From positions 2,132,638-2,196,637 of the forward strand of contig CP166130.1 in NCBI GenBank assembly GCA_041228335.1: a stretch of DNA of 64,000 nucleotides. Reading direction: 5' to 3'. Origin of the DNA: Alphaproteobacteria bacterium LSUCC0684 (GTDB lineage Bacteria > Pseudomonadota > Alphaproteobacteria > Puniceispirillales > UBA1172). Positions 1 through 64,000 of this stretch are shown piece after piece. Position numbers and translations under genes: made by a program. Below the pieces are notes generated by a model. The model ran no database searches, had not been told where the DNA came from, and saw only the letters and a list, made by a program, of their open reading frames with translations. Numbering within the stretch: position 1 is the first letter of the stretch; each line of letters begins with the position of its first letter.

Positions 1-1
1 G

Positions 2-1933
2 CATATCCGGGCTGATTTCCTGTTCCGGAACTGGTCGCCGCGGACACAGGCGCTGGTGGATACAGCGCTCTATTTCCTGTTCTATTTTCCGGCCATGATC
101 TTCTTCCTCAAGATTTCCACCGATTACACCCTCAAGGCCTGGCTGACCTGGGAACGGTCGATGGACACCACCTTGATGGCGCCGCTGGCACCGGCGCGGA
201 CGGCCATGCCGCTTGGCGCGCTGTTTCTGCTGCTTCAGGGCATCGCCGAAACCCTGCGCTGCCTGCATGCGCTCGATGACAAGACACGTCGGCTGATCAC
301 CCGCCTCATCCCTCTTTATGTCGTGGTCCTGCTGGTGATTTTCTCGAATACCTTTTATCCGGGCCTGATACCTTTTGTTGAGTTTGCTGATATTACGCTC
401 AAGGGCGCAGGAGGCATCCCCGGTGAGTGGATCGGGGTCATCATGATCGCGGTGATGCTCCTGGCGATCTTTGTCGGCTTCCCCATCTCCTTTACCCTGA
501 TCTTTCTTGCCTTTGTCTTCGGGGCCTGGGGTTTCAGCGGCAAACTGGTCTTCTACCTGCAGACGCTGCAGTTCAACAACGTGATGCTGGAACAGACACT
601 GGCCGCCGTGCCGCTCTTTGTCTTCATGGGGATCATGATGGAACAGGCAGGGCTTATGGAACGGCTTTTCACCTCGGTGCAGCTGATGCTGTCGCGGACA
701 CGCGGGGCGCTCTATCTTGCCGTGCTTTTTGTCTCGACCATCTTTGCCGCGGCCACCGGTATTGTCGGCGCCTCGGTCACCATTCTCGGGATCATGGCGG
801 CCAAGACGATGAACCGTTCGGGCTATGATGTGCGGCTTGCGGCGGGGACAATCACCGCCGGCGGCACCCTCGGCATTCTCATCCCGCCCTCGATCATGCT
901 GGTGGTGATGGGGCCGGTGCTTGAAGTGCCGGTGACCGATCTCTTCTCCGCTGCCATCATCCCCGGGATAATGCTGGCCTCGCTCTATGCCGGTTATGCG
1001 CTGCTGCGCTGCTGGCTCAACCCGTCGCTGGGCCCTATTCTTCCGGCCGAAGATCAGCCCAAGACTTCGAATCTCTACTGGCTTGAAGCCCTGCTGGTCA
1101 TCAGCTCGATCGTGATCCTTTTCACGCTGATGGTGCAGGCGCTCTCCGGCAATCTCGCGGGGCTGTTCCCGTTCTCGTCCTTCCTCTTGCCGCTGGGATG
1201 GGCCGGGATCATGTATGCCGCTTCCATCTGGGTGAAGAACGCACGGCCAGCGGGGTTCTTCTTCTCCGATCTCTGGCATGAATTCTTCATGGGTCTGGTG
1301 CCGCCATCGGCGCTGGTGGCGTTTGCGCTCGGCTCCATCCTCTTTGGCTGGGCGACGCCGACCGAAGGTGCGGGCTGCGGGGCATTTGGCGCGCTGGTGC
1401 TGTCGCTGGTCTACCGCAAGCTCAACCGCCAGCGGCTGTTTGATGCGCTGGTGAAAACCCTTGAAATCTCGGTGCTGATCCTGTTCCTTGTGGCGGCGTC
1501 CAATTTCTTCGGGGCGGTGTTCTCGCGCCTCGGAACGCCGATGATGCTGACGGAATTTCTCCTTTCATGGGAAATGTCGGCGACCCTGGTGCTGATCATC
1601 ATCATGGCCCTGATCTTCCTGTTGGGCTGGCCGCTGGAATGGGTGCCGATCGTGCTGATCATCGTGCCTATCCTGATCCCTGTTCTCATCAAACTCGATA
1701 TCAACCTGACCTGGTTCGGTATTCTGGTTGCGGTGAATCTGCAGACGGCCTGGCTCAGCCCGCCGGTGGCGTTATCGGCCTATTTCCTGAAAGGCGTGGT
1801 GCCCGAATGGGATCTGAAAGACATCTATATCGGCATGATGCAGTTCATGGTGATCCAGCTCATCGGGCTGACGCTGATCTTCATCTTCCCGGAAATCGCC
1901 CTGTGGCTGCCTGAATATATCTATGGCAAATAA
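2..1933 (+). CDS. TRAP transporter fused small-large permease (DctQ-DctM), 5' end cut by window
   Basis: The reading frame is open back to base 2, and the first ~90 residues look like the end of a DctQ small permease (a NWSPRT..L loop, a hydrophobic helix, then a W-E-S and LLLQG..E region). They run without a stop into a complete DctM large permease with about a dozen membrane segments. The protein is therefore a QM fusion that sits in the inner membrane and drives solute import with a periplasmic binding protein, whose gene must lie upstream. A GTG at 56 could be read as a start but would cut the DctQ part in two. The next gene follows after 28 bases, so they are probably co-transcribed. The neighbouring HpsN-type dehydrogenase suggests a small organic anion or sulfonate as substrate; this is inference. 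Confidence 0.9.
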   Translation, partial: HIRADFLFRNWSPRTQALVDTALYFLFYFPAMIFFLKISTDYTLKAWLTWERSMDTTLMAPLAPARTAMPLGALFLLLQGIAETLRCLHALDDKTRRLITRLIPLYVVVLLVIFSNTFYPGLIPFVEFADITLKGAGGIPGEWIGVIMIAVMLLAIFVGFPISFTLIFLAFVFGAWGFSGKLVFYLQTLQFNNVMLEQTLAAVPLFVFMGIMMEQAGLMERLFTSVQLMLSRTRGALYLAVLFVSTIFAAATGIVGASVTILGIMAAKTMNRSGYDVRLAAGTITAGGTLGILIPPSIMLVVMGPVLEVPVTDLFSAAIIPGIMLASLYAGYALLRCWLNPSLGPILPAEDQPKTSNLYWLEALLVISSIVILFTLMVQALSGNLAGLFPFSSFLLPLGWAGIMYAASIWVKNARPAGFFFSDLWHEFFMGLVPPSALVAFALGSILFGWATPTEGAGCGAFGALVLSLVYRKLNRQRLFDALVKTLEISVLILFLVAASNFFGAVFSRLGTPMMLTEFLLSWEMSATLVLIIIMALIFLLGWPLEWVPIVLIIVPILIPVLIKLDINLTWFGILVAVNLQTAWLSPPVALSAYFLKGVVPEWDLKDIYIGMMQFMVIQLIGLTLIFIFPEIALWLPEYIYGK

Positions 1934-1955
1934 CCCTCTTTGTTGGAGTATGTGA

Positions 1956-3254
<1,299 letters not shown>

Positions 3255-3290
3255 ACAACCCAGCCGAAGAAAACCTGATCGGGGCAGTTG

Positions 3291-4277
3291 ATGAAAGCAC
3301 TAGTCTATACCGGCGTTGAGCGGGCTGAAATCCGCGATGTTCCCCTGCCTGAACCGGAGGCAGATCAGGTCGTGGTCAACCTTGCCTTTTGCGGGCTTTG
3401 CGGCTCCGACATGCATGCCTGGCACGGCCATGATGAACGGCGGGTGCCGCCGCTCGTCCTTGGGCATGAGGCGGTGGGCGTGGCCGAAAATGGCCGCCTC
3501 AAGGGCCAGCGCGTGGCCATCAATCCGCTGATGACCTGCGGCGACTGTCCGGCCTGCCTTGGCGGGCGTGAGCATCTCTGCCCTGACCGGGAGCTCATCG
3601 GCATGCGCGTGCCCGGGGCCTTCGCCGAGAAGGTCGCGATCGCCGAGCGCAATCTCTCGCCCATCCCCGATCATCTCAGCTTCAGGGAGGCGGCGCTGGC
3701 TGAACCGCTGGCCTGTTCGGTGCATGGCGTTCGCCTTGCCCTTGAAGATGGCGCCCATGATCCCGCCTCCTCGGTTGTCATTCTCGGCGGCGGCGCGATC
3801 GGCCTGCTCGCGGCTTTCGTCTTCCGCGATGAGGGGTTGGGCAATATCCGGATTGCCGAAACCAGCCCGCACCGGCGGGCCCTGCTCGAAGATCTGGGTC
3901 TTGCCAGCACCTATGATCCGAGAGACGAAACCCCGGCCCCTGACAGCGCGGATATCATCTATGATGCGGTCGGCTCGAAACTGACCCGGGCGGCCTCATC
4001 ACATCTGGCCCGGCCCGGGGGCACGATCGTGCATATCGGCCTTCAGGATAGTGACGGCGGGCTTGATACGCGCAAACTGACCTTGCAGGAAATCCGCTTC
4101 CGCGGCACCTACTGCTATCAGGAAAGGGATTTTGCGGCTGCGCTTGATCTTCTTGCCCGGGGCATCGTCCGCGGCGATGGCTGGGCTGAAATCCGGCCGC
4201 TGGATGACGGCGCTGGCGCCTTCATGGATGTGCATAACGGTACCGCGCCGCCGAAAATCATTCTTGAAACCACCTGA
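3291..4277 (+). CDS. Zinc-dependent medium-chain alcohol dehydrogenase
   Basis: A 328-residue MDR enzyme. CGLCGSD and GHE near residues 36-65 supply the catalytic zinc ligands, CGDCPACLGGREHLC near 83-97 carries the four structural-zinc cysteines, and ILGGGAIG near 164 is the NAD(P)-binding loop. The start chosen is the ATG at 3291; a TTG directly before it extends the frame by one codon. It follows the HpsN-type gene by 36 bases in the same direction. In dihydroxypropanesulfonate degraders additional dehydrogenases (HpsO, HpsP) act beside HpsN, so it may serve the same pathway. L-threonine or sorbitol dehydrogenase-like activity on another polyol is the alternative. Confidence 0.85.
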   Translation: MKALVYTGVERAEIRDVPLPEPEADQVVVNLAFCGLCGSDMHAWHGHDERRVPPLVLGHEAVGVAENGRLKGQRVAINPLMTCGDCPACLGGREHLCPDRELIGMRVPGAFAEKVAIAERNLSPIPDHLSFREAALAEPLACSVHGVRLALEDGAHDPASSVVILGGGAIGLLAAFVFRDEGLGNIRIAETSPHRRALLEDLGLASTYDPRDETPAPDSADIIYDAVGSKLTRAASSHLARPGGTIVHIGLQDSDGGLDTRKLTLQEIRFRGTYCYQERDFAAALDLLARGIVRGDGWAEIRPLDDGAGAFMDVHNGTAPPKIILETT

Positions 4278-4296
4278 ACCACCGAAGGAGAACCCC

Positions 4297-4686
4297 ATGA
4301 CACCTCTGCTCAACAGGCTGTTCCGGCAGCGTTTCAGGGCCGCTTTCGGGTTTGTGTTTCTCCTTTCGGTTCTCGCCCTGCCCGCCCGGGCGGATTTCAT
4401 CAACGGCAGGCAGTTGAGCCTCTATTGCACCTCACAGAACCCGTCGGATGATGCGATCTGCATTGTCTATATCACCGGCGCGGTGGATGCCTTCACCACC
4501 ATGGATCTCATCGCCCAGAAGACACAAGGCGAGACGAGAAAGCTCTGCCTTCCCGATGGCATCCAGCCCGATCAGCTTCGCGCCACCACCCTTGACTGGC
4601 TGGAGCGTCCCGACACCGATCTTGATTTTGCCGCAACCCTGCTGGTGCTTGGGGCTATGCAGGACGCCTATGGCTGTGATAGGTAG
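4297..4686 (+). CDS. Small exported Rap1a/Tai-like protein
   Basis: Starts at the ATG at 4297 behind a GAAGGAG ribosome site and gives 129 residues. A basic N-terminus and a hydrophobic stretch ending in LPARA-DF form a clear signal peptide. The mature part has the pattern of the Rap1a/Tai family: G..L..C near the front, a YITGAVDAF core, CLPDGIQPDQLRA, then a run of L..LG.M.DAYGC at the end, with conserved cysteines that could pair in the periplasm. Some members are immunity proteins against type VI amidase effectors, but no effector is near, and many alphaproteobacteria carry stand-alone copies of unknown role. It sits inside the catabolic operon between two dehydrogenases. Confidence 0.75.
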   Translation: MTPLLNRLFRQRFRAAFGFVFLLSVLALPARADFINGRQLSLYCTSQNPSDDAICIVYITGAVDAFTTMDLIAQKTQGETRKLCLPDGIQPDQLRATTLDWLERPDTDLDFAATLLVLGAMQDAYGCDR

Positions 4687-4720
4687 AACCTCTGTTCTTA
4701 CCTGACCTTGAGTGAATGAA

Positions 4721-5794
4721 ATGACCCGATACACGATTGCGGCCATCCCGGCGGATGGCATCGGCCCGGAAGTTATCGACGCCGGGCTTGAAGTGCTGGA
4801 CGCCCTTGCCGGGCGGATGGAGGGGCTCGAATTTGCGGTAACGCGGTTTGACTGGGGGTCATTGTATTATCACCGCAACGGCCGGATGATGCCCGAAGAC
4901 GGCCTTGATCAGATCAAGGATTTTGACGCCATTTATTTTGGCGCCGTCGGCGCCCCGGATGTGCCGGATCACATCACCCTCTGGGGGCTGAGACTGCCGA
5001 TCTGCCAGGGATTTGATCAATACGCCAATGTCCGGCCGACCCGCATCATCCCCGGCATCACCTCACCTTTGCGAAATGTCGGCCCGGGCGATCTTGACTG
5101 GGTGATCGTGCGCGAGAATTCCGAAGGCGAATACGCCGGCTGTGGCGGGCGCGTCCATCGCGGCTACCCTGAAGAAGTCGGCACCGAAGTTGCCGTCTTC
5201 ACCCGGGCCGGCGTCACCCGTATCATGCGATACGCGTTCAGGCTGGCCCAGTCGCGCCCGAGGAAGCTTCTCTGCGTCGTGACCAAATCCAACGCCCAGC
5301 GTCATGGCATGGTGATGTGGGATGAAATTGCCGCCGAGGTTGCGGCTGAATTTCCGGATGTCACCTGGGACAAGATGCTGGTCGACGCCATGACCGTCCG
5401 CATGACGCTTCATCCCGAAAGCCTCGACACCATCGTTGCCACCAATCTTCACGCTGATATTCTCTCCGATCTCGCCGGCGCGCTTTCCGGCAGTATTGGC
5501 GTCGCCCCGACGGCGAATATCGACCCGGAAGGCCGTTTCCCGTCAATGTTTGAACCCATCCATGGCTCTGCCTTCGATATCACCGGCAAGGGGATTGCCA
5601 ATCCGGTGGCAAGTTTCTGGACCGCCGCCCAGATGCTGGATCATCTCGGGGAGTCGGAAGCCGCCGCAAGGCTGATGGATGCGGTGGAAAAGGTCTCTGC
5701 TACCGGTATCCTCACCCCTGACGTGGGCGGCACGGCGACCACGAAAGAGGTGACCCGGGCCGTGATCGAAGCCATCCGCACCGCCAATCTCTGA
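4721..5794 (+). CDS. ttuC: Tartrate/D-malate dehydrogenase (decarboxylating), isocitrate/isopropylmalate dehydrogenase family
   Basis: A 357-residue NAD- and divalent-metal-dependent beta-hydroxyacid oxidative decarboxylase. Visible family marks are IPADGIGPEV at the N-terminus, NVRPTRI for substrate carboxylate binding, VRENSEGEY, TKSNAQRHG, the metal-binding VDAMTVRM and NLHADILSDL blocks and EPIHGSAFDITGKG near the end. The substrate loop and the HGSAFDI block match tartrate/D-malate enzymes better than LeuB, and no leucine genes are near. ATG at 4721 is used; an in-frame GTG at 4712 adds three residues. It is the last gene of the operon and meets uraA tail to tail. Confidence 0.85.
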   Translation: MTRYTIAAIPADGIGPEVIDAGLEVLDALAGRMEGLEFAVTRFDWGSLYYHRNGRMMPEDGLDQIKDFDAIYFGAVGAPDVPDHITLWGLRLPICQGFDQYANVRPTRIIPGITSPLRNVGPGDLDWVIVRENSEGEYAGCGGRVHRGYPEEVGTEVAVFTRAGVTRIMRYAFRLAQSRPRKLLCVVTKSNAQRHGMVMWDEIAAEVAAEFPDVTWDKMLVDAMTVRMTLHPESLDTIVATNLHADILSDLAGALSGSIGVAPTANIDPEGRFPSMFEPIHGSAFDITGKGIANPVASFWTAAQMLDHLGESEAAARLMDAVEKVSATGILTPDVGGTATTKEVTRAVIEAIRTANL

Positions 5795-5842
5795 AGGCCT
5801 GTCTCGCTGTCTCCCCGGCGCAACTCCGGCCGAACCCCCGAA

Positions 5843-5877
5843 ATGAAAACGGGCCCCGAGGATCCCGGAGCCCGCGT
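5843..5877 (-). terminator. Probable intrinsic terminator of uraA
   Basis: Read on the minus strand, CGGGC.CC and GG.GCCCG form a GC-rich hairpin around a central GGATCC, followed at once by GTTTTCATTT. It lies 25 bases past the uraA stop in the gap between two convergent genes. The T tract exists only on the minus-strand side. Confidence 0.6.
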
Positions 5878-5901
5878 GCTTGGATCGATGGGATGAAAAA
5901 T

Positions 5902-7164
5902 CTAGTCTTCGGATGCCTCCGGCAGAACAAGATTGAGGATGATCCCGAGCACCCCGGCAAGACCGATGCCGGCAAGCGCAAACTCACCCCCCAGCGGCAC
6001 CGAAAGCCCGCCGATACCCGCCACCAGAATGATCGCCATGATGGAAATGTTCCGCGGGTTGTTCATATCCGTGGCTGCCTTGACGATCACCGAAATCCCG
6101 ACCGTGGTGATCAGGCCGAACATCAGGATCATGATCCCGCCCATGACCGGCATCGGAATGGAGCTGAGCAGGCCGCCCAGCTTACCGACAAAGGCAAGGA
6201 GGATGGCAAAAATCGCCGCCCAGGTCATGATACCGGGGTTATACGCCCGGGTCAGGGTGACGGCACCGGTCACTTCGGAATAGGTGGTGTTCGGTGGCCC
6301 GCCGAGCAGGCTGGCCGCGCTGGTGGCAAGACCGTCGCCCATCATCGTCTTGTGGATGCCGGGGGAGGTCATATAATCCTTTTTGGTGACCCCGCTGATC
6401 GCCATGATATCCCCGAAATGTTCAATCGCAGGGGCGATGGCCACCGGCACGATGAAGATGATCGCCGCCCACTGGAATTCGGGCAGGGTGAAGGATGGAA
6501 TGGCAAACCAGGCCGCGGAACTGACGGCACCGAAATTGACGAAACTGACCCCCGCCATCGAACCGATGATGAGGCTTGCAACATAACCCGTGACGATACC
6601 GACAATGATCGGGACGATACGCATCATGCCCCGGCCCATCACCGCCGTCAGCAGGGTGGCGGCAAGGGTGATCGCGGCGATCAGCAGCGACGATGACTTC
6701 GGAAAGATCTGGTCCGAGCCGGCAACGCCGGTTGCCATGGACACCGCCACCGGCGCGAGCGACAGGCCGATCACCATGATCACGGGCCCGACCACGATCG
6801 CCGGGAAGGTGCGATGCAGCCACCCCACCCCGAAAACCCGGATGGCAAGGCTGATCACCACATAGAGCAATCCGGCACAGGCCAGCCCGCCCATGGTTGC
6901 CGGCAGGCCCCATGTCTGCACGCCGTAGATGATCGGCGCGATAAAGGCAAAGGACGACGCCAGAAAGACCGGCACCTGCCCGCGGGTGACAAACTGAAAG
7001 ATCAGCGTGCCAAGCCCTGCCGTGAACAGCGCCACGTTCGGATCAAGCCCGGTCAGGATGGGAACAAGAACCAGCGCACCGAAGGCGACGAACAGCATCT
7101 GCGCCCCGACGACCGCCTGCTCCGAAGAAAAGGAATATTCGGTATTATGAATAGATGAGGACAT
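5902..7164 (-). CDS. uraA: Uracil permease, NCS2 family
   Basis: A 420-residue very hydrophobic protein with about 14 membrane segments. The NCS2 signatures are present: FAFIAPI in the first half, AIEHFGDIMAISG in the carrier helix (the Glu-His region that binds the base), and GGPPNTTYSEVTGAV, which is the UraA-type form of the family motif. It imports uracil (possibly other pyrimidines) by proton symport. The ATG at 7164 follows an unusually long G-run ribosome site (GGGGGGGAG). A 9-base perfect inverted repeat lies 24 bases before the start and may be its control site. It stands alone, convergent with the catabolic operon. Confidence 0.92.
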   Translation of the reverse strand: MSSSIHNTEYSFSSEQAVVGAQMLFVAFGALVLVPILTGLDPNVALFTAGLGTLIFQFVTRGQVPVFLASSFAFIAPIIYGVQTWGLPATMGGLACAGLLYVVISLAIRVFGVGWLHRTFPAIVVGPVIMVIGLSLAPVAVSMATGVAGSDQIFPKSSSLLIAAITLAATLLTAVMGRGMMRIVPIIVGIVTGYVASLIIGSMAGVSFVNFGAVSSAAWFAIPSFTLPEFQWAAIIFIVPVAIAPAIEHFGDIMAISGVTKKDYMTSPGIHKTMMGDGLATSAASLLGGPPNTTYSEVTGAVTLTRAYNPGIMTWAAIFAILLAFVGKLGGLLSSIPMPVMGGIMILMFGLITTVGISVIVKAATDMNNPRNISIMAIILVAGIGGLSVPLGGEFALAGIGLAGVLGIILNLVLPEASED

Positions 7165-7187
7165 ATTCTCCCCCCCTTCTTTTTCAG

Positions 7188-7210
7188 GATTGCAGCTTGT
7201 CGCTGCAATC
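7188..7210 (-). promoter_or_regulatory. Perfect inverted repeat upstream of uraA
   Basis: Arms GATTGCAGC and GCTGCAATC pair perfectly over nine bases around a five-base centre. The site lies 24 bases before the uraA start and directly before its ribosome site. It could be an operator or an RNA hairpin in the leader; no T tract follows it on the uraA side, so a terminator is less likely. Confidence 0.5.
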
Positions 7211-7392
7211 AGTTATGCCCAGGCGATTTCGATGGGTAGAAAAGCCTGAACCCTGTTTGTTGCGATACTATCCCGCCAGTGCCCCGCACCGGCCTTAAGG
7301 CATCAGTGCAACAATGCGGCAGAATAACACAATATGGTGGCTATAAAAAGCGGGGACACAATTTATGGTATGAATTGGGGATTACAGGTAAA

Positions 7393-7533
7393 ATGGAAAT
7401 CTCACACCCTAAGAAAAGAGCTATCATCCCCCGTAAGAGGAAGGCCGAAAACAAAAAGGAGAAGGTCAACGGCGATCCAGCCGATGCTTTTCTGCCAATG
7501 AAAACAGCACTCAAGCCAGTAGGAAAAGGATAA
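7393..7533 (+). CDS. Possible small basic protein (46 residues), unrecognised
   Basis: An open frame from ATG 7393 encodes a lysine- and arginine-rich peptide (PKKRAIIPRKRKAENKKEK in the first half). The frame can be extended upstream to 7279. I recognise no family. It fills much of the 386-base gap between uraA and tRNA-Arg, in a locally AT-richer stretch, and could be chance. The rest of that gap holds only the uraA leader and no other visible gene. Confidence 0.25.
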   Translation: MEISHPKKRAIIPRKRKAENKKEKVNGDPADAFLPMKTALKPVGKG

Positions 7534-7550
7534 AGGTTTTGCTGAGGAAA

Positions 7551-7627
7551 TGGCGCGCTCGAGAAGATTCGAACTCCTGACCCCCAGATTCGTAGTCTGG
7601 TGCTCTATCCAGCTGAGCTACGAGCGC
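7551..7627 (-). tRNA. tRNA-Arg (ACG)
   Basis: On the minus strand a full cloverleaf is visible: acceptor GCGCTCG paired with CGAGCGC, D arm GCTC..GAGC, anticodon stem CCAGA/TCTGG around loop CTACGAA (anticodon ACG), T loop TTCGAAT, and an encoded CCA end. The ACG anticodon is normally edited to inosine by TadA to read CGN codons. Confidence 0.97.
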
Positions 7628-7803
7628 GTTGAGACCCTATTAGAGTCTTTTCCTGCAAAACGCAAGCCCCTCATTGCCGAAGATTACGGCGGTGATGCGC
7701 CCGTTCCGCCCCATTTTCGCCTCCCGCACGTGATCTCGTGACAGCATCACCGGAATTCGATAAAGTGCTCGGGTAAATCTTTTAAAAAGCCGGAGTTGCC
7801 ATC

Positions 7804-8295
7804 ATGAGCCAGAGAGATGTCCAGAAATCCTTTCCCGTATCCTGGGAAGAATTGCATCGAACCTCGAAGGCCCTGGCCTGGCGACTGCTTGATCTCGGGC
7901 CTTTTGAGGGCATCATCGCCGTCACCCGGGGCGGGCTGGTGCCGGCGGCCATCGTCGCGCGTGAGCTTGAAGTCCGGATGATCGAAACCGCCTGCATCGC
8001 CTCCTATGATGGCAACAGGCAGGGATCGCTCAACATTCTCAAACCCGCGCCCCAGGCTGGCGATGGGGAAGGCTGGCTGATTGTCGATGATCTCGTGGAT
8101 ACAGGCGAGACGGCAAAAACCCTGCGCAACATGCTGCCCAAGGCTCATTTTGCCACCGCCTATGCCAAACCGGCAGGGCGGCCGCTGGTGGACACCTTCG
8201 TCACCGAGGTCAGCCAGGATACCTGGATTTTCTTCCCCTGGGACATGGAACCTCAGCCGATCATCCCCATCGTGGGCCAGCAGCCACGGGGGTGA
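7804..8295 (+). CDS. gpt: Xanthine(-guanine) phosphoribosyltransferase
   Basis: A 163-residue purine salvage enzyme that joins xanthine or guanine to PRPP. The PRPP-binding loop [10 protein letters not shown] is at residues ~93-102, [14 protein letters not shown] is the conserved N-terminal loop, and the C-terminal WIFFPWD matches the base-binding tail of Gpt. Length is close to the E. coli enzyme (152). Single gene between tRNA-Arg and a convergent kinase gene. Confidence 0.93.
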
Positions 8296-8318
8296 AATCC
8301 GCCCTCCCCGGGTTTTCT
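8287..8318 (+). terminator. Possible intrinsic terminator of gpt
   Basis: CGGGG at 8287 pairs with CCCCG ending at 8310, then GGTTTTCT follows. The gpt stop codon lies in the loop. The stem is short, so support is modest, but the place between convergent genes fits. Confidence 0.35.
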
Positions 8319-8322
8319 GCCT

Positions 8323-9705
8323 TCACCCTGCCTTGTCCTTGAGCACCATGGCAGGGAGCTGAATACGGAAGACACTGCCTTTATCCCCCGTACTGTTGAG
8401 CCGCATATCACCGCCATGGCTGACGGCGATATCCCGGGCAATCGAAAGGCCGAGACCGGTCCTGCCCCGCGCTCCCCCCTGAAAGGGGGTAAAAAGTTTC
8501 CGGCGGATGGCTGAACTGATCCCGGGCCCGTCATCGGCAACATCGATCAACACATGCTTTCCCGCCGGCCGTGCCGTCACCGTGACCTTGCTGGCACCAG
8601 CATTATGGGCATTGCCGGCAAGATTGCTCATCAGGCGGAAAAACTGCTTTTCATCGAGCCACATGCTGGCCGGACCGGAATACTCAACGGAGATCCCGAT
8701 AATCTTCTGGACTTCCGCCAACATGCTGTCCATGCGTGTCGAAGATGGATTGAGCGGAGCCTGCGGCTTCAGATATTCAAGCGTCTGGTTGCAGAGCATG
8801 ACCGCACGCTCGATGGAGCTGATCATCAGCGGCGCCGCTTCCCTGACATCCTCATCTTCGCTGGCGGTGAGCGTATCGCTCAGCAGCATGGAAGACGCCA
8901 GCACGTTGCGCATGTCATGATTGATCTTGGCCACCGCCCCGCCGACCGATGCCAGTTTGTCGCGCTGGATCAGCTCTTTGCGTGTTTCCTGCTGGAGCAG
9001 GCGCAACGCATATTGCGCCTCGCCTAGAATTGAACTGTCCTCGTTCGGATTCTGCCCTTTCTTCGGGGTGTAGAGGTTGCGCGAAAACGACGTCATGTCA
9101 TCAATGAGCTGGCCGAGCGGAGCGACAATCTGCCGCCGCACCACCAGCGCAAACGGCAGGCCGATGCCAAATGAGATCAACAGCAGTATCCCTATGCCCC
9201 CCAGGTAAAACATATTCATGCTTTCCGTCATGAAATTTGCCGGAAATATCGCCAGAATTTCCTCAATCCCCCCCAGGCGTCCATGGAGATGATCATGGAC
9301 AAGATCAGCCGAGTTAATCCGGAAATAGGCAGGTCCATCTTCAACCCCGAGCGACGCCGCAAGAGCCTTGCCGATTTGCGTAACGAGGCCACTGTCCCAT
9401 TGTTGCGGCTCCATGGCCCGGACGGCCTCGACCACCCGCGCATCGCCGGACCAGTTCGAGGCCGCGCCATCAACGACCGCCGCCACGCCAAACCCCGCCG
9501 GAACAGGCACCGTGAGGTTGTCATGATGATTTTCAAGATTATGCTCGGCCAGATAGAAAAGCTCTTCGATATGAGCTTCCATTACCTGTCCATGATATAT
9601 GCCTGAGAGAAAAACGATCACCACCAGGCCAAAAAAGAAAACAAGGCCGGTCACCGCCGACAGAAGCCGCAAGGATAAAATGCTGGACCCGGATCTGTGT
9701 TGCAT
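8323..9705 (-). CDS. Orphan membrane sensor histidine kinase
   Basis: A 460-residue two-component kinase. A membrane helix spans residues ~14-35 and a second ~165-190, enclosing a ~130-residue periplasmic sensor domain that I do not recognise. A short HAMP-like linker follows, then a dimerisation helix with KLASVGGAVAKINHDMRN (phospho-acceptor His near 249), the N box NLAGNAHNAG, G1 box ADDGPGIS and G2 box GRTGLGLSIA. The ATG at 9705 is used; a TTG just before it is also possible. No response regulator gene is adjacent, so its partner must be elsewhere. The 225-base AT-rich gap shared with rpmH carries repeats that might control it. Confidence 0.85.
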   Translation of the reverse strand: MQHRSGSSILSLRLLSAVTGLVFFFGLVVIVFLSGIYHGQVMEAHIEELFYLAEHNLENHHDNLTVPVPAGFGVAAVVDGAASNWSGDARVVEAVRAMEPQQWDSGLVTQIGKALAASLGVEDGPAYFRINSADLVHDHLHGRLGGIEEILAIFPANFMTESMNMFYLGGIGILLLISFGIGLPFALVVRRQIVAPLGQLIDDMTSFSRNLYTPKKGQNPNEDSSILGEAQYALRLLQQETRKELIQRDKLASVGGAVAKINHDMRNVLASSMLLSDTLTASEDEDVREAAPLMISSIERAVMLCNQTLEYLKPQAPLNPSSTRMDSMLAEVQKIIGISVEYSGPASMWLDEKQFFRLMSNLAGNAHNAGASKVTVTARPAGKHVLIDVADDGPGISSAIRRKLFTPFQGGARGRTGLGLSIARDIAVSHGGDMRLNSTGDKGSVFRIQLPAMVLKDKAG

Positions 9706-9731
9706 CAATTTTGCATTCCAATAGTTTTGAA

Positions 9732-9821
9732 CCTATCCTTTTGTATAATATAAAAGTTAAAATTAGATTAATTAAAAGGAAATTAACTCAATTAGCACGA
9801 CCACCTATCCTAAAGGATAGG
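9732..9821. repeat. Three CCTATCC elements, two forming an inverted repeat
   Basis: CCTATCC occurs at 9732-9738 and 9804-9810, and its complement GGATAGG at 9815-9821. The last two form a perfect seven-base inverted repeat around TAAA. They lie in the divergent control region between the sensor kinase and rpmH. They may bind a regulator, but no protein can be named. Confidence 0.4.
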
Positions 9822-9858
9822 CAGGTGTGCGGAAGAAGACCTCTTGCCGTCTTTGAGA

Positions 9859-9887
9859 TTGACTAGAGCTTAAGTCTTTATTATACA
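9859..9887 (+). promoter_or_regulatory. Sigma-70-type promoter of rpmH
   Basis: TTGACT at 9859-9864 and TATACA at 9882-9887 are separated by exactly 17 bases, each close to consensus. The -10 box ends 46 bases before the rpmH start, which leaves a leader of about 40 bases. It is well placed to drive rpmH-rnpA-yidD-yidC. Confidence 0.7.
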
Positions 9888-9933
9888 GACCCCTCCAATC
9901 ATTCATTCGTGACCGAAATCAGGAGTTGCTGTC

Positions 9934-10068
9934 ATGAAACGGACATTCCAGCCCAGCAATCTGGTGCGCAAGCGCCGTCATGGATTCCGCGCCCGCATGG
10001 CCACTGTTGGTGGTCGCCGTGTACTTCAGGCACGCCGTGCCAAGGGTCGCAAGCGCCTTTCCGCCTGA
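9934..10068 (+). CDS. rpmH: 50S ribosomal protein L34
   Basis: A 44-residue, strongly basic protein, [20 protein letters not shown] at the start and [18 protein letters not shown] at the end, which is the full L34 pattern. An AGGAG ribosome site precedes the ATG. It is the first gene of the conserved rpmH-rnpA-yidD-yidC block and was too short for a standard ORF cut-off. Confidence 0.98.
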
Positions 10069-10080
10069 GGGCTTCCGGTG

Positions 10081-10425
10081 ATGCCGGGGGTCAGCATTCT
10101 CAAATCCAGACGCGATTTTGTCTCCGCCGCCAAGGTTGGAGACAAATTTGTTTCAGCCTCCCTTGTTCTTCAGGTTCGCAAAAGGCCTGATCAGGCTGGC
10201 CCGCGGGTCGGGTTTACGGCAACGAGAAAGATCGGCGGCGCGGTTCAGCGCAACCGCGCAAAACGGCGGTTGCGGGCGCTGGCCCGGGATTGCCTTCTGC
10301 CGCGTGCCGACCCGTCTTGTGACTATGTTCTGATTGCGCGGCACAATACCGGCCAGATACCCTGGCAGCGCCTTGAGGCGGATTGCCTTCATCTCCTCTC
10401 ACGACACGGGCGGAAATCGATCTGA
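10081..10425 (+). CDS. rnpA: Ribonuclease P protein component
   Basis: A 114-residue basic protein that assists the RNase P RNA in trimming tRNA 5' ends. [22 protein letters not shown] is the family's RNA-binding signature (given here as the core R-N-R..R-R-L-R). The start is ATG 10081; a GTG three bases earlier is in frame. It begins 12 bases after rpmH, the usual arrangement, and its stop overlaps the yidD start. Confidence 0.96.
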
Positions 10426-10739
10426 TGGCAATGCGTGGTGCCATATCCGCCGTTGCTGGCGGGATGCGCCGGGCCGGGCTTGGCCTCGTGCTGCTCCCGA
10501 TCCATTTCTATCGGCTCTTCATTTCCCCGCTGACCGGGGCGAATTGCCGGTATGAGCCAAGTTGTTCACGCTATGCCATTGACGCAATTCAATTGCATGG
10601 CGCGCTCAAAGGTGGTTATTTAACAGCCAGGCGCCTGGCGCGTTGCCACCCTTTCGGGGGATCAGGCTATGATCCGGTGCCCGACGGTGTTTCAGGGACG
10701 TGTCAGCACGCCCCCGAAAGACGCAGAAACAATGAGTAG
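10425..10739 (+). CDS. yidD: Membrane protein insertion efficiency factor YidD
   Basis: 104 residues from ATG 10425, which overlaps the rnpA stop by one base (TGATG). The hallmark [21 protein letters not shown] and the later [13 protein letters not shown] are present, with the amphipathic N-terminal helix. YidD is a small inner-membrane-associated protein that aids YidC-dependent insertion; its place between rnpA and yidC confirms the call. The frame is open further upstream, but the coupled ATG is the natural start. Confidence 0.95.
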
Positions 10740-10777
10740 GGTTATCGCCAACGCTCAAATTTGAGGAGTGAGTTTCC

Positions 10778-12481
10778 ATGAATTCCGACAACCGGAATCT
10801 GATCGCCGCAATTGCCATATCCATGCTGATTCTGGTGGTGTATCAGATCTATTTCATGCCAGAACCGGCCCAACAGGACGCATTTCCCGGGCAGACGGTG
10901 GAAAGCCTGCCTGCCGCCACCGGGGAGCAAATCGTAATTTCCCGAAACGAACCCATTTCTGCTGTGATCTCCGCGCCGCGGGTGCCGATCGAAACCCCTC
11001 TTCTCGGCGGCACGGTCTCCCGGGCGGGCGGACGGCTTGATGATCTCAGACTTCTGAATTACGGCCTCAACGCCGCCGGGGATGAAAACCGGGTACCGCT
11101 GCTCCGCGCAACCGGGGATCCTGACAGTTATTTTGCTGAAATCCTCTTCCTTGATCCGGCCGGCAACCGGCTGGTGGACAAGAACACCACCTGGACCGCC
11201 GATACCTCAAGCCTCTCGCCGGCAAGCCCTGTTACCCTCAGCCATGAGGGGGAAGACGGCATGAGCTACCGGCTCATCTATACCGTTGATGACGGCTATA
11301 TGATCACCATCCGCGCCGAAGTCACCAATGGCAGCGGCAGCAGCGTTGATCTGCGCCAGTTCGCCCGCATCCGCCGCAACCTGCCCAGCCTTTCGGATTT
11401 CTTCATTTCCTATGAAGGGCCGATCGGTGTCTTCGCCGAAGATGAGAAGACCGAAGTCCATTACGACGATATTGGCGATATCGGCATCGCGGGCCAGACA
11501 TACCAGAGCCAGGGGGTCAACGGCTGGATCGGGGTTACCGACAAATACTGGCTGACGGCCCTCATCCCGGCTGAACAGGATGGAGTGACCTTCGGCTTCC
11601 GGCGACCCGGCGGCGAAGGCGCGCCTGCCCAGGTTGATCTCAGCACCGCGACAACACGGCTTGAGCCGGGCGCAACGCTCAGCCGTGAATTCCATCTCTT
11701 TGCCGGCCCGAAAAAGATCAATGTTCTGCTTGGCTATAACGACAAACTCTCGATTGAGCGTCTTGATCACGCCATTGACTGGGGCTGGTTTCCTTTCCTG
11801 ACCAAGCCGTTCTTCCATGCCCTCAACTGGTTGTTCGGGATGTTGGGGAATTTCGGTCTTGCCATCCTTGCTCTCACCGTGGTGGTGAAACTGGCTTTCT
11901 TCCCGCTTGCCAACCGGTCGTATAAATCCATGGCCAAGATGCGTGAACTGTCGCCAAAGATTCAGGAGTTGCGGGAAAGGTTTTCCGATGATCGCCAGCG
12001 CCAGCAGCAGGAGATGATGAAACTCTATCGGGATGAGAAGATCAACCCGGCCGCAGGATGTCTGCCGGTGCTCTTGCAGATCCCCGTCTTCTTTGCCCTC
12101 TACAAGGTGCTGTTCGTCACCATTGAGATGCGGCACGCCCCGTTTTACGGCTGGGTGGCTGATCTCTCCGCCAAGGACCCGACCTCGATCATCAATCTCT
12201 TCGGGCTTCTGCCCTTCAGCACGGGTGGCCTGCCTGATTTCATCAATCTGGGCGTCTGGCCTCTTCTGATGGGGATCACGATGTTTGTGCAGATGTCGCT
12301 CAACCCGCCGCCACCTGATCCGGTTCAGGCCAAGATCTTCAAGTTCATGCCGCTGATGTTCACCTTCCTGCTTGCGACATTCCCGGCAGGTCTTGTGATT
12401 TACTGGACCTGGAACAACCTTTTGTCCATCATTCAGCAATGGGCGATCATGCGGTCGGTAAAGGCGGAAAAGGCTCGTTGA
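10778..12481 (+). CDS. yidC: Membrane protein insertase YidC (Oxa1 family)
   Basis: A 567-residue protein with an N-terminal membrane anchor (residues ~7-24), a long periplasmic beta-rich domain (~60-330) and the five-helix insertase core from ~345 on. The core has the positively charged cytosolic loop and the NPAAGCLPVLLQIPVFFALYK segment (core motif NPAAGCLP..LQIP.F). It inserts and folds inner-membrane proteins alone or with SecYEG. GAGGAG lies before ATG. Downstream engB starts after four bases. Confidence 0.98.
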   Translation: MNSDNRNLIAAIAISMLILVVYQIYFMPEPAQQDAFPGQTVESLPAATGEQIVISRNEPISAVISAPRVPIETPLLGGTVSRAGGRLDDLRLLNYGLNAAGDENRVPLLRATGDPDSYFAEILFLDPAGNRLVDKNTTWTADTSSLSPASPVTLSHEGEDGMSYRLIYTVDDGYMITIRAEVTNGSGSSVDLRQFARIRRNLPSLSDFFISYEGPIGVFAEDEKTEVHYDDIGDIGIAGQTYQSQGVNGWIGVTDKYWLTALIPAEQDGVTFGFRRPGGEGAPAQVDLSTATTRLEPGATLSREFHLFAGPKKINVLLGYNDKLSIERLDHAIDWGWFPFLTKPFFHALNWLFGMLGNFGLAILALTVVVKLAFFPLANRSYKSMAKMRELSPKIQELRERFSDDRQRQQQEMMKLYRDEKINPAAGCLPVLLQIPVFFALYKVLFVTIEMRHAPFYGWVADLSAKDPTSIINLFGLLPFSTGGLPDFINLGVWPLLMGITMFVQMSLNPPPPDPVQAKIFKFMPLMFTFLLATFPAGLVIYWTWNNLLSIIQQWAIMRSVKAEKAR

Positions 12482-12485
12482 CGAC

Positions 12486-13136
12486 ATGGCGGCCTCCGGC
12501 GATCCGGATCAGGATATCCTGATCGAGCAAGGGCGGAAACTGTTTGCCGGAACCTGCACCTTTACTGCAGGCGCCACCACGATCGCCCAGCTGCCGCCCA
12601 TGAATTTGCCCGAAGTGGCCTTTGCCGGCCGCTCGAATGTGGGAAAATCCTCGTTGCTCAATGCCCTGACCGGGCAGAAGGCGCTGGCGCGGACGTCCCA
12701 GACACCGGGGCGCACCCGGCAGCTCAATTTCTTTGATCTTGGCGGCAGGATCAGTCTTGTTGATCTGCCGGGCTACGGCTATGCCAAGGCATCCAAGACC
12801 GATATCCGGGCCTGGACCGGGCTGACCCTTGCTTTCCTCAAGGGCAGGGCATCGCTCCGGCGGGTCATGCTACTGATAGACAGCCGCCGCGGCATCGGCG
12901 AGGCCGACCTTGAAATCATGAAGATTTTTGATGACGCCGCCATTTCCTGGGCGGTGGTGCTGACCAAACTTGACAAGCTGAAAGCGACCGAGGCGCGCGA
13001 AGTTGAAAAACGAACCAGCGATGAGGCGGCCCGTCATGTTGCCGCCTGGCCAGGTGTCTTTGCCACGTCATCGGAAAAAGGGCTTGGCATCCCTCTCTTG
13101 CGCGCCCATATCACCGAACTTGCAAATCCGGATTAA
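12486..13136 (+). CDS. engB: Ribosome biogenesis GTPase EngB (YihA/YsxC)
   Basis: A 216-residue TrmE-Era-type GTPase: G1 GRSNVGKS near residue 47, G2 TPGRT, G3 DLPGYG, G4 TKLDK and a G5-like SS.K. The family helps late 50S subunit assembly. It follows yidC by four bases in the same operon, a common alphaproteobacterial order ahead of argB. Confidence 0.96.
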   Translation: MAASGDPDQDILIEQGRKLFAGTCTFTAGATTIAQLPPMNLPEVAFAGRSNVGKSSLLNALTGQKALARTSQTPGRTRQLNFFDLGGRISLVDLPGYGYAKASKTDIRAWTGLTLAFLKGRASLRRVMLLIDSRRGIGEADLEIMKIFDDAAISWAVVLTKLDKLKATEAREVEKRTSDEAARHVAAWPGVFATSSEKGLGIPLLRAHITELANPD

Positions 13137-13217
13137 AGACTTTCAGCAGTGCATTGCCTTGCCAGACTTGCAAAATTCGGGCAAAACCTGACCTGATATC
13201 GCAGAGGATATGAAATC

Positions 13218-14129
13218 ATGAAAACCACCGGCGCCACCGCCCCCGATATTCGCCATGAATGGCTTGCCAAGGCCGAAGTTCTCACCGAAGCCCTGCCCTT
13301 CATGCGCCGATATTCCGGCCATCGGCTTGTGGTCAAATTCGGCGGTCATGCCATGGGTGAGCAGGAAGCGATCCGCAGTTTCGCGCAAGACATGGTGCTC
13401 CTGCATCAGGTCGGTGCCTGCCCGCTGGTTGTCCATGGCGGCGGCCCGCAGATCGGCGCCATGCTGGAGAAGCTCGATATCCCTTCGGCTTTTGTCAACG
13501 GCCTGCGCGTCACCGATGCGGAGACCATCTCGGTGGTGGAAATGGTGCTGAGCGGGGGTATCAATAAATCCCTTGCCTCGGCGATCACCCAGGCCGGCTG
13601 CCCGGCCGTCGGCATATCCGGCAAGGATGGCGGGTTGATCAGAGCACGCAAACTCGGGGTGAAGACCGGCGACAGCAATATCGAAAATCATGTCGATCTC
13701 GGCTTCGTGGGCGAACCGCACGAGATCCGCACGTTGGTGATTGATGCACTGATCGGCGCCGGCATGATTCCGGTCATCGCCCCTGTCGCGGCCGGTGAGG
13801 ACAACACCACCTATAATATCAATGCCGATACCGCTGCCGGTGCGATCGCCGCCGCCATGGGGGCAACGCGTCTGCTCATGCTCACCGATGTTCCCGGCGT
13901 CATGGACAAGGATGGCCATGTGATCCAGCAGTTGTCGATCACCCAGGCCGAGGCCATGATCGCCGACGGCACCATCAGCGGCGGCATGATCCCCAAGGTG
14001 CGCACCTGCATTGATGCGGTGACGGGTGGATGTGAAGGCGCGGTCATTCTCGATGGACGTGAAACTCATGCCGTGCTGGTGGAACTCTTCACCGAACACG
14101 GTCTCGGCACGATCATTACCGGTGGGTAA
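13218..14129 (+). CDS. argB: Acetylglutamate kinase
   Basis: A 303-residue amino-acid kinase, arginine biosynthesis step two. VVKFGGHAM (ATP phosphate loop), VHGGGPQIG (acetylglutamate loop), [15 protein letters not shown] and the GGMIPKV lysine near the C-terminus are all present. The N-terminal extension before VVKFGG (about 37 residues) is typical of arginine-sensitive hexameric ArgB, so feedback inhibition by arginine is likely. An 81-base gap separates it from engB. Confidence 0.97.
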
Positions 14130-14162
14130 TCCCTTGACCGAACTGCTCGCGGTGGCATCACG

Positions 14163-14834
14163 ATGATATATTCCGAACGCCCCTTTGCCGCTGACCGATA
14201 TACTGGCTGGATCTTTGATCTCGACAACACGATCTATCCGGCGGCCTCAGGCCTGTTCCAGCAGGTTTCCGATCGGATGACGCTCTTTATCCAGAATCTT
14301 TTTGATCTTGATCGAAATGCCGCCCATGCCCGCCAGAAAGATCTCTTTCGCCGCTACGGCACCACGGCCTCCGGGTTGATGAAGGAATACGGCATGGATC
14401 CCGCCGAATTCATGGCCTTTGTTCACGATATTGATCTTTCCGAACTGGCCTATGATCCTGAACTGGATGAGCGGATCGGCGCCCTGCCCGGACGCAAGGT
14501 GATCTTCACCAACGGAACAACCCGCCATGCCACGCGCATTCTTGATGCCTATGGCATTCGCCATCATTTCGATTATATCTATGACATTATCGAATCGCAG
14601 CACCGCCCCAAGCCGGACCCGGCCATATATCGGGAAATGCTCCTCCGGACTGGCATCGACCCTGAAGCCGCTGTCATGATCGAGGATATGGCCGTCAATC
14701 TCAAACCTGCCGCCGAAATGGGCATCACCACGGTGTTGCTGAAACATGATCTTGAGAATACCAAAGATGAGCTTGGGACAGCATACATTGATTTTATCGC
14801 CCATGACCTTAAAACCTTCTTAAGGCAGGTTTAA
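14163..14834 (+). CDS. HAD pyrimidine 5'-nucleotidase (Sdt1/PpnN-like)
   Basis: A 223-residue HAD phosphatase with motif I FDLDNTIYP, motif II FTNGTTRHA, motif III Lys in HRPKPDP and motif IV IEDMAVNLKPA. The DLDNTLYP-type motif I and long cap helix belong to the pyrimidine 5'-nucleotidase subgroup, which in alphaproteobacteria is usually found between argB and dapD as here. The substrate is predicted from family only. Confidence 0.85.
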   Translation: MIYSERPFAADRYTGWIFDLDNTIYPAASGLFQQVSDRMTLFIQNLFDLDRNAAHARQKDLFRRYGTTASGLMKEYGMDPAEFMAFVHDIDLSELAYDPELDERIGALPGRKVIFTNGTTRHATRILDAYGIRHHFDYIYDIIESQHRPKPDPAIYREMLLRTGIDPEAAVMIEDMAVNLKPAAEMGITTVLLKHDLENTKDELGTAYIDFIAHDLKTFLRQV

Positions 14835-14867
14835 CCGGGCAACCCCAGATAACGAACGGAGAGATGC

Positions 14868-15725
14868 ATGAGCACTGATCTTGAAAAAACCATCGACGAC
14901 GCCTGGGACAACCGGGACAGCGTAACCCTGGAGACTCGCGGCGCTGTTCGTGAGGCCGTTGAAGAGGCGCTCGAAATGCTCGATAGCGGCAAGGCCCGGG
15001 TGGCTGAGCAACGCGGCCAGGGCGACTGGGTTGTCAACCAGTGGCTCAAGAAAGCGGTTCTTCTGTCTTTCCGGCTCAATGACATGGTGGTGATCCCGGG
15101 CGGGCCGGACTATCCCGGTGTCGGGGCTTCCACCTGGTGGGATAAAGTGCCGTCGAAATTCTCCGGCTGGGATGCCGAACGTTTCCGCAATGCGGGCTTT
15201 CGTGCCGTGCCCGGATGCGTGGTGCGTAAATCTGCCTATGTTGCCCCAGGCGTGGTGATCATGCCGGGATTTATCAACCTCGGCGCCTATGTCGATAGCG
15301 GAACCATGGTTGATACCTGGGCCACCGTCGGCTCCTGCGCCCAGATCGGCCGCAATGTTCATCTTTCCGGCGGGGCCGGGATCGGCGGCGTGCTTGAACC
15401 GCTTCAGGCCGGGCCGGTCATCATCGAAGATGACTGTTTCATCGGCGCACGTTCCGAAGTGGTCGAAGGCGTGGTGGTGGAACAGGGCGCTGTTCTTTCC
15501 ATGGGTGTTTTCATCGGCGCATCAACCAAGATCATCGATCGGCACACCGGTGAGGTTCACATCGGCCGCGTGCCCGCCTATTCCGTTGTCGTGCCAGGAT
15601 CAATGCCTGGCAAACCTCTGCCTGATGGCACGCCCGGACCTAATCTCTCTTGCGCCGTCATCATCAAGAAGGTGGATGAAAAGACCAGATCCAAAACCTC
15701 GATCAATGATCTGCTGAGGGACTGA
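14868..15725 (+). CDS. dapD: Tetrahydrodipicolinate N-succinyltransferase
   Basis: A 285-residue left-handed beta-helix acyltransferase: an N-terminal helical domain (~1-100), then hexapeptide repeats ([36 protein letters not shown] as the typical core), then a C-terminal cap. It acylates tetrahydrodipicolinate with succinyl-CoA in lysine and diaminopimelate synthesis. dapE follows after seven bases, so the two consecutive steps around the succinylated intermediate are co-expressed. Confidence 0.97.
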
Positions 15726-15732
15726 TCCCCAC

Positions 15733-16893
15733 ATGACGACGCTCGCCCTTGAACATGAACTGACCCGTGATCTGATCCGCTGTCCATCCGTGACGCCCGC
15801 GGAAGGCGGCGCCCTTGACCTGATCGAAACCTTTCTCGAGGCTCGCGGCTTTACCTGCCATCGGCTTGTCTTTGGTGAAGGAGACAAGGAGGTGCAGAAC
15901 CTCTTCGCCATCCGCGGGGAAAGCGGACCTCATTTTGGTTTTGCCGGCCATACCGATGTTGTCCCTCCGGGGGCAACCGAAGACTGGACCCATGATCCTT
16001 TCTCGGGCGCCATCAGCGACGGGATGATCCATGGCCGCGGGGCGGCGGACATGAAAGGCGCGGTTGGCGCGTTTCTTGCCGCGGTGGCTGAACATCTTGA
16101 AAACAAGGCCCATGAAACCGGAAGAATTAGCCTGCTGATCACCGGGGATGAAGAAGGCGATGCCATCAACGGCACCAACCCGGTGCTGAAATGGATGCAT
16201 GAACAAGGGCTGATGGCCGATGTCTTTCTCGTTGGTGAGCCCACCAATCCCAATGAGATCGGTGACATGATCAAGCATGGACGCCGCGGGTCTCTCTCAG
16301 GCACACTTGAAGTCGAAGGAAAGCAGGGGCATGTCGCCTATCCCCATCTTGCGGAAAACCCCCTGCCCCGGTTGATGCGGATGCTGGCGCCCCTGGCGGA
16401 AGAAGCCATCGATGACGGCAACGCGCATTTTGGCCCGAGCACTGCCGCGATCACCAGTATCGACACCGGCAATCCGGTCCGGAATGTAATCCCCCAGAAA
16501 GCCGTTGCCATGTTCAATATCCGCTACAGTTCCGATCACAGCGCCGAAAGCCTGAAAGCCTGGCTGACCCGGCACTTTGACGAGGTTGGCGGCACATATT
16601 CCATATCCTGGCATGAATCCGCCGCGCCATTTATCACCAACCCCGGAAAACTGACCGATATCGTGACGCGTGCGGTAGCACATATCACCGGCCGCAACCC
16701 GGAGCTTTCCACCTCCGGCGGCACATCGGATGCCCGCTTCATCGCCGCCTATGCCGATGTGGTGGAATTCGGCCTTGTCGGCCAGACCATGCACCAGATC
16801 AACGAGCATACCTCCATGTCCGACGTGACACTTCTGAAAAGAATCTACGCTGATGTGCTGGATCGTTTCTTCACCAAAGAAAAGGGAAAGTGA
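15733..16893 (+). CDS. dapE: Succinyl-diaminopimelate desuccinylase
   Basis: A 386-residue M20 zinc amidohydrolase. FAGHTDVVPPG carries the first metal His and catalytic Asp, GRGAADMKG the bridging Asp, TGDEEGDA the catalytic Glu pair, and TSGGTSDARF plus the later MHQINEH the last ligand region. It frees L,L-diaminopimelate from its succinyl derivative. Length and motifs are those of standard DapE. Confidence 0.97.
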   Translation: MTTLALEHELTRDLIRCPSVTPAEGGALDLIETFLEARGFTCHRLVFGEGDKEVQNLFAIRGESGPHFGFAGHTDVVPPGATEDWTHDPFSGAISDGMIHGRGAADMKGAVGAFLAAVAEHLENKAHETGRISLLITGDEEGDAINGTNPVLKWMHEQGLMADVFLVGEPTNPNEIGDMIKHGRRGSLSGTLEVEGKQGHVAYPHLAENPLPRLMRMLAPLAEEAIDDGNAHFGPSTAAITSIDTGNPVRNVIPQKAVAMFNIRYSSDHSAESLKAWLTRHFDEVGGTYSISWHESAAPFITNPGKLTDIVTRAVAHITGRNPELSTSGGTSDARFIAAYADVVEFGLVGQTMHQINEHTSMSDVTLLKRIYADVLDRFFTKEKGK

Positions 16894-16898
16894 TTGGC

Positions 16899-17483
16899 AT
16901 GATACCCGCACCTCCCGGCTTTGGCTCCATCATTACCGGCATGACCTATGGTCTTAATCTGGCCCTGCGCCGTATTGATCCGGCAAATACAGGCGCGATC
17001 AGCCAGACGCCCGGGGCAATCTGGGATGCCCTCTGGTTCCGGTTTCTTGTCACCCTGCTTAATGGTGCGCTGATCCTTGGGCTTGGCAATGTCTCTGCGA
17101 TCGTGCTGCTAGGCCTGCTTGCCCTTGTTGATGCTCTCTCTTTTCCGGTGATCAGTCAGGTAGTTATCGCGCGCCTTGGGCTGATGCCGCGCTTTGTGCC
17201 CTTCATCCTGTCGCTGACCTGGGTCGGCAATCTTCGCATCGTCGTCCTGATGACCGTCATGCTTGCCTTCGGGCCGATAAGTGCTGTGGGCATGGGTCCC
17301 GGCAATATCATTCTTCTGGCCGTGGCGCTTTGGCTGATCTGGGCAACCTGGTCGGCCGCAACGCTCAGCCTCGGGCGAAGTGGCTGGCTTGGTGCTGCCA
17401 TGGTAGTTCTGATGATGGCGGTGGAGATGATCAACGGCATGCTGATCGTCACTTTCATCCACCCCATGCTTGGTGTCAGCTGA
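16899..17483 (+). CDS. Conserved-looking inner membrane protein, unrecognised
   Basis: A ~194-residue protein with about five hydrophobic helices and few charged residues. No catalytic motif is seen. The start may be ATG 16899 or GTG 16890, which overlaps the dapE stop by four bases; either way it is tightly coupled to dapE. Its 3' end overlaps the convergent truA by eight bases. The position after dapE in an amino-acid/translation block gives no clear clue to function. Confidence 0.7.
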   Translation: MIPAPPGFGSIITGMTYGLNLALRRIDPANTGAISQTPGAIWDALWFRFLVTLLNGALILGLGNVSAIVLLGLLALVDALSFPVISQVVIARLGLMPRFVPFILSLTWVGNLRIVVLMTVMLAFGPISAVGMGPGNIILLAVALWLIWATWSAATLSLGRSGWLGAAMVVLMMAVEMINGMLIVTFIHPMLGVS

Positions 17484-18237
17484 CCGTATCGGCCTCCGGG
17501 TAATCCACCCTTGAAAGATAGAGCCCTTCAGGAGGTGCCGTGGGCCCTGCCGCTGATCTGTCGCGGGACGCAAGAGCTGTTGCGACATCATCAGGATGCC
17601 ATTTGCCTTTGCCGACCAGCACCAGTGTACCGGTGATATTGCGGATCTGGTGATGAAGAAACGACCTCGCCTCGGCGACGATGGCAACCTCCTCGCCTTC
17701 CTGATGGATGCTGAGCACGTCAAGTGTCCGCACCGGCGACTGGGCCTGGCACTGGGCCGCCCGGAAAGAGGTGAAATCATGCCGGCCCGTCAGGTGCGCC
17801 GCCGCCTGCTGCATCGCAGCAATATCCAGATCAGCCGCCACATGCCAGACTCGGCCGCGCTCAAGGGCCGATGCCACGCGCCGCGTCAGGATACGGTACC
17901 GGTATGCCCGCCCGATAGCATCGAAACGGGCATGGAAATCCGGGCTGACTTCACGGGCCGAAAGGACTCGGACCTCATCCGGAAGATGTGCATTTAGCGC
18001 GAGCGGCAATTTGAAAGGATCAAACGGGTCCGGCAGATCAAGATGCGCTGCCTGCCCGGTTGCGTGAACACCGGCATCGGTGCGTCCGGCGCCCTGCACC
18101 GCCACCGCCTGCCTGCCGCCGATAATGGCGCCCGCGGCATTTTCCAGCGCTGCCTGAACCGATGGCCCGTTATCCTGCCGCTGCCAGCCGACAAAGCCTG
18201 TGCCATCATATTCAACACGAACAAGGTAGCGTGGCAT
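17476..18237 (-). CDS. truA: tRNA pseudouridine(38-40) synthase
   Basis: A 253-residue pseudouridine synthase; the catalytic Asp lies in GAGRTDAGVHA near residue 53, and YRYRI and the FLHHQIRN segment are typical TruA features. It modifies the anticodon arm of many tRNAs. The start overlaps the fmt stop by one base, so def-fmt-truA form one minus-strand operon, the usual alphaproteobacterial order. Confidence 0.97.
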   Translation of the reverse strand: MPRYLVRVEYDGTGFVGWQRQDNGPSVQAALENAAGAIIGGRQAVAVQGAGRTDAGVHATGQAAHLDLPDPFDPFKLPLALNAHLPDEVRVLSAREVSPDFHARFDAIGRAYRYRILTRRVASALERGRVWHVAADLDIAAMQQAAAHLTGRHDFTSFRAAQCQAQSPVRTLDVLSIHQEGEEVAIVAEARSFLHHQIRNITGTLVLVGKGKWHPDDVATALASRDRSAAGPTAPPEGLYLSRVDYPEADTVS

Positions 18238-19205
18238 CAGCCCTGCTCCGTCGGCACGATCACGCCGGGAAGTGAATTCCCGTTGAGAAAGGCCTGCCCA
18301 TCCATCGGCGGTTTGCCCTGGGGTTGAACACGGACAAGCTCGATCGCGCCATCAGCTGTCGCCACAAGCGGCCCGCCCGTCTCCCCTCTGCCCAGCACCT
18401 TGCCGGGAGCAGTCCTGTGTCCGGCGCCGCTCTCAGCCCGGATCTTGCCAGCAAGTACCTTGAGCCGACGCGACCGGCCATCTCCCTCTGCACCACAGGA
18501 AAACCACGCCCCGGGATATGGCGCAAATGCCCGGATACGACGCTCGATCACATCACCAGGCTGGGTGAAGTCGATTTCCGCTTCGGCAGGCGTGATCTTC
18601 CCGGCCCAGGTGACCCCGGATATATCCTGCGCCTCGGGCGTGATTTCATCGAAATGCTCAAGCGTTTCAGCCAGCGCTTCAGCCGTCATGTCTGCCAGCC
18701 TGTCATGAAGGCGGCCCGTGGTATCATCGGGACGAATAGGTGTTCTTCGTTTTAGCAGCATCGGCCCGGCATCAAGATCTTCCTCCATCAGCATGGTGGT
18801 GATGCCGGTTTCACCGTCCCCTGCCTCGATAGCGCGGTGGATGGGTGCCGCCCCCCGCCAGCGTGGCAACAGCGACGCATGACCATTGATTGCCGCCCGG
18901 CTGGCCGCCTTGAGCACGGGGGCTGGCAGAATAATCCCATACGCCACCACCATCAGGAATTCCGGGCTGATTTGACGCAATTCTTCCAGCGCCTCGGCAT
19001 CAAACCTCAACGGCGTGTGAACCTTGAGCCCCAGCTCTTCTGCGTGCGCATGAACCGGCGAGGGACGGACCGCCATGCCCCGTCCGCGTTTCCGTGGCGG
19101 CTGGCTGTAAACCGCTTTCACGTCATGCAGCCTTGCGCAAATATCAAGCGATGGCACGGCAAAATCCGGGCTGCCCATAAAGACAATGGTTCGACGTCTT
19201 GCCAT
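18237..19205 (-). CDS. fmt: Methionyl-tRNA formyltransferase
   Basis: A 322-residue enzyme that formylates initiator Met-tRNA. Near the N-terminus is FMGSPDFAVPSL, then the SLLPRWRGAAPI signature with the catalytic Asn-His-Asp set (NGHASLLPRWRGAAP), and a C-terminal OB-fold domain. It begins seven bases after def. Confidence 0.97.
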   Translation of the reverse strand: MARRRTIVFMGSPDFAVPSLDICARLHDVKAVYSQPPRKRGRGMAVRPSPVHAHAEELGLKVHTPLRFDAEALEELRQISPEFLMVVAYGIILPAPVLKAASRAAINGHASLLPRWRGAAPIHRAIEAGDGETGITTMLMEEDLDAGPMLLKRRTPIRPDDTTGRLHDRLADMTAEALAETLEHFDEITPEAQDISGVTWAGKITPAEAEIDFTQPGDVIERRIRAFAPYPGAWFSCGAEGDGRSRRLKVLAGKIRAESGAGHRTAPGKVLGRGETGGPLVATADGAIELVRVQPQGKPPMDGQAFLNGNSLPGVIVPTEQG

Positions 19206-19212
19206 GTGCTAC

Positions 19213-19725
19213 TTATGTCCCTTGCCGGGCTTCCTTTGCCATTTTACGTAAAATCATGTCACGCTTGATCCGAGAGAGGTAATCGACAAAAAGAACACCA
19301 TCAAGATGGTCAATTTCATGCTGGATGCAGACCGCGAGCAACCCTTCGGTCGTGAGCTCCTTTAAAGCCCCGTTTTCGTCAAGATACCTGACCGAAACTG
19401 CACGTTTTCGCGTAACTTCTCCGCGATGCCCGGGAATGGAAAGGCAGCCTTCCTCCATCGTTTCGGTATCTTCCGATGTCCAGATGATCTCAGGATTGGC
19501 CATCTTCAGTGGTTGCGGCTCTTCTTCATCCTCGCTGCAATCCATGACGATCACCCGGCAGGAAAGGCCGATCTGCGGCGCCGCAAGCCCGATCCCTGCC
19601 GCGTCATGCATCGTCTCCAGCATGTCATCCATCAGCTGCCGGATTGCATCATCGACGGCGGCAACAGGTTCCGCCTTATGGCGCAGCACCGGATCAGGAA
19701 CAAGAACAATAGGTCGGATCGCCAT
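19213..19725 (-). CDS. def: Peptide deformylase
   Basis: A 170-residue metalloprotease-like deformylase with all three motifs: GIGLAAPQIG, EGCLSIPG (metal Cys) and QHEIDHLDG (two His and catalytic Glu). It removes the N-formyl group from nascent proteins and heads the def-fmt-truA operon. A short GAGAT..ATCTC repeat lies in the 101-base divergent gap with rmuC, of unknown meaning. Confidence 0.97.
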   Translation of the reverse strand: MAIRPIVLVPDPVLRHKAEPVAAVDDAIRQLMDDMLETMHDAAGIGLAAPQIGLSCRVIVMDCSEDEEEPQPLKMANPEIIWTSEDTETMEEGCLSIPGHRGEVTRKRAVSVRYLDENGALKELTTEGLLAVCIQHEIDHLDGVLFVDYLSRIKRDMILRKMAKEARQGT

Positions 19726-19826
19726 CTGAGATGCCTTTCATGCAATTGGAGATCAAATCTCTTGTCAATGGGGTAGAAGAAGCGCCAGACTAGGTCAAGT
19801 CCTGAGACGTTGTCGAGCTGGAGAAG

Positions 19827-20888
19827 ATGGACAATCTGATACTTATTTTGCTGGCACTGATGCTGATCATGGCGATTGTTATCGCTGTTATGGTTTTGCG
19901 CCGCCAGCGTAATGAACCCTCCGGCATGGAGGTTGGCGAGATCAAGGGCCAGCTGGAACAACTCTCGCAGATGACCAGTTTGCTCCAGGCACAGGTGACA
20001 ACCCAATTGCAGAATCAGGAACGCAGCCTTAACGAAACCTTGCGCAAACAGGCCGAGACCACGGGCCAGAAACTTGGCGATCTGCAATCCCGGCTGGCGG
20101 TGATCGACAAGGCGCATGCTTCCCTTACCGAACTATCCGCCCAGACCACACGGCTTGAAAATGTCCTGTCCAACAAGCAGGCCCGCGGCGCCTATGGGGA
20201 GATGCAGCTTGAAAACCTTGTCCGGCAGGTTCTGCCTCCGAATGCCTATAAATTTCAGGCCAAACTGGCCAACGGCTCCAGACCAGACTGCCTCCTGCTT
20301 TTGCCGAATCCGCCCGGTCCCATCGTTATTGACGCCAAATTTCCGCTTGAAGCCTGGTATGAACTCGGGGAGGCGGAAGATGACATAGCCAAACTTGCGG
20401 CACGAAAGAAACTGGCCGCCGCCCTCGCCACCCATGTGGAGGCGATTGCCGGCAAGTACATCATCACCGGAGAGACCGCCGAAAGCGCCATGCTCTTCCT
20501 GCCTTCCGAGGCTGTTTACGCGGAATTTCACACCCATCACCCCAAAGTGCTGGAGGACAGTTTCAAAAAACGTGTCTACCTGACGTCACCGACAACACTG
20601 ATGGCTACCCTGAATACCGTCCGCGCCATTCTGAGAGATGTAAAAATGCGCGAACAGGCCACCGTCATTCAGGCGGAAGTTGCCCGTCTGCTGGAAGACA
20701 TCACGCGCCTGGACAAGCGGGTTGGCAATCTCAGCCAGCATTTCGCCCTGGCCCAGAAAGATATCAGTGAAATAACCACTTCCACCCGCAAGATCACCCA
20801 GCGCAGCGAAGCCATAGAACGTATCGAGGTTGAGGAAAACTCGCCATCCTCGCCAACGCCGGAAGATCCGCCAAGGCTGATCGACTGA
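19827..20888 (+). CDS. rmuC: DNA recombination protein RmuC-like
   Basis: A 353-residue protein with an N-terminal membrane anchor (residues ~3-23), a coiled-coil (~35-110) and a nuclease-like domain with ARGAYGEMQLENLVRQVL, PDCLLLLP and VIDAKFPLEAW (Asp and Lys of the PD-(D/E)XK-type core), then a second coiled-coil. RmuC proteins limit recombination between inverted repeats. The last ~20 residues are proline-rich and low in complexity. It is convergent with recR across 34 bases. Confidence 0.9.
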   Translation: MDNLILILLALMLIMAIVIAVMVLRRQRNEPSGMEVGEIKGQLEQLSQMTSLLQAQVTTQLQNQERSLNETLRKQAETTGQKLGDLQSRLAVIDKAHASLTELSAQTTRLENVLSNKQARGAYGEMQLENLVRQVLPPNAYKFQAKLANGSRPDCLLLLPNPPGPIVIDAKFPLEAWYELGEAEDDIAKLAARKKLAAALATHVEAIAGKYIITGETAESAMLFLPSEAVYAEFHTHHPKVLEDSFKKRVYLTSPTTLMATLNTVRAILRDVKMREQATVIQAEVARLLEDITRLDKRVGNLSQHFALAQKDISEITTSTRKITQRSEAIERIEVEENSPSSPTPEDPPRLID

Positions 20889-20922
20889 TCTTCAGCCCGG
20901 GTTTGGCTTGCGCGAATCGAAA

Positions 20923-21528
20923 CTAAATGACGAGTGTCTGCCGCGCCTTCATGGCCTGGGCAAGCGTGCCATCATCAAGATAGTCAAGCTCCCCACCCAC
21001 CGGCACACCATGGGCAAGCCTGGTGACATTGACCTGACTGGACTGGAGCTTTTCCGCAATGTAATGGGCCGTGGTCTGCCCGTCCACGGTGGCGGAGGTT
21101 GCAAGAATCACTTCATTGACTTCCGGATGGCCAGCCTTTTCCACGAGATACGGGATACGCAAGGTATCCGGTCCGATCCCGTCAATGGCGTTCATCACCC
21201 CGCCAAGCACATGGTAAAGGCCGGTATAGATGGCCGCTCGCTCCATGGCCCAGAGATCTGCCAGATCTTCAACCACACAGATCCGGCTTTTATCACGGCT
21301 TGTGTTGCGGCAGATCCGGCAAAGATCATGGGTGTCGTAATTGCCGCATTCGATACAGGCACGGATGCTTCGCCCAACCTGATCAAGCTCCGATGCCAGC
21401 GGCAGCATCAACTGATCACGATTGCGCAGCATGTGAAGAACCGCCCGCCGGGCAGACCGGGGGCCAAGCCCCGGCAGTCTCGCCATACGCCGGATGAGAT
21501 TCTCAAGGGGACTGTCTGAACTGGCCAT
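20923..21528 (-). CDS. recR: Recombination protein RecR
   Basis: A 201-residue protein: helix-hairpin-helix LARLPGLGPRSARRA near the N-terminus, zinc finger C..CGNYDTHDLCRIC, Toprim segment with CVVEDLADLWAME, and C-terminal Walker-B-like VTRLAHGVPVGGELDYLD. It works with RecF/RecO in gap repair. The ATG at 21528 is preferred to an in-frame TTG three bases upstream. It ends the ffs-dnaX-ybaB-recR block. Confidence 0.97.
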   Translation of the reverse strand: MASSDSPLENLIRRMARLPGLGPRSARRAVLHMLRNRDQLMLPLASELDQVGRSIRACIECGNYDTHDLCRICRNTSRDKSRICVVEDLADLWAMERAAIYTGLYHVLGGVMNAIDGIGPDTLRIPYLVEKAGHPEVNEVILATSATVDGQTTAHYIAEKLQSSQVNVTRLAHGVPVGGELDYLDDGTLAQAMKARQTLVI

Positions 21529-21543
21529 CAATCTGCCCCTGTA

Positions 21544-21876
21544 TCAGAACGGCAGGTCAAGACCGGGCGGCAGAGGCAATCCTCCCGTCAGCGCTTTCAG
21601 TTTTTCTTCTCTCGCCTGATCTGCCCGGGCTTTGGCATCATTGACCGCAAGCTGGATCAGATCCTCAAGCATGGCGACATCTTCTGTGGTCTCAAGCCCG
21701 ATGATATCCGGGCTCAGGCTGACGTTATGGACAATTCCGCGACCATCGGTCTCAACCGTGACCGCACCGCCACCAGCCTCGCCACGAAAGCGCATCTCCG
21801 CCAGCTCTTCCTTCATCCGGGCGATGGATTGCTGCACTTCCTTTGCTTTCTGCATCATGCCGGCAAGATTACGCAT
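21544..21876 (-). CDS. ybaB: YbaB/EbfC nucleoid-associated protein
   Basis: 110 residues from ATG 21876 (MRNLAGMMQKAKEVQ...). The helix with M..K...Q..M.....E is the family hallmark, followed by GGGAVTV and a second helix, and a Pro-rich PPGLDLPF end. The frame is open 30 codons further upstream inside dnaX, but the internal ATG matches the family start and overlaps the dnaX end by eight bases. YbaB dimers bind DNA; the gene sits between dnaX and recR as in most bacteria. Confidence 0.95.
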   Translation of the reverse strand: MRNLAGMMQKAKEVQQSIARMKEELAEMRFRGEAGGGAVTVETDGRGIVHNVSLSPDIIGLETTEDVAMLEDLIQLAVNDAKARADQAREEKLKALTGGLPLPPGLDLPF

Positions 21877-23719
21877 GATTGATTTCCCCTTTCTCCTCAA
21901 AACCGTCCTCTTCCTCCGGAGGTGGTGCTTCCAATGGATTAGCAACAGGCCTGATCTCCGCAACACTGGCTCCGGGGAACGTGGTCAGGGTAGCGGCAAC
22001 AAGTGGATGTTCCGATACGGCGGCAATATCCTGCGCTTTCTTTTTCTGATCCTGCTCGTCAATCGTCGGGCCGCCCTTCTCGCTGCTGATCGAAACGATC
22101 CAGCGTAGCCCCGTCCATTCCAGCAACTGGGTCGCGATCTGCCTTGGCACCGCGGGATCAATATCGGCATCGGTTGAAAATTCAAACTGGCCCGGCTCAA
22201 ACCTGACGCAGCGAAGACGTGTTCTGATCGTTGCGGCGAGAAGTAACTCACCTTGGGATTCAAAGTGATTGGCCATCGCCCGCATGTTTTCAGGTGGCGG
22301 CATACTGCCTGATGCTGGCGCTTCAGGTTGACCCGCATCATGACCTGTTTGTTGAGCCAACTCGTCGCGGGCTTCGGGTTCCACTTCCCGTGCCGGTTCT
22401 TCGAGTCGGGATGCCGAAATAACAGGAACTTCCGGTTCTGCCGCAAGCAGAGGTCCCGAAACAGGGGCAAGCGATACAGGAGACGTGGCAGGTGTTGAAG
22501 GGGCGGCGGCTGGTGCCGCTGCACTCGTGGAGATTGAATTCTCGATTTTCTGCACGAGGTCAGCCGGGCTCGGCATATTTGCAGCATAGGCAAGCCGGAT
22601 CAGCACCATGTCCGCAGCGGCTTTCGGATCTGGCGCAAGCGCAAGCTCACCATGGCCTTTGAGCGTGATCTGCCAGGCCCTGACCAGCCGTGCAATACCG
22701 CAGGTATCGGCAATACGGGCAAGGGTTTCCTGTTCCATCTGTGGCAGATCCGCAGCCTCGCCCCCGGCCGCCAATCGGCAAGCAAGATGGAGAAGATCCA
22801 GCATGTCTCTCAAGACCATTTGCGGCTCTGCCCCGCGCCCCACCGCCTGGGCAAGGCTTTCCATCGCAGCCGGCGCCTGACCGGACAGCACCTCTTCGGT
22901 GATCGCAAGCGCGTCCTGCCTTCCTGCCTGACCAAGCAGGGTTGCAACCGCCTCGTCAGTGATCTGATCTGCCGTCAAGGCCGCTGCCTGATCAAGCATG
23001 GAAAGCGCATCACGCACAGAACCCTCGGCGGCGCGCGCTATCCGGATCAGCGACATCTCGTCAGCCTTTATCCTCTCCTGCTCACAGATATGTTGCAGAT
23101 GCGTTACCATGCGATCCACCGGCACCCGTCGCAGATCAAATCGCTGGCACCGTGACAGAACAGTGACCGGCACCTTCCTGATCTCGGTTGTGGCAAAAAT
23201 GAATTTCACTGCCTCCGGCGGCTCTTCAAGCGTTTTCAGAAGTGCGTTAAACGCGCTCTTGGACAGCATGTGAACTTCATCAATGATATAGATCTTGAAC
23301 CGCGCAGAAAGAGGCCTGTATCCAACCCCCTCTATAATCTCGCGCACATCATCCACGCCTGTATTGCTGGCGGCGTCCATTTCGATCACATCGACATGGC
23401 GACCCTCAGCAATCCCGGTGCAAGAAGAGCAAACTCCGCAAGGGCTGAGCGTCGGTCCACCCTGCCCATCCTCACCGGTGCAGTTCAGCCCCCGGGCGAT
23501 AATCCGGGCGGTGGTTGTCTTGCCGATACCGCGCAAGCCGGTCAGCACGAAAGCGTGGGCAAGCCGGCCCATCTTAAGGGCGTTTGACAATGTCGTAACG
23601 AGGCTTTCCTGGCCGATCAGCTCATCGAATGTCGAAGGGCGATATTTACGGGCAAGGACACGGTAGGCCATGTCAGGGACAGGCTTGCCAAGTTGTTCCG
23701 GGTCCGTGGGAGAGACCAT
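21869..23719 (-). CDS. dnaX: DNA polymerase III subunits gamma/tau
   Basis: A 616-residue clamp-loader ATPase. Walker A GLRGIGKTTTAR near residue 60, a zinc module C..C..C with SPCGVCSSC, Walker B IYIIDEVHMLS, sensor 1 FATTE and SRC arginine-finger motif are visible; domain III ends near 390 and a Pro/Ala/Glu-rich linker and tau-like tail follow. The start is MVSPTDPEQ with family homology beginning at YRVLARKYRP. It lies just downstream of the SRP RNA gene. Confidence 0.97.
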   Translation of the reverse strand: MVSPTDPEQLGKPVPDMAYRVLARKYRPSTFDELIGQESLVTTLSNALKMGRLAHAFVLTGLRGIGKTTTARIIARGLNCTGEDGQGGPTLSPCGVCSSCTGIAEGRHVDVIEMDAASNTGVDDVREIIEGVGYRPLSARFKIYIIDEVHMLSKSAFNALLKTLEEPPEAVKFIFATTEIRKVPVTVLSRCQRFDLRRVPVDRMVTHLQHICEQERIKADEMSLIRIARAAEGSVRDALSMLDQAAALTADQITDEAVATLLGQAGRQDALAITEEVLSGQAPAAMESLAQAVGRGAEPQMVLRDMLDLLHLACRLAAGGEAADLPQMEQETLARIADTCGIARLVRAWQITLKGHGELALAPDPKAAADMVLIRLAYAANMPSPADLVQKIENSISTSAAAPAAAPSTPATSPVSLAPVSGPLLAAEPEVPVISASRLEEPAREVEPEARDELAQQTGHDAGQPEAPASGSMPPPENMRAMANHFESQGELLLAATIRTRLRCVRFEPGQFEFSTDADIDPAVPRQIATQLLEWTGLRWIVSISSEKGGPTIDEQDQKKKAQDIAAVSEHPLVAATLTTFPGASVAEIRPVANPLEAPPPEEEDGFEEKGEINHA

Positions 23720-23798
23720 CCACCGCTCCTGATCTGCCTTGCTGCGTCCCCCGAAATTGCCAGGGGGGGTGAAGCCCCCAATCAGCGAAGGGGCGGAA

Positions 23799-23882
23799 GA
23801 CTGGACGACCCGACCTGACCCAAGCCCTGGCTGCTGCCTCTCGGCCCTGACCGGTTAGACAAGGCGGCCGTCCACCCAGCCT
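23799..23882 (-). ncRNA. ffs: Signal recognition particle 4.5S-type RNA
   Basis: On the minus strand the segment at 23825-23853 reads GGTCAGGGCC-GAGA-GGCAGCAGCC, which lines up position by position with the conserved SRP domain IV (symmetric and asymmetric loops under a GNRA tetraloop, here GAGA). Flanking arms GGACG and CGTCC close the stem. The place just before dnaX is the usual alphaproteobacterial one. Ends are estimated from pairing. A weak promoter pair, TTGCTC (23916-23921) and CATACA (23893-23898) with 17 bases between, lies just upstream. A GGGGG-CTTCA-CCCCC hairpin at 23766-23780 may terminate it. Confidence 0.85.
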
Positions 23883-23939
23883 TCCTTCTTTCTGTATGGG
23901 ATAATCCGGCGAAAAGAGCAAGCCCGGATCACGGTAACC

Positions 23940-24806
23940 CTATCGGTTGCTGCCGTTTCTGCCTCTATCAGCAGGATAGGTGCCAAGAATACGGATTGAG
24001 CCGGGATTGGTGAAAAACTCAAGTTCTTCAATGGCAAACCGGAAAGCATCGCTGTTCTGATGGACTTCGGCATCAATATAGAACTGCGCTGCCGTAAACT
24101 GCCCTCCCACCATATAGCTTTCCAGCTTGGTCAGGTTGATCCCATTGGTGGCAAAACCCCCAAGCGCCTTGTAAAGCGCCGCCGGTACAGACCTGAGGCT
24201 GAAGATCATGGTGGTGATAACCGGCCCGTTATCAAGGGGCGGTTCTATCGGTTCCCGGGCCATGATCAGCATTCTTGTGGTGTTATGATCCTGATCTTCG
24301 GCATTTTCCTTGAGGATATCAAGACCATAGATTTCCGCCGCAAGACGTGACGCAATAGCACCAATACCCGTATCCCCAAGCGCGGCAATGTCCGCCGCCG
24401 CACCAGCGGTATCCGGATGCATGATCGGAGTGAGATTAAGTTCACGCAAGGTCTCCCGGCATTGTGCCAATCCCTGGGCATGGCTGTGTACCTCACGAAG
24501 CCCATTCAGCGTCGCCCCCTTGACGCCAAGCAGGTGATGATTAACCCGCTGAAAATGTTCGCCGATGATATAGAGACCTGAAGATGGCAGCAGATGGTGG
24601 ATATCCGCCACCCTGCCAGCCACCGAATTTTCCACCGGCACCATGGCATAGCGTGCCTGCCCGGCAGAGACCGCGGCCAGCATGTCTTCAAATGATGCAT
24701 TGGAAAGGGCCTGCATGTCTGGAAAACATTGCTGGCAGGCCAGATGCGAATACGCCCCGGGTTGACCCTGGTAAGCGATGATGGTGTCAGGGTTTGTGCT
24801 GGTCAT
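23940..24806 (-). CDS. pheA: Prephenate dehydratase with ACT domain
   Basis: A 288-residue stand-alone enzyme that makes phenylpyruvate. YQGQPGAYSHLAC at the start, VPVENSVAGRV, the catalytic NTTRM-like HNTTRMLIMA region, then an ACT regulatory domain with ALYKALGGFATNGINLTKLESY (GAL/ESRP-type motif in degenerate form). Feedback control by phenylalanine is expected. Its ATG overlaps the kdsB stop by one base. Confidence 0.95.
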   Translation of the reverse strand: MTSTNPDTIIAYQGQPGAYSHLACQQCFPDMQALSNASFEDMLAAVSAGQARYAMVPVENSVAGRVADIHHLLPSSGLYIIGEHFQRVNHHLLGVKGATLNGLREVHSHAQGLAQCRETLRELNLTPIMHPDTAGAAADIAALGDTGIGAIASRLAAEIYGLDILKENAEDQDHNTTRMLIMAREPIEPPLDNGPVITTMIFSLRSVPAALYKALGGFATNGINLTKLESYMVGGQFTAAQFYIDAEVHQNSDAFRFAIEELEFFTNPGSIRILGTYPADRGRNGSNR

Positions 24807-25660
24807 TACGATAGTTCCTCTGCTGCCCCTGACATCGAATTCATGCGGGCGCGTGCCTTTTCAAGATCTTCGGGAGTATCAATACCTCCCGGCGCGCTGT
24901 CAACAACAAGGGCAGAGATACGCATACCATCTTCAAGTGCCCTCAACTGTTCAAGCTTCTCTGCCATTTCCAGGGGTGATGGCGGCAGGGAAACAAACCG
25001 CCGCAGTGCCGAGCGCCGCCAGGCATAGATTCCAACATGATGCCAGATCGGGGCAAGAGATCTTGCCCCGGCATCAACAGCCTCCCCGCCATAGGGAATC
25101 GGATGACGGCTGAAATAGAGAACCCGGCCAATCGACCCCGGGCTGGTGACGCCATCCGAAAAGGCAATGGCGGCCTTCACCACCTGCGCAAGACCGACTT
25201 CCTCTGGACAGGCCGGTGCCACAGGTGTTGCGATATCGACGCCTTCATCTTCGAGCGCTGCCACCAGCATGGGCAGAATCCCGGCGTCAATTTCAGGCAG
25301 GTCCCCTTGCAGGTTAATGATAAATTCAATCTTCCCTTCAGGATCGATTGTATTAAGGGCTTCTTCAACCCTGTCCGATCCCGACGGGTGATCTGGCCGG
25401 GTCAGCACCGCTTCGCCGCCATGTTCTGTTACCACATCGGCAATCGCCTGGTCATCACAGGCCACAATGACACGACTTTGAGCATCAGTGCCAAACCCTG
25501 CCTCCCAGGCGCGGCGCATCACCTGAACAATCATCGGTGCATCACCGATCATGGCAAGGGGTTTCCCGGGCAGGCGGGTAGATGCCATACGTGCCGGGAT
25601 CACAACGACCGTTCGCGCCGAACTTGCTGAAATCGGTTCATGGGGGACATTTGGTCGCAT
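24806..25660 (-). CDS. kdsB: CMP-KDO synthetase (3-deoxy-manno-octulosonate cytidylyltransferase)
   Basis: 284 residues from ATG 25660; a TTG at 25681 would add seven. VVIPARMASTRLPGKPL is the nucleotide-binding start, ACDD and TRPDHPSGSDRVEEAL bind CTP and KDO, and NLQGDLPEI carries the metal Asp. CMP-KDO feeds lipopolysaccharide inner core, so the cell has a KDO-containing outer membrane. Coupled to pheA, a common alphaproteobacterial order. Confidence 0.95.
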   Translation of the reverse strand: MRPNVPHEPISASSARTVVVIPARMASTRLPGKPLAMIGDAPMIVQVMRRAWEAGFGTDAQSRVIVACDDQAIADVVTEHGGEAVLTRPDHPSGSDRVEEALNTIDPEGKIEFIINLQGDLPEIDAGILPMLVAALEDEGVDIATPVAPACPEEVGLAQVVKAAIAFSDGVTSPGSIGRVLYFSRHPIPYGGEAVDAGARSLAPIWHHVGIYAWRRSALRRFVSLPPSPLEMAEKLEQLRALEDGMRISALVVDSAPGGIDTPEDLEKARARMNSMSGAAEELS

Positions 25661-25801
25661 GCAGGCACCCGTGCTGGTCAAAGGGGGTGGAATTGAACGT
25701 AATCTGGAGTATATTCCACTTCGTCAAGACTTGTGAAGATAGCGTATTTCACGGTATGAAAAGTACAATATGTAATGACCGTGTCGGCTTTGGGGGATAC
25801 G

Positions 25802-26374
25802 ATGGACGAACTGAAATTCAACAAGATTGCAGCAGGTGTACTTTGTGGTGGACTGCTGATCATGGCCGGTATCAAATTTGCCGACGTCATGCTCCCGCAC
25901 CACCAACTCGCGGAAAACGCATACCCGATCGAAGTCCCGGAAAGTGCAAGTTCAACCGTAGTTGCCGAAGCCCCCACAGGTCCAGAGCCAATTTTTGCAC
26001 TCCTGGCCGAAGCTGATATTGCCGCGGGCGAAAAAATTGCCAAAAAATGCACCGCCTGCCACAATTTTGATGAAGGTGGCCCCGCCAAGGTCGGACCTAA
26101 TCTCTGGAATATCGTCAACGCTTCCATGGCCCGTGATAGCGGATTTTCCTATTCCAGCGCTCTTGCAGAAAAGGGTGGGGCTTGGGATTATGCCAGCCTG
26201 AACGGTTTTCTGCATAAACCAAAAGCCTGGCTTTCCGGCACTAAGATGAACTTCGCTGGACTGAAAAAGCCTGAGGACAGAGCCAATCTGATTGCCTGGC
26301 TTCGATCGCTTTCAAGTACGCCTGCAGCTCTGCCAACCACCGAAGAGATTGCAGCGGAAGCCGCTGGAAGCTGA
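25802..26374 (+). CDS. cycM: Membrane-anchored c-type cytochrome (CycM/c552 type)
   Basis: 190 residues from ATG 25802, chosen because GGGGG lies six bases upstream and the uncleaved anchor starts at once (FNKIAAGVLCGGLLIMAGIKFAD, a ~20-residue helix). After a Pro/Ala linker comes one class-I cytochrome domain with haem motif CTACH near residue 80 and the axial Met in GTKMNFAG. It likely carries electrons from the bc1 complex to a terminal oxidase, tethered on the periplasmic face. The hisN start overlaps its stop. Confidence 0.92.
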   Translation: MDELKFNKIAAGVLCGGLLIMAGIKFADVMLPHHQLAENAYPIEVPESASSTVVAEAPTGPEPIFALLAEADIAAGEKIAKKCTACHNFDEGGPAKVGPNLWNIVNASMARDSGFSYSSALAEKGGAWDYASLNGFLHKPKAWLSGTKMNFAGLKKPEDRANLIAWLRSLSSTPAALPTTEEIAAEAAGS

Positions 26375-27162
26375 TGACACCTTCCGGGACAGAGAACACC
26401 TTATCGGAAATCGCCCGATTTGCCGCTTCCCTGACCCAAATCAGTCGGCCGATCATTCACCAGTGGTTCCGTCAGCTTCCGGATGTTGAGCGAAAGGAAG
26501 ATGCCTCTCCTGTTACCATTGCGGACAAAGGGGTTGAGTCCAGCCTCAGAGACACAATTGCCAAGACTTTTCCTTCCCATAGTATCATTGGGGAAGAAGA
26601 AGGTTCCGCCAGCGGGAGTGGAGATTTCACCTGGGTGATTGACCCGATTGACGGCACCAGAGCTTTTTCTTGTGGCAACCCTCTTTTCGGCACCCTTATC
26701 GCCGTACTGCATGAAGAAAAACCTGTTATCGGAGTTATTGACCTGCCCATGCTGGATGCCACCTGGATCGGTATTCATGGGCAGGCAACGCTTCTCAATG
26801 GCAACCCTGTCCACGTTGCTGGGACCTGCCATCTGGCTGATGCCCGCATCGCCACCACCAGCGCCAGCGCCCTTGCCGAAGATTATCACCGGTTTGAGAA
26901 ACTGAATGAAGCCGCACGCGTGACATCCTATGGCGGAGATTGCGCCAATTATGCCCATGTGGCCGCAGGCTGGTGTGATCTGGTGGCGGAAACACATCTT
27001 AAAACATATGACATCATGGCAACTATCCCTGTCATTGAAGGGGCTGGAGGTATAGTCAGCCAATGGGATGGCAGCGCCATCACCCTTGATAATTATGATG
27101 GTACGGCCCTTGCCTCGACCTCTCGCAGCCTGCATGATGAAGCCATGGCCATCCTGGCCTGA
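26374..27162 (+). CDS. hisN: Histidinol-phosphatase, inositol monophosphatase family
   Basis: A 262-residue metal-dependent phosphatase: KEDASPVTIAD, GEEEG, DPIDGTRAF (metal ligands) and YDIMATIPVIEGAGG near the C-terminus. The DGTRAF form and the short sequence match the HisN-type histidinol phosphatases that replace HisB in alphaproteobacteria. ATG overlaps the cytochrome stop (ATGA), so translation is coupled. Other IMPase activities cannot be excluded. Confidence 0.88.
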   Translation: MTPSGTENTLSEIARFAASLTQISRPIIHQWFRQLPDVERKEDASPVTIADKGVESSLRDTIAKTFPSHSIIGEEEGSASGSGDFTWVIDPIDGTRAFSCGNPLFGTLIAVLHEEKPVIGVIDLPMLDATWIGIHGQATLLNGNPVHVAGTCHLADARIATTSASALAEDYHRFEKLNEAARVTSYGGDCANYAHVAAGWCDLVAETHLKTYDIMATIPVIEGAGGIVSQWDGSAITLDNYDGTALASTSRSLHDEAMAILA

Positions 27163-27189
27163 ACTGAACCCTTAATGGCGGAGGTAAGA

Positions 27190-28128
27190 ATGGTTGCGCC
27201 CCTTTATATTGCCTATCATTCAAATGATGATCCCATGGAATATTGGCAGCAAGGTCTGGAGATGCTGTTGCCTGATATCCGGCTGGTTGCGCCTGATGCG
27301 CCCGAAGCCCAAAAGGCTGAAGTCATCATAACCTGGGATCCGCCTGAAGGAACCATTGCCGGGTTGCCATCCCTCAAGGGTGTTATTTCTCTTGCCCAGG
27401 GCGTTGACCATATCCTGAAAGACCCGGCCTTCCCCCGGCATCTCAAGTTTGCCCGACTAATTGACCCCTACATGTCCGAAGCCATGGCGGAGTGGGTTCT
27501 TTTATCTATTCTGGAAAAACATCGGGATTCTGAAATCTACCGTGAGGCATCAACCCGGAAGGAATGGATTCGCCTTCGGCCACGCGTAGCAGCCGATACA
27601 TGTGTAGCGGTAATGGGGCTCGGCGCTATCGGTTCTCATGTTGCGGAAAAAGTTGCGATGATGGGTTTCCGGACAATCGGCTGGGCACGCAGTTCGAAAT
27701 CCATCCCCGGCGTTACCGCTCACACCGGGGATGAAGGCTTTAGCACCTGCCTTGAAGAGGCAGATTTCGTTGTCTCCATCCTGCCCTTGACCGAAGAAAC
27801 CCGGGATTTATTTAACGCGCAAACCTTCGCAAAAATGAAGAATGGGGCATTCTTCATCAACTCTGGCCGCGGGCTTCAGGTTGTTGAAGATGACCTTATC
27901 AAGGCTATTGATAAAGGCCATCTCAGCGGTGCTACACTTGATGTAACGCGCATCGAGCCGCTACCAAAGGAAAGCCCGCTCTGGGAACATCCCCATATAT
28001 GTATCTGGCCGCATGTGTCCGCCCAGACCAACGCCGATACCGCCGCCCACCAAGTTGCCGATGCCATCCTTGCTATCCGTTCTGGCAAGGATCCAGAAAA
28101 TGTCGTCAATGTTGATCGCGGATATTAA
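27190..28128 (+). CDS. ghrA: Glyoxylate/hydroxypyruvate reductase A
   Basis: 312 residues from ATG 27190, preferred to ATG 27175 because GGAGG sits five bases before it. It is a D-2-hydroxyacid dehydrogenase: a Rossmann motif GLGAIGSHVAE near residue 140, Arg in NSGRG, Glu in the IEPLP block and His in WPHVSAQT. The C-terminal HVSAQT with short overall length is GhrA-like. It would reduce glyoxylate or hydroxypyruvate. Its stop overlaps the stop of the convergent peptidase gene. Confidence 0.88.
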   Translation: MVAPLYIAYHSNDDPMEYWQQGLEMLLPDIRLVAPDAPEAQKAEVIITWDPPEGTIAGLPSLKGVISLAQGVDHILKDPAFPRHLKFARLIDPYMSEAMAEWVLLSILEKHRDSEIYREASTRKEWIRLRPRVAADTCVAVMGLGAIGSHVAEKVAMMGFRTIGWARSSKSIPGVTAHTGDEGFSTCLEEADFVVSILPLTEETRDLFNAQTFAKMKNGAFFINSGRGLQVVEDDLIKAIDKGHLSGATLDVTRIEPLPKESPLWEHPHICIWPHVSAQTNADTAAHQVADAILAIRSGKDPENVVNVDRGY

Positions 28129-29474
28129 GCCTTTAGCCGGTTTTCAATCAGCCTGAATACGGCTCTGAGCCCCATGGCTTCTCCCCCTTTGGGGTGGCCA
28201 GGCCGATCACCCAGATTCCAGGCCATCACGTCAAGATGGGCCCAGGGAACCGGACGGGCCAGAAACCGTTTGAGAAAAAGGGCCGCGGTGATCGCACCGC
28301 CATAGCGTGAAGTCCCGGTAGAAGACAGCGCGGCGTATCCTCCTTCCAGATACCGTTCATAGGGTGCATGCAGGGGCAGGGGCCACACGGGATCACCTGT
28401 TGCCTCACCCGCAGCAACCAGTTCACGACCCAACGCCTCATCGTTAGTGAACAGCGCGGGCAGTTCCGTTCCAACCGCCACCCGTGCCGCGCCCGTGAGG
28501 GTGGCAAAATCAACCAGCATTTCAGGTTCTTCCTGGGTGGCCAGATAGATCGCATCAGCCAGAATAAGTCTTCCTTCCGCATCGGTGTTACCCACTTCAA
28601 CCGGAATACCGGCAGCCGTATCAATAACGTCAAGAGGCCGCATGGACCGGGATGATACAGCATTCTCCACTGTCGGGATGAGTACTCTCAGACGCATCTT
28701 CAGCCCAAGCGCCATGATGATGCGGGCAAGCCCAAGCACATGCGCCGCACCACCCATATCTTTTTTCATCATCTCCATGCCGCCGGAAGGCTTGAGATCA
28801 AGCCCGCCACTGTCAAATGTAACGCCTTTGCCAATCAGGGTAATAAGCGGGCCGTCATCTCCCCAGCGCAGGTCGAGAAGACGTGGCGGGCACTCCGCTG
28901 CCCGGCCAACCGTATCAATCGCCGGAAACCGGCGGGTCAACTCGTCACCAATCGTCACATCAAGGTCAGCCGAATACGCCTCTGCGAGATCACGGGCGGC
29001 ATCTTCCATCCCCTGCGGATTGAGATAATTGGCCGGCATATTGATCAGATCACGGGCAAGAAAGATGCCAGCCGAGATCGCCTCAACCCGGTGGCGCAAC
29101 GCATCATCCGCCAGAACAAGATCAGCCGTCGGAGCAGATGCCTTCTCGCGAAATCTGTCAAACTTGTATTGCTGGAGAAGAAACCCGATAGCAATCTCTT
29201 CCACCTCATCCTGGCTGGTCAGCGCATAGGTACCCTTTGGCAGACCGCCTGCTCTGGCGCCATCGACAAAAGCATCCTTCTTCCCCAGCACCACCTCCGC
29301 TATGCCGCCCTCATCTCCGGGAAAGATCAGATGGGTGCCTGGCTTTGCCGTAAAATCATGGTCCTTTGCCCAGCGCCTATATGCTGCCGGTCTTTCATTA
29401 AGCCAGTTTTCCATCTCATCAGGTTCAAGGCGAAAGATGAGACGAGATGTAGGCATGGAAGCAACAACAGGCAT
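28125..29474 (-). CDS. Leucyl aminopeptidase family protein (M17)
   Basis: A 449-residue cytosolic metallopeptidase. The active-site set is intact: GKGVTFDSGGLDLKP with metal Lys/Asp, KKDMGGA, and the signature NTDAEGRLIL that gives two metal ligands and the catalytic Arg. The N-terminal domain is shorter and different from E. coli PepA, as in the alphaproteobacterial form. It begins 30 bases after the MATE gene on the same strand. Confidence 0.92.
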   Translation of the reverse strand: MPVVASMPTSRLIFRLEPDEMENWLNERPAAYRRWAKDHDFTAKPGTHLIFPGDEGGIAEVVLGKKDAFVDGARAGGLPKGTYALTSQDEVEEIAIGFLLQQYKFDRFREKASAPTADLVLADDALRHRVEAISAGIFLARDLINMPANYLNPQGMEDAARDLAEAYSADLDVTIGDELTRRFPAIDTVGRAAECPPRLLDLRWGDDGPLITLIGKGVTFDSGGLDLKPSGGMEMMKKDMGGAAHVLGLARIIMALGLKMRLRVLIPTVENAVSSRSMRPLDVIDTAAGIPVEVGNTDAEGRLILADAIYLATQEEPEMLVDFATLTGAARVAVGTELPALFTNDEALGRELVAAGEATGDPVWPLPLHAPYERYLEGGYAALSSTGTSRYGGAITAALFLKRFLARPVPWAHLDVMAWNLGDRPGHPKGGEAMGLRAVFRLIENRLKA

Positions 29475-29504
29475 GATCTATCCTTTCAAAAGCAACACAG
29501 GTAT

Positions 29505-30869
29505 TTACGACCGCACAGGCCCCGCTGCACGGATGACAATATCAAGATTGAGCCATAGGGTTAACCCGCGCAAGCCCAGTAAAACCAGAAAAGCCACCCA
29601 GATACCGTCTATCCCCGCAATATGGCGGCCAAGGTAGAGAAGCGGGATAAAAACTATGAGCGAAACCAGCATCGCATTGCGCATCACTTTTGCCTGGGTC
29701 GCCCCGATGAAAACGCCGTCCATCTGAAACGCCATGACCGAAATAACTGGCATTACCACCAGCCATATCAGGAGGCTGTCCACCAACTCAAGCACCTCCG
29801 GCAGGCTGGTCAGAAAACGCATGAATACCCCGCCACCTATTGCCACCACCATCGCCATGGCCATTGCGGTAATTAATGCCATAAGCGTACTCTCACGAAT
29901 GGCAAGCCTGAGCTCTCTCGGATCACGACGTCCAATCGCGGCACCCGTAAGGGCTTCTGCCGCATGGGCAAAACCATCAAGGCTGTAGGCAAGAATGGCA
30001 AAGACCACAAAACACAGTTGGGACGCCGCCAGGGTGACATCATCAATACCGCCAGCCACATTGAGCACCAGCACTTCCGCCAAAACAATAGCCAGTGTCC
30101 GGATGGTCAGATCACGACCAAGGGAAGCATATTGATGCAACGCCGCAAAGGTCATGAAATCCTTTGCAACTGGTCTGGCCCAGCGCGATGGCGGGCCCAA
30201 AACGCCGAACAGAAGAGCCACGCTGACGCCAGCTCCCATGTATTGGGCCAGCACGGTTGCGAGCGCAACGCCATCAATGGTCAGCCCGAACCCAAAGACG
30301 AAAACAAGATTGCCAATGATATTGAGGCAGTTGATGACAATGAGCTGGATCATGCAGTACTTGATCCGCTGGAGGCCAAAAAACATGCCAAGCATGACCA
30401 TATTGAAACAGATAGCAGGGCCGGCAAAGGCGAGGATTGATATATAGACCTCCATCCCGTCCAGCACTTCTTCTGACGCTGTCAGAAGAAATCTTGCCAC
30501 CTCAAGGAACGGGCGAGACAGGATGAGTATCAAAAGCCCGATATTGACCGCGATAAAAACCGCCCGAAACAGATGCCTGAAAACAGCTTGGGTATCCTCG
30601 GCCCCATATGCCTGCGCCACCAGTCCTGTCGTTGCCATTCGGAGAAACCCGAAGGCAGTCGTGATCAGGCTGAAAACAAAACTGCCCAGAGCAACCGCAC
30701 CGATAAAATGCGGGCTGCCAAGGTGCCCCATCACGGCGGTATCGACCATGCCGACAAAAGGTATGGTGATATTGGCAAGCATGATCGGTAAAGTTATCGC
30801 CCAGATCTTGCGGCGCAACGCCCGGCGTTCAGGAGATAAAATCAGGCCGATTTCTGATGAAGTTTTCAT
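29505..30869 (-). CDS. MATE family multidrug/solute exporter
   Basis: A 454-residue protein with 12 predicted membrane helices in two similar halves. The first half has the P-F-V-G-M-VDTA-VMGHLG pattern of the DinF-like MATE branch, and the second half repeats it near residue 250. It exports cationic or other compounds in exchange for Na+ or H+. It is divergent from the glycosyltransferase operon; its ATG nearly abuts the other gene's region. Confidence 0.92.
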   Translation of the reverse strand: MKTSSEIGLILSPERRALRRKIWAITLPIMLANITIPFVGMVDTAVMGHLGSPHFIGAVALGSFVFSLITTAFGFLRMATTGLVAQAYGAEDTQAVFRHLFRAVFIAVNIGLLILILSRPFLEVARFLLTASEEVLDGMEVYISILAFAGPAICFNMVMLGMFFGLQRIKYCMIQLIVINCLNIIGNLVFVFGFGLTIDGVALATVLAQYMGAGVSVALLFGVLGPPSRWARPVAKDFMTFAALHQYASLGRDLTIRTLAIVLAEVLVLNVAGGIDDVTLAASQLCFVVFAILAYSLDGFAHAAEALTGAAIGRRDPRELRLAIRESTLMALITAMAMAMVVAIGGGVFMRFLTSLPEVLELVDSLLIWLVVMPVISVMAFQMDGVFIGATQAKVMRNAMLVSLIVFIPLLYLGRHIAGIDGIWVAFLVLLGLRGLTLWLNLDIVIRAAGPVRS

Positions 30870-30915
30870 GGCTTATGTCTATCCTAGACATTGTAATGTC
30901 AACCCGCCATCCCTA

Positions 30916-32667
30916 ATGCCGATTATGCCGGACCTGACCATGTTGTTTTCACCCATAACCCGAATAAGTGCAAGACCCATGCTGATCCTTGCCTTGCTGT
31001 TTGGGCTTATGGCTTTCCTTCCCGGGCTTGGCAGCATCCCCCCGATGGATCGTGATGAAAGCCGTTTCGCCCAGGCTAGCAAACAGATGCTTGAAAGCGG
31101 TGATCTTGTGACTGTCCGGTTCCAGGAAGACTTACGGGCCAAGAAACCGGTGGGGATTTATTGGCTACAAGCTGGTGCTGCCGCAGTTTTCGGGGATAAG
31201 ACTATCTCTTCTTACCGGCTCCCAAGCTTCGTTGCCGCTTTTCTGGTGATCGTGCTTGGCTTTGCACTGGCACGACAACTGGTGGGACCGGCTCAAGCAG
31301 GTTTTGCTGCAATGATGATGGCAACAGGACTGGTCATGGCAGCGGAAGCGCATCTGGCCAAGACCGACGCCGTGCTTGTCGCGGTGACACTGGCCCAACA
31401 GACCTTGATCTGGCGCATGTATTCTCTTCATCAGGAGAGGCATCACATCCCCGGAATACTGGCGCTTGCTTTCTGGGCAATGATGGCCACCGGAATTCTT
31501 ATAAAGGGGCCAATTACCCCGCTTATTGCCATGATGACATTGGCCGTTCTGGCGGGGCGAGATCGTTCTTTTTCCCTCATCAGCGCAACACGGCCAGTCC
31601 TCGGTTTCATTGTACTGACGGTGCTGGTTCTGCCCTGGGTCATGCTTGTTACCAGCGCTACAGATGGCGCTTTCCTCTCCACGGCAATCAAAGGTGATCT
31701 GGTCGGAAAACTAAAATCTGGTCAGGAATCCCATGGAGCGCCACCATTTACGCATCTTGCCCTGCTAATCGTCACTTTCTGGCCCGGTAGCCTGCTTCTG
31801 GTCCGGGCGATCGGCGCTATCTTGAAACAGAAACCAGGTGCCGAGATATGGTTTCTGCTCGGCTGGATTATCCCATTCTGGATCATCATCGAACTGACCC
31901 CCACTAAACTTCCACATTATTTTCTGCCGGTCATGCCGGCTTTGGCTATGCTTGCCAGTTCGGGCATTCATTATCGAGTGTCAACTGGTGGAAAAGAAGA
32001 CCTGACAGATCAGGAGGCTGGGAGCCGGGAGGATTTGGATAAAATCAAAAAACCTCTTCTTGGGCGGATCAGGCATATTTTTTCCTGGCGCGCCACCATC
32101 ATTGGCTGGGAAGTGCTGTTTGCGCTAGTCAGTTTTGGGCTTGGTGTACTGGTGCTGGCCGCCACGACTTATTATGGCGGCGAACGTCTATATGGCGGCA
32201 TGGGGCTGGGACTCGCCGTGCTCATTGCCGGGGCATCACTTTCATGGACCAGATGGCAAAAACCCTCAATACTAATTGGAATAGCTGGTCTTGCAGCGCT
32301 TTTTCATGCAAATACCTTTGGTCTTGTACTGCCATCACTCTCCGACATGCACCTTGCCCCGCGAATTCATTCCACTCTAGAAACACTTGAAACCCCGATC
32401 GAAGCTGTCGCTGCCGCAGGATATCACGAACCTTCACTGGTCTTCACCCGGGGTACAGACACCCTGCTTTTCAGCCCGGTTGAGGCTGCGCTATTCCTTG
32501 GCGAAGGCAAGAACGGGGTTGCGCTGGTGGAGTCGCGGGTTCTTGGAGATTTCCTCGATACCGCCGCCAAGGCAGGGATCAGCATTGCTGAAGTCGGAAA
32601 AATAAAGGGCTTTAATATCTCGCGTGGACAGCGCGTCACCATCCACTTCTTCCGTGCTGCCAATTGA
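30916..32667 (+). CDS. ArnT-like membrane glycosyltransferase (GT83/GT39)
   Basis: 583 residues if started at ATG 30916; ATG 30925 or 30940 are alternatives, and the frame is open far upstream in antisense to the MATE gene. The first periplasmic loop holds DRDESRFAQASKQML with the acidic DE pair of the GT-C fold and KKPVGIYWLQ, typical of ArnT. About 10-12 helices follow. Such enzymes move a sugar from an undecaprenyl carrier to lipid A or another periplasmic acceptor. The two next genes (GT2, LAB_N) support a role in lipid A or envelope glycosylation. Confidence 0.85.
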   Translation: MPIMPDLTMLFSPITRISARPMLILALLFGLMAFLPGLGSIPPMDRDESRFAQASKQMLESGDLVTVRFQEDLRAKKPVGIYWLQAGAAAVFGDKTISSYRLPSFVAAFLVIVLGFALARQLVGPAQAGFAAMMMATGLVMAAEAHLAKTDAVLVAVTLAQQTLIWRMYSLHQERHHIPGILALAFWAMMATGILIKGPITPLIAMMTLAVLAGRDRSFSLISATRPVLGFIVLTVLVLPWVMLVTSATDGAFLSTAIKGDLVGKLKSGQESHGAPPFTHLALLIVTFWPGSLLLVRAIGAILKQKPGAEIWFLLGWIIPFWIIIELTPTKLPHYFLPVMPALAMLASSGIHYRVSTGGKEDLTDQEAGSREDLDKIKKPLLGRIRHIFSWRATIIGWEVLFALVSFGLGVLVLAATTYYGGERLYGGMGLGLAVLIAGASLSWTRWQKPSILIGIAGLAALFHANTFGLVLPSLSDMHLAPRIHSTLETLETPIEAVAAAGYHEPSLVFTRGTDTLLFSPVEAALFLGEGKNGVALVESRVLGDFLDTAAKAGISIAEVGKIKGFNISRGQRVTIHFFRAAN

Positions 32668-32718
32668 CGCCTGTTGCAGGCTTGAGTACAAATGAAAGGC
32701 ATTTGAACGAGACACAGC

Positions 32719-33498
32719 ATGGCTCCCTCAACAACCTCCCGTCGCCGCCCCACCAAAGCTTCGTCTTCTCTGCCCGAACTCAGCGTCGTGGTGCCAGTGC
32801 TTAATGAGGCGGGCAATATCAAGCCTCTCGTCAATGGCATAATTACAGCATTTACCGGCCGAAATATTGAGATCATCTATGTTGATGACGGCAGCACTGA
32901 CAGTACCCTTGCCGAGTTGAGGGAATTGCAGGCGGACCTGCCAATGTTGCGGGTAATGGTTCACTCTCACCGCTCTGGCCAGAGCGCTGGGCTCCGCACC
33001 GGCATCCTTGCCGCCCGCGCCGAACTTATCGCAACCCTCGATGGTGATGGCCAGAATCTGCCAGAAGACCTTGTACGTCTGGAGAAGGAAGTGCATGCCC
33101 ATCGCCCTGGACTTGTTATGGCCGCCGGGGTTCGTATCAACAGACAGGATAGTTTGGCAAAACGATATGCCTCCCTCTTTGCGCGCAGGATCCGCCGAGT
33201 GATGCTCAAAGATGATCATCCCGATACCGGTTGTGCCACTAAGGTCTTTGACCGTGAACTTTTCCTTCGCCTGCCGTATTTTGATCATCTGCATCGGTTC
33301 ATGCCACCTCTGGCCCGGCGGGAAGGAGCTACGGTATTGGCAGTTCCGGTTGGTCACGCCGCCCGGGTTCAGGGCAAATCCAAATATCACACGCTTGACC
33401 GTCTGCTGGTCGGAATCAGTGACATTTTTGGGGTTATGTGGTTAATTCGCCGAAGCCCGAAAAACCTGAACGTGAAAGAACAGATACCCCATGGCTGA
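32719..33498 (+). CDS. GT2 glycosyltransferase, dolichol/undecaprenyl-phosphate type
   Basis: A 259-residue enzyme of the DPM1/ArnC class: LSVVVPVLNEAGNI, nucleotide-sugar VDDGSTDST, metal-binding DGDGQN (a DXD variant) and a Q/R..K block (VQGKSKYH). There are no C-terminal membrane helices, unlike ArnC. It probably charges a polyprenyl phosphate with the sugar used by the preceding ArnT-like protein. It overlaps the next gene by eight bases. Confidence 0.9.
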   Translation: MAPSTTSRRRPTKASSSLPELSVVVPVLNEAGNIKPLVNGIITAFTGRNIEIIYVDDGSTDSTLAELRELQADLPMLRVMVHSHRSGQSAGLRTGILAARAELIATLDGDGQNLPEDLVRLEKEVHAHRPGLVMAAGVRINRQDSLAKRYASLFARRIRRVMLKDDHPDTGCATKVFDRELFLRLPYFDHLHRFMPPLARREGATVLAVPVGHAARVQGKSKYHTLDRLLVGISDIFGVMWLIRRSPKNLNVKEQIPHG

Positions 33499-33904
33499 AC
33501 TGATTTCCTATCTCTCCGCAGGAATAGAGAGCGGTGCCGTGACCATATCCTGGTTTCTTATCACCCTTCTTCCCTTCCTGCCACAGGACCTGCCCCAGCA
33601 ACCTGAACGCGTGATGATCGTGGTCGGTTTTGGTGGACAGTTCCTTTTTGCCATGCGCTTTATTATCCAGTGGCTGACTTCCGAAGGGGCAAAGCGAAGC
33701 GTCATTCCCGTTATGTTCTGGTATTTTTCGATTGGTGGCGGATCTGTTCTTCTCCTCTACGCGATTTGGAGAAAAGACCCGGTGATTATTTGCGGTCAAG
33801 GGCTTGGTTTATTCATCTATGCCCGCAATCTTATCTTCATCTTTCGTGAACGTCAGAGTGCGGAAGAAAAAACCGACGGACAAGACCACAGCAAGACCAC
33901 CTGA
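33491..33904 (+). CDS. LAB_N domain membrane protein (lipid A biosynthesis N-terminal-like)
   Basis: A 137-residue protein with three or four helices and the LAB_N signature GFGGQFLFAMRFIIQW followed by SE.A..SVIPV.FWYFS, then R.DPV.I.GQGLGLFIYARNL. This module is found at the N-terminus of some LpxB proteins or alone beside GT2/ArnT-like genes, as here. Its role is not settled; it may help flip or present the lipid-linked sugar. Its end meets the convergent EVE gene. Confidence 0.9.
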   Translation: MAELISYLSAGIESGAVTISWFLITLLPFLPQDLPQQPERVMIVVGFGGQFLFAMRFIIQWLTSEGAKRSVIPVMFWYFSIGGGSVLLLYAIWRKDPVIICGQGLGLFIYARNLIFIFRERQSAEEKTDGQDHSKTT

Positions 33905-33919
33905 TCTGGCATATCGTGG

Positions 33920-34339
33920 TTATAGGTCTGTTTCAGCCATACGCAGGATTTCATGCCAGTGCTCTTTTGCAATAGGCATGACAGAAAGCCTTGACTGCCG
34001 GACAAGCGCCACATCGGAAAGTTGGGGATTGGACTTGATATCAGCCAAGCTGACCGGTGATACAACCGGCTTGACGGCTTTGACATCAACCATCCCGAAC
34101 CGGCCTGAAGCATCGGTTGGATCCGGATGATAAAGGGCCGAAACAGCAACAATACCCATAATCCGCTTTTCGTTGACCGAATGATAAAAAAAGCCAAGAT
34201 CCCCAATTTCCATGGCCTTCATGTTATTGGATGCCTGATAATTGCGAACCCCATCCCAGCCGGTGCCATTTTCGCCGCAAGCCACCTGATCATCCCATGA
34301 CCATGTCCCGGGTTCTGATTTGAAAAGCCAGTACTGCAT
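33920..34339 (-). CDS. EVE domain protein
   Basis: 139 residues from ATG 34339, with GGAG just upstream; an open frame reaches 34384 but lies before the family start. MQYWLFKSEP, the W..D..GVRNYQA.NNM, GD..FFYHS and the GIV.V pattern are the EVE (PUA-like) fold marks. These proteins recognise modified bases in DNA or RNA; the alphaproteobacterial single-domain form is of unknown target. It sits 23 bases after gpsA. Confidence 0.92.
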   Translation of the reverse strand: MQYWLFKSEPGTWSWDDQVACGENGTGWDGVRNYQASNNMKAMEIGDLGFFYHSVNEKRIMGIVAVSALYHPDPTDASGRFGMVDVKAVKPVVSPVSLADIKSNPQLSDVALVRQSRLSVMPIAKEHWHEILRMAETDL

Positions 34340-34362
34340 TGCTGATCTCCTTTTCCTGCAAG

Positions 34363-35346
34363 TCAAGTGTCGTTGCGGGCCCATTCACTGTCAACCGGAC
34401 GAGCCAGAAGTCGGGTGATTTCACCGCGGATATCTGCCCCGCCAATCGCATTAGCAACCGCTGCGGTGATAGGCATCTCAATGCCTTCGTCTTTGGCGCG
34501 GCGGAGCATCACCGAAGCCGATCGCGCGCCTTCCGCCAGCTTATCGGGTAATTCCTTCCCCTTACCGAGAGCAAGCCCGAAGGCAAAATTACGCGAATGT
34601 GGCCCGCCGCAAGTCAGCATCATATCGCCAAGTCCAGCCAGGCCAAAGAGCGTTTCACGCTTGCCCCCAAGTTTAAGTGCAAATCTTGCAGCCTCGGCCA
34701 ACCCCCTTGTGACCACCGCCGCGCGGGCATTATCCCCGAATTCAAGCCCCGTTATGACACCGGCTGCGATGGCAATGACATTCTTCACCGCCCCACCTAC
34801 AGCAACGCCGAGCGGATCATCGCTCGTATAGACGCGGATCGTGCTACCATGGAAAAGTGCGGAAATCTGGCTGGCGGCGGTTAGGCCGGTGGCCGCAGAT
34901 ACGAGTGCCGCCGGTTTACCTTGCGCGACTTCATCGGCAAAACTCGGCCCACTCAACATCACCGATGGATGCGGCAGAACCCGCGCCGCGTATTCAGGGA
35001 TCAGCGCATTATTTTCTGGGATCAGGCCCTTGGCTGCCCAGGCAACAGGAACCTGCTCTGGAAGATCAGATTTAAGCAGATCTGCTACCATTTCAGTCGC
35101 CGCCACGGGCATAACAACCAGCACAGCCTCTGCGTCCTCGAGAACAAGAGACGGATCGGTTGACGCAACGCTAGGGGCAGTAATGCTAAGATCAATCATC
35201 GGTGACCAGCCAGCCTGAAGTTGATCCGCAAGTTCTGCCCGCCGGACCAGTACCCGAACTTGATGGCCTTGAACGGACAAAATAGACGCGAGCGCACTGC
35301 CCCATGCGCCACCGCCCAGGACAGCGACTTTTCTTTTATCGATCAT
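34363..35346 (-). CDS. gpsA: Glycerol-3-phosphate dehydrogenase [NAD(P)+]
   Basis: A 327-residue enzyme making sn-glycerol 3-phosphate for phospholipids. GGGAWGSALASIL binds NAD(P), MLSGPSFADEVA lines the substrate site, and KNVIAIAAG carries the catalytic Lys. The start overlaps the tsaD stop by four bases (ATGA), the usual alphaproteobacterial pair. Confidence 0.96.
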   Translation of the reverse strand: MIDKRKVAVLGGGAWGSALASILSVQGHQVRVLVRRAELADQLQAGWSPMIDLSITAPSVASTDPSLVLEDAEAVLVVMPVAATEMVADLLKSDLPEQVPVAWAAKGLIPENNALIPEYAARVLPHPSVMLSGPSFADEVAQGKPAALVSAATGLTAASQISALFHGSTIRVYTSDDPLGVAVGGAVKNVIAIAAGVITGLEFGDNARAAVVTRGLAEAARFALKLGGKRETLFGLAGLGDMMLTCGGPHSRNFAFGLALGKGKELPDKLAEGARSASVMLRRAKDEGIEMPITAAVANAIGGADIRGEITRLLARPVDSEWARNDT

Positions 35347-36431
35347 TGACGCACTCCCCTGCCAGCAGGTGAAACAGCATCCGGATCAAGCGGCCAGCGT
35401 GGTCGCGGGGTGAAAGTGAGTGCGTCTCCTCTATCACCTGCTTTTTGGCGCTCAATCGCCGCCCAGGCAATCATCACGGCGTTATCTGTACAAAGTTTCG
35501 GCGGCGGTGCATGAAAAGTAAATTCATGCTTTTCTGCAACCTCTTGAAGTCTGGCCCGAACCTTTGCATTGGCCCCAACTCCACCAGCCACCACGAAAGC
35601 TGGATTCATGACACGATGTTCTCTGGAAAACTGCCGCATTGCCCTTTCTGATCGGCTACTGAGGCTCTCGGCGATCGCCCGTTCGAGGGAGGCGGCAAGA
35701 TCGGCAACTTTAGCTTCGCGTTCCTCACCATGAGGCAAGGGCTCAATATACTTTAAGTATGCTGTCCGGATCGCTGTCTTCATCCCGGAAAATGAGAAAT
35801 GGCAACCAGGCTTGTTTTCAAGAGGGCGCGGCAGTGAAAAGGCCCGATCATTACCTGACCGTGCAGCCAACTCTATTTTTGGGCCACCTGGCATACCCAG
35901 GCCGAGAATCTGGGCGGACTTGTCAAACGCTTCACCGGCGGCATCATCGAGGGTTGTGCCATATCGCACATATTTTCCCGGCCCCTTTACCGCCAAAAGT
36001 TGGGTATGCCCTCCGGAAACAAGCAACATCAGATAGGGAAAGGGCACCCCTGCCGTCAATCTTGCTGTCAACGCATGCCCTTCAAGATGATTGATCGCAA
36101 AGAACGGAATATCACATCCAAGGGAGATGGCTTTTGCCGCCATGGTGCCCACAAGCACACCACCAATAAGGCCAGGGCCGCCTGTGGCCGCCACCGCCTG
36201 GATTTCATCCATTCCAATGCCTGCTTCTGAAAGTGCATCTTCTACCACTTTGTCAATCAAGGTCAGGTGTGCGCGGGCTGCGACCTCAGGCACTACCCCA
36301 CCATGACGAGCGTGGTCATCGATCTGACTTGCTATGATATTTGAGTATATTTTTCCATCCGATGAAACCACCGCAGCTGCCGTTTCATCACAACTGGTTT
36401 CTATACCCAGAAACATATCTGCAACCGCCAT
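35343..36431 (-). CDS. tsaD: tRNA N6-threonylcarbamoyladenosine transferase subunit TsaD
   Basis: A 362-residue ASKHA-fold protein. GIETSCDETAAAV is the N-terminal phosphate loop, INHLEGH supplies two iron/zinc His ligands, LLVSGGHTQL the nucleotide site, and the C-terminal CTDNAVMIAW the third metal ligand region. It completes t6A on ANN-decoding tRNAs. A later ATG six codons in would also keep all motifs. Confidence 0.96.
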   Translation of the reverse strand: MAVADMFLGIETSCDETAAAVVSSDGKIYSNIIASQIDDHARHGGVVPEVAARAHLTLIDKVVEDALSEAGIGMDEIQAVAATGGPGLIGGVLVGTMAAKAISLGCDIPFFAINHLEGHALTARLTAGVPFPYLMLLVSGGHTQLLAVKGPGKYVRYGTTLDDAAGEAFDKSAQILGLGMPGGPKIELAARSGNDRAFSLPRPLENKPGCHFSFSGMKTAIRTAYLKYIEPLPHGEEREAKVADLAASLERAIAESLSSRSERAMRQFSREHRVMNPAFVVAGGVGANAKVRARLQEVAEKHEFTFHAPPPKLCTDNAVMIAWAAIERQKAGDRGDALTFTPRPRWPLDPDAVSPAGRGVRQ

Positions 36432-36529
36432 TGGACAGGCCTGCCTCTATAATTTTTCCCTTGATACCATCATACATCAATTGATCTATTTTTCTTTACC
36501 AAAGCCATGGGCGCAAGGTAAAGAAGGGT

Positions 36530-37480
36530 ATGCATGATGATCCCGTCTTTTCTGAAGATCAGCCGATCAGGCTTGCCAGCCGGGCGTCGCCTCTGGCGAT
36601 TGCCCAGACCAGAGAAGTTCAGACCCGCCTCGGTCCAGTAATTAGCCGAATTGATACATTCTCTACTCGAGGTGACGAAGTTCAGGACAGATCGCTGGCC
36701 GAACTCGGCGGCAAAGGTCTTTTTGTCAAAACACTCGAAGCCGCCTTGATTAGGGGGGACGCAGATGCGGCGGTACATTCCGCCAAGGACATGGAAAACC
36801 ACATTAACGATGGCACCTATATGGCGGCCTATCTTGAACGCGAAGACAGGCGTGATGCGCTGATCGGCCCTTACGCTGATCTATCATCACTGCCCAAAGG
36901 TGCGGTGATCGGAACGGCATCGGTGCGTCGGGCAGCCATGCTTCGTGCCCAGCGGCCTGACTGCAAGCCGAGACTGCTTCGCGGCAACGTCAATTCAAGG
37001 TTAAGGCAACTGAATGAAGGCAATTACGATGCCATCATCCTGGCAATGGCAGGTATAAAACGGCTTGACCTTGATATCGATTACCATCCGCTTGATGAAG
37101 AGGTCTTTCTGCCAGCTGCCTGCCAGGGGGTCATTGCTATTCAGGCAAGGAATGATGATACACAACGCGGCCATGCGATCTATACCGCCCTCACCAGCCT
37201 TGGTCATGCACCGACAACGGTAGAAGTCCAGGCCGAACGCGCTTTACTGGCCTCTCTTGACGGCACCTGCCGGACCCCGATCGGCGCGTCAGCGCATCTC
37301 AAGGATGGCATCCTTAAGATGAAAGCCTGCCTGCTCAACCTTGATGGCAGTCAATGTTTTGAGGCCGAAGCCAGCGCCAGCGCCGATGATGCGATGTTGC
37401 TTGGGTCGGATATTGGCAAACGTCTTCTTGATCAGGCAGGTGGCCGCGCATTTATCCATGCCCAAAAGGACGGTTTCTGA
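36530..37480 (+). CDS. hemC: Porphobilinogen deaminase (hydroxymethylbilane synthase)
   Basis: A 316-residue haem-synthesis enzyme. RLASRASPLAIAQT, the STRGDE...DRSL loop, HSAKDME, IGTASVRR, LRGNVNSR and the cofactor Cys in LDGTCRTPIGA are all present. AAGAAGG precedes ATG. It is divergent from tsaD across 98 AT-rich bases where a weak TTGATA / TCTATT promoter pair can be seen. Confidence 0.96.
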   Translation: MHDDPVFSEDQPIRLASRASPLAIAQTREVQTRLGPVISRIDTFSTRGDEVQDRSLAELGGKGLFVKTLEAALIRGDADAAVHSAKDMENHINDGTYMAAYLEREDRRDALIGPYADLSSLPKGAVIGTASVRRAAMLRAQRPDCKPRLLRGNVNSRLRQLNEGNYDAIILAMAGIKRLDLDIDYHPLDEEVFLPAACQGVIAIQARNDDTQRGHAIYTALTSLGHAPTTVEVQAERALLASLDGTCRTPIGASAHLKDGILKMKACLLNLDGSQCFEAEASASADDAMLLGSDIGKRLLDQAGGRAFIHAQKDGF

Positions 37481-37482
37481 TT

Positions 37483-38229
37483 ATGAAGCCGGTTGTGCTC
37501 ACCACCCGGCCGGTTGAAGACGCTGAACGGGATTGCCTATATCTAAATCGCCACGGTGTCGAGGCAATAAGCTGTCCAATGCTTGAAATCAAAGCGCATG
37601 CTTTCGTTCTTCCTCCTCTTGAAACTATTGATGCGGTTGTCCTGACCAGCCGACATGCGGCACCACGGCTTGCGGGAAGAGGTGTTGAAGATCTAACCTG
37701 CTTCTGCGTCGGCAAGACTACAGCTGCGGCAGCCGCTGATGCAGGCCTGAACCATACGATATCCGGTCCTGGCGACGGCAGGGGGCTTGCCCAGTTGATC
37801 TTAGATCATCCTTACAAATCGCTGTTATGGCCCTCGGCGGTGGATACCGGCTTTGATATCAAGGCTGCGCTCGAGCCAAAAGGAATTCTGACCCATCGGA
37901 TAACTGTCTACGAAGCGGCACCTGTTGATGGTTTCACCCATGAAAGTATTGAGATGCTGAAATCTGGCCGTGTCCGTGCCGTGCTGGCGCATTCGGGACG
38001 CGCAGGTGAACATTTCACCAACCTGATCAAAAGGGAAGGTCTTGGCCATCTTCTTGAAACCATGACAATGATCGCTATCAGCTCTCGTGCTGCTGGACTT
38101 TGCGGCACGGACTGGCATAGCATTGTGGTAGTGGATCAACCGAGACGCGGCGCCATGCTGGATGCCGCCATCATGGCTGTTAACGAGCCCGGACTTCCGC
38201 AAAAAAGAGGTAATCATGGCAGGCCGTAA
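37483..38229 (+). CDS. hemD: Uroporphyrinogen-III synthase
   Basis: A 248-residue protein of low-identity HemD type: TTRPVEDAE near the N-terminus, VVLTSRHAAPRL, then FCVGKTTAAAA and a final AISSRAAGL. It follows hemC by two bases and precedes the mitofilin-like gene, which confirms the call better than sequence alone. Its 3' end overlaps the next gene by 14 bases. Confidence 0.92.
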   Translation: MKPVVLTTRPVEDAERDCLYLNRHGVEAISCPMLEIKAHAFVLPPLETIDAVVLTSRHAAPRLAGRGVEDLTCFCVGKTTAAAAADAGLNHTISGPGDGRGLAQLILDHPYKSLLWPSAVDTGFDIKAALEPKGILTHRITVYEAAPVDGFTHESIEMLKSGRVRAVLAHSGRAGEHFTNLIKREGLGHLLETMTMIAISSRAAGLCGTDWHSIVVVDQPRRGAMLDAAIMAVNEPGLPQKRGNHGRP

Positions 38230-39025
38230 AGTGAAAAATGGGTCATCTGGAAAGGAATCTATCCCTGAGACGGGGAACGCTACCATCGAAACTTCAGGAG
38301 AAGACGTCACCGCTGATATCAAGACAACTTCAGGCACAGACCAAAACAATAAAACCGATGTAGCGAAAGAGACGAAATCTGCTTCAACTGCAAAAGAACA
38401 AAGTCAACCAACCCCTCTGGCTCCACGTCGTATCAGGCTTTTCGGCTGGCTCGCTGTAGCTGCCCTTTTTCTCGCCGTTGCAAGTGCAGGTCTTGCCGGG
38501 TTTAGTTTTATACAAACCACCCGGATTGCTACCCAGCAGGACGAAATACTCAATCGGCTCGAGTTGCTTGATCGCCGTGTTGCAGAAATGGCAGAAGCTA
38601 CCCTGCTTCAGGAACAGGCCAAGGAACTGAGCAATTTTGGTATCCGGCTTGATGACGTTACCGCCGAAATCGACCGGGCACTTGAGCAGATCGATGCCAT
38701 GGGCAAAATGATAGCAGAACAGCTTGCTGAGCCAGGGCTGGAATTAATAAGCAGCCTGCAGAAACGACTTGATGAGATTGACAAGAGCCTTTCTGCACTA
38801 AACTCGAATACCGAAACCCCGGCATCAAGGAAGACCGATTCCGCAGGGGGCCTAAATTCTGAAACAGGCCAAGAGCAAGATCAGCGCTCCCGCAACCCTT
38901 CTCCTTCGGCATCTGAAGAAAAGCCATCAGCAGAAGTGGATTTGCCAGCGGATGAAAAACTTTCGGGCTGGGTGGACTGGATTAAGGATCTTATCCGAAT
39001 TGAGCGTATTGAAAATAGCGAGTGA
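38216..39025 (+). CDS. Mitofilin/Mic60-like (HemX-type) membrane protein
   Basis: 269 residues from ATG 38216 with AGAGG upstream. A charged, disordered N-terminus (~1-68) with many Ser/Thr/Lys, one membrane helix (LFGWLAVAALFLAVASAGLAGF core, ~75-98), a coiled-coil (~105-205) and a short C-terminal piece ending WVDWIKDLIRIERIE. In alphaproteobacteria the gene between hemD and hemY encodes the bacterial homologue of Mic60, which shapes intracytoplasmic membranes. This one is shorter than usual and its C-terminal mitofilin region seems reduced. Confidence 0.75.
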   Translation: MAGRKVKNGSSGKESIPETGNATIETSGEDVTADIKTTSGTDQNNKTDVAKETKSASTAKEQSQPTPLAPRRIRLFGWLAVAALFLAVASAGLAGFSFIQTTRIATQQDEILNRLELLDRRVAEMAEATLLQEQAKELSNFGIRLDDVTAEIDRALEQIDAMGKMIAEQLAEPGLELISSLQKRLDEIDKSLSALNSNTETPASRKTDSAGGLNSETGQEQDQRSRNPSPSASEEKPSAEVDLPADEKLSGWVDWIKDLIRIERIENSE

Positions 39026-39028
39026 TCC

Positions 39029-40348
39029 ATGATCCGACGTATTCTTTCTCTCATTCTTCTGGTGGCTGCGGTCGGCACGGCAACGACTTTTCTTGTCCAG
39101 CAGGAAGGTGTGACGGTGATCGAGTGGCTAGGCTGGAGGATCGAGATTCGGACCAGCCTGATGATTGCCGTCATGCTAGGGCTCATCTGGATGATGGTTG
39201 CAACAGATCGTTTGTTTGGATTCATCGTAGGTCTGCCGGATCGCCTTACCGGTGGGATCAGGGAAAGACGTCGAAAGCAGGGGCATCAGGCCCTTGCGCT
39301 GGGGCTTGTCGCCGCATCGGTGGGAGACCACAAGGAAGCACAGCGCCAGTCCAAGCGTGCCAGCCATCTGGTCGGCAAAGACATGCTGACCGATCTGCTC
39401 AATGCACAGGTAGCAACACTGGAAGGTGATAATTCAGCCGCTTCAAGATATTTTCAGCATCTTGCTTCAACAAAAGAAAGTTCATTTTTCGGCCATGCCG
39501 GACTGATGCGCCTTAATGCCGAAAACGGTGAAGATGGCAAAGCTCTTGTCGCCGGACGCGAGGCTTTTGCACTCAACCCGAAAGCCCCCGCACTCGCAAG
39601 AGCACTTTTTGTTCTTGAAGCAAAGCACGGGAACTGGAAAAGGGCTATTACAGCTCTTCTTGCTGCCCGCCGACACGGCGCCACTTCATCCGCTGAAAAC
39701 GATACGGGCGAATTCAACATTGATCATGCCCTTTCCGCACTTCACCTTGAACAAGCAAAGAAAGAGTACCGTGAAGGCGCATTGAAACCTGCGCTCAAAT
39801 CTCTTGATGAAGCGCTGCGTTTTCAGCCTGGGCTTGTGCCGGCGGCGCTCCTGAAAGCGGAACTCCTTCATGAGAACAAGCGGACACGAAAAGCACTGGC
39901 CACACTGGAAAACGCGTTTCTTGCCTCCCCTCATCCGGCGCTTGCCCGAACTTTTGTGTCGCTTCAACCCGAGGACAATGCCAAGGCGCTGGCAAGGCTG
40001 ACCAGGCTTTCAGGCAAAGTTGGCAACCCGCCAGAAGCTGCATTGGCTGCGGCGCAGACTTCCCTTGATATCGAACTTTGGGGTGAAGCACGTCGTCTTG
40101 TTGAAACCATCCCTATGGAAAAGAGAGATAGCCGTGCCTGGACGATCCTAGCTAATGTTGCAAACCATGCCCCTGAAGACTCGGATACCGAAGATACATC
40201 ATGGCCGAAACGCGATGCCTGCCTTATCCGTGCAGCAACCGCACCAAGACCTGCTGGATGGACTTGCGATGGTTGCGGAGATTATGGGGAGGACTGGCAT
40301 TCCACCTGCCCGTCCTGTGGCCGTTTTGCCAGCTTGACCTGGAAATGA
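39029..40348 (+). CDS. hemY: HemY-domain TPR membrane protein
   Basis: A 439-residue protein with two N-terminal membrane helices (~5-22 and ~40-62) and a TPR-rich cytosolic/periplasmic helical body. The C-terminal WTCDGCGDYGEDWHSTCPSC core has two CxxC pairs, so it likely binds zinc. The family is called HemY from its place in haem operons; it is not protoporphyrinogen oxidase. It starts three bases after the mitofilin-like gene, and the pair is conserved in alphaproteobacteria. Confidence 0.92.
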   Translation: MIRRILSLILLVAAVGTATTFLVQQEGVTVIEWLGWRIEIRTSLMIAVMLGLIWMMVATDRLFGFIVGLPDRLTGGIRERRRKQGHQALALGLVAASVGDHKEAQRQSKRASHLVGKDMLTDLLNAQVATLEGDNSAASRYFQHLASTKESSFFGHAGLMRLNAENGEDGKALVAGREAFALNPKAPALARALFVLEAKHGNWKRAITALLAARRHGATSSAENDTGEFNIDHALSALHLEQAKKEYREGALKPALKSLDEALRFQPGLVPAALLKAELLHENKRTRKALATLENAFLASPHPALARTFVSLQPEDNAKALARLTRLSGKVGNPPEAALAAAQTSLDIELWGEARRLVETIPMEKRDSRAWTILANVANHAPEDSDTEDTSWPKRDACLIRAATAPRPAGWTCDGCGDYGEDWHSTCPSCGRFASLTWK

Positions 40349-40426
40349 TGTTTTTCCTTGCCTGAAATATCGGGATCAGGTAGTTCGTGGGTCAGCAACG
40401 CTCAGCGTAGGGCGACGCGATAGATA

Positions 40427-40502
<76 letters not shown>

Positions 40503-40553
40503 TCGCAACACTTTTCACTCTGAACCGTCCTCCCTCCCAACTTCAAGTTCATC

Positions 40554-43019
40554 TCACCCGCGCATATTGGCGCCGTTGGCATCGTAGATGGGTCCGGCGA
40601 GGACTTCTGCATCATAGAGCTCACCAAGGATTTCCACCTGCAACCTGGTGCCCGCGCCAACGCAGTCAGCTTTCACATATCCCATCGCCATGGATTTGCC
40701 TACCCGATGCGCATACCCGCCGGAGGAGACATAGCCCACTGCTTCCCCATCTTTGAGGATCGCCTCGTCGTTGGACACATCAATGCCATCCACATCAATC
40801 ACCATGGTGACAAGTTTCTGGGCCGGACTTTCGTTACGCGCCTTCAATGTGGCATCCTTGCCGACAAAATCCTTGTTCCAGTTGATGAAGATATCCATGC
40901 CGGATTCGACGGCGTTGAAATCCGGCCGGTATTCGAGCGTCCACGCCCCCCAGCCTTTTTCAAGCCGCATCGACATGAGTGCGCGCGCCCCGTACCAGCG
41001 ATAGCCGAGATCTGCCCCTGCTTCCTCAATGGCTTCAGCAAGCCTGAGGAGATAGGGCGGGCGGCAGTAAATCTCATAACCAAGCTCACCTGAAAAGCTG
41101 ATCCGATTGAGGATCACCGGCACGCCGGCGACAAAACACTGGCACAAGTCACGGAACTTGAAGGTTTCCGCACTTACATCCTGACGGGTCAGGCGTTGAA
41201 GCAGTTCCCTTGACTTCGGCCCCGATAGCGCAATACCATGCCAGTCGTCCGAGACATTGGCGTAAGACACCTCCTCGGGAAGATCCTTTTCAAACCAGCG
41301 GCGATGCGCTTCCTGCATAGCGCCTGAGCCAAAAAGCATGAAGTGATCATCAGCAAGGCAGGCCACCGTAAGATCACCATAGAGCTTGCCTTTCGGCGTC
41401 AGCATGGGGGTAAGGGTGAGCCGCCCAGGTTTCGGGATATATCCAGCCAGCGTCCGGTCAAGATACGCCCTTGCGCCCGCGCCCTTGAATTCATGCTTGG
41501 CAAAATTGGCAATCTCAACCCCGCCGACATCATTCTGCACGGCCTTGACTTCCCGCGCAACATAGTCGTGGCTCCGGTTGCGCTCAAAGGTCGGGGCCTC
41601 ATGGGCATCTTCGGGCCCATCAGCAAACCAGAGCGCGTTTTCAAGCCCGAAGCCCTGCCCCATCAATGCACCTTTCGCCGCCAGCCGGTCATGAAGCGCG
41701 GTGGTCTTCTGCATCCGGCCTTTGGGTAGCGTCTCATTGGGGAAGGTCATGACAAAACGGCGTTCGTAATTCTCTGACGACTTGATCGTGCCCCATTCCG
41801 GGGTAGCAAATTCACCAAAGCGGGCCACGTCCATGGCCCAGACATCGATGGACGGCTCGCCGTCAATCATCCATTCCGCCATTGTAAGGCCGACACCCCC
41901 GCCCTGGCAGAACCCGGCCATGACGCCCACCGCAACCCAGTAATTCTTCATCCCCGGCACGGGGCCGATCATCGGGTTGCCGTCAGGCCCAAAGGTAAAA
42001 GGTCCGTTGATGATATTCTTGATCCCTGCATTGCCGATCGCGGGAATGCGTTCAAAAGACATTTCCAGCCGGTCAGCGATACGGTCGAGATCAGGATTTA
42101 AAAGCTCATGGCCGAAATCCCAGGGCGTGCCTTCCACCTTCCATGGAGTGGATTTAGGCTCATAGGTGCCAAGCAGCATCCCCTGACGCTCCTGGCGGAA
42201 ATAGATATTGGCTTCGTAGTCGATCCCGGCAGGAAGACGACCGGCACCGCCCGGGGTCATGCGTTCGGTAATCTCGGCTATATCTTCAGTGATGAGGTAG
42301 TGATGTTCCATCGGCTGAACCGGCAGGTGAATCCCCGCCATATGCCCGACTTCACGCGCCCAGAGCCCACCGCAATTGATAATCTGCTCAGCGTTGATCT
42401 GGCCCTTGGGTGTCGTCACATCCCAACTGCCATCGGGGCGCTGGCTGACGGCGGTAACCGGGGTATGAGTGAAATACTGCGCGCCATGAACCCGGGCAGA
42501 TTTGGCAAAAGCATAGGTCGCGCCAGACGGGTCAAGATCACCATCCTGATCATCCCAGAGCGCAGCATAGTAATGTTTCGGATCAATCAGCGGATGGCGT
42601 TCACCAAGTTCTTTTGGGCTGATGAATTCCTGATGCAGGCCCATATAGCGCGCCTTGGAGCGTTCACGTTTCAGATAATCATACCATTCCTTGGTGGAGG
42701 CGGCGTAGAAACCACCGGTGATATGAAGGCCAACCGAATGGCCGGATGTTTCCTCGATTTCCTTATAAAGATCAATCGTGTAGCTCTGCAATCGGCTGAT
42801 ATTCGGGTCTGAGCTGATCGTGTGGATCTGGCCCGCCGCGTGCCAGCTGGAGCCTGAAGTCAGCTCATCGCGTTCCAGCAGCACCACGTCTTTCCAGCCG
42901 AATTTCGCCAGATGAAACAGAATTGAACAGCCGACTACCCCGCCACCGATCACCACCACTTGTGCATGGGAAGGCAGAGGTTTGCTTGTGGTCGTTTCTT
43001 CTTTCTGTATCTCAGGCAT
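40554..43019 (-). CDS. DMGDH/sarcosine-dehydrogenase-like FAD and GcvT domain oxidase
   Basis: An 821-residue two-part enzyme. Residues ~20-390 form a DAO-fold FAD domain with GGGVVGCSILFHLA and SSWHAAGQIH, in which the His of WHAAG is the covalent-flavin position of dimethylglycine dehydrogenases. Residues ~420-821 form GcvT-like folate domains with GELGYEIYCRP and GYVSSGGYAHRVGKSMAMGYV. Such proteins oxidise an N-methyl group and pass the one-carbon unit to tetrahydrofolate. It shares its plan with the 52597 gene. The substrate (dimethylglycine, sarcosine or an N-methylproline) cannot be told from sequence. Confidence 0.9.
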   Translation of the reverse strand: MPEIQKEETTTSKPLPSHAQVVVIGGGVVGCSILFHLAKFGWKDVVLLERDELTSGSSWHAAGQIHTISSDPNISRLQSYTIDLYKEIEETSGHSVGLHITGGFYAASTKEWYDYLKRERSKARYMGLHQEFISPKELGERHPLIDPKHYYAALWDDQDGDLDPSGATYAFAKSARVHGAQYFTHTPVTAVSQRPDGSWDVTTPKGQINAEQIINCGGLWAREVGHMAGIHLPVQPMEHHYLITEDIAEITERMTPGGAGRLPAGIDYEANIYFRQERQGMLLGTYEPKSTPWKVEGTPWDFGHELLNPDLDRIADRLEMSFERIPAIGNAGIKNIINGPFTFGPDGNPMIGPVPGMKNYWVAVGVMAGFCQGGGVGLTMAEWMIDGEPSIDVWAMDVARFGEFATPEWGTIKSSENYERRFVMTFPNETLPKGRMQKTTALHDRLAAKGALMGQGFGLENALWFADGPEDAHEAPTFERNRSHDYVAREVKAVQNDVGGVEIANFAKHEFKGAGARAYLDRTLAGYIPKPGRLTLTPMLTPKGKLYGDLTVACLADDHFMLFGSGAMQEAHRRWFEKDLPEEVSYANVSDDWHGIALSGPKSRELLQRLTRQDVSAETFKFRDLCQCFVAGVPVILNRISFSGELGYEIYCRPPYLLRLAEAIEEAGADLGYRWYGARALMSMRLEKGWGAWTLEYRPDFNAVESGMDIFINWNKDFVGKDATLKARNESPAQKLVTMVIDVDGIDVSNDEAILKDGEAVGYVSSGGYAHRVGKSMAMGYVKADCVGAGTRLQVEILGELYDAEVLAGPIYDANGANMRG

Positions 43020-43133
43020 GATAGATCTCCCGATTACACTGGTATCAATTTGACCAGATTACATCATGGAATCATTGGGAGAACAAGGACCGGAAATGAG
43101 AATTTCAAGAGTTATTCATCTGCCGACATGAGA

Positions 43134-44744
43134 TTACCCCAAAGATAATGCAAGGCGGATTGGCAACTCTCCCCTCAGGGTCTCATCGCTCAGCGGGTCG
43201 ATATAGCAAGGACAGTGCGATAGAAGGATCTGGCTGACGCGATCTTCCGCCACCTTTCGGATATCCGGACTTCCTGCTTCCTGCCATGCCTCAATACTGC
43301 TGCGGTCGGCAATTTCCGGGTAGAGAAAATCGGTGTGCATCCGGGCATAGGTATCCGCCTCACCCAGAAAATGACCCGCCCCTGTCGCCACCGCGTCAAT
43401 GGACGTGGCATTAAGGGTTTCCGGCGAGATATCCACTTTCGCCGTCGCCCTCAGGATCGCGCCCAGCATATCGTTGTCAATCACCATGGCGGCAAGCGAG
43501 ATCCCCATCAGGGCCGCCTGCGCGCCGCATGCCTGGGTGATGATATTGGCCCCTGCCTGCACCGTCTGTGCAACGGTCAGGCATTTCTCATACCCGCTCT
43601 GGGCATCCGGGATTTTGCTGTCCGTGGCGCCTGCAATGGTGGAGGAGGGCAGACCATAAAACCTTGCCATTTGCATTGAGGCCGCGGTGAGCAACGCCTG
43701 CTCGCCACTACCGCCGGCCATACCGCCGGTGCGCAGATCGGTGATCATCGGGCGAGGGCCGAACACCACCCTGGCCTTGGAGTCCACCAGAAAGGCAAGG
43801 ATCATCCCCGCCAGCGTCTCCGCTGTCGTCTGTGCCACGCATCCCGCAATCGTCACCGGGCTTGACGCGCCGAGCTGGCCAAAGGTATTGGCCATCACCG
43901 GAATGCCGCAACGGACCGCTTCGATCAGGACCAGTACCGCCTCGCCATCAAAACGAAGCGGCGGGACCACATGATTGATGTTGAGCGAAAGGAAAGGCCG
44001 CGCCCGGAAATCTTCTTCCGAGCCTGCCAGCTGATAACATATGCGGGCGATATCACGCACGTTTTCCGGAGTACCGGCGCTGACAATCACATGTTTGCGT
44101 GTGCCCGCGAGACTGGCATAGGCGGTGTTGATATCGAGATGACGCTGATCCGGCATATCCCTCGCTACTAAAGGCCGGCTGAAGAAATGGATATGAGGCA
44201 AGGTGTCAACCAGCCTTGCGGCGTTGTAGATATCGGCAAGGGTGCTTTCACGATAGCGGCCAAGCACGTTGTCATAGATCAATGGCGAGGCCCCGCCCGT
44301 GCCGACATGAACGTTGCCTGCCGCAAGTTCAAGATCGGTGTCGCCATCGCGGCCATAAAGGGTGATCTTGCGATGCAGTCCGGCGAGCGCCGCCTCAATC
44401 AGCTTTTCGGGAAAGAGAAGCCGCCCCCGGTCATCCAGCCTGCCGCCTGCCGCCCGGGCCAGTTCAACCGCCGCCGGTGGGGCACCGGCAAGCCCGGTTT
44501 CTGAAAGAAGCTTCCTTGCTGTTGCATCAATAGCCGCAACCCCCGCCTCATCCAGCGGGTTGAGATTGCCGCCACGGCCGATGATGCGCTGATTGGAAAG
44601 TGAGACCCGGGGATCACCCTCAGGCTTTTGCCCTCCAGCCCTTCTTCCACCACGCCCATTCCGGCTGGGGCGGCCAGCCCGAGTAGAATTATGCTCTCTC
44701 GAGGAGTTTGAGGTATCCACCGTTTTGCCTGCCTCATCCTTCAT
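43134..44744 (-). CDS. Trimethylamine methyltransferase family (MttB-like, non-pyrrolysine)
   Basis: 536 residues from ATG 44744; the frame continues to 44870 but that part is unlike the family. The first ~55 residues are disordered and rich in Arg/Gly/Ser. The rest is an MttB-type TIM barrel: GVAAIDATARKLLSETG, HVGTGGASPLIYD, LNINHVVPPLRFDGEA, NTFGQLGASSPVT, DSKIPDAQSGYEK. There is no in-frame amber codon, so it is a non-pyrrolysine member, as in the glycine-betaine (MtgB) and related branches. No corrinoid protein or activase gene is near. It lies 114 bases upstream of the FAD/GcvT oxidase and may act with it. Confidence 0.85.
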   Translation of the reverse strand: MKDEAGKTVDTSNSSREHNSTRAGRPSRNGRGGRRAGGQKPEGDPRVSLSNQRIIGRGGNLNPLDEAGVAAIDATARKLLSETGLAGAPPAAVELARAAGGRLDDRGRLLFPEKLIEAALAGLHRKITLYGRDGDTDLELAAGNVHVGTGGASPLIYDNVLGRYRESTLADIYNAARLVDTLPHIHFFSRPLVARDMPDQRHLDINTAYASLAGTRKHVIVSAGTPENVRDIARICYQLAGSEEDFRARPFLSLNINHVVPPLRFDGEAVLVLIEAVRCGIPVMANTFGQLGASSPVTIAGCVAQTTAETLAGMILAFLVDSKARVVFGPRPMITDLRTGGMAGGSGEQALLTAASMQMARFYGLPSSTIAGATDSKIPDAQSGYEKCLTVAQTVQAGANIITQACGAQAALMGISLAAMVIDNDMLGAILRATAKVDISPETLNATSIDAVATGAGHFLGEADTYARMHTDFLYPEIADRSSIEAWQEAGSPDIRKVAEDRVSQILLSHCPCYIDPLSDETLRGELPIRLALSLG

Positions 44745-44768
44745 GTATGGCAGCCTTTGACCACGTTG

Positions 44769-44790
44769 AGGTTTATTCTGATATAAACCT
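44769..44790. promoter_or_regulatory. Candidate operator: perfect 8-base inverted repeat
   Basis: AGGTTTAT and ATAAACCT flank a six-base centre in the 179-base divergent gap between the MttB-like gene and the binding-protein-like gene. It lies 25 bases before the MttB-like start. Size and symmetry suit a dimeric regulator. Confidence 0.45.
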
Positions 44791-44923
44791 TGATAAAGGG
44801 CAATCTTGCATTCTTTGAAAAGGTCAAAACCTCTGCAATGCGGAAATGGAGTTTTGATTTTTTTTGCCATGCGTGCGATGGATGAATTAAGGCATCATAA
44901 AGTATCCAGGTCAGGAGTTGGCA

Positions 44924-45664
44924 ATGAATAAAGAAATCATTGATGCATTAGCTCCCAAAGGGGTGCTACGCGCCGGCATAAATATGGCGAATTTTCTTCT
45001 GGTATCAGGCATACGACCAGATGGCACATTGGAAGGCGTCTCACCTGATCTGGCCAGAAGGATTGCCGCTGAGATAGGTGTCCCTTGCGAAATGATACCT
45101 TATGAAAGTCCGGGGGCGCTGGCTGATGCAGTTCGTGACGACGAATGGGACATTGCCAACATTGCCGCCGAAGCCGAGCGAGCGCAACAGATCGATTTCA
45201 GCCTGCCCTATGTCCAGATTGATGCAAATTTCCTGACCCGCAAGGATGCTGCCTTCACCAGCAATACCGATGTTGATAAAGATGGTGTCAGGATCGCCGC
45301 CTATGAGCGCAGTGCATATGACCTCTGGCTCACGGAAAACTTCACGCGTGCCTCTATGATCAGATCGGAATCCATTGCCCGATCGCATCAGGATTTCAAG
45401 GATGACAAGGCAGATGTGCTGGCAAGCCTGAAGCCAAAACTGCTAGAAGAGATAGCTGCAAACCCGGATTTCAAAATTATCGAGCCGCCTTTCACCGGGA
45501 TCAAGCAATCCGTCGGGATAAAAAAAGGAAACCCGGATGCACGCCGCTTCCTTGATACCCTGATCACTGATCTGATCGGCAGCGGTTTTATTGAGGCATT
45601 GATGGAAAAATACGGCGTTGACGAGAAACTAAGCATCCCTGCCCAGATCACTCAACCGGGATGA
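44924..45664 (+). CDS. Amino-acid-type solute-binding protein fold without signal peptide
   Basis: 246 residues from ATG 44924, with AGGAG six bases upstream. It has the family 3 solute-binding fold: GVLRAGINMANF..., GV.PDLARRIAAEIG, WDIANIAAEAERAQQIDFSLPYV, and AAYERSAYDLWLTENF at the hinge. There is no signal peptide or lipobox, so the protein should stay in the cytoplasm. No ABC permease is near. Cytosolic members may sense ligands or act as enzymes (cyclohexadienyl-dehydratase-like); here it may handle a cluster intermediate. Confidence 0.8.
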   Translation: MNKEIIDALAPKGVLRAGINMANFLLVSGIRPDGTLEGVSPDLARRIAAEIGVPCEMIPYESPGALADAVRDDEWDIANIAAEAERAQQIDFSLPYVQIDANFLTRKDAAFTSNTDVDKDGVRIAAYERSAYDLWLTENFTRASMIRSESIARSHQDFKDDKADVLASLKPKLLEEIAANPDFKIIEPPFTGIKQSVGIKKGNPDARRFLDTLITDLIGSGFIEALMEKYGVDEKLSIPAQITQPG

Positions 45665-45669
45665 TTTGA

Positions 45670-46800
45670 TCAGCTCATCTCCCTCGCGTACCATTTCGCG
45701 AAACTCGCAACATTCGGCTCAAGCAGGGGCTGAAACCGGCCTTGTCTTGCATTAGGATCACTAAGCCCCCGCTGCTGATTGACAAGGGCCGGAATATCTT
45801 CATCAAGGGCGGCATCAAGGCGGTGGTAGTAGGCTTTTACCCGATCTTCGAAATCATTCTGCTGGACTGTTTCCGGCGGGAAGCAGGCTGTTTGATAGAC
45901 TAGGCATCGGTTGGCCGCAAGAGGATACGCCTCATACATCCATAAAGCATCAACGCCTGCCGCAAAAGTCATGTTGGGGAAGATCCAGGTGTAACGTACA
46001 CCCGCAGCTTCCCTGTCCTTGAGCCCTGGCATGAGGGGGAGCGGCTTCTCTTGGGTTGTCTGCAGAAGCGCTCCCGTGCCTTCGGTGGAGCCAAACTGGG
46101 TTGCAAAATTCCCTTGAACCTCATCACCCGGATCAGGCGTTGCATAGAGATCATCGATCGAGTCCGGATGAACAAAGGGGAGATGATAATACTCATTGAA
46201 CACTTCAAGGAAAGCCTTCCAGTTACACTCGACCTCAAATCGCTGGCGGCGCGTCGAGATTAGATTTTCAACAGGCCATGGAGCATGGATGGCGGTAAAA
46301 TCGCCCAGTGCTTCATTCAGATCCGGTGCTGTCTCAGCCAGGCAGACAAAGATAAAGCCAAGGCGTTCAGTCACATGATAACTGATCAGGCTAAAATCTG
46401 ATTTGCAGAAGCCGTTTGCCGCCTCCATATGCGGGGCGCCAGCGAGACTGCCATCAAGTTTATAGGCCCAGCTATGGAACGGGCAACGAATACCGGCAAT
46501 CCGGCCAGCGCCATCAAGAAGACGCGCCCCGCGATGCCGGCAGGTATTGGCAAAAGCACGCAAATTCCCACCCTTATCCCTGATCAGGATGATAGACTGG
46601 CCAGCAAAATCAAGGCACATATACTCGCCTTCGCCAGCCACCTGATCCGCCCGGCCAAGACAGATCCAGTGGCGGCGGAAAATCCGATCCACCTCAACAT
46701 CAAGAACAGCAGGATCGGTATAGGCCGCAGGCGGCAGTGACCAGGCCTCATTGAGAGGTTTGTTGCAGTATGATAGTTTTTCCCTGAACTCTTCATTCAT
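45670..46800 (-). CDS. Rieske-type oxygenase alpha subunit (betaine demethylase-like)
   Basis: A 376-residue ring-hydroxylating-type oxygenase. The Rieske cluster is bound by CRHRGARLL...CPFHSW (C-x-H-x17-C-x2-H, residues ~85-108). The mononuclear iron site has NEYYHLPFVH near residue 200. Homologues GbcA and Stc2 remove N-methyl groups from glycine betaine and stachydrine as formaldehyde, and the surrounding demethylating oxidases favour that role. No reductase partner gene is in the cluster. The gene is 120 bases downstream of the aminotransferase. Confidence 0.88.
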   Translation of the reverse strand: MNEEFREKLSYCNKPLNEAWSLPPAAYTDPAVLDVEVDRIFRRHWICLGRADQVAGEGEYMCLDFAGQSIILIRDKGGNLRAFANTCRHRGARLLDGAGRIAGIRCPFHSWAYKLDGSLAGAPHMEAANGFCKSDFSLISYHVTERLGFIFVCLAETAPDLNEALGDFTAIHAPWPVENLISTRRQRFEVECNWKAFLEVFNEYYHLPFVHPDSIDDLYATPDPGDEVQGNFATQFGSTEGTGALLQTTQEKPLPLMPGLKDREAAGVRYTWIFPNMTFAAGVDALWMYEAYPLAANRCLVYQTACFPPETVQQNDFEDRVKAYYHRLDAALDEDIPALVNQQRGLSDPNARQGRFQPLLEPNVASFAKWYAREMS

Positions 46801-46870
46801 GCGATCACCCTGGAGATGAAAAATAATGCCCTAGTTGCGCTATCGCCTATGCATCGACCGCACACCATGA

Positions 46871-46892
46871 TTAAAAGTCTCGCATGAGAGAC
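46871..46892 (-). terminator. Weak candidate terminator after the aminotransferase
   Basis: On the minus strand GTCTC-TCATGC-GAGAC is followed by TTTTAAT. The five-base stem is short. It lies 29 bases past the 46921 gene and could partly separate the main operon from the Rieske gene. Confidence 0.3.
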
Positions 46893-46920
46893 CGGGAAAA
46901 GAAAACAATAATCTTTCCGG

Positions 46921-48201
46921 CTAGGCTCTTGCGGCGAGAGCGGAGGCGGCATGCTGAACCGCCTCTTTGGTCCGGGCAAGGTCTTCTTCGGTCAGGGCAA
47001 GTGATGGATAAAACTTGCTCGGCGACTTCAGGATACCTTGGGCGCGGAGAATAGTGTTATAGACAACGCCATCTTCAGGATCCTTATGCTTGGCGCTTCG
47101 GTAATCGACCGGATCCTGATCGGTGAAGAGGATATCAAAAAGCGAAGCATCACCGCATATCCGATGATCAATTCCGGCCCCGGAAAGCGCATCTGAAAGC
47201 ATCTCCTGGACACGTGATCCGCTGTTGCGCAATTGCTCATAACTGCCCGGACGACGCAGAATTTCCATTGTCTTGAGTCCGGCAACCGACGCCACCGGAT
47301 TGCCTGACAGCGTGCCAAGCTGCATCAGCCACTTATCACCACCAACAACCGTCTTGTCAAAATGCCGCATGATTTCAGCACTCGCGCCAAGCGCTGCGAG
47401 CGGAAACCCGCCCCCAATGATTTTTCCAAGGGTACAGATATCCGGCACCACGCCGTAATATTCCTGGGCTCCGCCATAAGCAAGCCTAAACCCGGTGACA
47501 ATCTCATCAAAAATCAGCACGACGTGATGACGATCTGCAAGCGAGCGCAATCCTTCGAGGAACCCGGGCTTTGGCGGGATGATACGTTGCAGGGGTTCGA
47601 CAATGATTGCGGCAATGTCATCGTGCTCGGCCAGTAGCGAGGCCACGGCATCAAGATCGTTGAAGGGAGCGATCAGCATCTGCTCTGCCACACTCCGGGG
47701 GATGCCGGCACTGTCTGGCACCGGCCGAGGAAAGTTGACTTCACGCGAAGGGGCAAGGCTCATCTGCGCTTCGGCGCTCATCCCATGATACCCGCCTTCA
47801 AATTTCACGATCCTGTCCTTGCCGGTATAGGCCCGCGCAAGGCGGATGGCATACATGTCCGCTTCGCCCCCTGAGGCAACAAACCTGACCTGCTCCACAC
47901 AAGGAGAAGCCTCGCAAATGGCGGCAGCCAACTCAATCCCGCGTGAATTATTGGCAAAGAAGGTCATCCCCAGGGGCAGTTGTTCCAGGACTGCCTCAAG
48001 CACTTCCGGATGACCATGGCCAAGCAGCATCGGCCCTGAGCCGATCAGATAATCTATGTATTGGGTGCCGTCTTCATCCCAGACATGGCTTCCCTTCCCG
48101 TGTGAGATGATAACGCTGTGATCAAAGTTCCCAAATCCACCTGCGGGAAGCACCTCTTTTGCCCGGGCAATCCATTCATCCTGCGTATGTATTTTTTTCA
48201 T
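46921..48201 (-). CDS. Class III aminotransferase, glutamate-1-semialdehyde aminomutase-like
   Basis: A 426-residue PLP enzyme. SGGEADMYAIRLARAYTGKD is the GSA-aminomutase-like phosphate region (core GGEA..A.RLAR), IFDEIVTGFR holds the pyridine-N Asp, and TLGKIIGGGFPLAA the PLP Lys. It is unlikely to be the haem-pathway HemL because it lies in a catabolic operon and has an altered N-terminus. It may transaminate or isomerise an amino-aldehyde formed from the ring of a proline-like substrate; that is inference. It starts four bases after the end of the next gene upstream. Confidence 0.88.
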   Translation of the reverse strand: MKKIHTQDEWIARAKEVLPAGGFGNFDHSVIISHGKGSHVWDEDGTQYIDYLIGSGPMLLGHGHPEVLEAVLEQLPLGMTFFANNSRGIELAAAICEASPCVEQVRFVASGGEADMYAIRLARAYTGKDRIVKFEGGYHGMSAEAQMSLAPSREVNFPRPVPDSAGIPRSVAEQMLIAPFNDLDAVASLLAEHDDIAAIIVEPLQRIIPPKPGFLEGLRSLADRHHVVLIFDEIVTGFRLAYGGAQEYYGVVPDICTLGKIIGGGFPLAALGASAEIMRHFDKTVVGGDKWLMQLGTLSGNPVASVAGLKTMEILRRPGSYEQLRNSGSRVQEMLSDALSGAGIDHRICGDASLFDILFTDQDPVDYRSAKHKDPEDGVVYNTILRAQGILKSPSKFYPSLALTEEDLARTKEAVQHAASALAARA

Positions 48202-48205
48202 CTGT

Positions 48206-49309
48206 TCAGTCCACTATCACATCCGCTGGCCCGAGGAGATCAAGATCAGGCTTCACGCCAAGGCCTGCGCCTTCAGGGGCGGTGATGCGCCCTCCTTTGC
48301 GTGACGGTGCTGCCGGATCCAGTCGCGGCCCCACATAGCCGGAAAGATCACAGACATTAAGCAATCGTCCCGGTTCCGTTGTAATCCCGAGATGCAGGGC
48401 AGCAGCGGTGGTGATATCACTGCCCCAGGTGTCTTCAATACACATTCTGGCCCCGAGATGCAGGCAGAGATCACGCGCCCGCCGCATTGCTGAAATCCCG
48501 CCAAATTTCGATAATTTGAGCGCCACCGCATCCATGATGCCAAGGCGATACCCTTCGAGAAGAGAGGCGGTATCATAGGCGGATTCGTCGAGCTTCATCG
48601 GCAAACCTGTTGCCGCTCGCACCATTGCGCATTCAGCCATCGTCCGGCACGGCTGTTCCAGCATGATATCAAGCCCTGAAACCGCTCGGCCGACCCGGCT
48701 TGCATCAAGCTGGGTTGCGCCGCAGTTCCAGTCCCCATAAACAAGAGGCCCAGCACCGACCGCTTCACGCACCAGGGAAAGACGTGCAGCATCTGCCTCC
48801 CAATTCTGATCTGCGCCAAGCTTCACCTGAAACTGCGTGATGCCCTCTTTCTGGGCATCACGGGCGATGCGTGCCATCTCTTCAGGGGCGATACAGGTGA
48901 TCGAATGATAGAGCGGCATATCCGCCTGCCGCCTGCCGCCAATAAGGGCATGAAGAGGCAGATCTGCCACCTGTGAGGTAAGATCCCAAAGCGCCATATC
49001 CAGCGGTGACTTGACGTAAGGATGACCTTGAAGATGGGCATCGACTTTCCCCATTACCGCTTCCGGGCCTATTGGGTCACTGCCCAGCAAGACCGGGGCA
49101 AGTTCGGCAACGGCCGGAGCAATACCCCGGGCATAGGCAGGCAGATAGTGCGGGATGGGGCAGGCCTCACCCCAGCCGCGTCTGCCGCAGGTCGTCTCAA
49201 TCGAAAGAACAACGGTTTCGACCGTCGCGCAGGTCTTGCCTTCTGCCATGTAATAGGTCTCATGGCTGGTAAGCGGAATATGCCAGATGGAAATGCGCTT
49301 TATTTTCAT
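48206..49309 (-). CDS. Enolase-superfamily enzyme 1 (MR/MLE; hydroxyproline dehydratase or betaine epimerase-like)
   Basis: A 367-residue muconate-lactonising-type enzyme. The first catalytic Lys is in FQVKLG (~165), metal ligands follow in VYGDWNCG, MLEQPC and MKLDES, and the second Lys is in LKLSKFGG (~267). The Lys-Lys pair across the active site allows proton abstraction on either face. Relatives include cis-3-hydroxy-L-proline dehydratase and 4-hydroxyproline-betaine 2-epimerase. It is the third of three tandem paralogues and overlaps enzyme 2 by ATGA. Confidence 0.87.
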   Translation of the reverse strand: MKIKRISIWHIPLTSHETYYMAEGKTCATVETVVLSIETTCGRRGWGEACPIPHYLPAYARGIAPAVAELAPVLLGSDPIGPEAVMGKVDAHLQGHPYVKSPLDMALWDLTSQVADLPLHALIGGRRQADMPLYHSITCIAPEEMARIARDAQKEGITQFQVKLGADQNWEADAARLSLVREAVGAGPLVYGDWNCGATQLDASRVGRAVSGLDIMLEQPCRTMAECAMVRAATGLPMKLDESAYDTASLLEGYRLGIMDAVALKLSKFGGISAMRRARDLCLHLGARMCIEDTWGSDITTAAALHLGITTEPGRLLNVCDLSGYVGPRLDPAAPSRKGGRITAPEGAGLGVKPDLDLLGPADVIVD

Positions 49310-50412
49310 TTGAACACCATTAAAGGATTGCCAAGACTGCCTTCATCAGGATGCACCCCAAGACCCGGAACCTCAGGCAGTTGAAGATGGCCATCCCTGT
49401 TCCGCGGCCCGCGACCACCGGCGATATCCACGGTCAGCATGTCCTGGCACGCCCATACCGCGTGACAGTTCGCATCGGGGATGGTTGCGGCCAGATGCAG
49501 GGCTTCGGTGTCGGCCAAGACAGAACCACCCGTAGCCATGATGAACATGTCTATACCATGGGCAAGAGCGATATCCCGCATGCGGGCAGCCTTGGTCAGC
49601 CCGCCCACCCGATTGAGTTTGATCCCGAATATCTCCGCCAGCCCCTCCCGGGCCACCCGCGCCGCATCCTGCAGGGTGACCAGACACTCATCCACGCTGA
49701 CGGGGGTTGAGTGTTTACCTGAAATGGAGGCGATATCGTCCAGGGTTTCTCCGGGTTGCTCGACCATGATATTCAGGTCTTCAACCGCGCTCAGCACCCG
49801 CAGCGCCTGCTGGCGGGTCCAGCCGCGATTAACGTCATAGAGCACGATCTCGCCTGGCTTGCGGATCTCTTCAACATCACGGATACGGGCAATGTCACGT
49901 TCAACATTGCCGCCGATCTTGACCGAGTGGGCAATGTAGCCTCGCGCCCGATATCGTTCAATTACCTCCCGGGTTTCCTCTACTGTCTTGGCACCTACCG
50001 ATGAAGCGATCGGACGCGGGGTGCGTGATCCGCCACCCATCAGGTCAGCGATCGGCAATCCCGCCGCCTGCCCGGCTATATCCCAGCAAGCCATATCTAT
50101 GGGGGATTTGGCGTAAAGATGGCCAGGAAGTGAAAGGTCCATGGCGCGTTCCACATCAAGATACCGGCGGGGGTCAAGCCCGAGGATGAAAGGTGCCATG
50201 GTCTCAATCCCGGCCCTGATACCCGGTCCGTGGGCGGGGACATAAGTGTGCCCCCAGGGCGTGCCCTCCCCCCAGCCGACGAGACCTTCATCAGTTTCAA
50301 CCTTGACCAGGGTTGCGTCCAGCACTTCAAACTTCAGCCGCCCACCGGAAAGCCAGTAGGGATGCTCAAGCGGCAGATCAACCTGATATACAGTAATTCG
50401 TTTGATCTTCAT
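49306..50412 (-). CDS. Enolase-superfamily enzyme 2 (MR/MLE)
   Basis: 368 residues from ATG 50412 (frame open four codons earlier). Active-site residues: Lys in HSVKIGG, metal ligands in LYDVNRGW, MVEQPG and VSVDEC, Lys in FGIKLNRVGG. The capping-domain loop (LSGGRLKFEVLD, GEGTPWGH) differs from its two neighbours, so a different substrate or reaction is likely. It overlaps both neighbours by ATGA, giving coupled translation. I place it nearest to dehydratase/epimerase members acting on proline-type betaines, with moderate certainty. Confidence 0.87.
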   Translation of the reverse strand: MKIKRITVYQVDLPLEHPYWLSGGRLKFEVLDATLVKVETDEGLVGWGEGTPWGHTYVPAHGPGIRAGIETMAPFILGLDPRRYLDVERAMDLSLPGHLYAKSPIDMACWDIAGQAAGLPIADLMGGGSRTPRPIASSVGAKTVEETREVIERYRARGYIAHSVKIGGNVERDIARIRDVEEIRKPGEIVLYDVNRGWTRQQALRVLSAVEDLNIMVEQPGETLDDIASISGKHSTPVSVDECLVTLQDAARVAREGLAEIFGIKLNRVGGLTKAARMRDIALAHGIDMFIMATGGSVLADTEALHLAATIPDANCHAVWACQDMLTVDIAGGRGPRNRDGHLQLPEVPGLGVHPDEGSLGNPLMVFK

Positions 50413-51521
50413 GGCGCAACCCAATAGGTAGCCACTGGAGCGCCCAGACTTTCAAAGTCCGGCACCACACCAAGCCCGGGGGCATCGCTCGCAAAAAGCT
50501 TTCCATCCAGAACCTCGGGGCCGCCTTTACCTGTGCTGGCTGTGTTGTAATTCATCAGGTCCGTTGAGTTGATCAGAAACTCCTCTGGCGTTGATGCCGC
50601 GAAATGCGCCACCACTGCGGTGGTAATTTCGCCACCCCATGTATCTTCGGCAACAACGGGCATGCGGTTTTCCACCAGATAGTCGCGCACGCGCCGGGCC
50701 TTGCTCAACCCGCCAAGATTGGAAATCTTGAGGCAGCAGATTTCCGCGCCGCGATCATGGACGATCTGTTGCGCCACCTCCATCCCCGTCAGGCATTCGT
50801 CAAGTTTCATCGGTTGCGTTGCCACCCGTCGCACCTGCTGGCATTCCGCGTATGTTTTACAGGGTTGTTCGAGGATATAATCGAGATCCCTGGTGGCCCG
50901 CACAACACGGATGGCGTTGTCCACCCGCCATCCCTGATTAGCATCCGCCATGGCCTTCTCTCCCGGCAATAGAAGCTCCACCCCCGCGCGGATGCGGTGG
51001 ATATCTTCAGCCCAATCCATCCCAACCTTGATCTGGAACTGCCGGTACCCTTGTGAACGATGGGCTGCCATTTCGGCTTTTGTTTCCTCAAGTGGTTTCT
51101 GCGGCGCGACCCGATACATCGGTGCCCCATCGGTCAGTTTTCCACCCATCAGCATCCATAGCGGCTGATCGCTTGCCTGCCCCAGAATATCCCAGCAGGC
51201 GGCATCAAAAGGTGCCTTGGCATAGCCATGTCCCTCTATAAGATGATCCATCAGTCGTTCGATTTTTGTCACCTGACGGGGATCTTCGCCAAGCAATGAT
51301 GGTGCAACAAGCCTTGCCAGCGCCTCAACGCCCTCAGAATGAGCGCGCATGTAATTTTCCCCGCAAGGCGTGAATTCACCGCATCCCTGAAGGCCGGCAT
51401 CGGTATCGATTACCACCACCGATGCTATCGCAATCTTCAACATGTTACCCGCTCCCCAGACATAGGTTCCGCCAACATAAGGAAGAGCTTTCTTGTAGAT
51501 ACGGATGCGCGTGATCTTCAT
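50409..51521 (-). CDS. Enolase-superfamily enzyme 3 (MR/MLE; cis-3-hydroxyproline dehydratase-like)
   Basis: A 370-residue protein with Lys in FQIKVGMDW, metal ligands in MADANQGW, ILEQPC and MKLDEC, and Lys in LKISNLGG. FQIKVG, ANQGW and EDTWGGEITTA fit the cis-3-hydroxy-L-proline dehydratase branch better than its neighbours. That enzyme loses water to give pyrroline-2-carboxylate. First of the three tandem paralogues and coupled to the MDR gene upstream by ATGA. Confidence 0.88.
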   Translation of the reverse strand: MKITRIRIYKKALPYVGGTYVWGAGNMLKIAIASVVVIDTDAGLQGCGEFTPCGENYMRAHSEGVEALARLVAPSLLGEDPRQVTKIERLMDHLIEGHGYAKAPFDAACWDILGQASDQPLWMLMGGKLTDGAPMYRVAPQKPLEETKAEMAAHRSQGYRQFQIKVGMDWAEDIHRIRAGVELLLPGEKAMADANQGWRVDNAIRVVRATRDLDYILEQPCKTYAECQQVRRVATQPMKLDECLTGMEVAQQIVHDRGAEICCLKISNLGGLSKARRVRDYLVENRMPVVAEDTWGGEITTAVVAHFAASTPEEFLINSTDLMNYNTASTGKGGPEVLDGKLFASDAPGLGVVPDFESLGAPVATYWVAP

Positions 51522-52600
51522 GGGCAGACCACAATATTGCCGGTATGTTTTTTCTCGATGAACGCGGCTTGCGCTTCCCGCAACCGATCAAGCGGATAGA
51601 CTGCCGCCAGCACCGGTTTGACCGATCCATCCTCGATATATCGAACCAGCCTGGTCATGACTTCGGGATCTATCACCGTTGATCCGGTAAAGGTCAGGTC
51701 ACGCAAGTAAAAGGTGCGCAGATCAAGCTCGACCATTGGCCCGGCTATCGCACCTGAACAGGTATAGCGTCCGCCGCGCTCAAGGACATCGATCAGTTGT
51801 GGCCATATAGGTCCGCCGACGATATCTGCCACAACGGTGATGGTTTCGCCCTTCAGTTCCGCCTTGAGGTTTGTGGGCGCGCGCGGTAGCACCCTTGCCG
51901 CACCCAGCGCTATTACCTCTGGCTGCTTTGCTTCAGAGGCAAGAGCAATCACGCGGGCACCCCGACGTTTTGCCAGTTGCACAAGCGCGCTGCCGACGCC
52001 TCCGGATGCTCCGGGCACCAGCACCGTATCCTTGCCCGTGACCCCAGCCCTTGTCAGCATCCCTTCTGCCGTTGAATACGAGCAGGAGAAGGTAGCAAGT
52101 TCCGCATCCGAAAGGCTGGAGTTGACCGCAAGAGCGTTTGATGACGGGATCACCGTATATTCGGCAAAACCGCCATCACTTTCCGAGCCAAAATACCCAG
52201 TCTTGTTCTTGTTGTCTGGATCGTTTTCATCACGCAGCCAGTTATCCGTAATCACCCTCTCCCCAATCCGGGATGGATCCACGCCTTCGCCGACATCGAC
52301 AATCTCACCGCAGACATCCGCGCCCTGTATCCGGGGAAAGACAATCGGGGTGCCGCCCCAGGCGGGATCTTCGCTGTTGACTTCAGCAAAGGCGCCACCG
52401 GTGGTCGCTTCGGTCACGGCCTTGGAATACCAGCCCGAACGCGTGTTCACGTCGGTGTTGTTGAGCCCGCAGGCACCAACGCGGATGAGCACTTCCCCCG
52501 GGGCAGGAGCAGGACAAGGCCAGTCTTCATGAAAGACCATCTGGTCCAGGCCGCCATGGCCCATGGTCACCATAGCCCGCATTGTCCGAGGGGTTGTCAT
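51518..52600 (-). CDS. Zinc-free MDR oxidoreductase, quinone reductase-like
   Basis: A 360-residue medium-chain dehydrogenase/reductase. The N-terminal GACGLNNTDVNTRSG lacks the catalytic-zinc Cys, and no four-Cys lobe is seen, so it belongs to the quinone-oxidoreductase (zeta-crystallin-like) side. NADP(H) binding is at VPGASGGVGSALVQLAKRRG. Its place between the oxidase and the dehydratases suggests reduction of an unsaturated ring or enal intermediate; the substrate is unknown. Overlaps both neighbours by four bases. Confidence 0.85.
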   Translation of the reverse strand: MTTPRTMRAMVTMGHGGLDQMVFHEDWPCPAPAPGEVLIRVGACGLNNTDVNTRSGWYSKAVTEATTGGAFAEVNSEDPAWGGTPIVFPRIQGADVCGEIVDVGEGVDPSRIGERVITDNWLRDENDPDNKNKTGYFGSESDGGFAEYTVIPSSNALAVNSSLSDAELATFSCSYSTAEGMLTRAGVTGKDTVLVPGASGGVGSALVQLAKRRGARVIALASEAKQPEVIALGAARVLPRAPTNLKAELKGETITVVADIVGGPIWPQLIDVLERGGRYTCSGAIAGPMVELDLRTFYLRDLTFTGSTVIDPEVMTRLVRYIEDGSVKPVLAAVYPLDRLREAQAAFIEKKHTGNIVVCP

Positions 52601-55056
52601 GCCACCGCCTCCTTTCCTTGATCGGCCCGAGGCAGTAGACTTGCCGGGTCATATACCGGACCTTCCAGCACGATGGCGGAGCGTCTTCTGCCTGCAATAA
52701 CAACCTCAAGCGCTGTGCCCGGCCCGGCGGCATACGGTTTGATATAGGCAAAGGCAAGAATTTTCCCGACCGTATGGCCAAAGACAACCGACGCCGTCGA
52801 GCCTACCACCTGATCATTCATGAGCACCGCTTCCCCGCCATTTCCATCTTCTACGCCATCAGGTTCAATCTCCAGATAGGCGCAGACCCAGGGAAGGTTG
52901 TTCCTATTGGCCAGGGTGGCGTCCTTGCCCAAAAAGTCCTTGTCTTTATGGACAAAGCGCATCACACCTGCTTCGGGCAGGGTGACTTCATTGGTCAGTT
53001 CACTTGCGCCCTTGAAGGCTTTCTCCATTCGCATCACATTCATGGCGAATGATCCATAGTCGGTGATCCCGTATGATTCTCCGGCTCGGGTCAGCGCCTT
53101 GTATACATCAAGGCAGGCGGCGTTTGGCATATGAAGCTCCCAGCCAAGTTCGCCCGCATAGGACATCCTGAGTGCCCAGACCTGATGACCGGCGATCGTT
53201 ATTTCCTGACCCGTGAGCCAGCGGTAATTTGCGTTATCAAGCCGTGCATCAGTGCATTGGGTGAGCACCTCTCGTGTCATCGGGCCGTTGATCGCCAGCG
53301 CCGACCAGTCGCCTGAAAGTGCGTCTATCGTCACCTTCTCATCGCGGCGGTGCTGCTCAAGATGGTCAAGAAGTCGCTGCTCAAAAAACGCCGCACAGAC
53401 GAGATAATAGCAGTCCTCGCTCATTTTCAGGATGGTTGTTTCAACCTCAATCCGTCCACGTCTGTTCAGCATATGAGAAAGGGCAATCCCACCCACCCTT
53501 GACGGCAATTTATTGGCGGTAAGCCGGTCAAGCAGATCATGCGCATCCGGCCCGCTGACAAGAATTTTTGTAAAGGCGGTGATGTCCATAATGCCAACGG
53601 ATTGGCGCACGGCCCTGACTTCATGCGCCACCATGTCATGCACCTCATTCCGCCGGAACGAGTAGTGATCTTTCTGCGTAACACCTCCTCGGGCAAACCA
53701 GCGTGGCCGCTCAAAGCCGTAAACTTCCTCATGCACCGCGCCTTTTGACTTCAACAGCTCATATAGAGGAGAAGTCTTGACCGGCCTTCCTGCCAGCCGA
53801 TTGAAATGAGGAAACGGGATTTCATGGCGCAGGCAGTAATCCTCCTTTGCCTTGATGATCTGCCATTCCTTGGTGGCGTAGCTTCCAAAACGTCGTGGGT
53901 CATACTCCCGCATGGAGATATCGGCGGCGCCATGAACCATCCAGCGTGCCAGTTCACGCGTCAATCCCGGCCCCCAACCGATGCCGATCTGGGTGCCGCA
54001 ACAGCACCAGTAATTCCTAACCCCCGGGGCCGGGCCGATCAACGGGTTGCCATCAGGCGGGTGCGATATTGCCCCATGCACCTCGCGGGTGATCCCCAGA
54101 TTTGCCAGGACAGGCATCCGGTTGAGGCTTTCTTCAAGCCAGGGCATGACGCGTTCGTAATCAGGATCAAAAAGCTCGTTTTCCGCATCCCACGGGCAGT
54201 GATCTTCCCAGACAGTGTTCGGATTTTCCTTCTCATAAATCCCGATCAGCCCCCTCTTCTGTTCCATGCGGATGTAGCCTGAAACCTTGCGGTCGTCTCG
54301 GATTACCGGAAGTTCGCGTTCCAGATCAGCAAATTCAGGCACCGGTTCGGTGACAAAATAATGGTGCGTCATCGACGTCATGGGCAGTTGCAAGCCAGAC
54401 CATTCCCCCATCTGGCGTGCATAGGTTCCGCCGGCATTGACCACATGCTCGCAACGAATTGACCCCTTTTCGCTTTCAACAAGCCACTCACCACAAGCCA
54501 ACTGGGTGATGTTCGTGGCGCGGCACCGCCGGATAATCCGGACACCAAGATTTCGTGCCCCCATGGCCATCGCCATGGTGACATTGGACGGATCGACATG
54601 CCCATCATCAGGCGTGTGAAGTGCGCCAAGCACCCCTTCAAGATTATAGAAAGGATGCAATTCAGCCACCCTGGCCGGGCCAACAAGCTCAATATTGAAA
54701 CCAAGCGCCCGCCCCACGGAAAGCGTATGCCTGAGCCAATCCATCTCATCTTCTGTATAGGCCAGCCGGAAGGACCCGCAGCCATGCCATGTCACCGGCT
54801 GTCCTGTTTCGGCCTCAAGACCACCAGCATAGAGCCCGATGTTGTAATCGACGCATTTGCCAAGACCGAACGAACTGGTTGAATGCGTGATCTGCCCCGC
54901 CGCATGCCAGGTGCTGCCGCTGGTAAGCTCGGCCTTTTCGAGAAGGACAACATCGGTCCAGCCTTCATGCGCTAGGTGATAGGCCAGCCCGCAGCCCATC
55001 ACCCCGCCACCAACAATGACCACTTTTGCCTGCGCCGGAAAATTCTCTTCAGCCAT
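52597..55056 (-). CDS. DMGDH/sarcosine-dehydrogenase-like FAD and GcvT domain oxidase (second copy)
   Basis: 819 residues from ATG 55056 (MAEENFPAQ), chosen because GAGG lies seven bases before it; ATG 55068 is the alternative, and the longer frame to 55365 runs into the divergent regulator. FAD loop GGGVMGCGLAYHLA, covalent-flavin His in STWHAAGQIT, then GcvT-type domains with GELGWELHMPN and a C-terminal VFGHTVGKILAFAYIK. It resembles the 40554 protein in plan but is clearly diverged. First gene of the coupled minus-strand operon, facing the RpiR gene. Confidence 0.9.
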   Translation of the reverse strand: MAEENFPAQAKVVIVGGGVMGCGLAYHLAHEGWTDVVLLEKAELTSGSTWHAAGQITHSTSSFGLGKCVDYNIGLYAGGLEAETGQPVTWHGCGSFRLAYTEDEMDWLRHTLSVGRALGFNIELVGPARVAELHPFYNLEGVLGALHTPDDGHVDPSNVTMAMAMGARNLGVRIIRRCRATNITQLACGEWLVESEKGSIRCEHVVNAGGTYARQMGEWSGLQLPMTSMTHHYFVTEPVPEFADLERELPVIRDDRKVSGYIRMEQKRGLIGIYEKENPNTVWEDHCPWDAENELFDPDYERVMPWLEESLNRMPVLANLGITREVHGAISHPPDGNPLIGPAPGVRNYWCCCGTQIGIGWGPGLTRELARWMVHGAADISMREYDPRRFGSYATKEWQIIKAKEDYCLRHEIPFPHFNRLAGRPVKTSPLYELLKSKGAVHEEVYGFERPRWFARGGVTQKDHYSFRRNEVHDMVAHEVRAVRQSVGIMDITAFTKILVSGPDAHDLLDRLTANKLPSRVGGIALSHMLNRRGRIEVETTILKMSEDCYYLVCAAFFEQRLLDHLEQHRRDEKVTIDALSGDWSALAINGPMTREVLTQCTDARLDNANYRWLTGQEITIAGHQVWALRMSYAGELGWELHMPNAACLDVYKALTRAGESYGITDYGSFAMNVMRMEKAFKGASELTNEVTLPEAGVMRFVHKDKDFLGKDATLANRNNLPWVCAYLEIEPDGVEDGNGGEAVLMNDQVVGSTASVVFGHTVGKILAFAYIKPYAAGPGTALEVVIAGRRRSAIVLEGPVYDPASLLPRADQGKEAVA

Positions 55057-55117
55057 ACCATGCCTCATAGAAATATAGTCTGGACAGCATAATAATACAA
55101 ATATACCATAGTCAATC

Positions 55118-56005
55118 ATGAATGAGACAAATGTATTATTTCCTGTTCTTGAGCGTCTTGCCGGCGAGTTGACCGATCTCACCCCTGAAGTGCGGAAGGC
55201 GGCAACATATGTTCTTGAGAATCCCCAGGATGTCGGGGTGCTGACCGTGCGTGAGATTGCCAGCGCCGCCAAGGTGAATCCGAACACGGTTGTGCGGATG
55301 GCGCGGCAGGCAGGATTCAAGGGATATGATGATTTCCGCGCGCCGTTCCGTGATGCGATCCGCAAGGGGGCAGCGGAATTTCCTGACCGTGCCCGATGGC
55401 TTCAGGATGTTCGGAAAAAGGGAGCTTTGGGCGAAGTCTATGCCGATATGGTCCAGCACGCATTGAGCAATATCGAAGAGACCTTTGCCGGCATTTCCAT
55501 CGAACAGCTGGTAGCGGCGGCAACCGCGATCTGGGAATCGCGCAATGTCTACACACTTGGAGTTGGTGTCAACAATTCCAACGCGCGCAATTTCACTTAT
55601 CTGGCGTCAACGGGCATGGTGCAGTTTCACGCCATCCCCCGCCCGGGATCAACACCGGTGGATGATCTCGCCTGGGCGGATGAGAGGGACGTACTGATTG
55701 CGATCACCTGCAAGCCTTACCGGACTGAAGTGGTCGAGGCGGTGAAAATCGCCGCCGAGCAGGGGATGACCATTATCGGGATTTCCGACAGCCCGGCCAG
55801 CCCGATTATCCGTGGTGCCGATCACGGGTTTAACATTTCGGTTGAGACGCCGCAGTTCTTTCCGTCTTCGGTCAGCATCGTCGCACTTCTGGAAACCCTT
55901 TTATCGATTGTTGTTTCGGTTGCCAGTGAAGAAATTGTTGATCGGGTGGAGAAATTCCATCAACGACGACATCAACTCGGCCTTTATGTTGAGGACAGTC
56001 AATGA
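55118..56005 (+). CDS. RpiR/MurR-family transcriptional regulator
   Basis: A 295-residue protein: N-terminal HTH_6 domain (LTPEVRKAATYVLENPQDVG..., helix-turn-helix near SAAKVNPNTVVRMARQAGF) and a C-terminal SIS sugar-phosphate-type fold (~125-260) with LGVGVNNSNARNF and ITCKPYRTEVVE. It starts 61 bases from the divergent oxidase gene, in an AT-rich gap that must hold both promoters, so it very likely controls both arms. The SIS ligand would be a cluster intermediate; this is inference. Confidence 0.92.
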   Translation: MNETNVLFPVLERLAGELTDLTPEVRKAATYVLENPQDVGVLTVREIASAAKVNPNTVVRMARQAGFKGYDDFRAPFRDAIRKGAAEFPDRARWLQDVRKKGALGEVYADMVQHALSNIEETFAGISIEQLVAAATAIWESRNVYTLGVGVNNSNARNFTYLASTGMVQFHAIPRPGSTPVDDLAWADERDVLIAITCKPYRTEVVEAVKIAAEQGMTIIGISDSPASPIIRGADHGFNISVETPQFFPSSVSIVALLETLLSIVVSVASEEIVDRVEKFHQRRHQLGLYVEDSQ

Positions 56006-57099
56006 GCCAGCCAATCCTGTCGCTTGAAGCGCAGTTTTACACCGACCCGCAGATTTTCGAAATCGAGCAGCGAGGGCTGCTTTCCGAGACCTGGCAGTTT
56101 GGCTGCCATGCATCGGACATCCCGTCTCCGGGCAGTTATATATGTTTTGAGATTGCCGGTGAGAGTCTCTTTGCCATGCGCGGCCGTGATGATGAAATCC
56201 GGGTCTTCTACAATGTCTGCCAGCATCGCGCGCACCAACTGATCAAGGGCCGTGGCCGCGCCCCTTCTATTGTCTGCCCATATCATGCGTGGAGCTATAA
56301 TTTTGATGGTAGCTTGCGTACAGCTCCAAATATCGATGTCGTCGACGGCGTGGACACGTCACGCATCTGCCTTACCGAAGTGCGGGCTGAAGAATTCCTC
56401 GGCTTCGTTTTCATCAATCTCGACCCGGATGCCGCCCCGATGGACGAATGGTTTCCGAATGCACGGGCTGAGCTCATGGAATGGGTGCCGAACTGGGCTG
56501 AACTCAGGCCCCTTGAATGGGTGGAAGTGGAAGAGAGATGCAACTGGAAGGTTTCGGTTGAGAATTATTCGGAATGCTACCATTGCTCGCTTAACCATCC
56601 GACCTTTTCAAATGGTGTTGTCAAGCCCGAAACCTATGATATCCAGCCGCAAGGGAAATGCCTGAGGCATACGACGGAATGCCAGAACCTTGCCGACATG
56701 ACTTATGATATCCAGTCCGGTTTTGCCCACCATGACCAGTATTCGAGCTGGTTTCTGTGGCCGATGTTCAGTTTTCAGGTCTATCCGGGCAACGTGCTCA
56801 ACACCTATCACTGGCGCTCCATTGGTGTCGACCGCGTCATTGTCTGGCGCGGCTGGTATTCTGCCGGAGGCGCCGAAAACGCGACGGTGCGCAAACTTGC
56901 CATTCAGGACCGGCAGACCACGGTTGAGGAAGATATCCATCTCGTCGAGTCCGTCCAGCGCGGGCTTAAATCTCGTGGATATCGCCCGGGCCCGCTCGTG
57001 ATTGATCCCGAATGCGGCGTCAATTCAGAGCACCCGATCATGCATCTGCAACGCTGGATACGGGAGGCGGTTGAGCCTGCCAAAGACCCCGGGGCATGA
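56002..57099 (+). CDS. Rieske-type oxygenase alpha subunit (second, demethylase-like)
   Basis: A 365-residue protein with Rieske ligands in CQHRAHQLIKGRGRAPSIVC-PYH (C-x-H-x17-C-x2-H) and the iron site in SECYHCSLNH. Its start overlaps the regulator stop by ATGA. It is about equal in length to the 45670 protein but differs in sequence. GbcA-like N-demethylation is the best guess from context. A dedicated reductase component is absent, so an electron donor must come from elsewhere. Confidence 0.88.
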   Translation: MSQPILSLEAQFYTDPQIFEIEQRGLLSETWQFGCHASDIPSPGSYICFEIAGESLFAMRGRDDEIRVFYNVCQHRAHQLIKGRGRAPSIVCPYHAWSYNFDGSLRTAPNIDVVDGVDTSRICLTEVRAEEFLGFVFINLDPDAAPMDEWFPNARAELMEWVPNWAELRPLEWVEVEERCNWKVSVENYSECYHCSLNHPTFSNGVVKPETYDIQPQGKCLRHTTECQNLADMTYDIQSGFAHHDQYSSWFLWPMFSFQVYPGNVLNTYHWRSIGVDRVIVWRGWYSAGGAENATVRKLAIQDRQTTVEEDIHLVESVQRGLKSRGYRPGPLVIDPECGVNSEHPIMHLQRWIREAVEPAKDPGA

Positions 57100-57116
57100 T
57101 CTGCGGAGGTAATGAG

Positions 57117-58559
57117 ATGAGATACTACCAGAACTATATCAACGGCAAATACATCGATGGTGGCGCAGGAAGGATTGACGTGACCAATCCGGCCACTGGT
57201 GAGGTGATTGGCCAGCATGCGCTTGCTGATGCGGCGGATGTGGACAAGGCGGTGGCCGCTGCGCGCGCCCTTCACGTGTCGGGACGGTTTTCCGGCTTAA
57301 GGCCGGTGGAACGCGGGCGCATGGTGCAAGCCATGGGCCGATATCTTCTGACAGAGAAGGATGAGCTCGCGGCACTCCTTACGCTCGAGCAGGGCAAACC
57401 CCTATGGGAGAGCCATATCGAGATCGAAGGAGCGGCCCGGTATTTCGAATATTACGGCAATCAGGCGGAAACCGTTGAAGGCAGATCAATCCCCCTCGGG
57501 GATGGGTATCTTGATTTCACGGTACATGAACCTTACGGCGTTTCCGCCCAGATCATCCCGTGGAACTATCCGGTTGAAATGACCGCCCGTTCACTTTCAG
57601 CGGCGCTTGCCACCGGCAATGCCACGGTCATCAAGTCCCCTGAACTCACCCCGCTCACCCATTACATCTTTGCCCGCGCCGCCGAAACTGCCGGCCTGCC
57701 GGATGGGGCCGTCAATTTCCTCTGCGGTCTTGGGCATGAGGCTGGCGCGGCGCTTGCGTCCCATCCCGGGGTCAACCAGATCGTCTTCACGGGATCGGTG
57801 GCGACCGGCATCGCGATTGCTACCGCGGCAGCGCAAAATATCGTCCCCGCTGTGCTTGAACTAGGGGGCAAATCGGCTGCGATCGTGCATGAAGATGCGG
57901 ATCTTGACGCGTTTGAACATGACCTCCGCTGGGGGATCTTCTTCAATGCAGGGCAGGTCTGCTCGGCCATGTCGCGGGTTATCGTGCATTCATCCCGACA
58001 TCAGGAGATGCTGGAACGGGCGGCGAAGGTAGCCAATTCCCTCAAGGTGGATGAGGGCAGCAACCTGCCCGAGTTTGGCGCCAATATGGGGGCGATGGTC
58101 TCAACCGCCCAACGTGACCGCGCCGAAGCCATGATCGCCAACGCCGAATGCGAAGGGGCGAAGATTATCACCGGCGGGCATCGGCTCAACCGCGAAGGGG
58201 CGTTTCTCGAGCCCACCATCCTTGCCTGTGAGGCCGATACAAGCATCGCCCGAGAAGAAGTCTTCGGCCCGGTCCTGAGCGTCATCAGTTTTGATGATGA
58301 CGAGGACGCCATCGCCAAGGCAAATTCAACCGAATACGGGCTGGTGGCAGGGATCTTCACACGTGATCTTGACCGCGCAACGGCCGCGGCTAGCCGCCTA
58401 AGAGCCGGGCAGGTTTTTGTCAATGAATGGTATGCCGGCGGGGTTGAAACGCCTTTCGGTGGCTATGGCAAATCCGGCTATGGCCGCGAGAAGGGCCGCG
58501 AAGCTTTATGGAATTACGTGCAGACCAAGAACATCGCCATCCGCTGTCGTCAGCACTGA
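57117..58559 (+). CDS. NAD(P)-dependent aldehyde dehydrogenase
   Basis: 480 residues from ATG 57117, with GGAGG upstream. It has the ALDH set: PWNYP.E near 150 (VEMTARSLSAAL follows), FTGSVATG, general base Glu in LELGGKS, nucleophile Cys in NAGQVCSAMSR, and EVFGPVLSV. It would oxidise an aldehyde from the pathway, for example a betaine-like aldehyde or alpha-ketoglutarate semialdehyde. Last gene of the regulator arm. Confidence 0.92.
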   Translation: MRYYQNYINGKYIDGGAGRIDVTNPATGEVIGQHALADAADVDKAVAAARALHVSGRFSGLRPVERGRMVQAMGRYLLTEKDELAALLTLEQGKPLWESHIEIEGAARYFEYYGNQAETVEGRSIPLGDGYLDFTVHEPYGVSAQIIPWNYPVEMTARSLSAALATGNATVIKSPELTPLTHYIFARAAETAGLPDGAVNFLCGLGHEAGAALASHPGVNQIVFTGSVATGIAIATAAAQNIVPAVLELGGKSAAIVHEDADLDAFEHDLRWGIFFNAGQVCSAMSRVIVHSSRHQEMLERAAKVANSLKVDEGSNLPEFGANMGAMVSTAQRDRAEAMIANAECEGAKIITGGHRLNREGAFLEPTILACEADTSIAREEVFGPVLSVISFDDDEDAIAKANSTEYGLVAGIFTRDLDRATAAASRLRAGQVFVNEWYAGGVETPFGGYGKSGYGREKGREALWNYVQTKNIAIRCRQH

Positions 58560-58633
58560 CCCAAACCAGACAATCAAAACACACCGAGAGACATTTCACA
58601 TAAAATATAATTGGCATGTAACAAGATCAGTTT

Positions 58634-59062
58634 TCAGCAATCTGCAATATACGTAGCAGCCTTGTCAGCCAGCCCTGTACGATATTGGAGTATTGAGAGC
58701 TTATCTGTACCCCTATCAAATATATAGAGTTCAATAGTTGACAAAACTAAGGATAAGAAAATCATAGTAGAACCTTCAGAGAGAAGGATAACATTTCCAC
58801 CTGAGTTTTTAATGCTTTTTCCAGCACCAAACTCTATATCGTAAGAACCATCTGACTCCCTAATTAATCTATTTACCCCACCACTATAACCATCGTTCAC
58901 CCAGCGACCACTAGTATCTAAAGTATTAGGGAAATAATAGGCTTTTCCGTGTGCCTCACCACAACTAATAATTGTTTCAGCACTCACTTCGGATATTAGC
59001 GTTAAAGGTATAATTGCAATAACTAGTTGAAGTTTTTTGTAAAATTCCTGTATTTTTGCCAT
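58634..59062 (-). CDS. AT-rich exported protein, unrecognised
   Basis: A 142-residue protein with a signal peptide (KKLQLVIAIIPLTLISEVSA, cleavage near residue 28) and a beta-rich mature part with two cysteines (ISC near the start, ADC at the end) that may pair. Base composition is much more AT-rich than the genes on either side, and codons such as ATA and TTA are frequent, suggesting recent transfer. I recognise no family. Confidence 0.6.
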   Translation of the reverse strand: MAKIQEFYKKLQLVIAIIPLTLISEVSAETIISCGEAHGKAYYFPNTLDTSGRWVNDGYSGGVNRLIRESDGSYDIEFGAGKSIKNSGGNVILLSEGSTMIFLSLVLSTIELYIFDRGTDKLSILQYRTGLADKAATYIADC

Positions 59063-59292
59063 TTTCTATCCCCCTCTAGAGTTTTGCTAAAAATTTTTTA
59101 GGCTTAAATCGAAAACAATAAGTGTTCAGAATAAGTTAAAAAAATGAATATTTTATTAATTTTTCAATTTTTTATAGCTGTAATCAATCGAAATAATTAA
59201 CTCAATAATAGAATGTATATTTTGGTAAAAAATAGAGCCAGAGAATGATTTCTAATCTTGCTTACGCGCTTGAACCTTGTGACCCCTCAATC
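59063..59292. other. AT-rich gene-free stretch
   Basis: About 230 bases of very AT-rich sequence with runs of A and T and no supported gene, RNA or repeat. It links the AT-rich exported-protein gene to the truncated fragment and probably came in with the former. Confidence 0.4.
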
Positions 59293-59484
59293 TTATGAAA
59301 TTATCCCCGGAAAAATCATATTTTCAGAATGAGCATGGGTTTCCAGAAAGTGCGGAATAGCCCGACCTTGGGGCAGCGGTTCATCACTACCTGGGGTCAG
59401 ATCGGCGTAATCGATCATAAAGCCGCGCGGTTGGCTAAAGACGCCGACCTCAGGACTCGCGTATCCGGGCCCGCAGCATTCCAT
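59293..59484 (-). pseudogene. Truncated gene start, possibly selenium-binding-protein (SBP56)-like
   Basis: A 63-residue frame starts at ATG 59484 behind a strong GGGAGATAAG ribosome site. The N-terminus MECCGPGYASP resembles the CGPGYASP start of SBP56/methanethiol-oxidase proteins, which are ~450 residues long. The frame then stops at the AT-rich border. It looks like the 5' end of a real gene cut by rearrangement. It begins 23 bases after the binding-protein gene, so they were probably one operon. The family link rests on a short match only. Confidence 0.35.
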
Positions 59485-59507
59485 GATCTTATCTCCCTTG
59501 CCGTACC

Positions 59508-60389
59508 CTATGAAAGCCTGAGGCAGATTTCATCATAGGCATGACGCCGCGTGATCTTGCCGTCATGGGCGAAGATATCGAGCATGGCCTCAAACCCCGC
59601 ATCGGTGATATGCATCTCCGGTGGCCAGCACCCCATATTCTGATAAGCGGCGATGCAATCGGCCAGCACATCCTCATCAATATTTGGGAAAAGAGGCTTT
59701 TCTGCTTTGGCGATATCCCGTGCCGAGGTCGTGTTCATATAGACCCTTGTCTTGGCATAGGCCCGCATGAACGCCGCCCCCTCCGCGCTCACAAGCCATT
59801 CGGGCATGGCCGCGAGGCTGGAAAACGCGCAAGACCCAACCATCGGGCCGAGCGCGGCCACGATAAAGCCGATACCATCGGCTTCGAGTTGTTGCGGGGC
59901 CGGGCCTTGCTGGTGGATATACTGCCCCCTGCCTTCCCGGAAGGCGGCGTCCATCTCCTTGGCGTTGCCGGCATCGATCATTTTAATGCGCGAGATATCT
60001 ATCCCCGCCTTGTGGCAGGCATATTTGAACATGGTCATGGGCTGGCCACCGTGATGCACCAGCACCTCCGCGCCCTCGAGGGAAGACCAGGAAAAATCCG
60101 GATCAACCTCACGTCCGGTGAGGAAGAACCCGTCCATATCGTTGATCAGCGCGAAATGCCTAGCCTTGGGTGCCTCGCCTTTTTCAAGGGACGAAAACCC
60201 CTGACTGATGGTGGACTGAACGACATGGGCTGTACCATCATCCAGCGCTTTTAATGCCGAGACGCCAGGCTTGGCGACGCTCCAGTCACACTCAACCCCC
60301 TCTTCTTCCAGAAACCCGCCGGTGATTGTTGAGATCAACGGAGAATAGAACGCGGAAAACAGGGTAAACTGGATATGTATCTTGGCCAT
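59508..60389 (-). CDS. NMT1/THI5-like substrate-binding-domain protein, no signal peptide
   Basis: 293 residues from ATG 60389; a TTG five codons earlier is possible. MAKIHIQFTLFSAFYSPLISTITGGFLEEEG matches the SsuA/ThiY-type fold (core F.AFYSP...T..GFLEEEG), followed by GVSALKALDDGTAHVVQ and a DMDGFFLTGR strand. The start runs directly into the fold, so there is no export signal, and no ABC permease is near. Function is unknown; cytosolic members of this fold include THI5-type pyrimidine synthases, but the His-rich THI5 signature is not obvious. Confidence 0.8.
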   Translation of the reverse strand: MAKIHIQFTLFSAFYSPLISTITGGFLEEEGVECDWSVAKPGVSALKALDDGTAHVVQSTISQGFSSLEKGEAPKARHFALINDMDGFFLTGREVDPDFSWSSLEGAEVLVHHGGQPMTMFKYACHKAGIDISRIKMIDAGNAKEMDAAFREGRGQYIHQQGPAPQQLEADGIGFIVAALGPMVGSCAFSSLAAMPEWLVSAEGAAFMRAYAKTRVYMNTTSARDIAKAEKPLFPNIDEDVLADCIAAYQNMGCWPPEMHITDAGFEAMLDIFAHDGKITRRHAYDEICLRLS

Positions 60390-60513
60390 GGGTGCAATGC
60401 TCAAATGGTTGGATCAACCCTTATACCATCATTTTTTGACCACCGATGCAATGGGGGGTGTTGGTGGGCAGGCTGTATTTAACATAGACAATATCATTTG
60501 GGTTGAGGGTGTG

Positions 60514-60519
60514 TATAAT
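60514..60519 (+). promoter_or_regulatory. TATAAT-like -10 element upstream of the gmd remnant
   Basis: A perfect TATAAT lies 53 bases before the gmd start codon, with no good -35 hexamer at 16-18 bases. It may be the old promoter of the polysaccharide operon. Confidence 0.35.
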
Positions 60520-60572
60520 CGCTACAGGAAGAATATAGAGAACATGAATCCAATATAGTAAGGCTTTAATCG

Positions 60573-60625
60573 ATGAAAAAAGCACTGATCACGGGTGTGA
60601 CGGGGCAGGACGGGGCGTATCTAGC
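60573..60625 (+). pseudogene. gmd: 5' remnant of GDP-mannose 4,6-dehydratase
   Basis: From ATG 60573 the frame reads MKKALITGVTGQDGAYLA, the exact N-terminal Rossmann loop of Gmd (about 18 codons). Then homology ends abruptly at the junction near 60625. Gmd normally is ~350 residues and starts GDP-fucose or related sugar pathways, which fits the glycosyltransferases downstream. Confidence 0.7.
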
Positions 60626-60844
60626 GCGGTTGAGATCGCGGCTGGCGGAAATGGGGGTGCAGCTGGCGCGGGTGATCTCGAAGCGGTGAAAGCAGCGGTC
60701 ATGTCGGCAATTGCCGAAAACCTGGCACAGTTCAAACACCCGCGCGAGATCGTTTTTGTCGACAGCCTCCCACAAAATAGCATGGGCAAGGTCCAGAAAA
60801 ACATTCTCCGCGATGCGTATAAGGGGGTGATGGACCGGGGGTAG
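60626..60844 (+). pseudogene. 3' remnant of an acyl/malonyl-CoA synthetase (MatB-like)
   Basis: In a different frame from the gmd piece, 72 codons run to a TAG stop. Their product contains AENLAQFKHPREIVFVDSLP and NSMGKVQKNILRDAY, the C-terminal AMP-binding-domain end with the catalytic Lys (GKVQKN). This form is closest to malonyl-CoA synthetases. The upstream ~450 residues are missing. It is joined directly to the gmd start, so a deletion or recombination fused the two. Confidence 0.7.
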
Positions 60845-61032
60845 GGTGATTGCAGGATGATGCCTTAAGAAGTCAGTCAAAAAAATGAATGAATTTAAAG
60901 TTGTTCTGTATCAATTCACCAAATATACATAGAAGTGGTATAGAAATGCTTGTTTTTCTGCATGTTGATTTTGATATCAAGAAAGACTAACCCTTGTGAA
61001 CCCAATCGACCTAAAGTCTTATACATAATCCA

Positions 61033-61914
61033 ATGCATTCAATAATTATCAGAAAAATTCTTTACATGCTACGGAGGCTGGAAGGTGTAAACAAGGTTGA
61101 AAACCTGAATTTTAATGACTGCATCCAGATATGTTTTTCACCGTCTGATATTCATCTGGGTGATGTCCTGTTCTGGCTGCCTACACTTGTTATGATCAGA
61201 AAACAGGGCGTTGACCAGAGTATTGATTGGGGTGAAAAATCTATCCTAATTTCCCAGGAAATGGATCATTATCTGAACGCACCTTATATATCTGGCGAAG
61301 ACAAGACTCCAAACAGTATCGGTTTTGCCAACAGCCTCAGCCGCCAGACTCATAATGTGTGGTTTTCTCCTTTTGACCTGGATTTGAAAGACAGTATTGC
61401 ACAGAGCATTTTTTTACTTTTTGCAAATCATATTGAGAGGCTGGGTAAACCAGTTGTCAGTTTTCAAGACTGTATCGAAAAGGTCAAACAGCCTGGTTTT
61501 TTCAACACAGCCCCCTCACCCGAACTTGAAGAAATGGCATACGGGGCCAGCGTTGTCTGTCTTGATGCCGTTGCAAGGCAAAATCTTGCCAGACCGAAGC
61601 GTGACAAAATCCTCCAGAGCATATCACATCAGCATGATCATAAATTTCTGTTTATCGGGACAACACCAATCGGGACACTTCCAGAAAACTGTATCAACGC
61701 TATTTGTCGGTTTAGCCTGCCGGAATTGATGTCGCTACCGAGGTATGGTGCAAAAAACTTCATTGGCTTTGATAATTTCTGGGCACATTATTTCTCCTTG
61801 CATAACATCTCCTGTGAGATCACTTTTCGAGGTGCTTACTCACAAAAATCACATCAATTTCATCTCCAGTATTGCATCGATGCATTCAAGGATAACGACG
61901 ACAACCCACTTTGA
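61033..61914 (+). CDS. Hypothetical protein in polysaccharide region, possible GT-B/GT9-like
   Basis: A 293-residue cytosolic protein, AT-richer than the main window. A segment SPSDIHLGDVLFWLPTLVMIR resembles the S..GD......P.L start of GT9-type transferases (core HLGDVLFWLP), and FIGFDNFWAHYFSLHNI near the end recalls their H..A acceptor helix. No firm family match. It lies upstream of a GT9 heptosyltransferase-like gene in the same direction, which supports a surface-glycan role. ATG 61033 is not preceded by a strong ribosome site; a later Met at 61060 is possible. Confidence 0.6.
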   Translation: MHSIIIRKILYMLRRLEGVNKVENLNFNDCIQICFSPSDIHLGDVLFWLPTLVMIRKQGVDQSIDWGEKSILISQEMDHYLNAPYISGEDKTPNSIGFANSLSRQTHNVWFSPFDLDLKDSIAQSIFLLFANHIERLGKPVVSFQDCIEKVKQPGFFNTAPSPELEEMAYGASVVCLDAVARQNLARPKRDKILQSISHQHDHKFLFIGTTPIGTLPENCINAICRFSLPELMSLPRYGAKNFIGFDNFWAHYFSLHNISCEITFRGAYSQKSHQFHLQYCIDAFKDNDDNPL

Positions 61915-62065
61915 CACCATTGAGCTGGATACTCCTTGATCTCTTTTTTGCCTTTGAATGGACACCATGAAATTATCAAATTAATATTGAAATTTCATGC
62001 TAACCAGCAAATCAGTCATCCTGTATTGACTGACACAGAAAGACGCCTGAGGTTGATGTAAAAAA

Positions 62066-63091
62066 ATGAGAATTTTGTTCATCAAATTTGGTGGCATTGG
62101 CGATGTTATCCAGGCAGCGGCAGCATTAAGTGCGTTCCGCATCGAAAACCCTGAGTTTCATGTGGAATGGGTGGTCGGCGAAGGAATTGCACCTCTGCTG
62201 TCCAAGATGGCAGTGGCTGACAAAATTCATGCGATTGATGACCAATCCCTGGTTACTGGCCCAACCTTGAAAAGAGCATGGATATTAGTCAAGGTAGCGT
62301 TCTTTCTTTCTAGTCAGGGGAAATTTAACCAGGTTATCGTCGGGTATAATAACTGGAAATATCGGCTACTCCCGGCATTTGTCCAACGCAATCAAACAAG
62401 GCACTTTTCCTCACAATCAAACAGACCGTCCCCGCTGCAGCATCGCAGCAGGGTCTATGAATATTTCCGATTGCTGACATCCGAGGAAGGCAAGGAACTG
62501 AATATCACCAAAGCCATGCAAACAATTGGGACAACCCTGTCTGAAGCACTGCAATCTCCCGCCTGTTTTTTGCCTGATAAGTATATTGTCATTGTTCCCG
62601 GGGGGGCAAAAAATCACATCAGTGATGATTTCCTGAGACGCTGGCCCATTGAGCATTACCGATCCCTGTCAGAAAAGCTTATTCGGGAAGGTGCCAATAT
62701 TGTTATTGCTGGCGGGCCTGATGACACATGGGTATCCGACACCTTTACAGACCTGCCTATTTATGACCTTGTTGGAAAAATTGACCTTTTGGAACTGTTT
62801 TCTGTGATGAATGTGTCACAGATGGTCATAACACATGACACAGGCCCTCTTCATATGGCTGTGATGAGCAAGGCACCGTTGATTGCTGTTTTTGGCCCAA
62901 CCCCCTGCCATGCAATCATCCCTGCGGGGCGCGAAAAGACAATCATTCATCATGCCCTTTATAGTGTTCCTTGCGCCCCATGTTACAGCGGAAAAAATTA
63001 TGCCCCGTGCGACAGACCGCTCTGCATGGAAAATGTAAAACCTGAGCATGTTTTCAATTCTGCAAAACAGTTTATGAGAAAGAGCACATAA
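62066..63091 (+). CDS. GT9 family glycosyltransferase (heptosyltransferase-like)
   Basis: A 341-residue GT-B enzyme: MRILFIKFGGIGDVIQAAAAL at the start (core K.GGIGD), VPGGAKN..RRWP..HYRSL for donor phosphate binding, IAGGPDD, and THDTGPLHMAV, then FGPT.C and a cysteine cluster CAPCYSGK...C..PLC near the end. It transfers a heptose or similar sugar onto lipopolysaccharide or a related glycan. The C-rich tail is seen in several GT9 proteins. Confidence 0.92.
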   Translation: MRILFIKFGGIGDVIQAAAALSAFRIENPEFHVEWVVGEGIAPLLSKMAVADKIHAIDDQSLVTGPTLKRAWILVKVAFFLSSQGKFNQVIVGYNNWKYRLLPAFVQRNQTRHFSSQSNRPSPLQHRSRVYEYFRLLTSEEGKELNITKAMQTIGTTLSEALQSPACFLPDKYIVIVPGGAKNHISDDFLRRWPIEHYRSLSEKLIREGANIVIAGGPDDTWVSDTFTDLPIYDLVGKIDLLELFSVMNVSQMVITHDTGPLHMAVMSKAPLIAVFGPTPCHAIIPAGREKTIIHHALYSVPCAPCYSGKNYAPCDRPLCMENVKPEHVFNSAKQFMRKST

Positions 63092-63179
63092 GTTTGTCTC
63101 AAAATCATCTGCACAATCGGTTTGATTATAAAATCAGAACCTTTATCATCATCAGATTTTCACCTTTGTGGACAGGGTC

Positions 63180-63905
63180 ATGTTAACTGTCTGCGTCGTC
63201 ACCTTTAATGCTGAACACTGCATAGAAAAGACACTCCGCAATCTGGTGAAAAACAATGTTGTCACAAGAATTATCGTCAAGGATGGGTTATCGCATGACC
63301 GAACACCCGAAATTGTGAACACTTTTGATGACAGTCGTATAGAGTTTGTTTCAAGAAAAGATAATGGTATTTATAATGCCATGAATCAGGCCATGAATAT
63401 GGTCAAAGATGGATCATATTTTGTTTTTATTAATGCCGATGACATACTGATCAATGAAAATTTTGATGCGGTTAATTTTACAGGACATGATGTTTTCATT
63501 TCACCTGTTATCTTGTCCCAAAATGGCAAACGCATAAAAATTCACTGCCCTGATATCACAAAAATCAACAGGATGAATGTGCATCATCAGGGTTTTTTCT
63601 GCCGTAAATCAGCACATACCCCACGCTTTAATCCATCACTGGGTTTGCTCGCCGACCTTGCGTGGATGCGTGAGGTCATCAATTTTTGCGGCCTTGAAAA
63701 GGTATATTGTGCTGATATTCCGCTTTCTGAGGCAACTCTTTGCGGTGTTTCTGATCGCCAACCCCAAGCACGCATTAAATCAAGGTTTTTATACCATGCC
63801 TATTTCAAGTCGAATATATTCCGTGATGTTAATTTGTATAAAGACATTACAAAATTGATTTTCGGCCAAAGAATAAAATTGCTGGTCAGAAAGATCATAA
63901 ACTGA
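63180..63905 (+). CDS. GT2 family glycosyltransferase
   Basis: 241 residues from ATG 63180; GTG 63168 would add four. MLTVCVVTFNAEHCIEKTLRNL is the GT-A start, VKDGLSHDRTPEIV a nucleotide-sugar strand, and FVFINADDI the metal-binding DDX motif; NGIYNAMNQAM is typical of colanic-acid/WcaA-type enzymes. Low GC and isolation from housekeeping genes fit a variable surface-glycan locus. Confidence 0.9.
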   Translation: MLTVCVVTFNAEHCIEKTLRNLVKNNVVTRIIVKDGLSHDRTPEIVNTFDDSRIEFVSRKDNGIYNAMNQAMNMVKDGSYFVFINADDILINENFDAVNFTGHDVFISPVILSQNGKRIKIHCPDITKINRMNVHHQGFFCRKSAHTPRFNPSLGLLADLAWMREVINFCGLEKVYCADIPLSEATLCGVSDRQPQARIKSRFLYHAYFKSNIFRDVNLYKDITKLIFGQRIKLLVRKIIN

Positions 63906-63938
63906 AGCCATGAAGGATATCTACGAGGCCCCTTATCA

Positions 63939-64000
63939 ATGAAAATGTCATTCTTGCCACATTTCCTTAAGAGACATGTTGAAGGAAGGCCATATCTGGC
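63939..64000 (+). CDS. Possible start of a further gene, cut by the window
   Basis: An open frame from ATG 63939 (MKMSFLPHFLKRHVEGRPYL) runs off the end. GAGG lies ten bases before it. Too short to classify. Confidence 0.3.
   Translation, partial: MKMSFLPHFLKRHVEGRPYL

Follow-up and report, generated by a model that had tools for sequence, protein, structure and literature searches.

E1, E2 and E3, three adjoining genes of the enolase superfamily, are three non-redundant families of different ancestry. They lie in an operon within the window (the whole 64,000-nucleotide stretch of DNA that was analysed, from Alphaproteobacteria bacterium LSUCC0684). E3 belongs to the minimal form of this operon; E1, E2, the dehydrogenase ADH and, in relatives, a DddQ cupin are accessory. 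We infer, with a probability of roughly 0.55, that in marine bacteria the operon serves to break down at least one N-methylated amino-acid betaine, with the proline/3-hydroxyproline type as the most likely class; the inference extends to the substrate and to every reaction. The genes in window coordinates are:

45670..46800, minus strand: Rsk1, a second Rieske oxygenase, downstream of AT3
46921..48201, minus strand: AT3, a class-III aminotransferase, glutamate-1-semialdehyde aminomutase-like; in the minimal operon
48206-49309, minus strand: E3, MLE-subgroup enzyme of 367 aa with Cys320; in the minimal operon
49306-50412, minus strand: E2, MLE-subgroup enzyme of 368 aa, orthologue of PDB 3EEZ; accessory
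50409-51521, minus strand: E1, MLE-subgroup enzyme of 370 aa, orthologue of PDB 2RDX; accessory
51518..52600, minus strand: ADH, a zinc-type medium-chain dehydrogenase (MDR)
52597..55080, minus strand: FADGcvT1, an FAD oxidoreductase fused to a GcvT folate domain, N-demethylase type
55118..56005, plus strand: RpiR-type regulator (HTH_6 and SIS)
56002..57099, plus strand: Rsk2, a Rieske oxygenase, carnitine-monooxygenase-like, with a bridging Glu (NYSECYH)
57096..58559, plus strand: ALDH, an aldehyde dehydrogenase of the betaine-aldehyde/semialdehyde type

Two starts were revised. E2 starts at the ATG at 50412, which is conserved among relatives, rather than at the TTG at 50424 in the open reading frame list. 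Homologues of 817-825 aa place the FADGcvT1 start near 55,075, versus a listed TTG at 55365. ATGA overlaps were located at ADH/E1 (51518-51521), E1/E2 (50409-50412) and E2/E3 (49306-49309), and the E3 and AT3 genes are separated by 4 bp without overlap. The sequence-only reading had described three tandem enolase-superfamily genes in an ATGA-coupled chain, and this description is correct for the minus-strand frames. ATGA junctions recur in relatives (E2|E3 in 46 of 62, E1|E2 in 22 of 43, cupin|E1 in 22 of 25 and ADH|cupin in 28 of 31), so the arrangement is more than chance.

Rsk1 and Rsk2 both have Glu at the bridging position, and the best solved relative of the Rieske neighbours is carnitine monooxygenase (210 bits). 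With Rieske and ring-hydroxylating domains and closest relatives that act on quaternary amines, they are predicted to be quaternary-amine Rieske monooxygenases, with scores under the GbcA equivalog cut-off. A Rsk1-type gene is also found downstream of AT3 in a SAR116 locus (L071). ADH probably corresponds to SPO1593, a gene close to dddQ. Further methylated-amine genes flank the operon on the minus strand: an MttB-type methyltransferase (43134-44870) with a score under the cut-off of the pyrrolysine family, and another FAD-GcvT fusion (40554-43019). On the plus strand, 44918-45664 encodes a family-3 solute-binding fold without an obvious signal peptide. Among solved structures it comes closest to ancestral cyclohexadienyl dehydratases (61 bits), and the product may be a cytoplasmic enzyme or an orphan rather than part of a transporter.

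E1, E2 and E3 match Pfam MR_MLE_N and MR_MLE_C far above the cut-offs. All three carry Lys163 and Lys265 (HpbD numbering) and the ligands Asp193, Glu218 and Asp241, and thus have the domains, Lys pair (on strands 2 and 6) and metal ligands of the MLE-type subgroup. These residues are invariant in 43 E1, 80 E2 and 71 E3 orthologues, and the sequence-only reading had already noted them in the window's three. Its second statement, that the capping loops differ, is also true: the 20s and 50s loops and the barrel-end loops are distinct among the three enzymes. In the 50s loop, residue 54 is Glu in E1 and His in E2 and nearly all E3. At 292-298 the sequence is E-D-x-W-G-G-E for E1, M-A-x-G-G-S-V for E2 and E-(D/C)-x-W-G-S-D for E3. 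Position 320 is Thr in 43/43 E1, Trp in 80/80 E2 and Cys in 71/71 E3. E2 is the only one of the three with Trp320, which is found in both betaine epimerases (2PMQ and 4E8G) and also in 2QDD. In HpbD, this Trp is presumably the residue that contacts the quaternary ammonium nitrogen. Positions 320-321 are Thr-Asp in E1 and Cys-Asp in E3; 4MGG has Thr-Asp.

By pairwise comparison, E1 shows 79% identity to 2RDX from Roseovarius nubinhibens (673 bits) and E2 shows 87% identity to 3EEZ from Silicibacter pomeroyi (741 bits). E3 has no close solved relative, and its top match is 4MGG (262 bits). The scores against the cis-3-hydroxyproline dehydratase model are 395 (E1), 320 (E2) and 315 (E3), all below the curated cut-off of 500. 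An AlphaFold model of E3 (mean pLDDT 88.9, with residues 22-24 of the 20s loop poorly predicted) matched 4MGG best, with Z 50.9 and 365 residues aligned at 1.9 A; 4E8G/4IZG came second (Z 49). Other solved relatives follow close behind, and the fold match says nothing on function.

The three genes adjoin, are alike in length and share one fold, and could have arisen by recent tandem duplication and been retained as redundant enzymes that raise gene dosage. This explanation is scarcely credible. The three enzymes share only 33-36% pairwise identity, about as low as with other families, and each has an active-site signature that does not vary within the family. E1 was placed as sister to the 4MGG group (97/91) in an 81-row tree, with E2 as sister to the 2QDD group (97/96) and E3 weakly joined to HpbD/proline betaine racemase (86/65); in a smaller tree the E3 placement was not fixed. 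2PMQ and 4E8G form a separate clade, with E1, E2 and E3 all outside it. Trees constrained to one E1+E2+E3 clade were rejected (AU p 8.5e-9). Rejection also followed when the clade was widened to include the 2QDD group (p 0.005) and when only E1 and E2 were joined (p 1.3e-4). An earlier constraint test was set aside because an E2 relative (R_L018) fell outside the constrained group. The AU tests rule out triplication in place, and E1, E2 and E3 genes are also gained and lost independently. The view that the triplet is not a simple duplication, to be supported by separate clades in an MLE tree, is borne out by the tree tests and the family-specific residues.

Gene content in relatives was compared in 80 loci picked by E2, mostly from Roseobacters with some SAR116 and other marine bacteria; the set is rich in Ruegeria and its members are thus not independent. 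In the conserved layout, Rsk2 and RpiR are on one strand and FAD-GcvT, ADH, E2, E3 and AT3 on the opposite strand, with DddQ cupin and E1 genes in some loci between ADH and E2. E2 and E3 are found together in 74 of the 80 loci, and all three enolase genes in 41. In a SAR116 relative (L013), a 2QDD-like enzyme occupies the E2 slot. About 30 of the 80 loci have an arylmalonate-decarboxylase-like gene and a Sulfotransfer_5 gene beside Rsk2 (e.g., L039:2893-3714 and L105:844-1584).

A sample of 198 genomes, the family of one operon-bearing genome, contained E3 in 35 genomes, E2 in 23 and E1 in 12. E3 was present in 23/23 E2 genomes (adjacent by coordinates in 21) and in 11/12 E1 genomes; 12 of the 35 E3 genomes lacked a close E2. 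Nine loci from these twelve genomes showed FAD-GcvT, E3 and AT3, usually with Rsk2 and RpiR opposite; some show fewer genes, due to a contig end or a gene that was not recognised. ADH is added to this minimal set in L123, and a DddQ cupin sits between FAD-GcvT and E3 in L120. In L117 the gene order is ADH, cupin, E1, a 2QDD-like enzyme (in the E2 slot), E3 and AT3.

Three genomes (L028, L042 and L078) have a split system. ADH, DddQ, E2 and AT3 form one operon, with E1 in two of the three, and Rsk2, FAD-GcvT and E3 form a separate operon elsewhere. Loss of E3 from these genomes was considered and dismissed, since E3 was located in the separate demethylation module. The split operons and the minimal loci tie E3 to N-demethylation and mark E1 and E2 as additions. 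The sequence-only reading had suggested successive or stereochemically distinct steps. Distinct functions agree with the data; successive steps are not supported, given E3 without a close E2 in 12/35 genomes and E1/E2 operons without E3. One core enzyme with two optional feeder enzymes would fit better than an obligatory three-step chain. In the loci L109, L110 and L111, a PcaC-like carboxymuconolactone decarboxylase gene lies near the demethylation module (family scan on the L111 copy), and in L109 a proline-racemase-family gene and a pyrroline-5-carboxylate-reductase-like gene are nearby.

We favour an N-methylated amino-acid betaine as the substrate because of the quaternary-amine-type Rieske enzymes, the FAD-GcvT demethylases, ALDH and the proline-derivative relatives of the enolases. 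The nearest characterised relatives act on proline derivatives: 4MGG, and in the same group hydroxyproline betaine 2-epimerase and proline betaine racemase (PMC5144071). In one split-system genome (L110), a BCCT betaine-type transporter gene adjoins the module, which supports the same reading. Breakdown of a betaine (onium amino acid) in the broad sense is likely; the specific 3-hydroxyproline-type route is doubtful.

In the proposed pathway, Rsk2 and the FAD-GcvT enzyme would each remove one N-methyl group. E3 would then take the alpha-proton from the (hydroxy)imino acid, and epimerisation or dehydration would lead to pyrroline-2-carboxylate, whose ring would open to 5-amino-2-oxovalerate. 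AT3 may convert this compound to 2-oxoglutarate semialdehyde, which ALDH would oxidise to 2-oxoglutarate. We assign the putative AT3 substrate by family resemblance alone: AT3 resembles the enzyme for another C5 amino-oxo acid, glutamate-1-semialdehyde. An acyclic amino acid would suit the transaminase just as well. The scores of all three enolase-superfamily enzymes under the cis-3-hydroxyproline dehydratase cut-off, and a regulator of the RpiR family, also count against the proposed reading. E2, with Trp at the betaine-epimerase place, may epimerise the quaternary betaine, and E1, near cis-3-hydroxyproline dehydratase, may handle a different hydroxy or stereo form; both would supply extra isomers to the core. 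The E2 module without demethylases in the three split-system genomes fits poorly with an E2 role before demethylation.

The characterised hpb pathway uses the same enzyme classes, namely a Rieske enzyme, an FAD demethylase and an MLE epimerase, and the operon could be an ordinary hpb-type pathway for 4-hydroxyproline/proline betaine, in which each of the three epimerases takes a different isomer and the chemistry is already known. HpbD (2PMQ/4H2H) and proline betaine racemase (4E8G/4IZG) have the same fold and bases as the window enzymes, with demethylation enzymes nearby, and Trp320 of E2 is shared with them. However, E1, E2 and E3 are 28-37% identical to these enzymes and lie outside their clade, E2 has Met-Ala-x-Gly at 292-295 instead of Asp-Asp-x-Trp, and no DHDPS-family gene, as in the known 4-hydroxyproline pathway, was found in the scan of window genes near the triplet. 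We hold this alternative to be unlikely.

RpiR regulators are more often tied to sugar phosphates. The RpiR protein with its SIS domain, together with the many sugar-acid dehydratases in the superfamily, could point to a sugar-acid pathway in which the three enzymes are acid-sugar dehydratases under RpiR control. Yet they fall in the MLE-type group near proline-derivative enzymes, and their constant partners are the Rieske and FAD-GcvT demethylases, so this role is very improbable.

Among characterised enzymes, 4MGG stands closest to E3 in structure and to E1 in sequence (41% identity, with E1 as sister to its group). It has the same Lys pair and metal ligands, Trp295 and, as in E1 and E3, Thr/Cys-Asp at 320-321. 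It differs in that E1-E3 score under the curated family cut-off, E1 has Glu54 and E3 His54 in the 50s loop, and their operon has Rieske and FAD-GcvT demethylases. 2RDX and 3EEZ, the orthologues of E1 and E2, are Roseobacter structures labelled putative, and no activity for either was found in the open literature searched. The same search returned no papers on 3EEZ, 2RDX, 4MGG or 2QDD, or on dddQ with mandelate racemase/muconate genes; earlier notice of the operon is possible. The operon occurs widely among Roseobacters and SAR116-like bacteria, both of them abundant in the sea, and crystal structures for two of its enzymes date back to 2007-2008. Three differently descended enolase-superfamily enzymes side by side provide a natural set for the study of scaffold tuning.

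A DddQ cupin is present in the operon of 43 of the 80 loci, between ADH and E1/E2 in most of them. The operon cupin matches 4LA2 and 5JSO (295 bits) and PF16867 above the cut-off, and all six catalytic residues (Y120, H123, H125, E129, Y131 and H163) are present in 45/45 cupins. In the 198-genome family sample, 34 genomes have a DddQ-like cupin, and in 15 of these it lies no more than 2.5 kb from an E gene; the positions taken include at least three slots. The window and its operon showed no cupin; the sole PF16867 gene of the window genome is outside the operon (L108, G000:C1:182005-182454), next to an unrelated 434-aa frame. DddQ and E1 as mutual substitutes were ruled out, since they co-occur above expectation (28/12/14/18, Fisher p 0.03, a test that ignores relatedness).

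In the dddQ neighbourhoods of R. pomeroyi (SPO1593-SPO1596) and R. nubinhibens (dddQ1/dddQ2), dddQ is probably co-transcribed with an MDR gene of the same type as ADH (PMC3338564). The window operon differs in the lack of a cupin, and the published note covers the MDR gene and not a betaine-type operon. DddQ acts with higher efficiency on DMSOP than it does on DMSP (PMC10686828), and its cupin family includes enzymes without assigned function, according to the title of Lei et al. (2018) as cited in PMC8163506.

An accessory module of ADH, DddQ, E1, E2 and aminotransferase might break down a sulfonium compound, e.g., an osmolyte that resembles DMSP and is substituted at position 2 or 3, with the sulfonium bound by Trp320 and dimethyl sulfide eliminated by DddQ. 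The intact cupins inside the operon, the higher efficiency of DddQ on DMSOP and the module found without N-demethylases would fit such a role. In most loci, however, the module is fused with N-demethylases, the nearest characterised relative of E1 acts on hydroxyproline, and the dehydrogenase beside dddQ did not rescue acrylate sensitivity (PMC3338564). Taken as a whole, the sulfonium route is quite improbable.

With amino-acid betaine catabolism as the preferred function, we tentatively suggest that DddQ might be mainly an elimination enzyme of the betaine/onium operon that uses an E1 or E2 product, a pathway intermediate, as its substrate, with DMSP activity as a side reaction; this is possible, on balance doubtful. 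DddQ serves as a marker enzyme for the formation of the climate gas DMS. If the suggestion is true, dddQ counts in ocean surveys partly count a betaine/onium pathway and not DMS production. The operon gives DddQ, whose physiological role has been questioned, a testable context of demethylation and transamination. Two further loci, L124 and L131, have both ADH and a DddQ-like cupin (side by side in L124) and none of the three enolase genes, which suggests that ADH and the cupin function as a pair.
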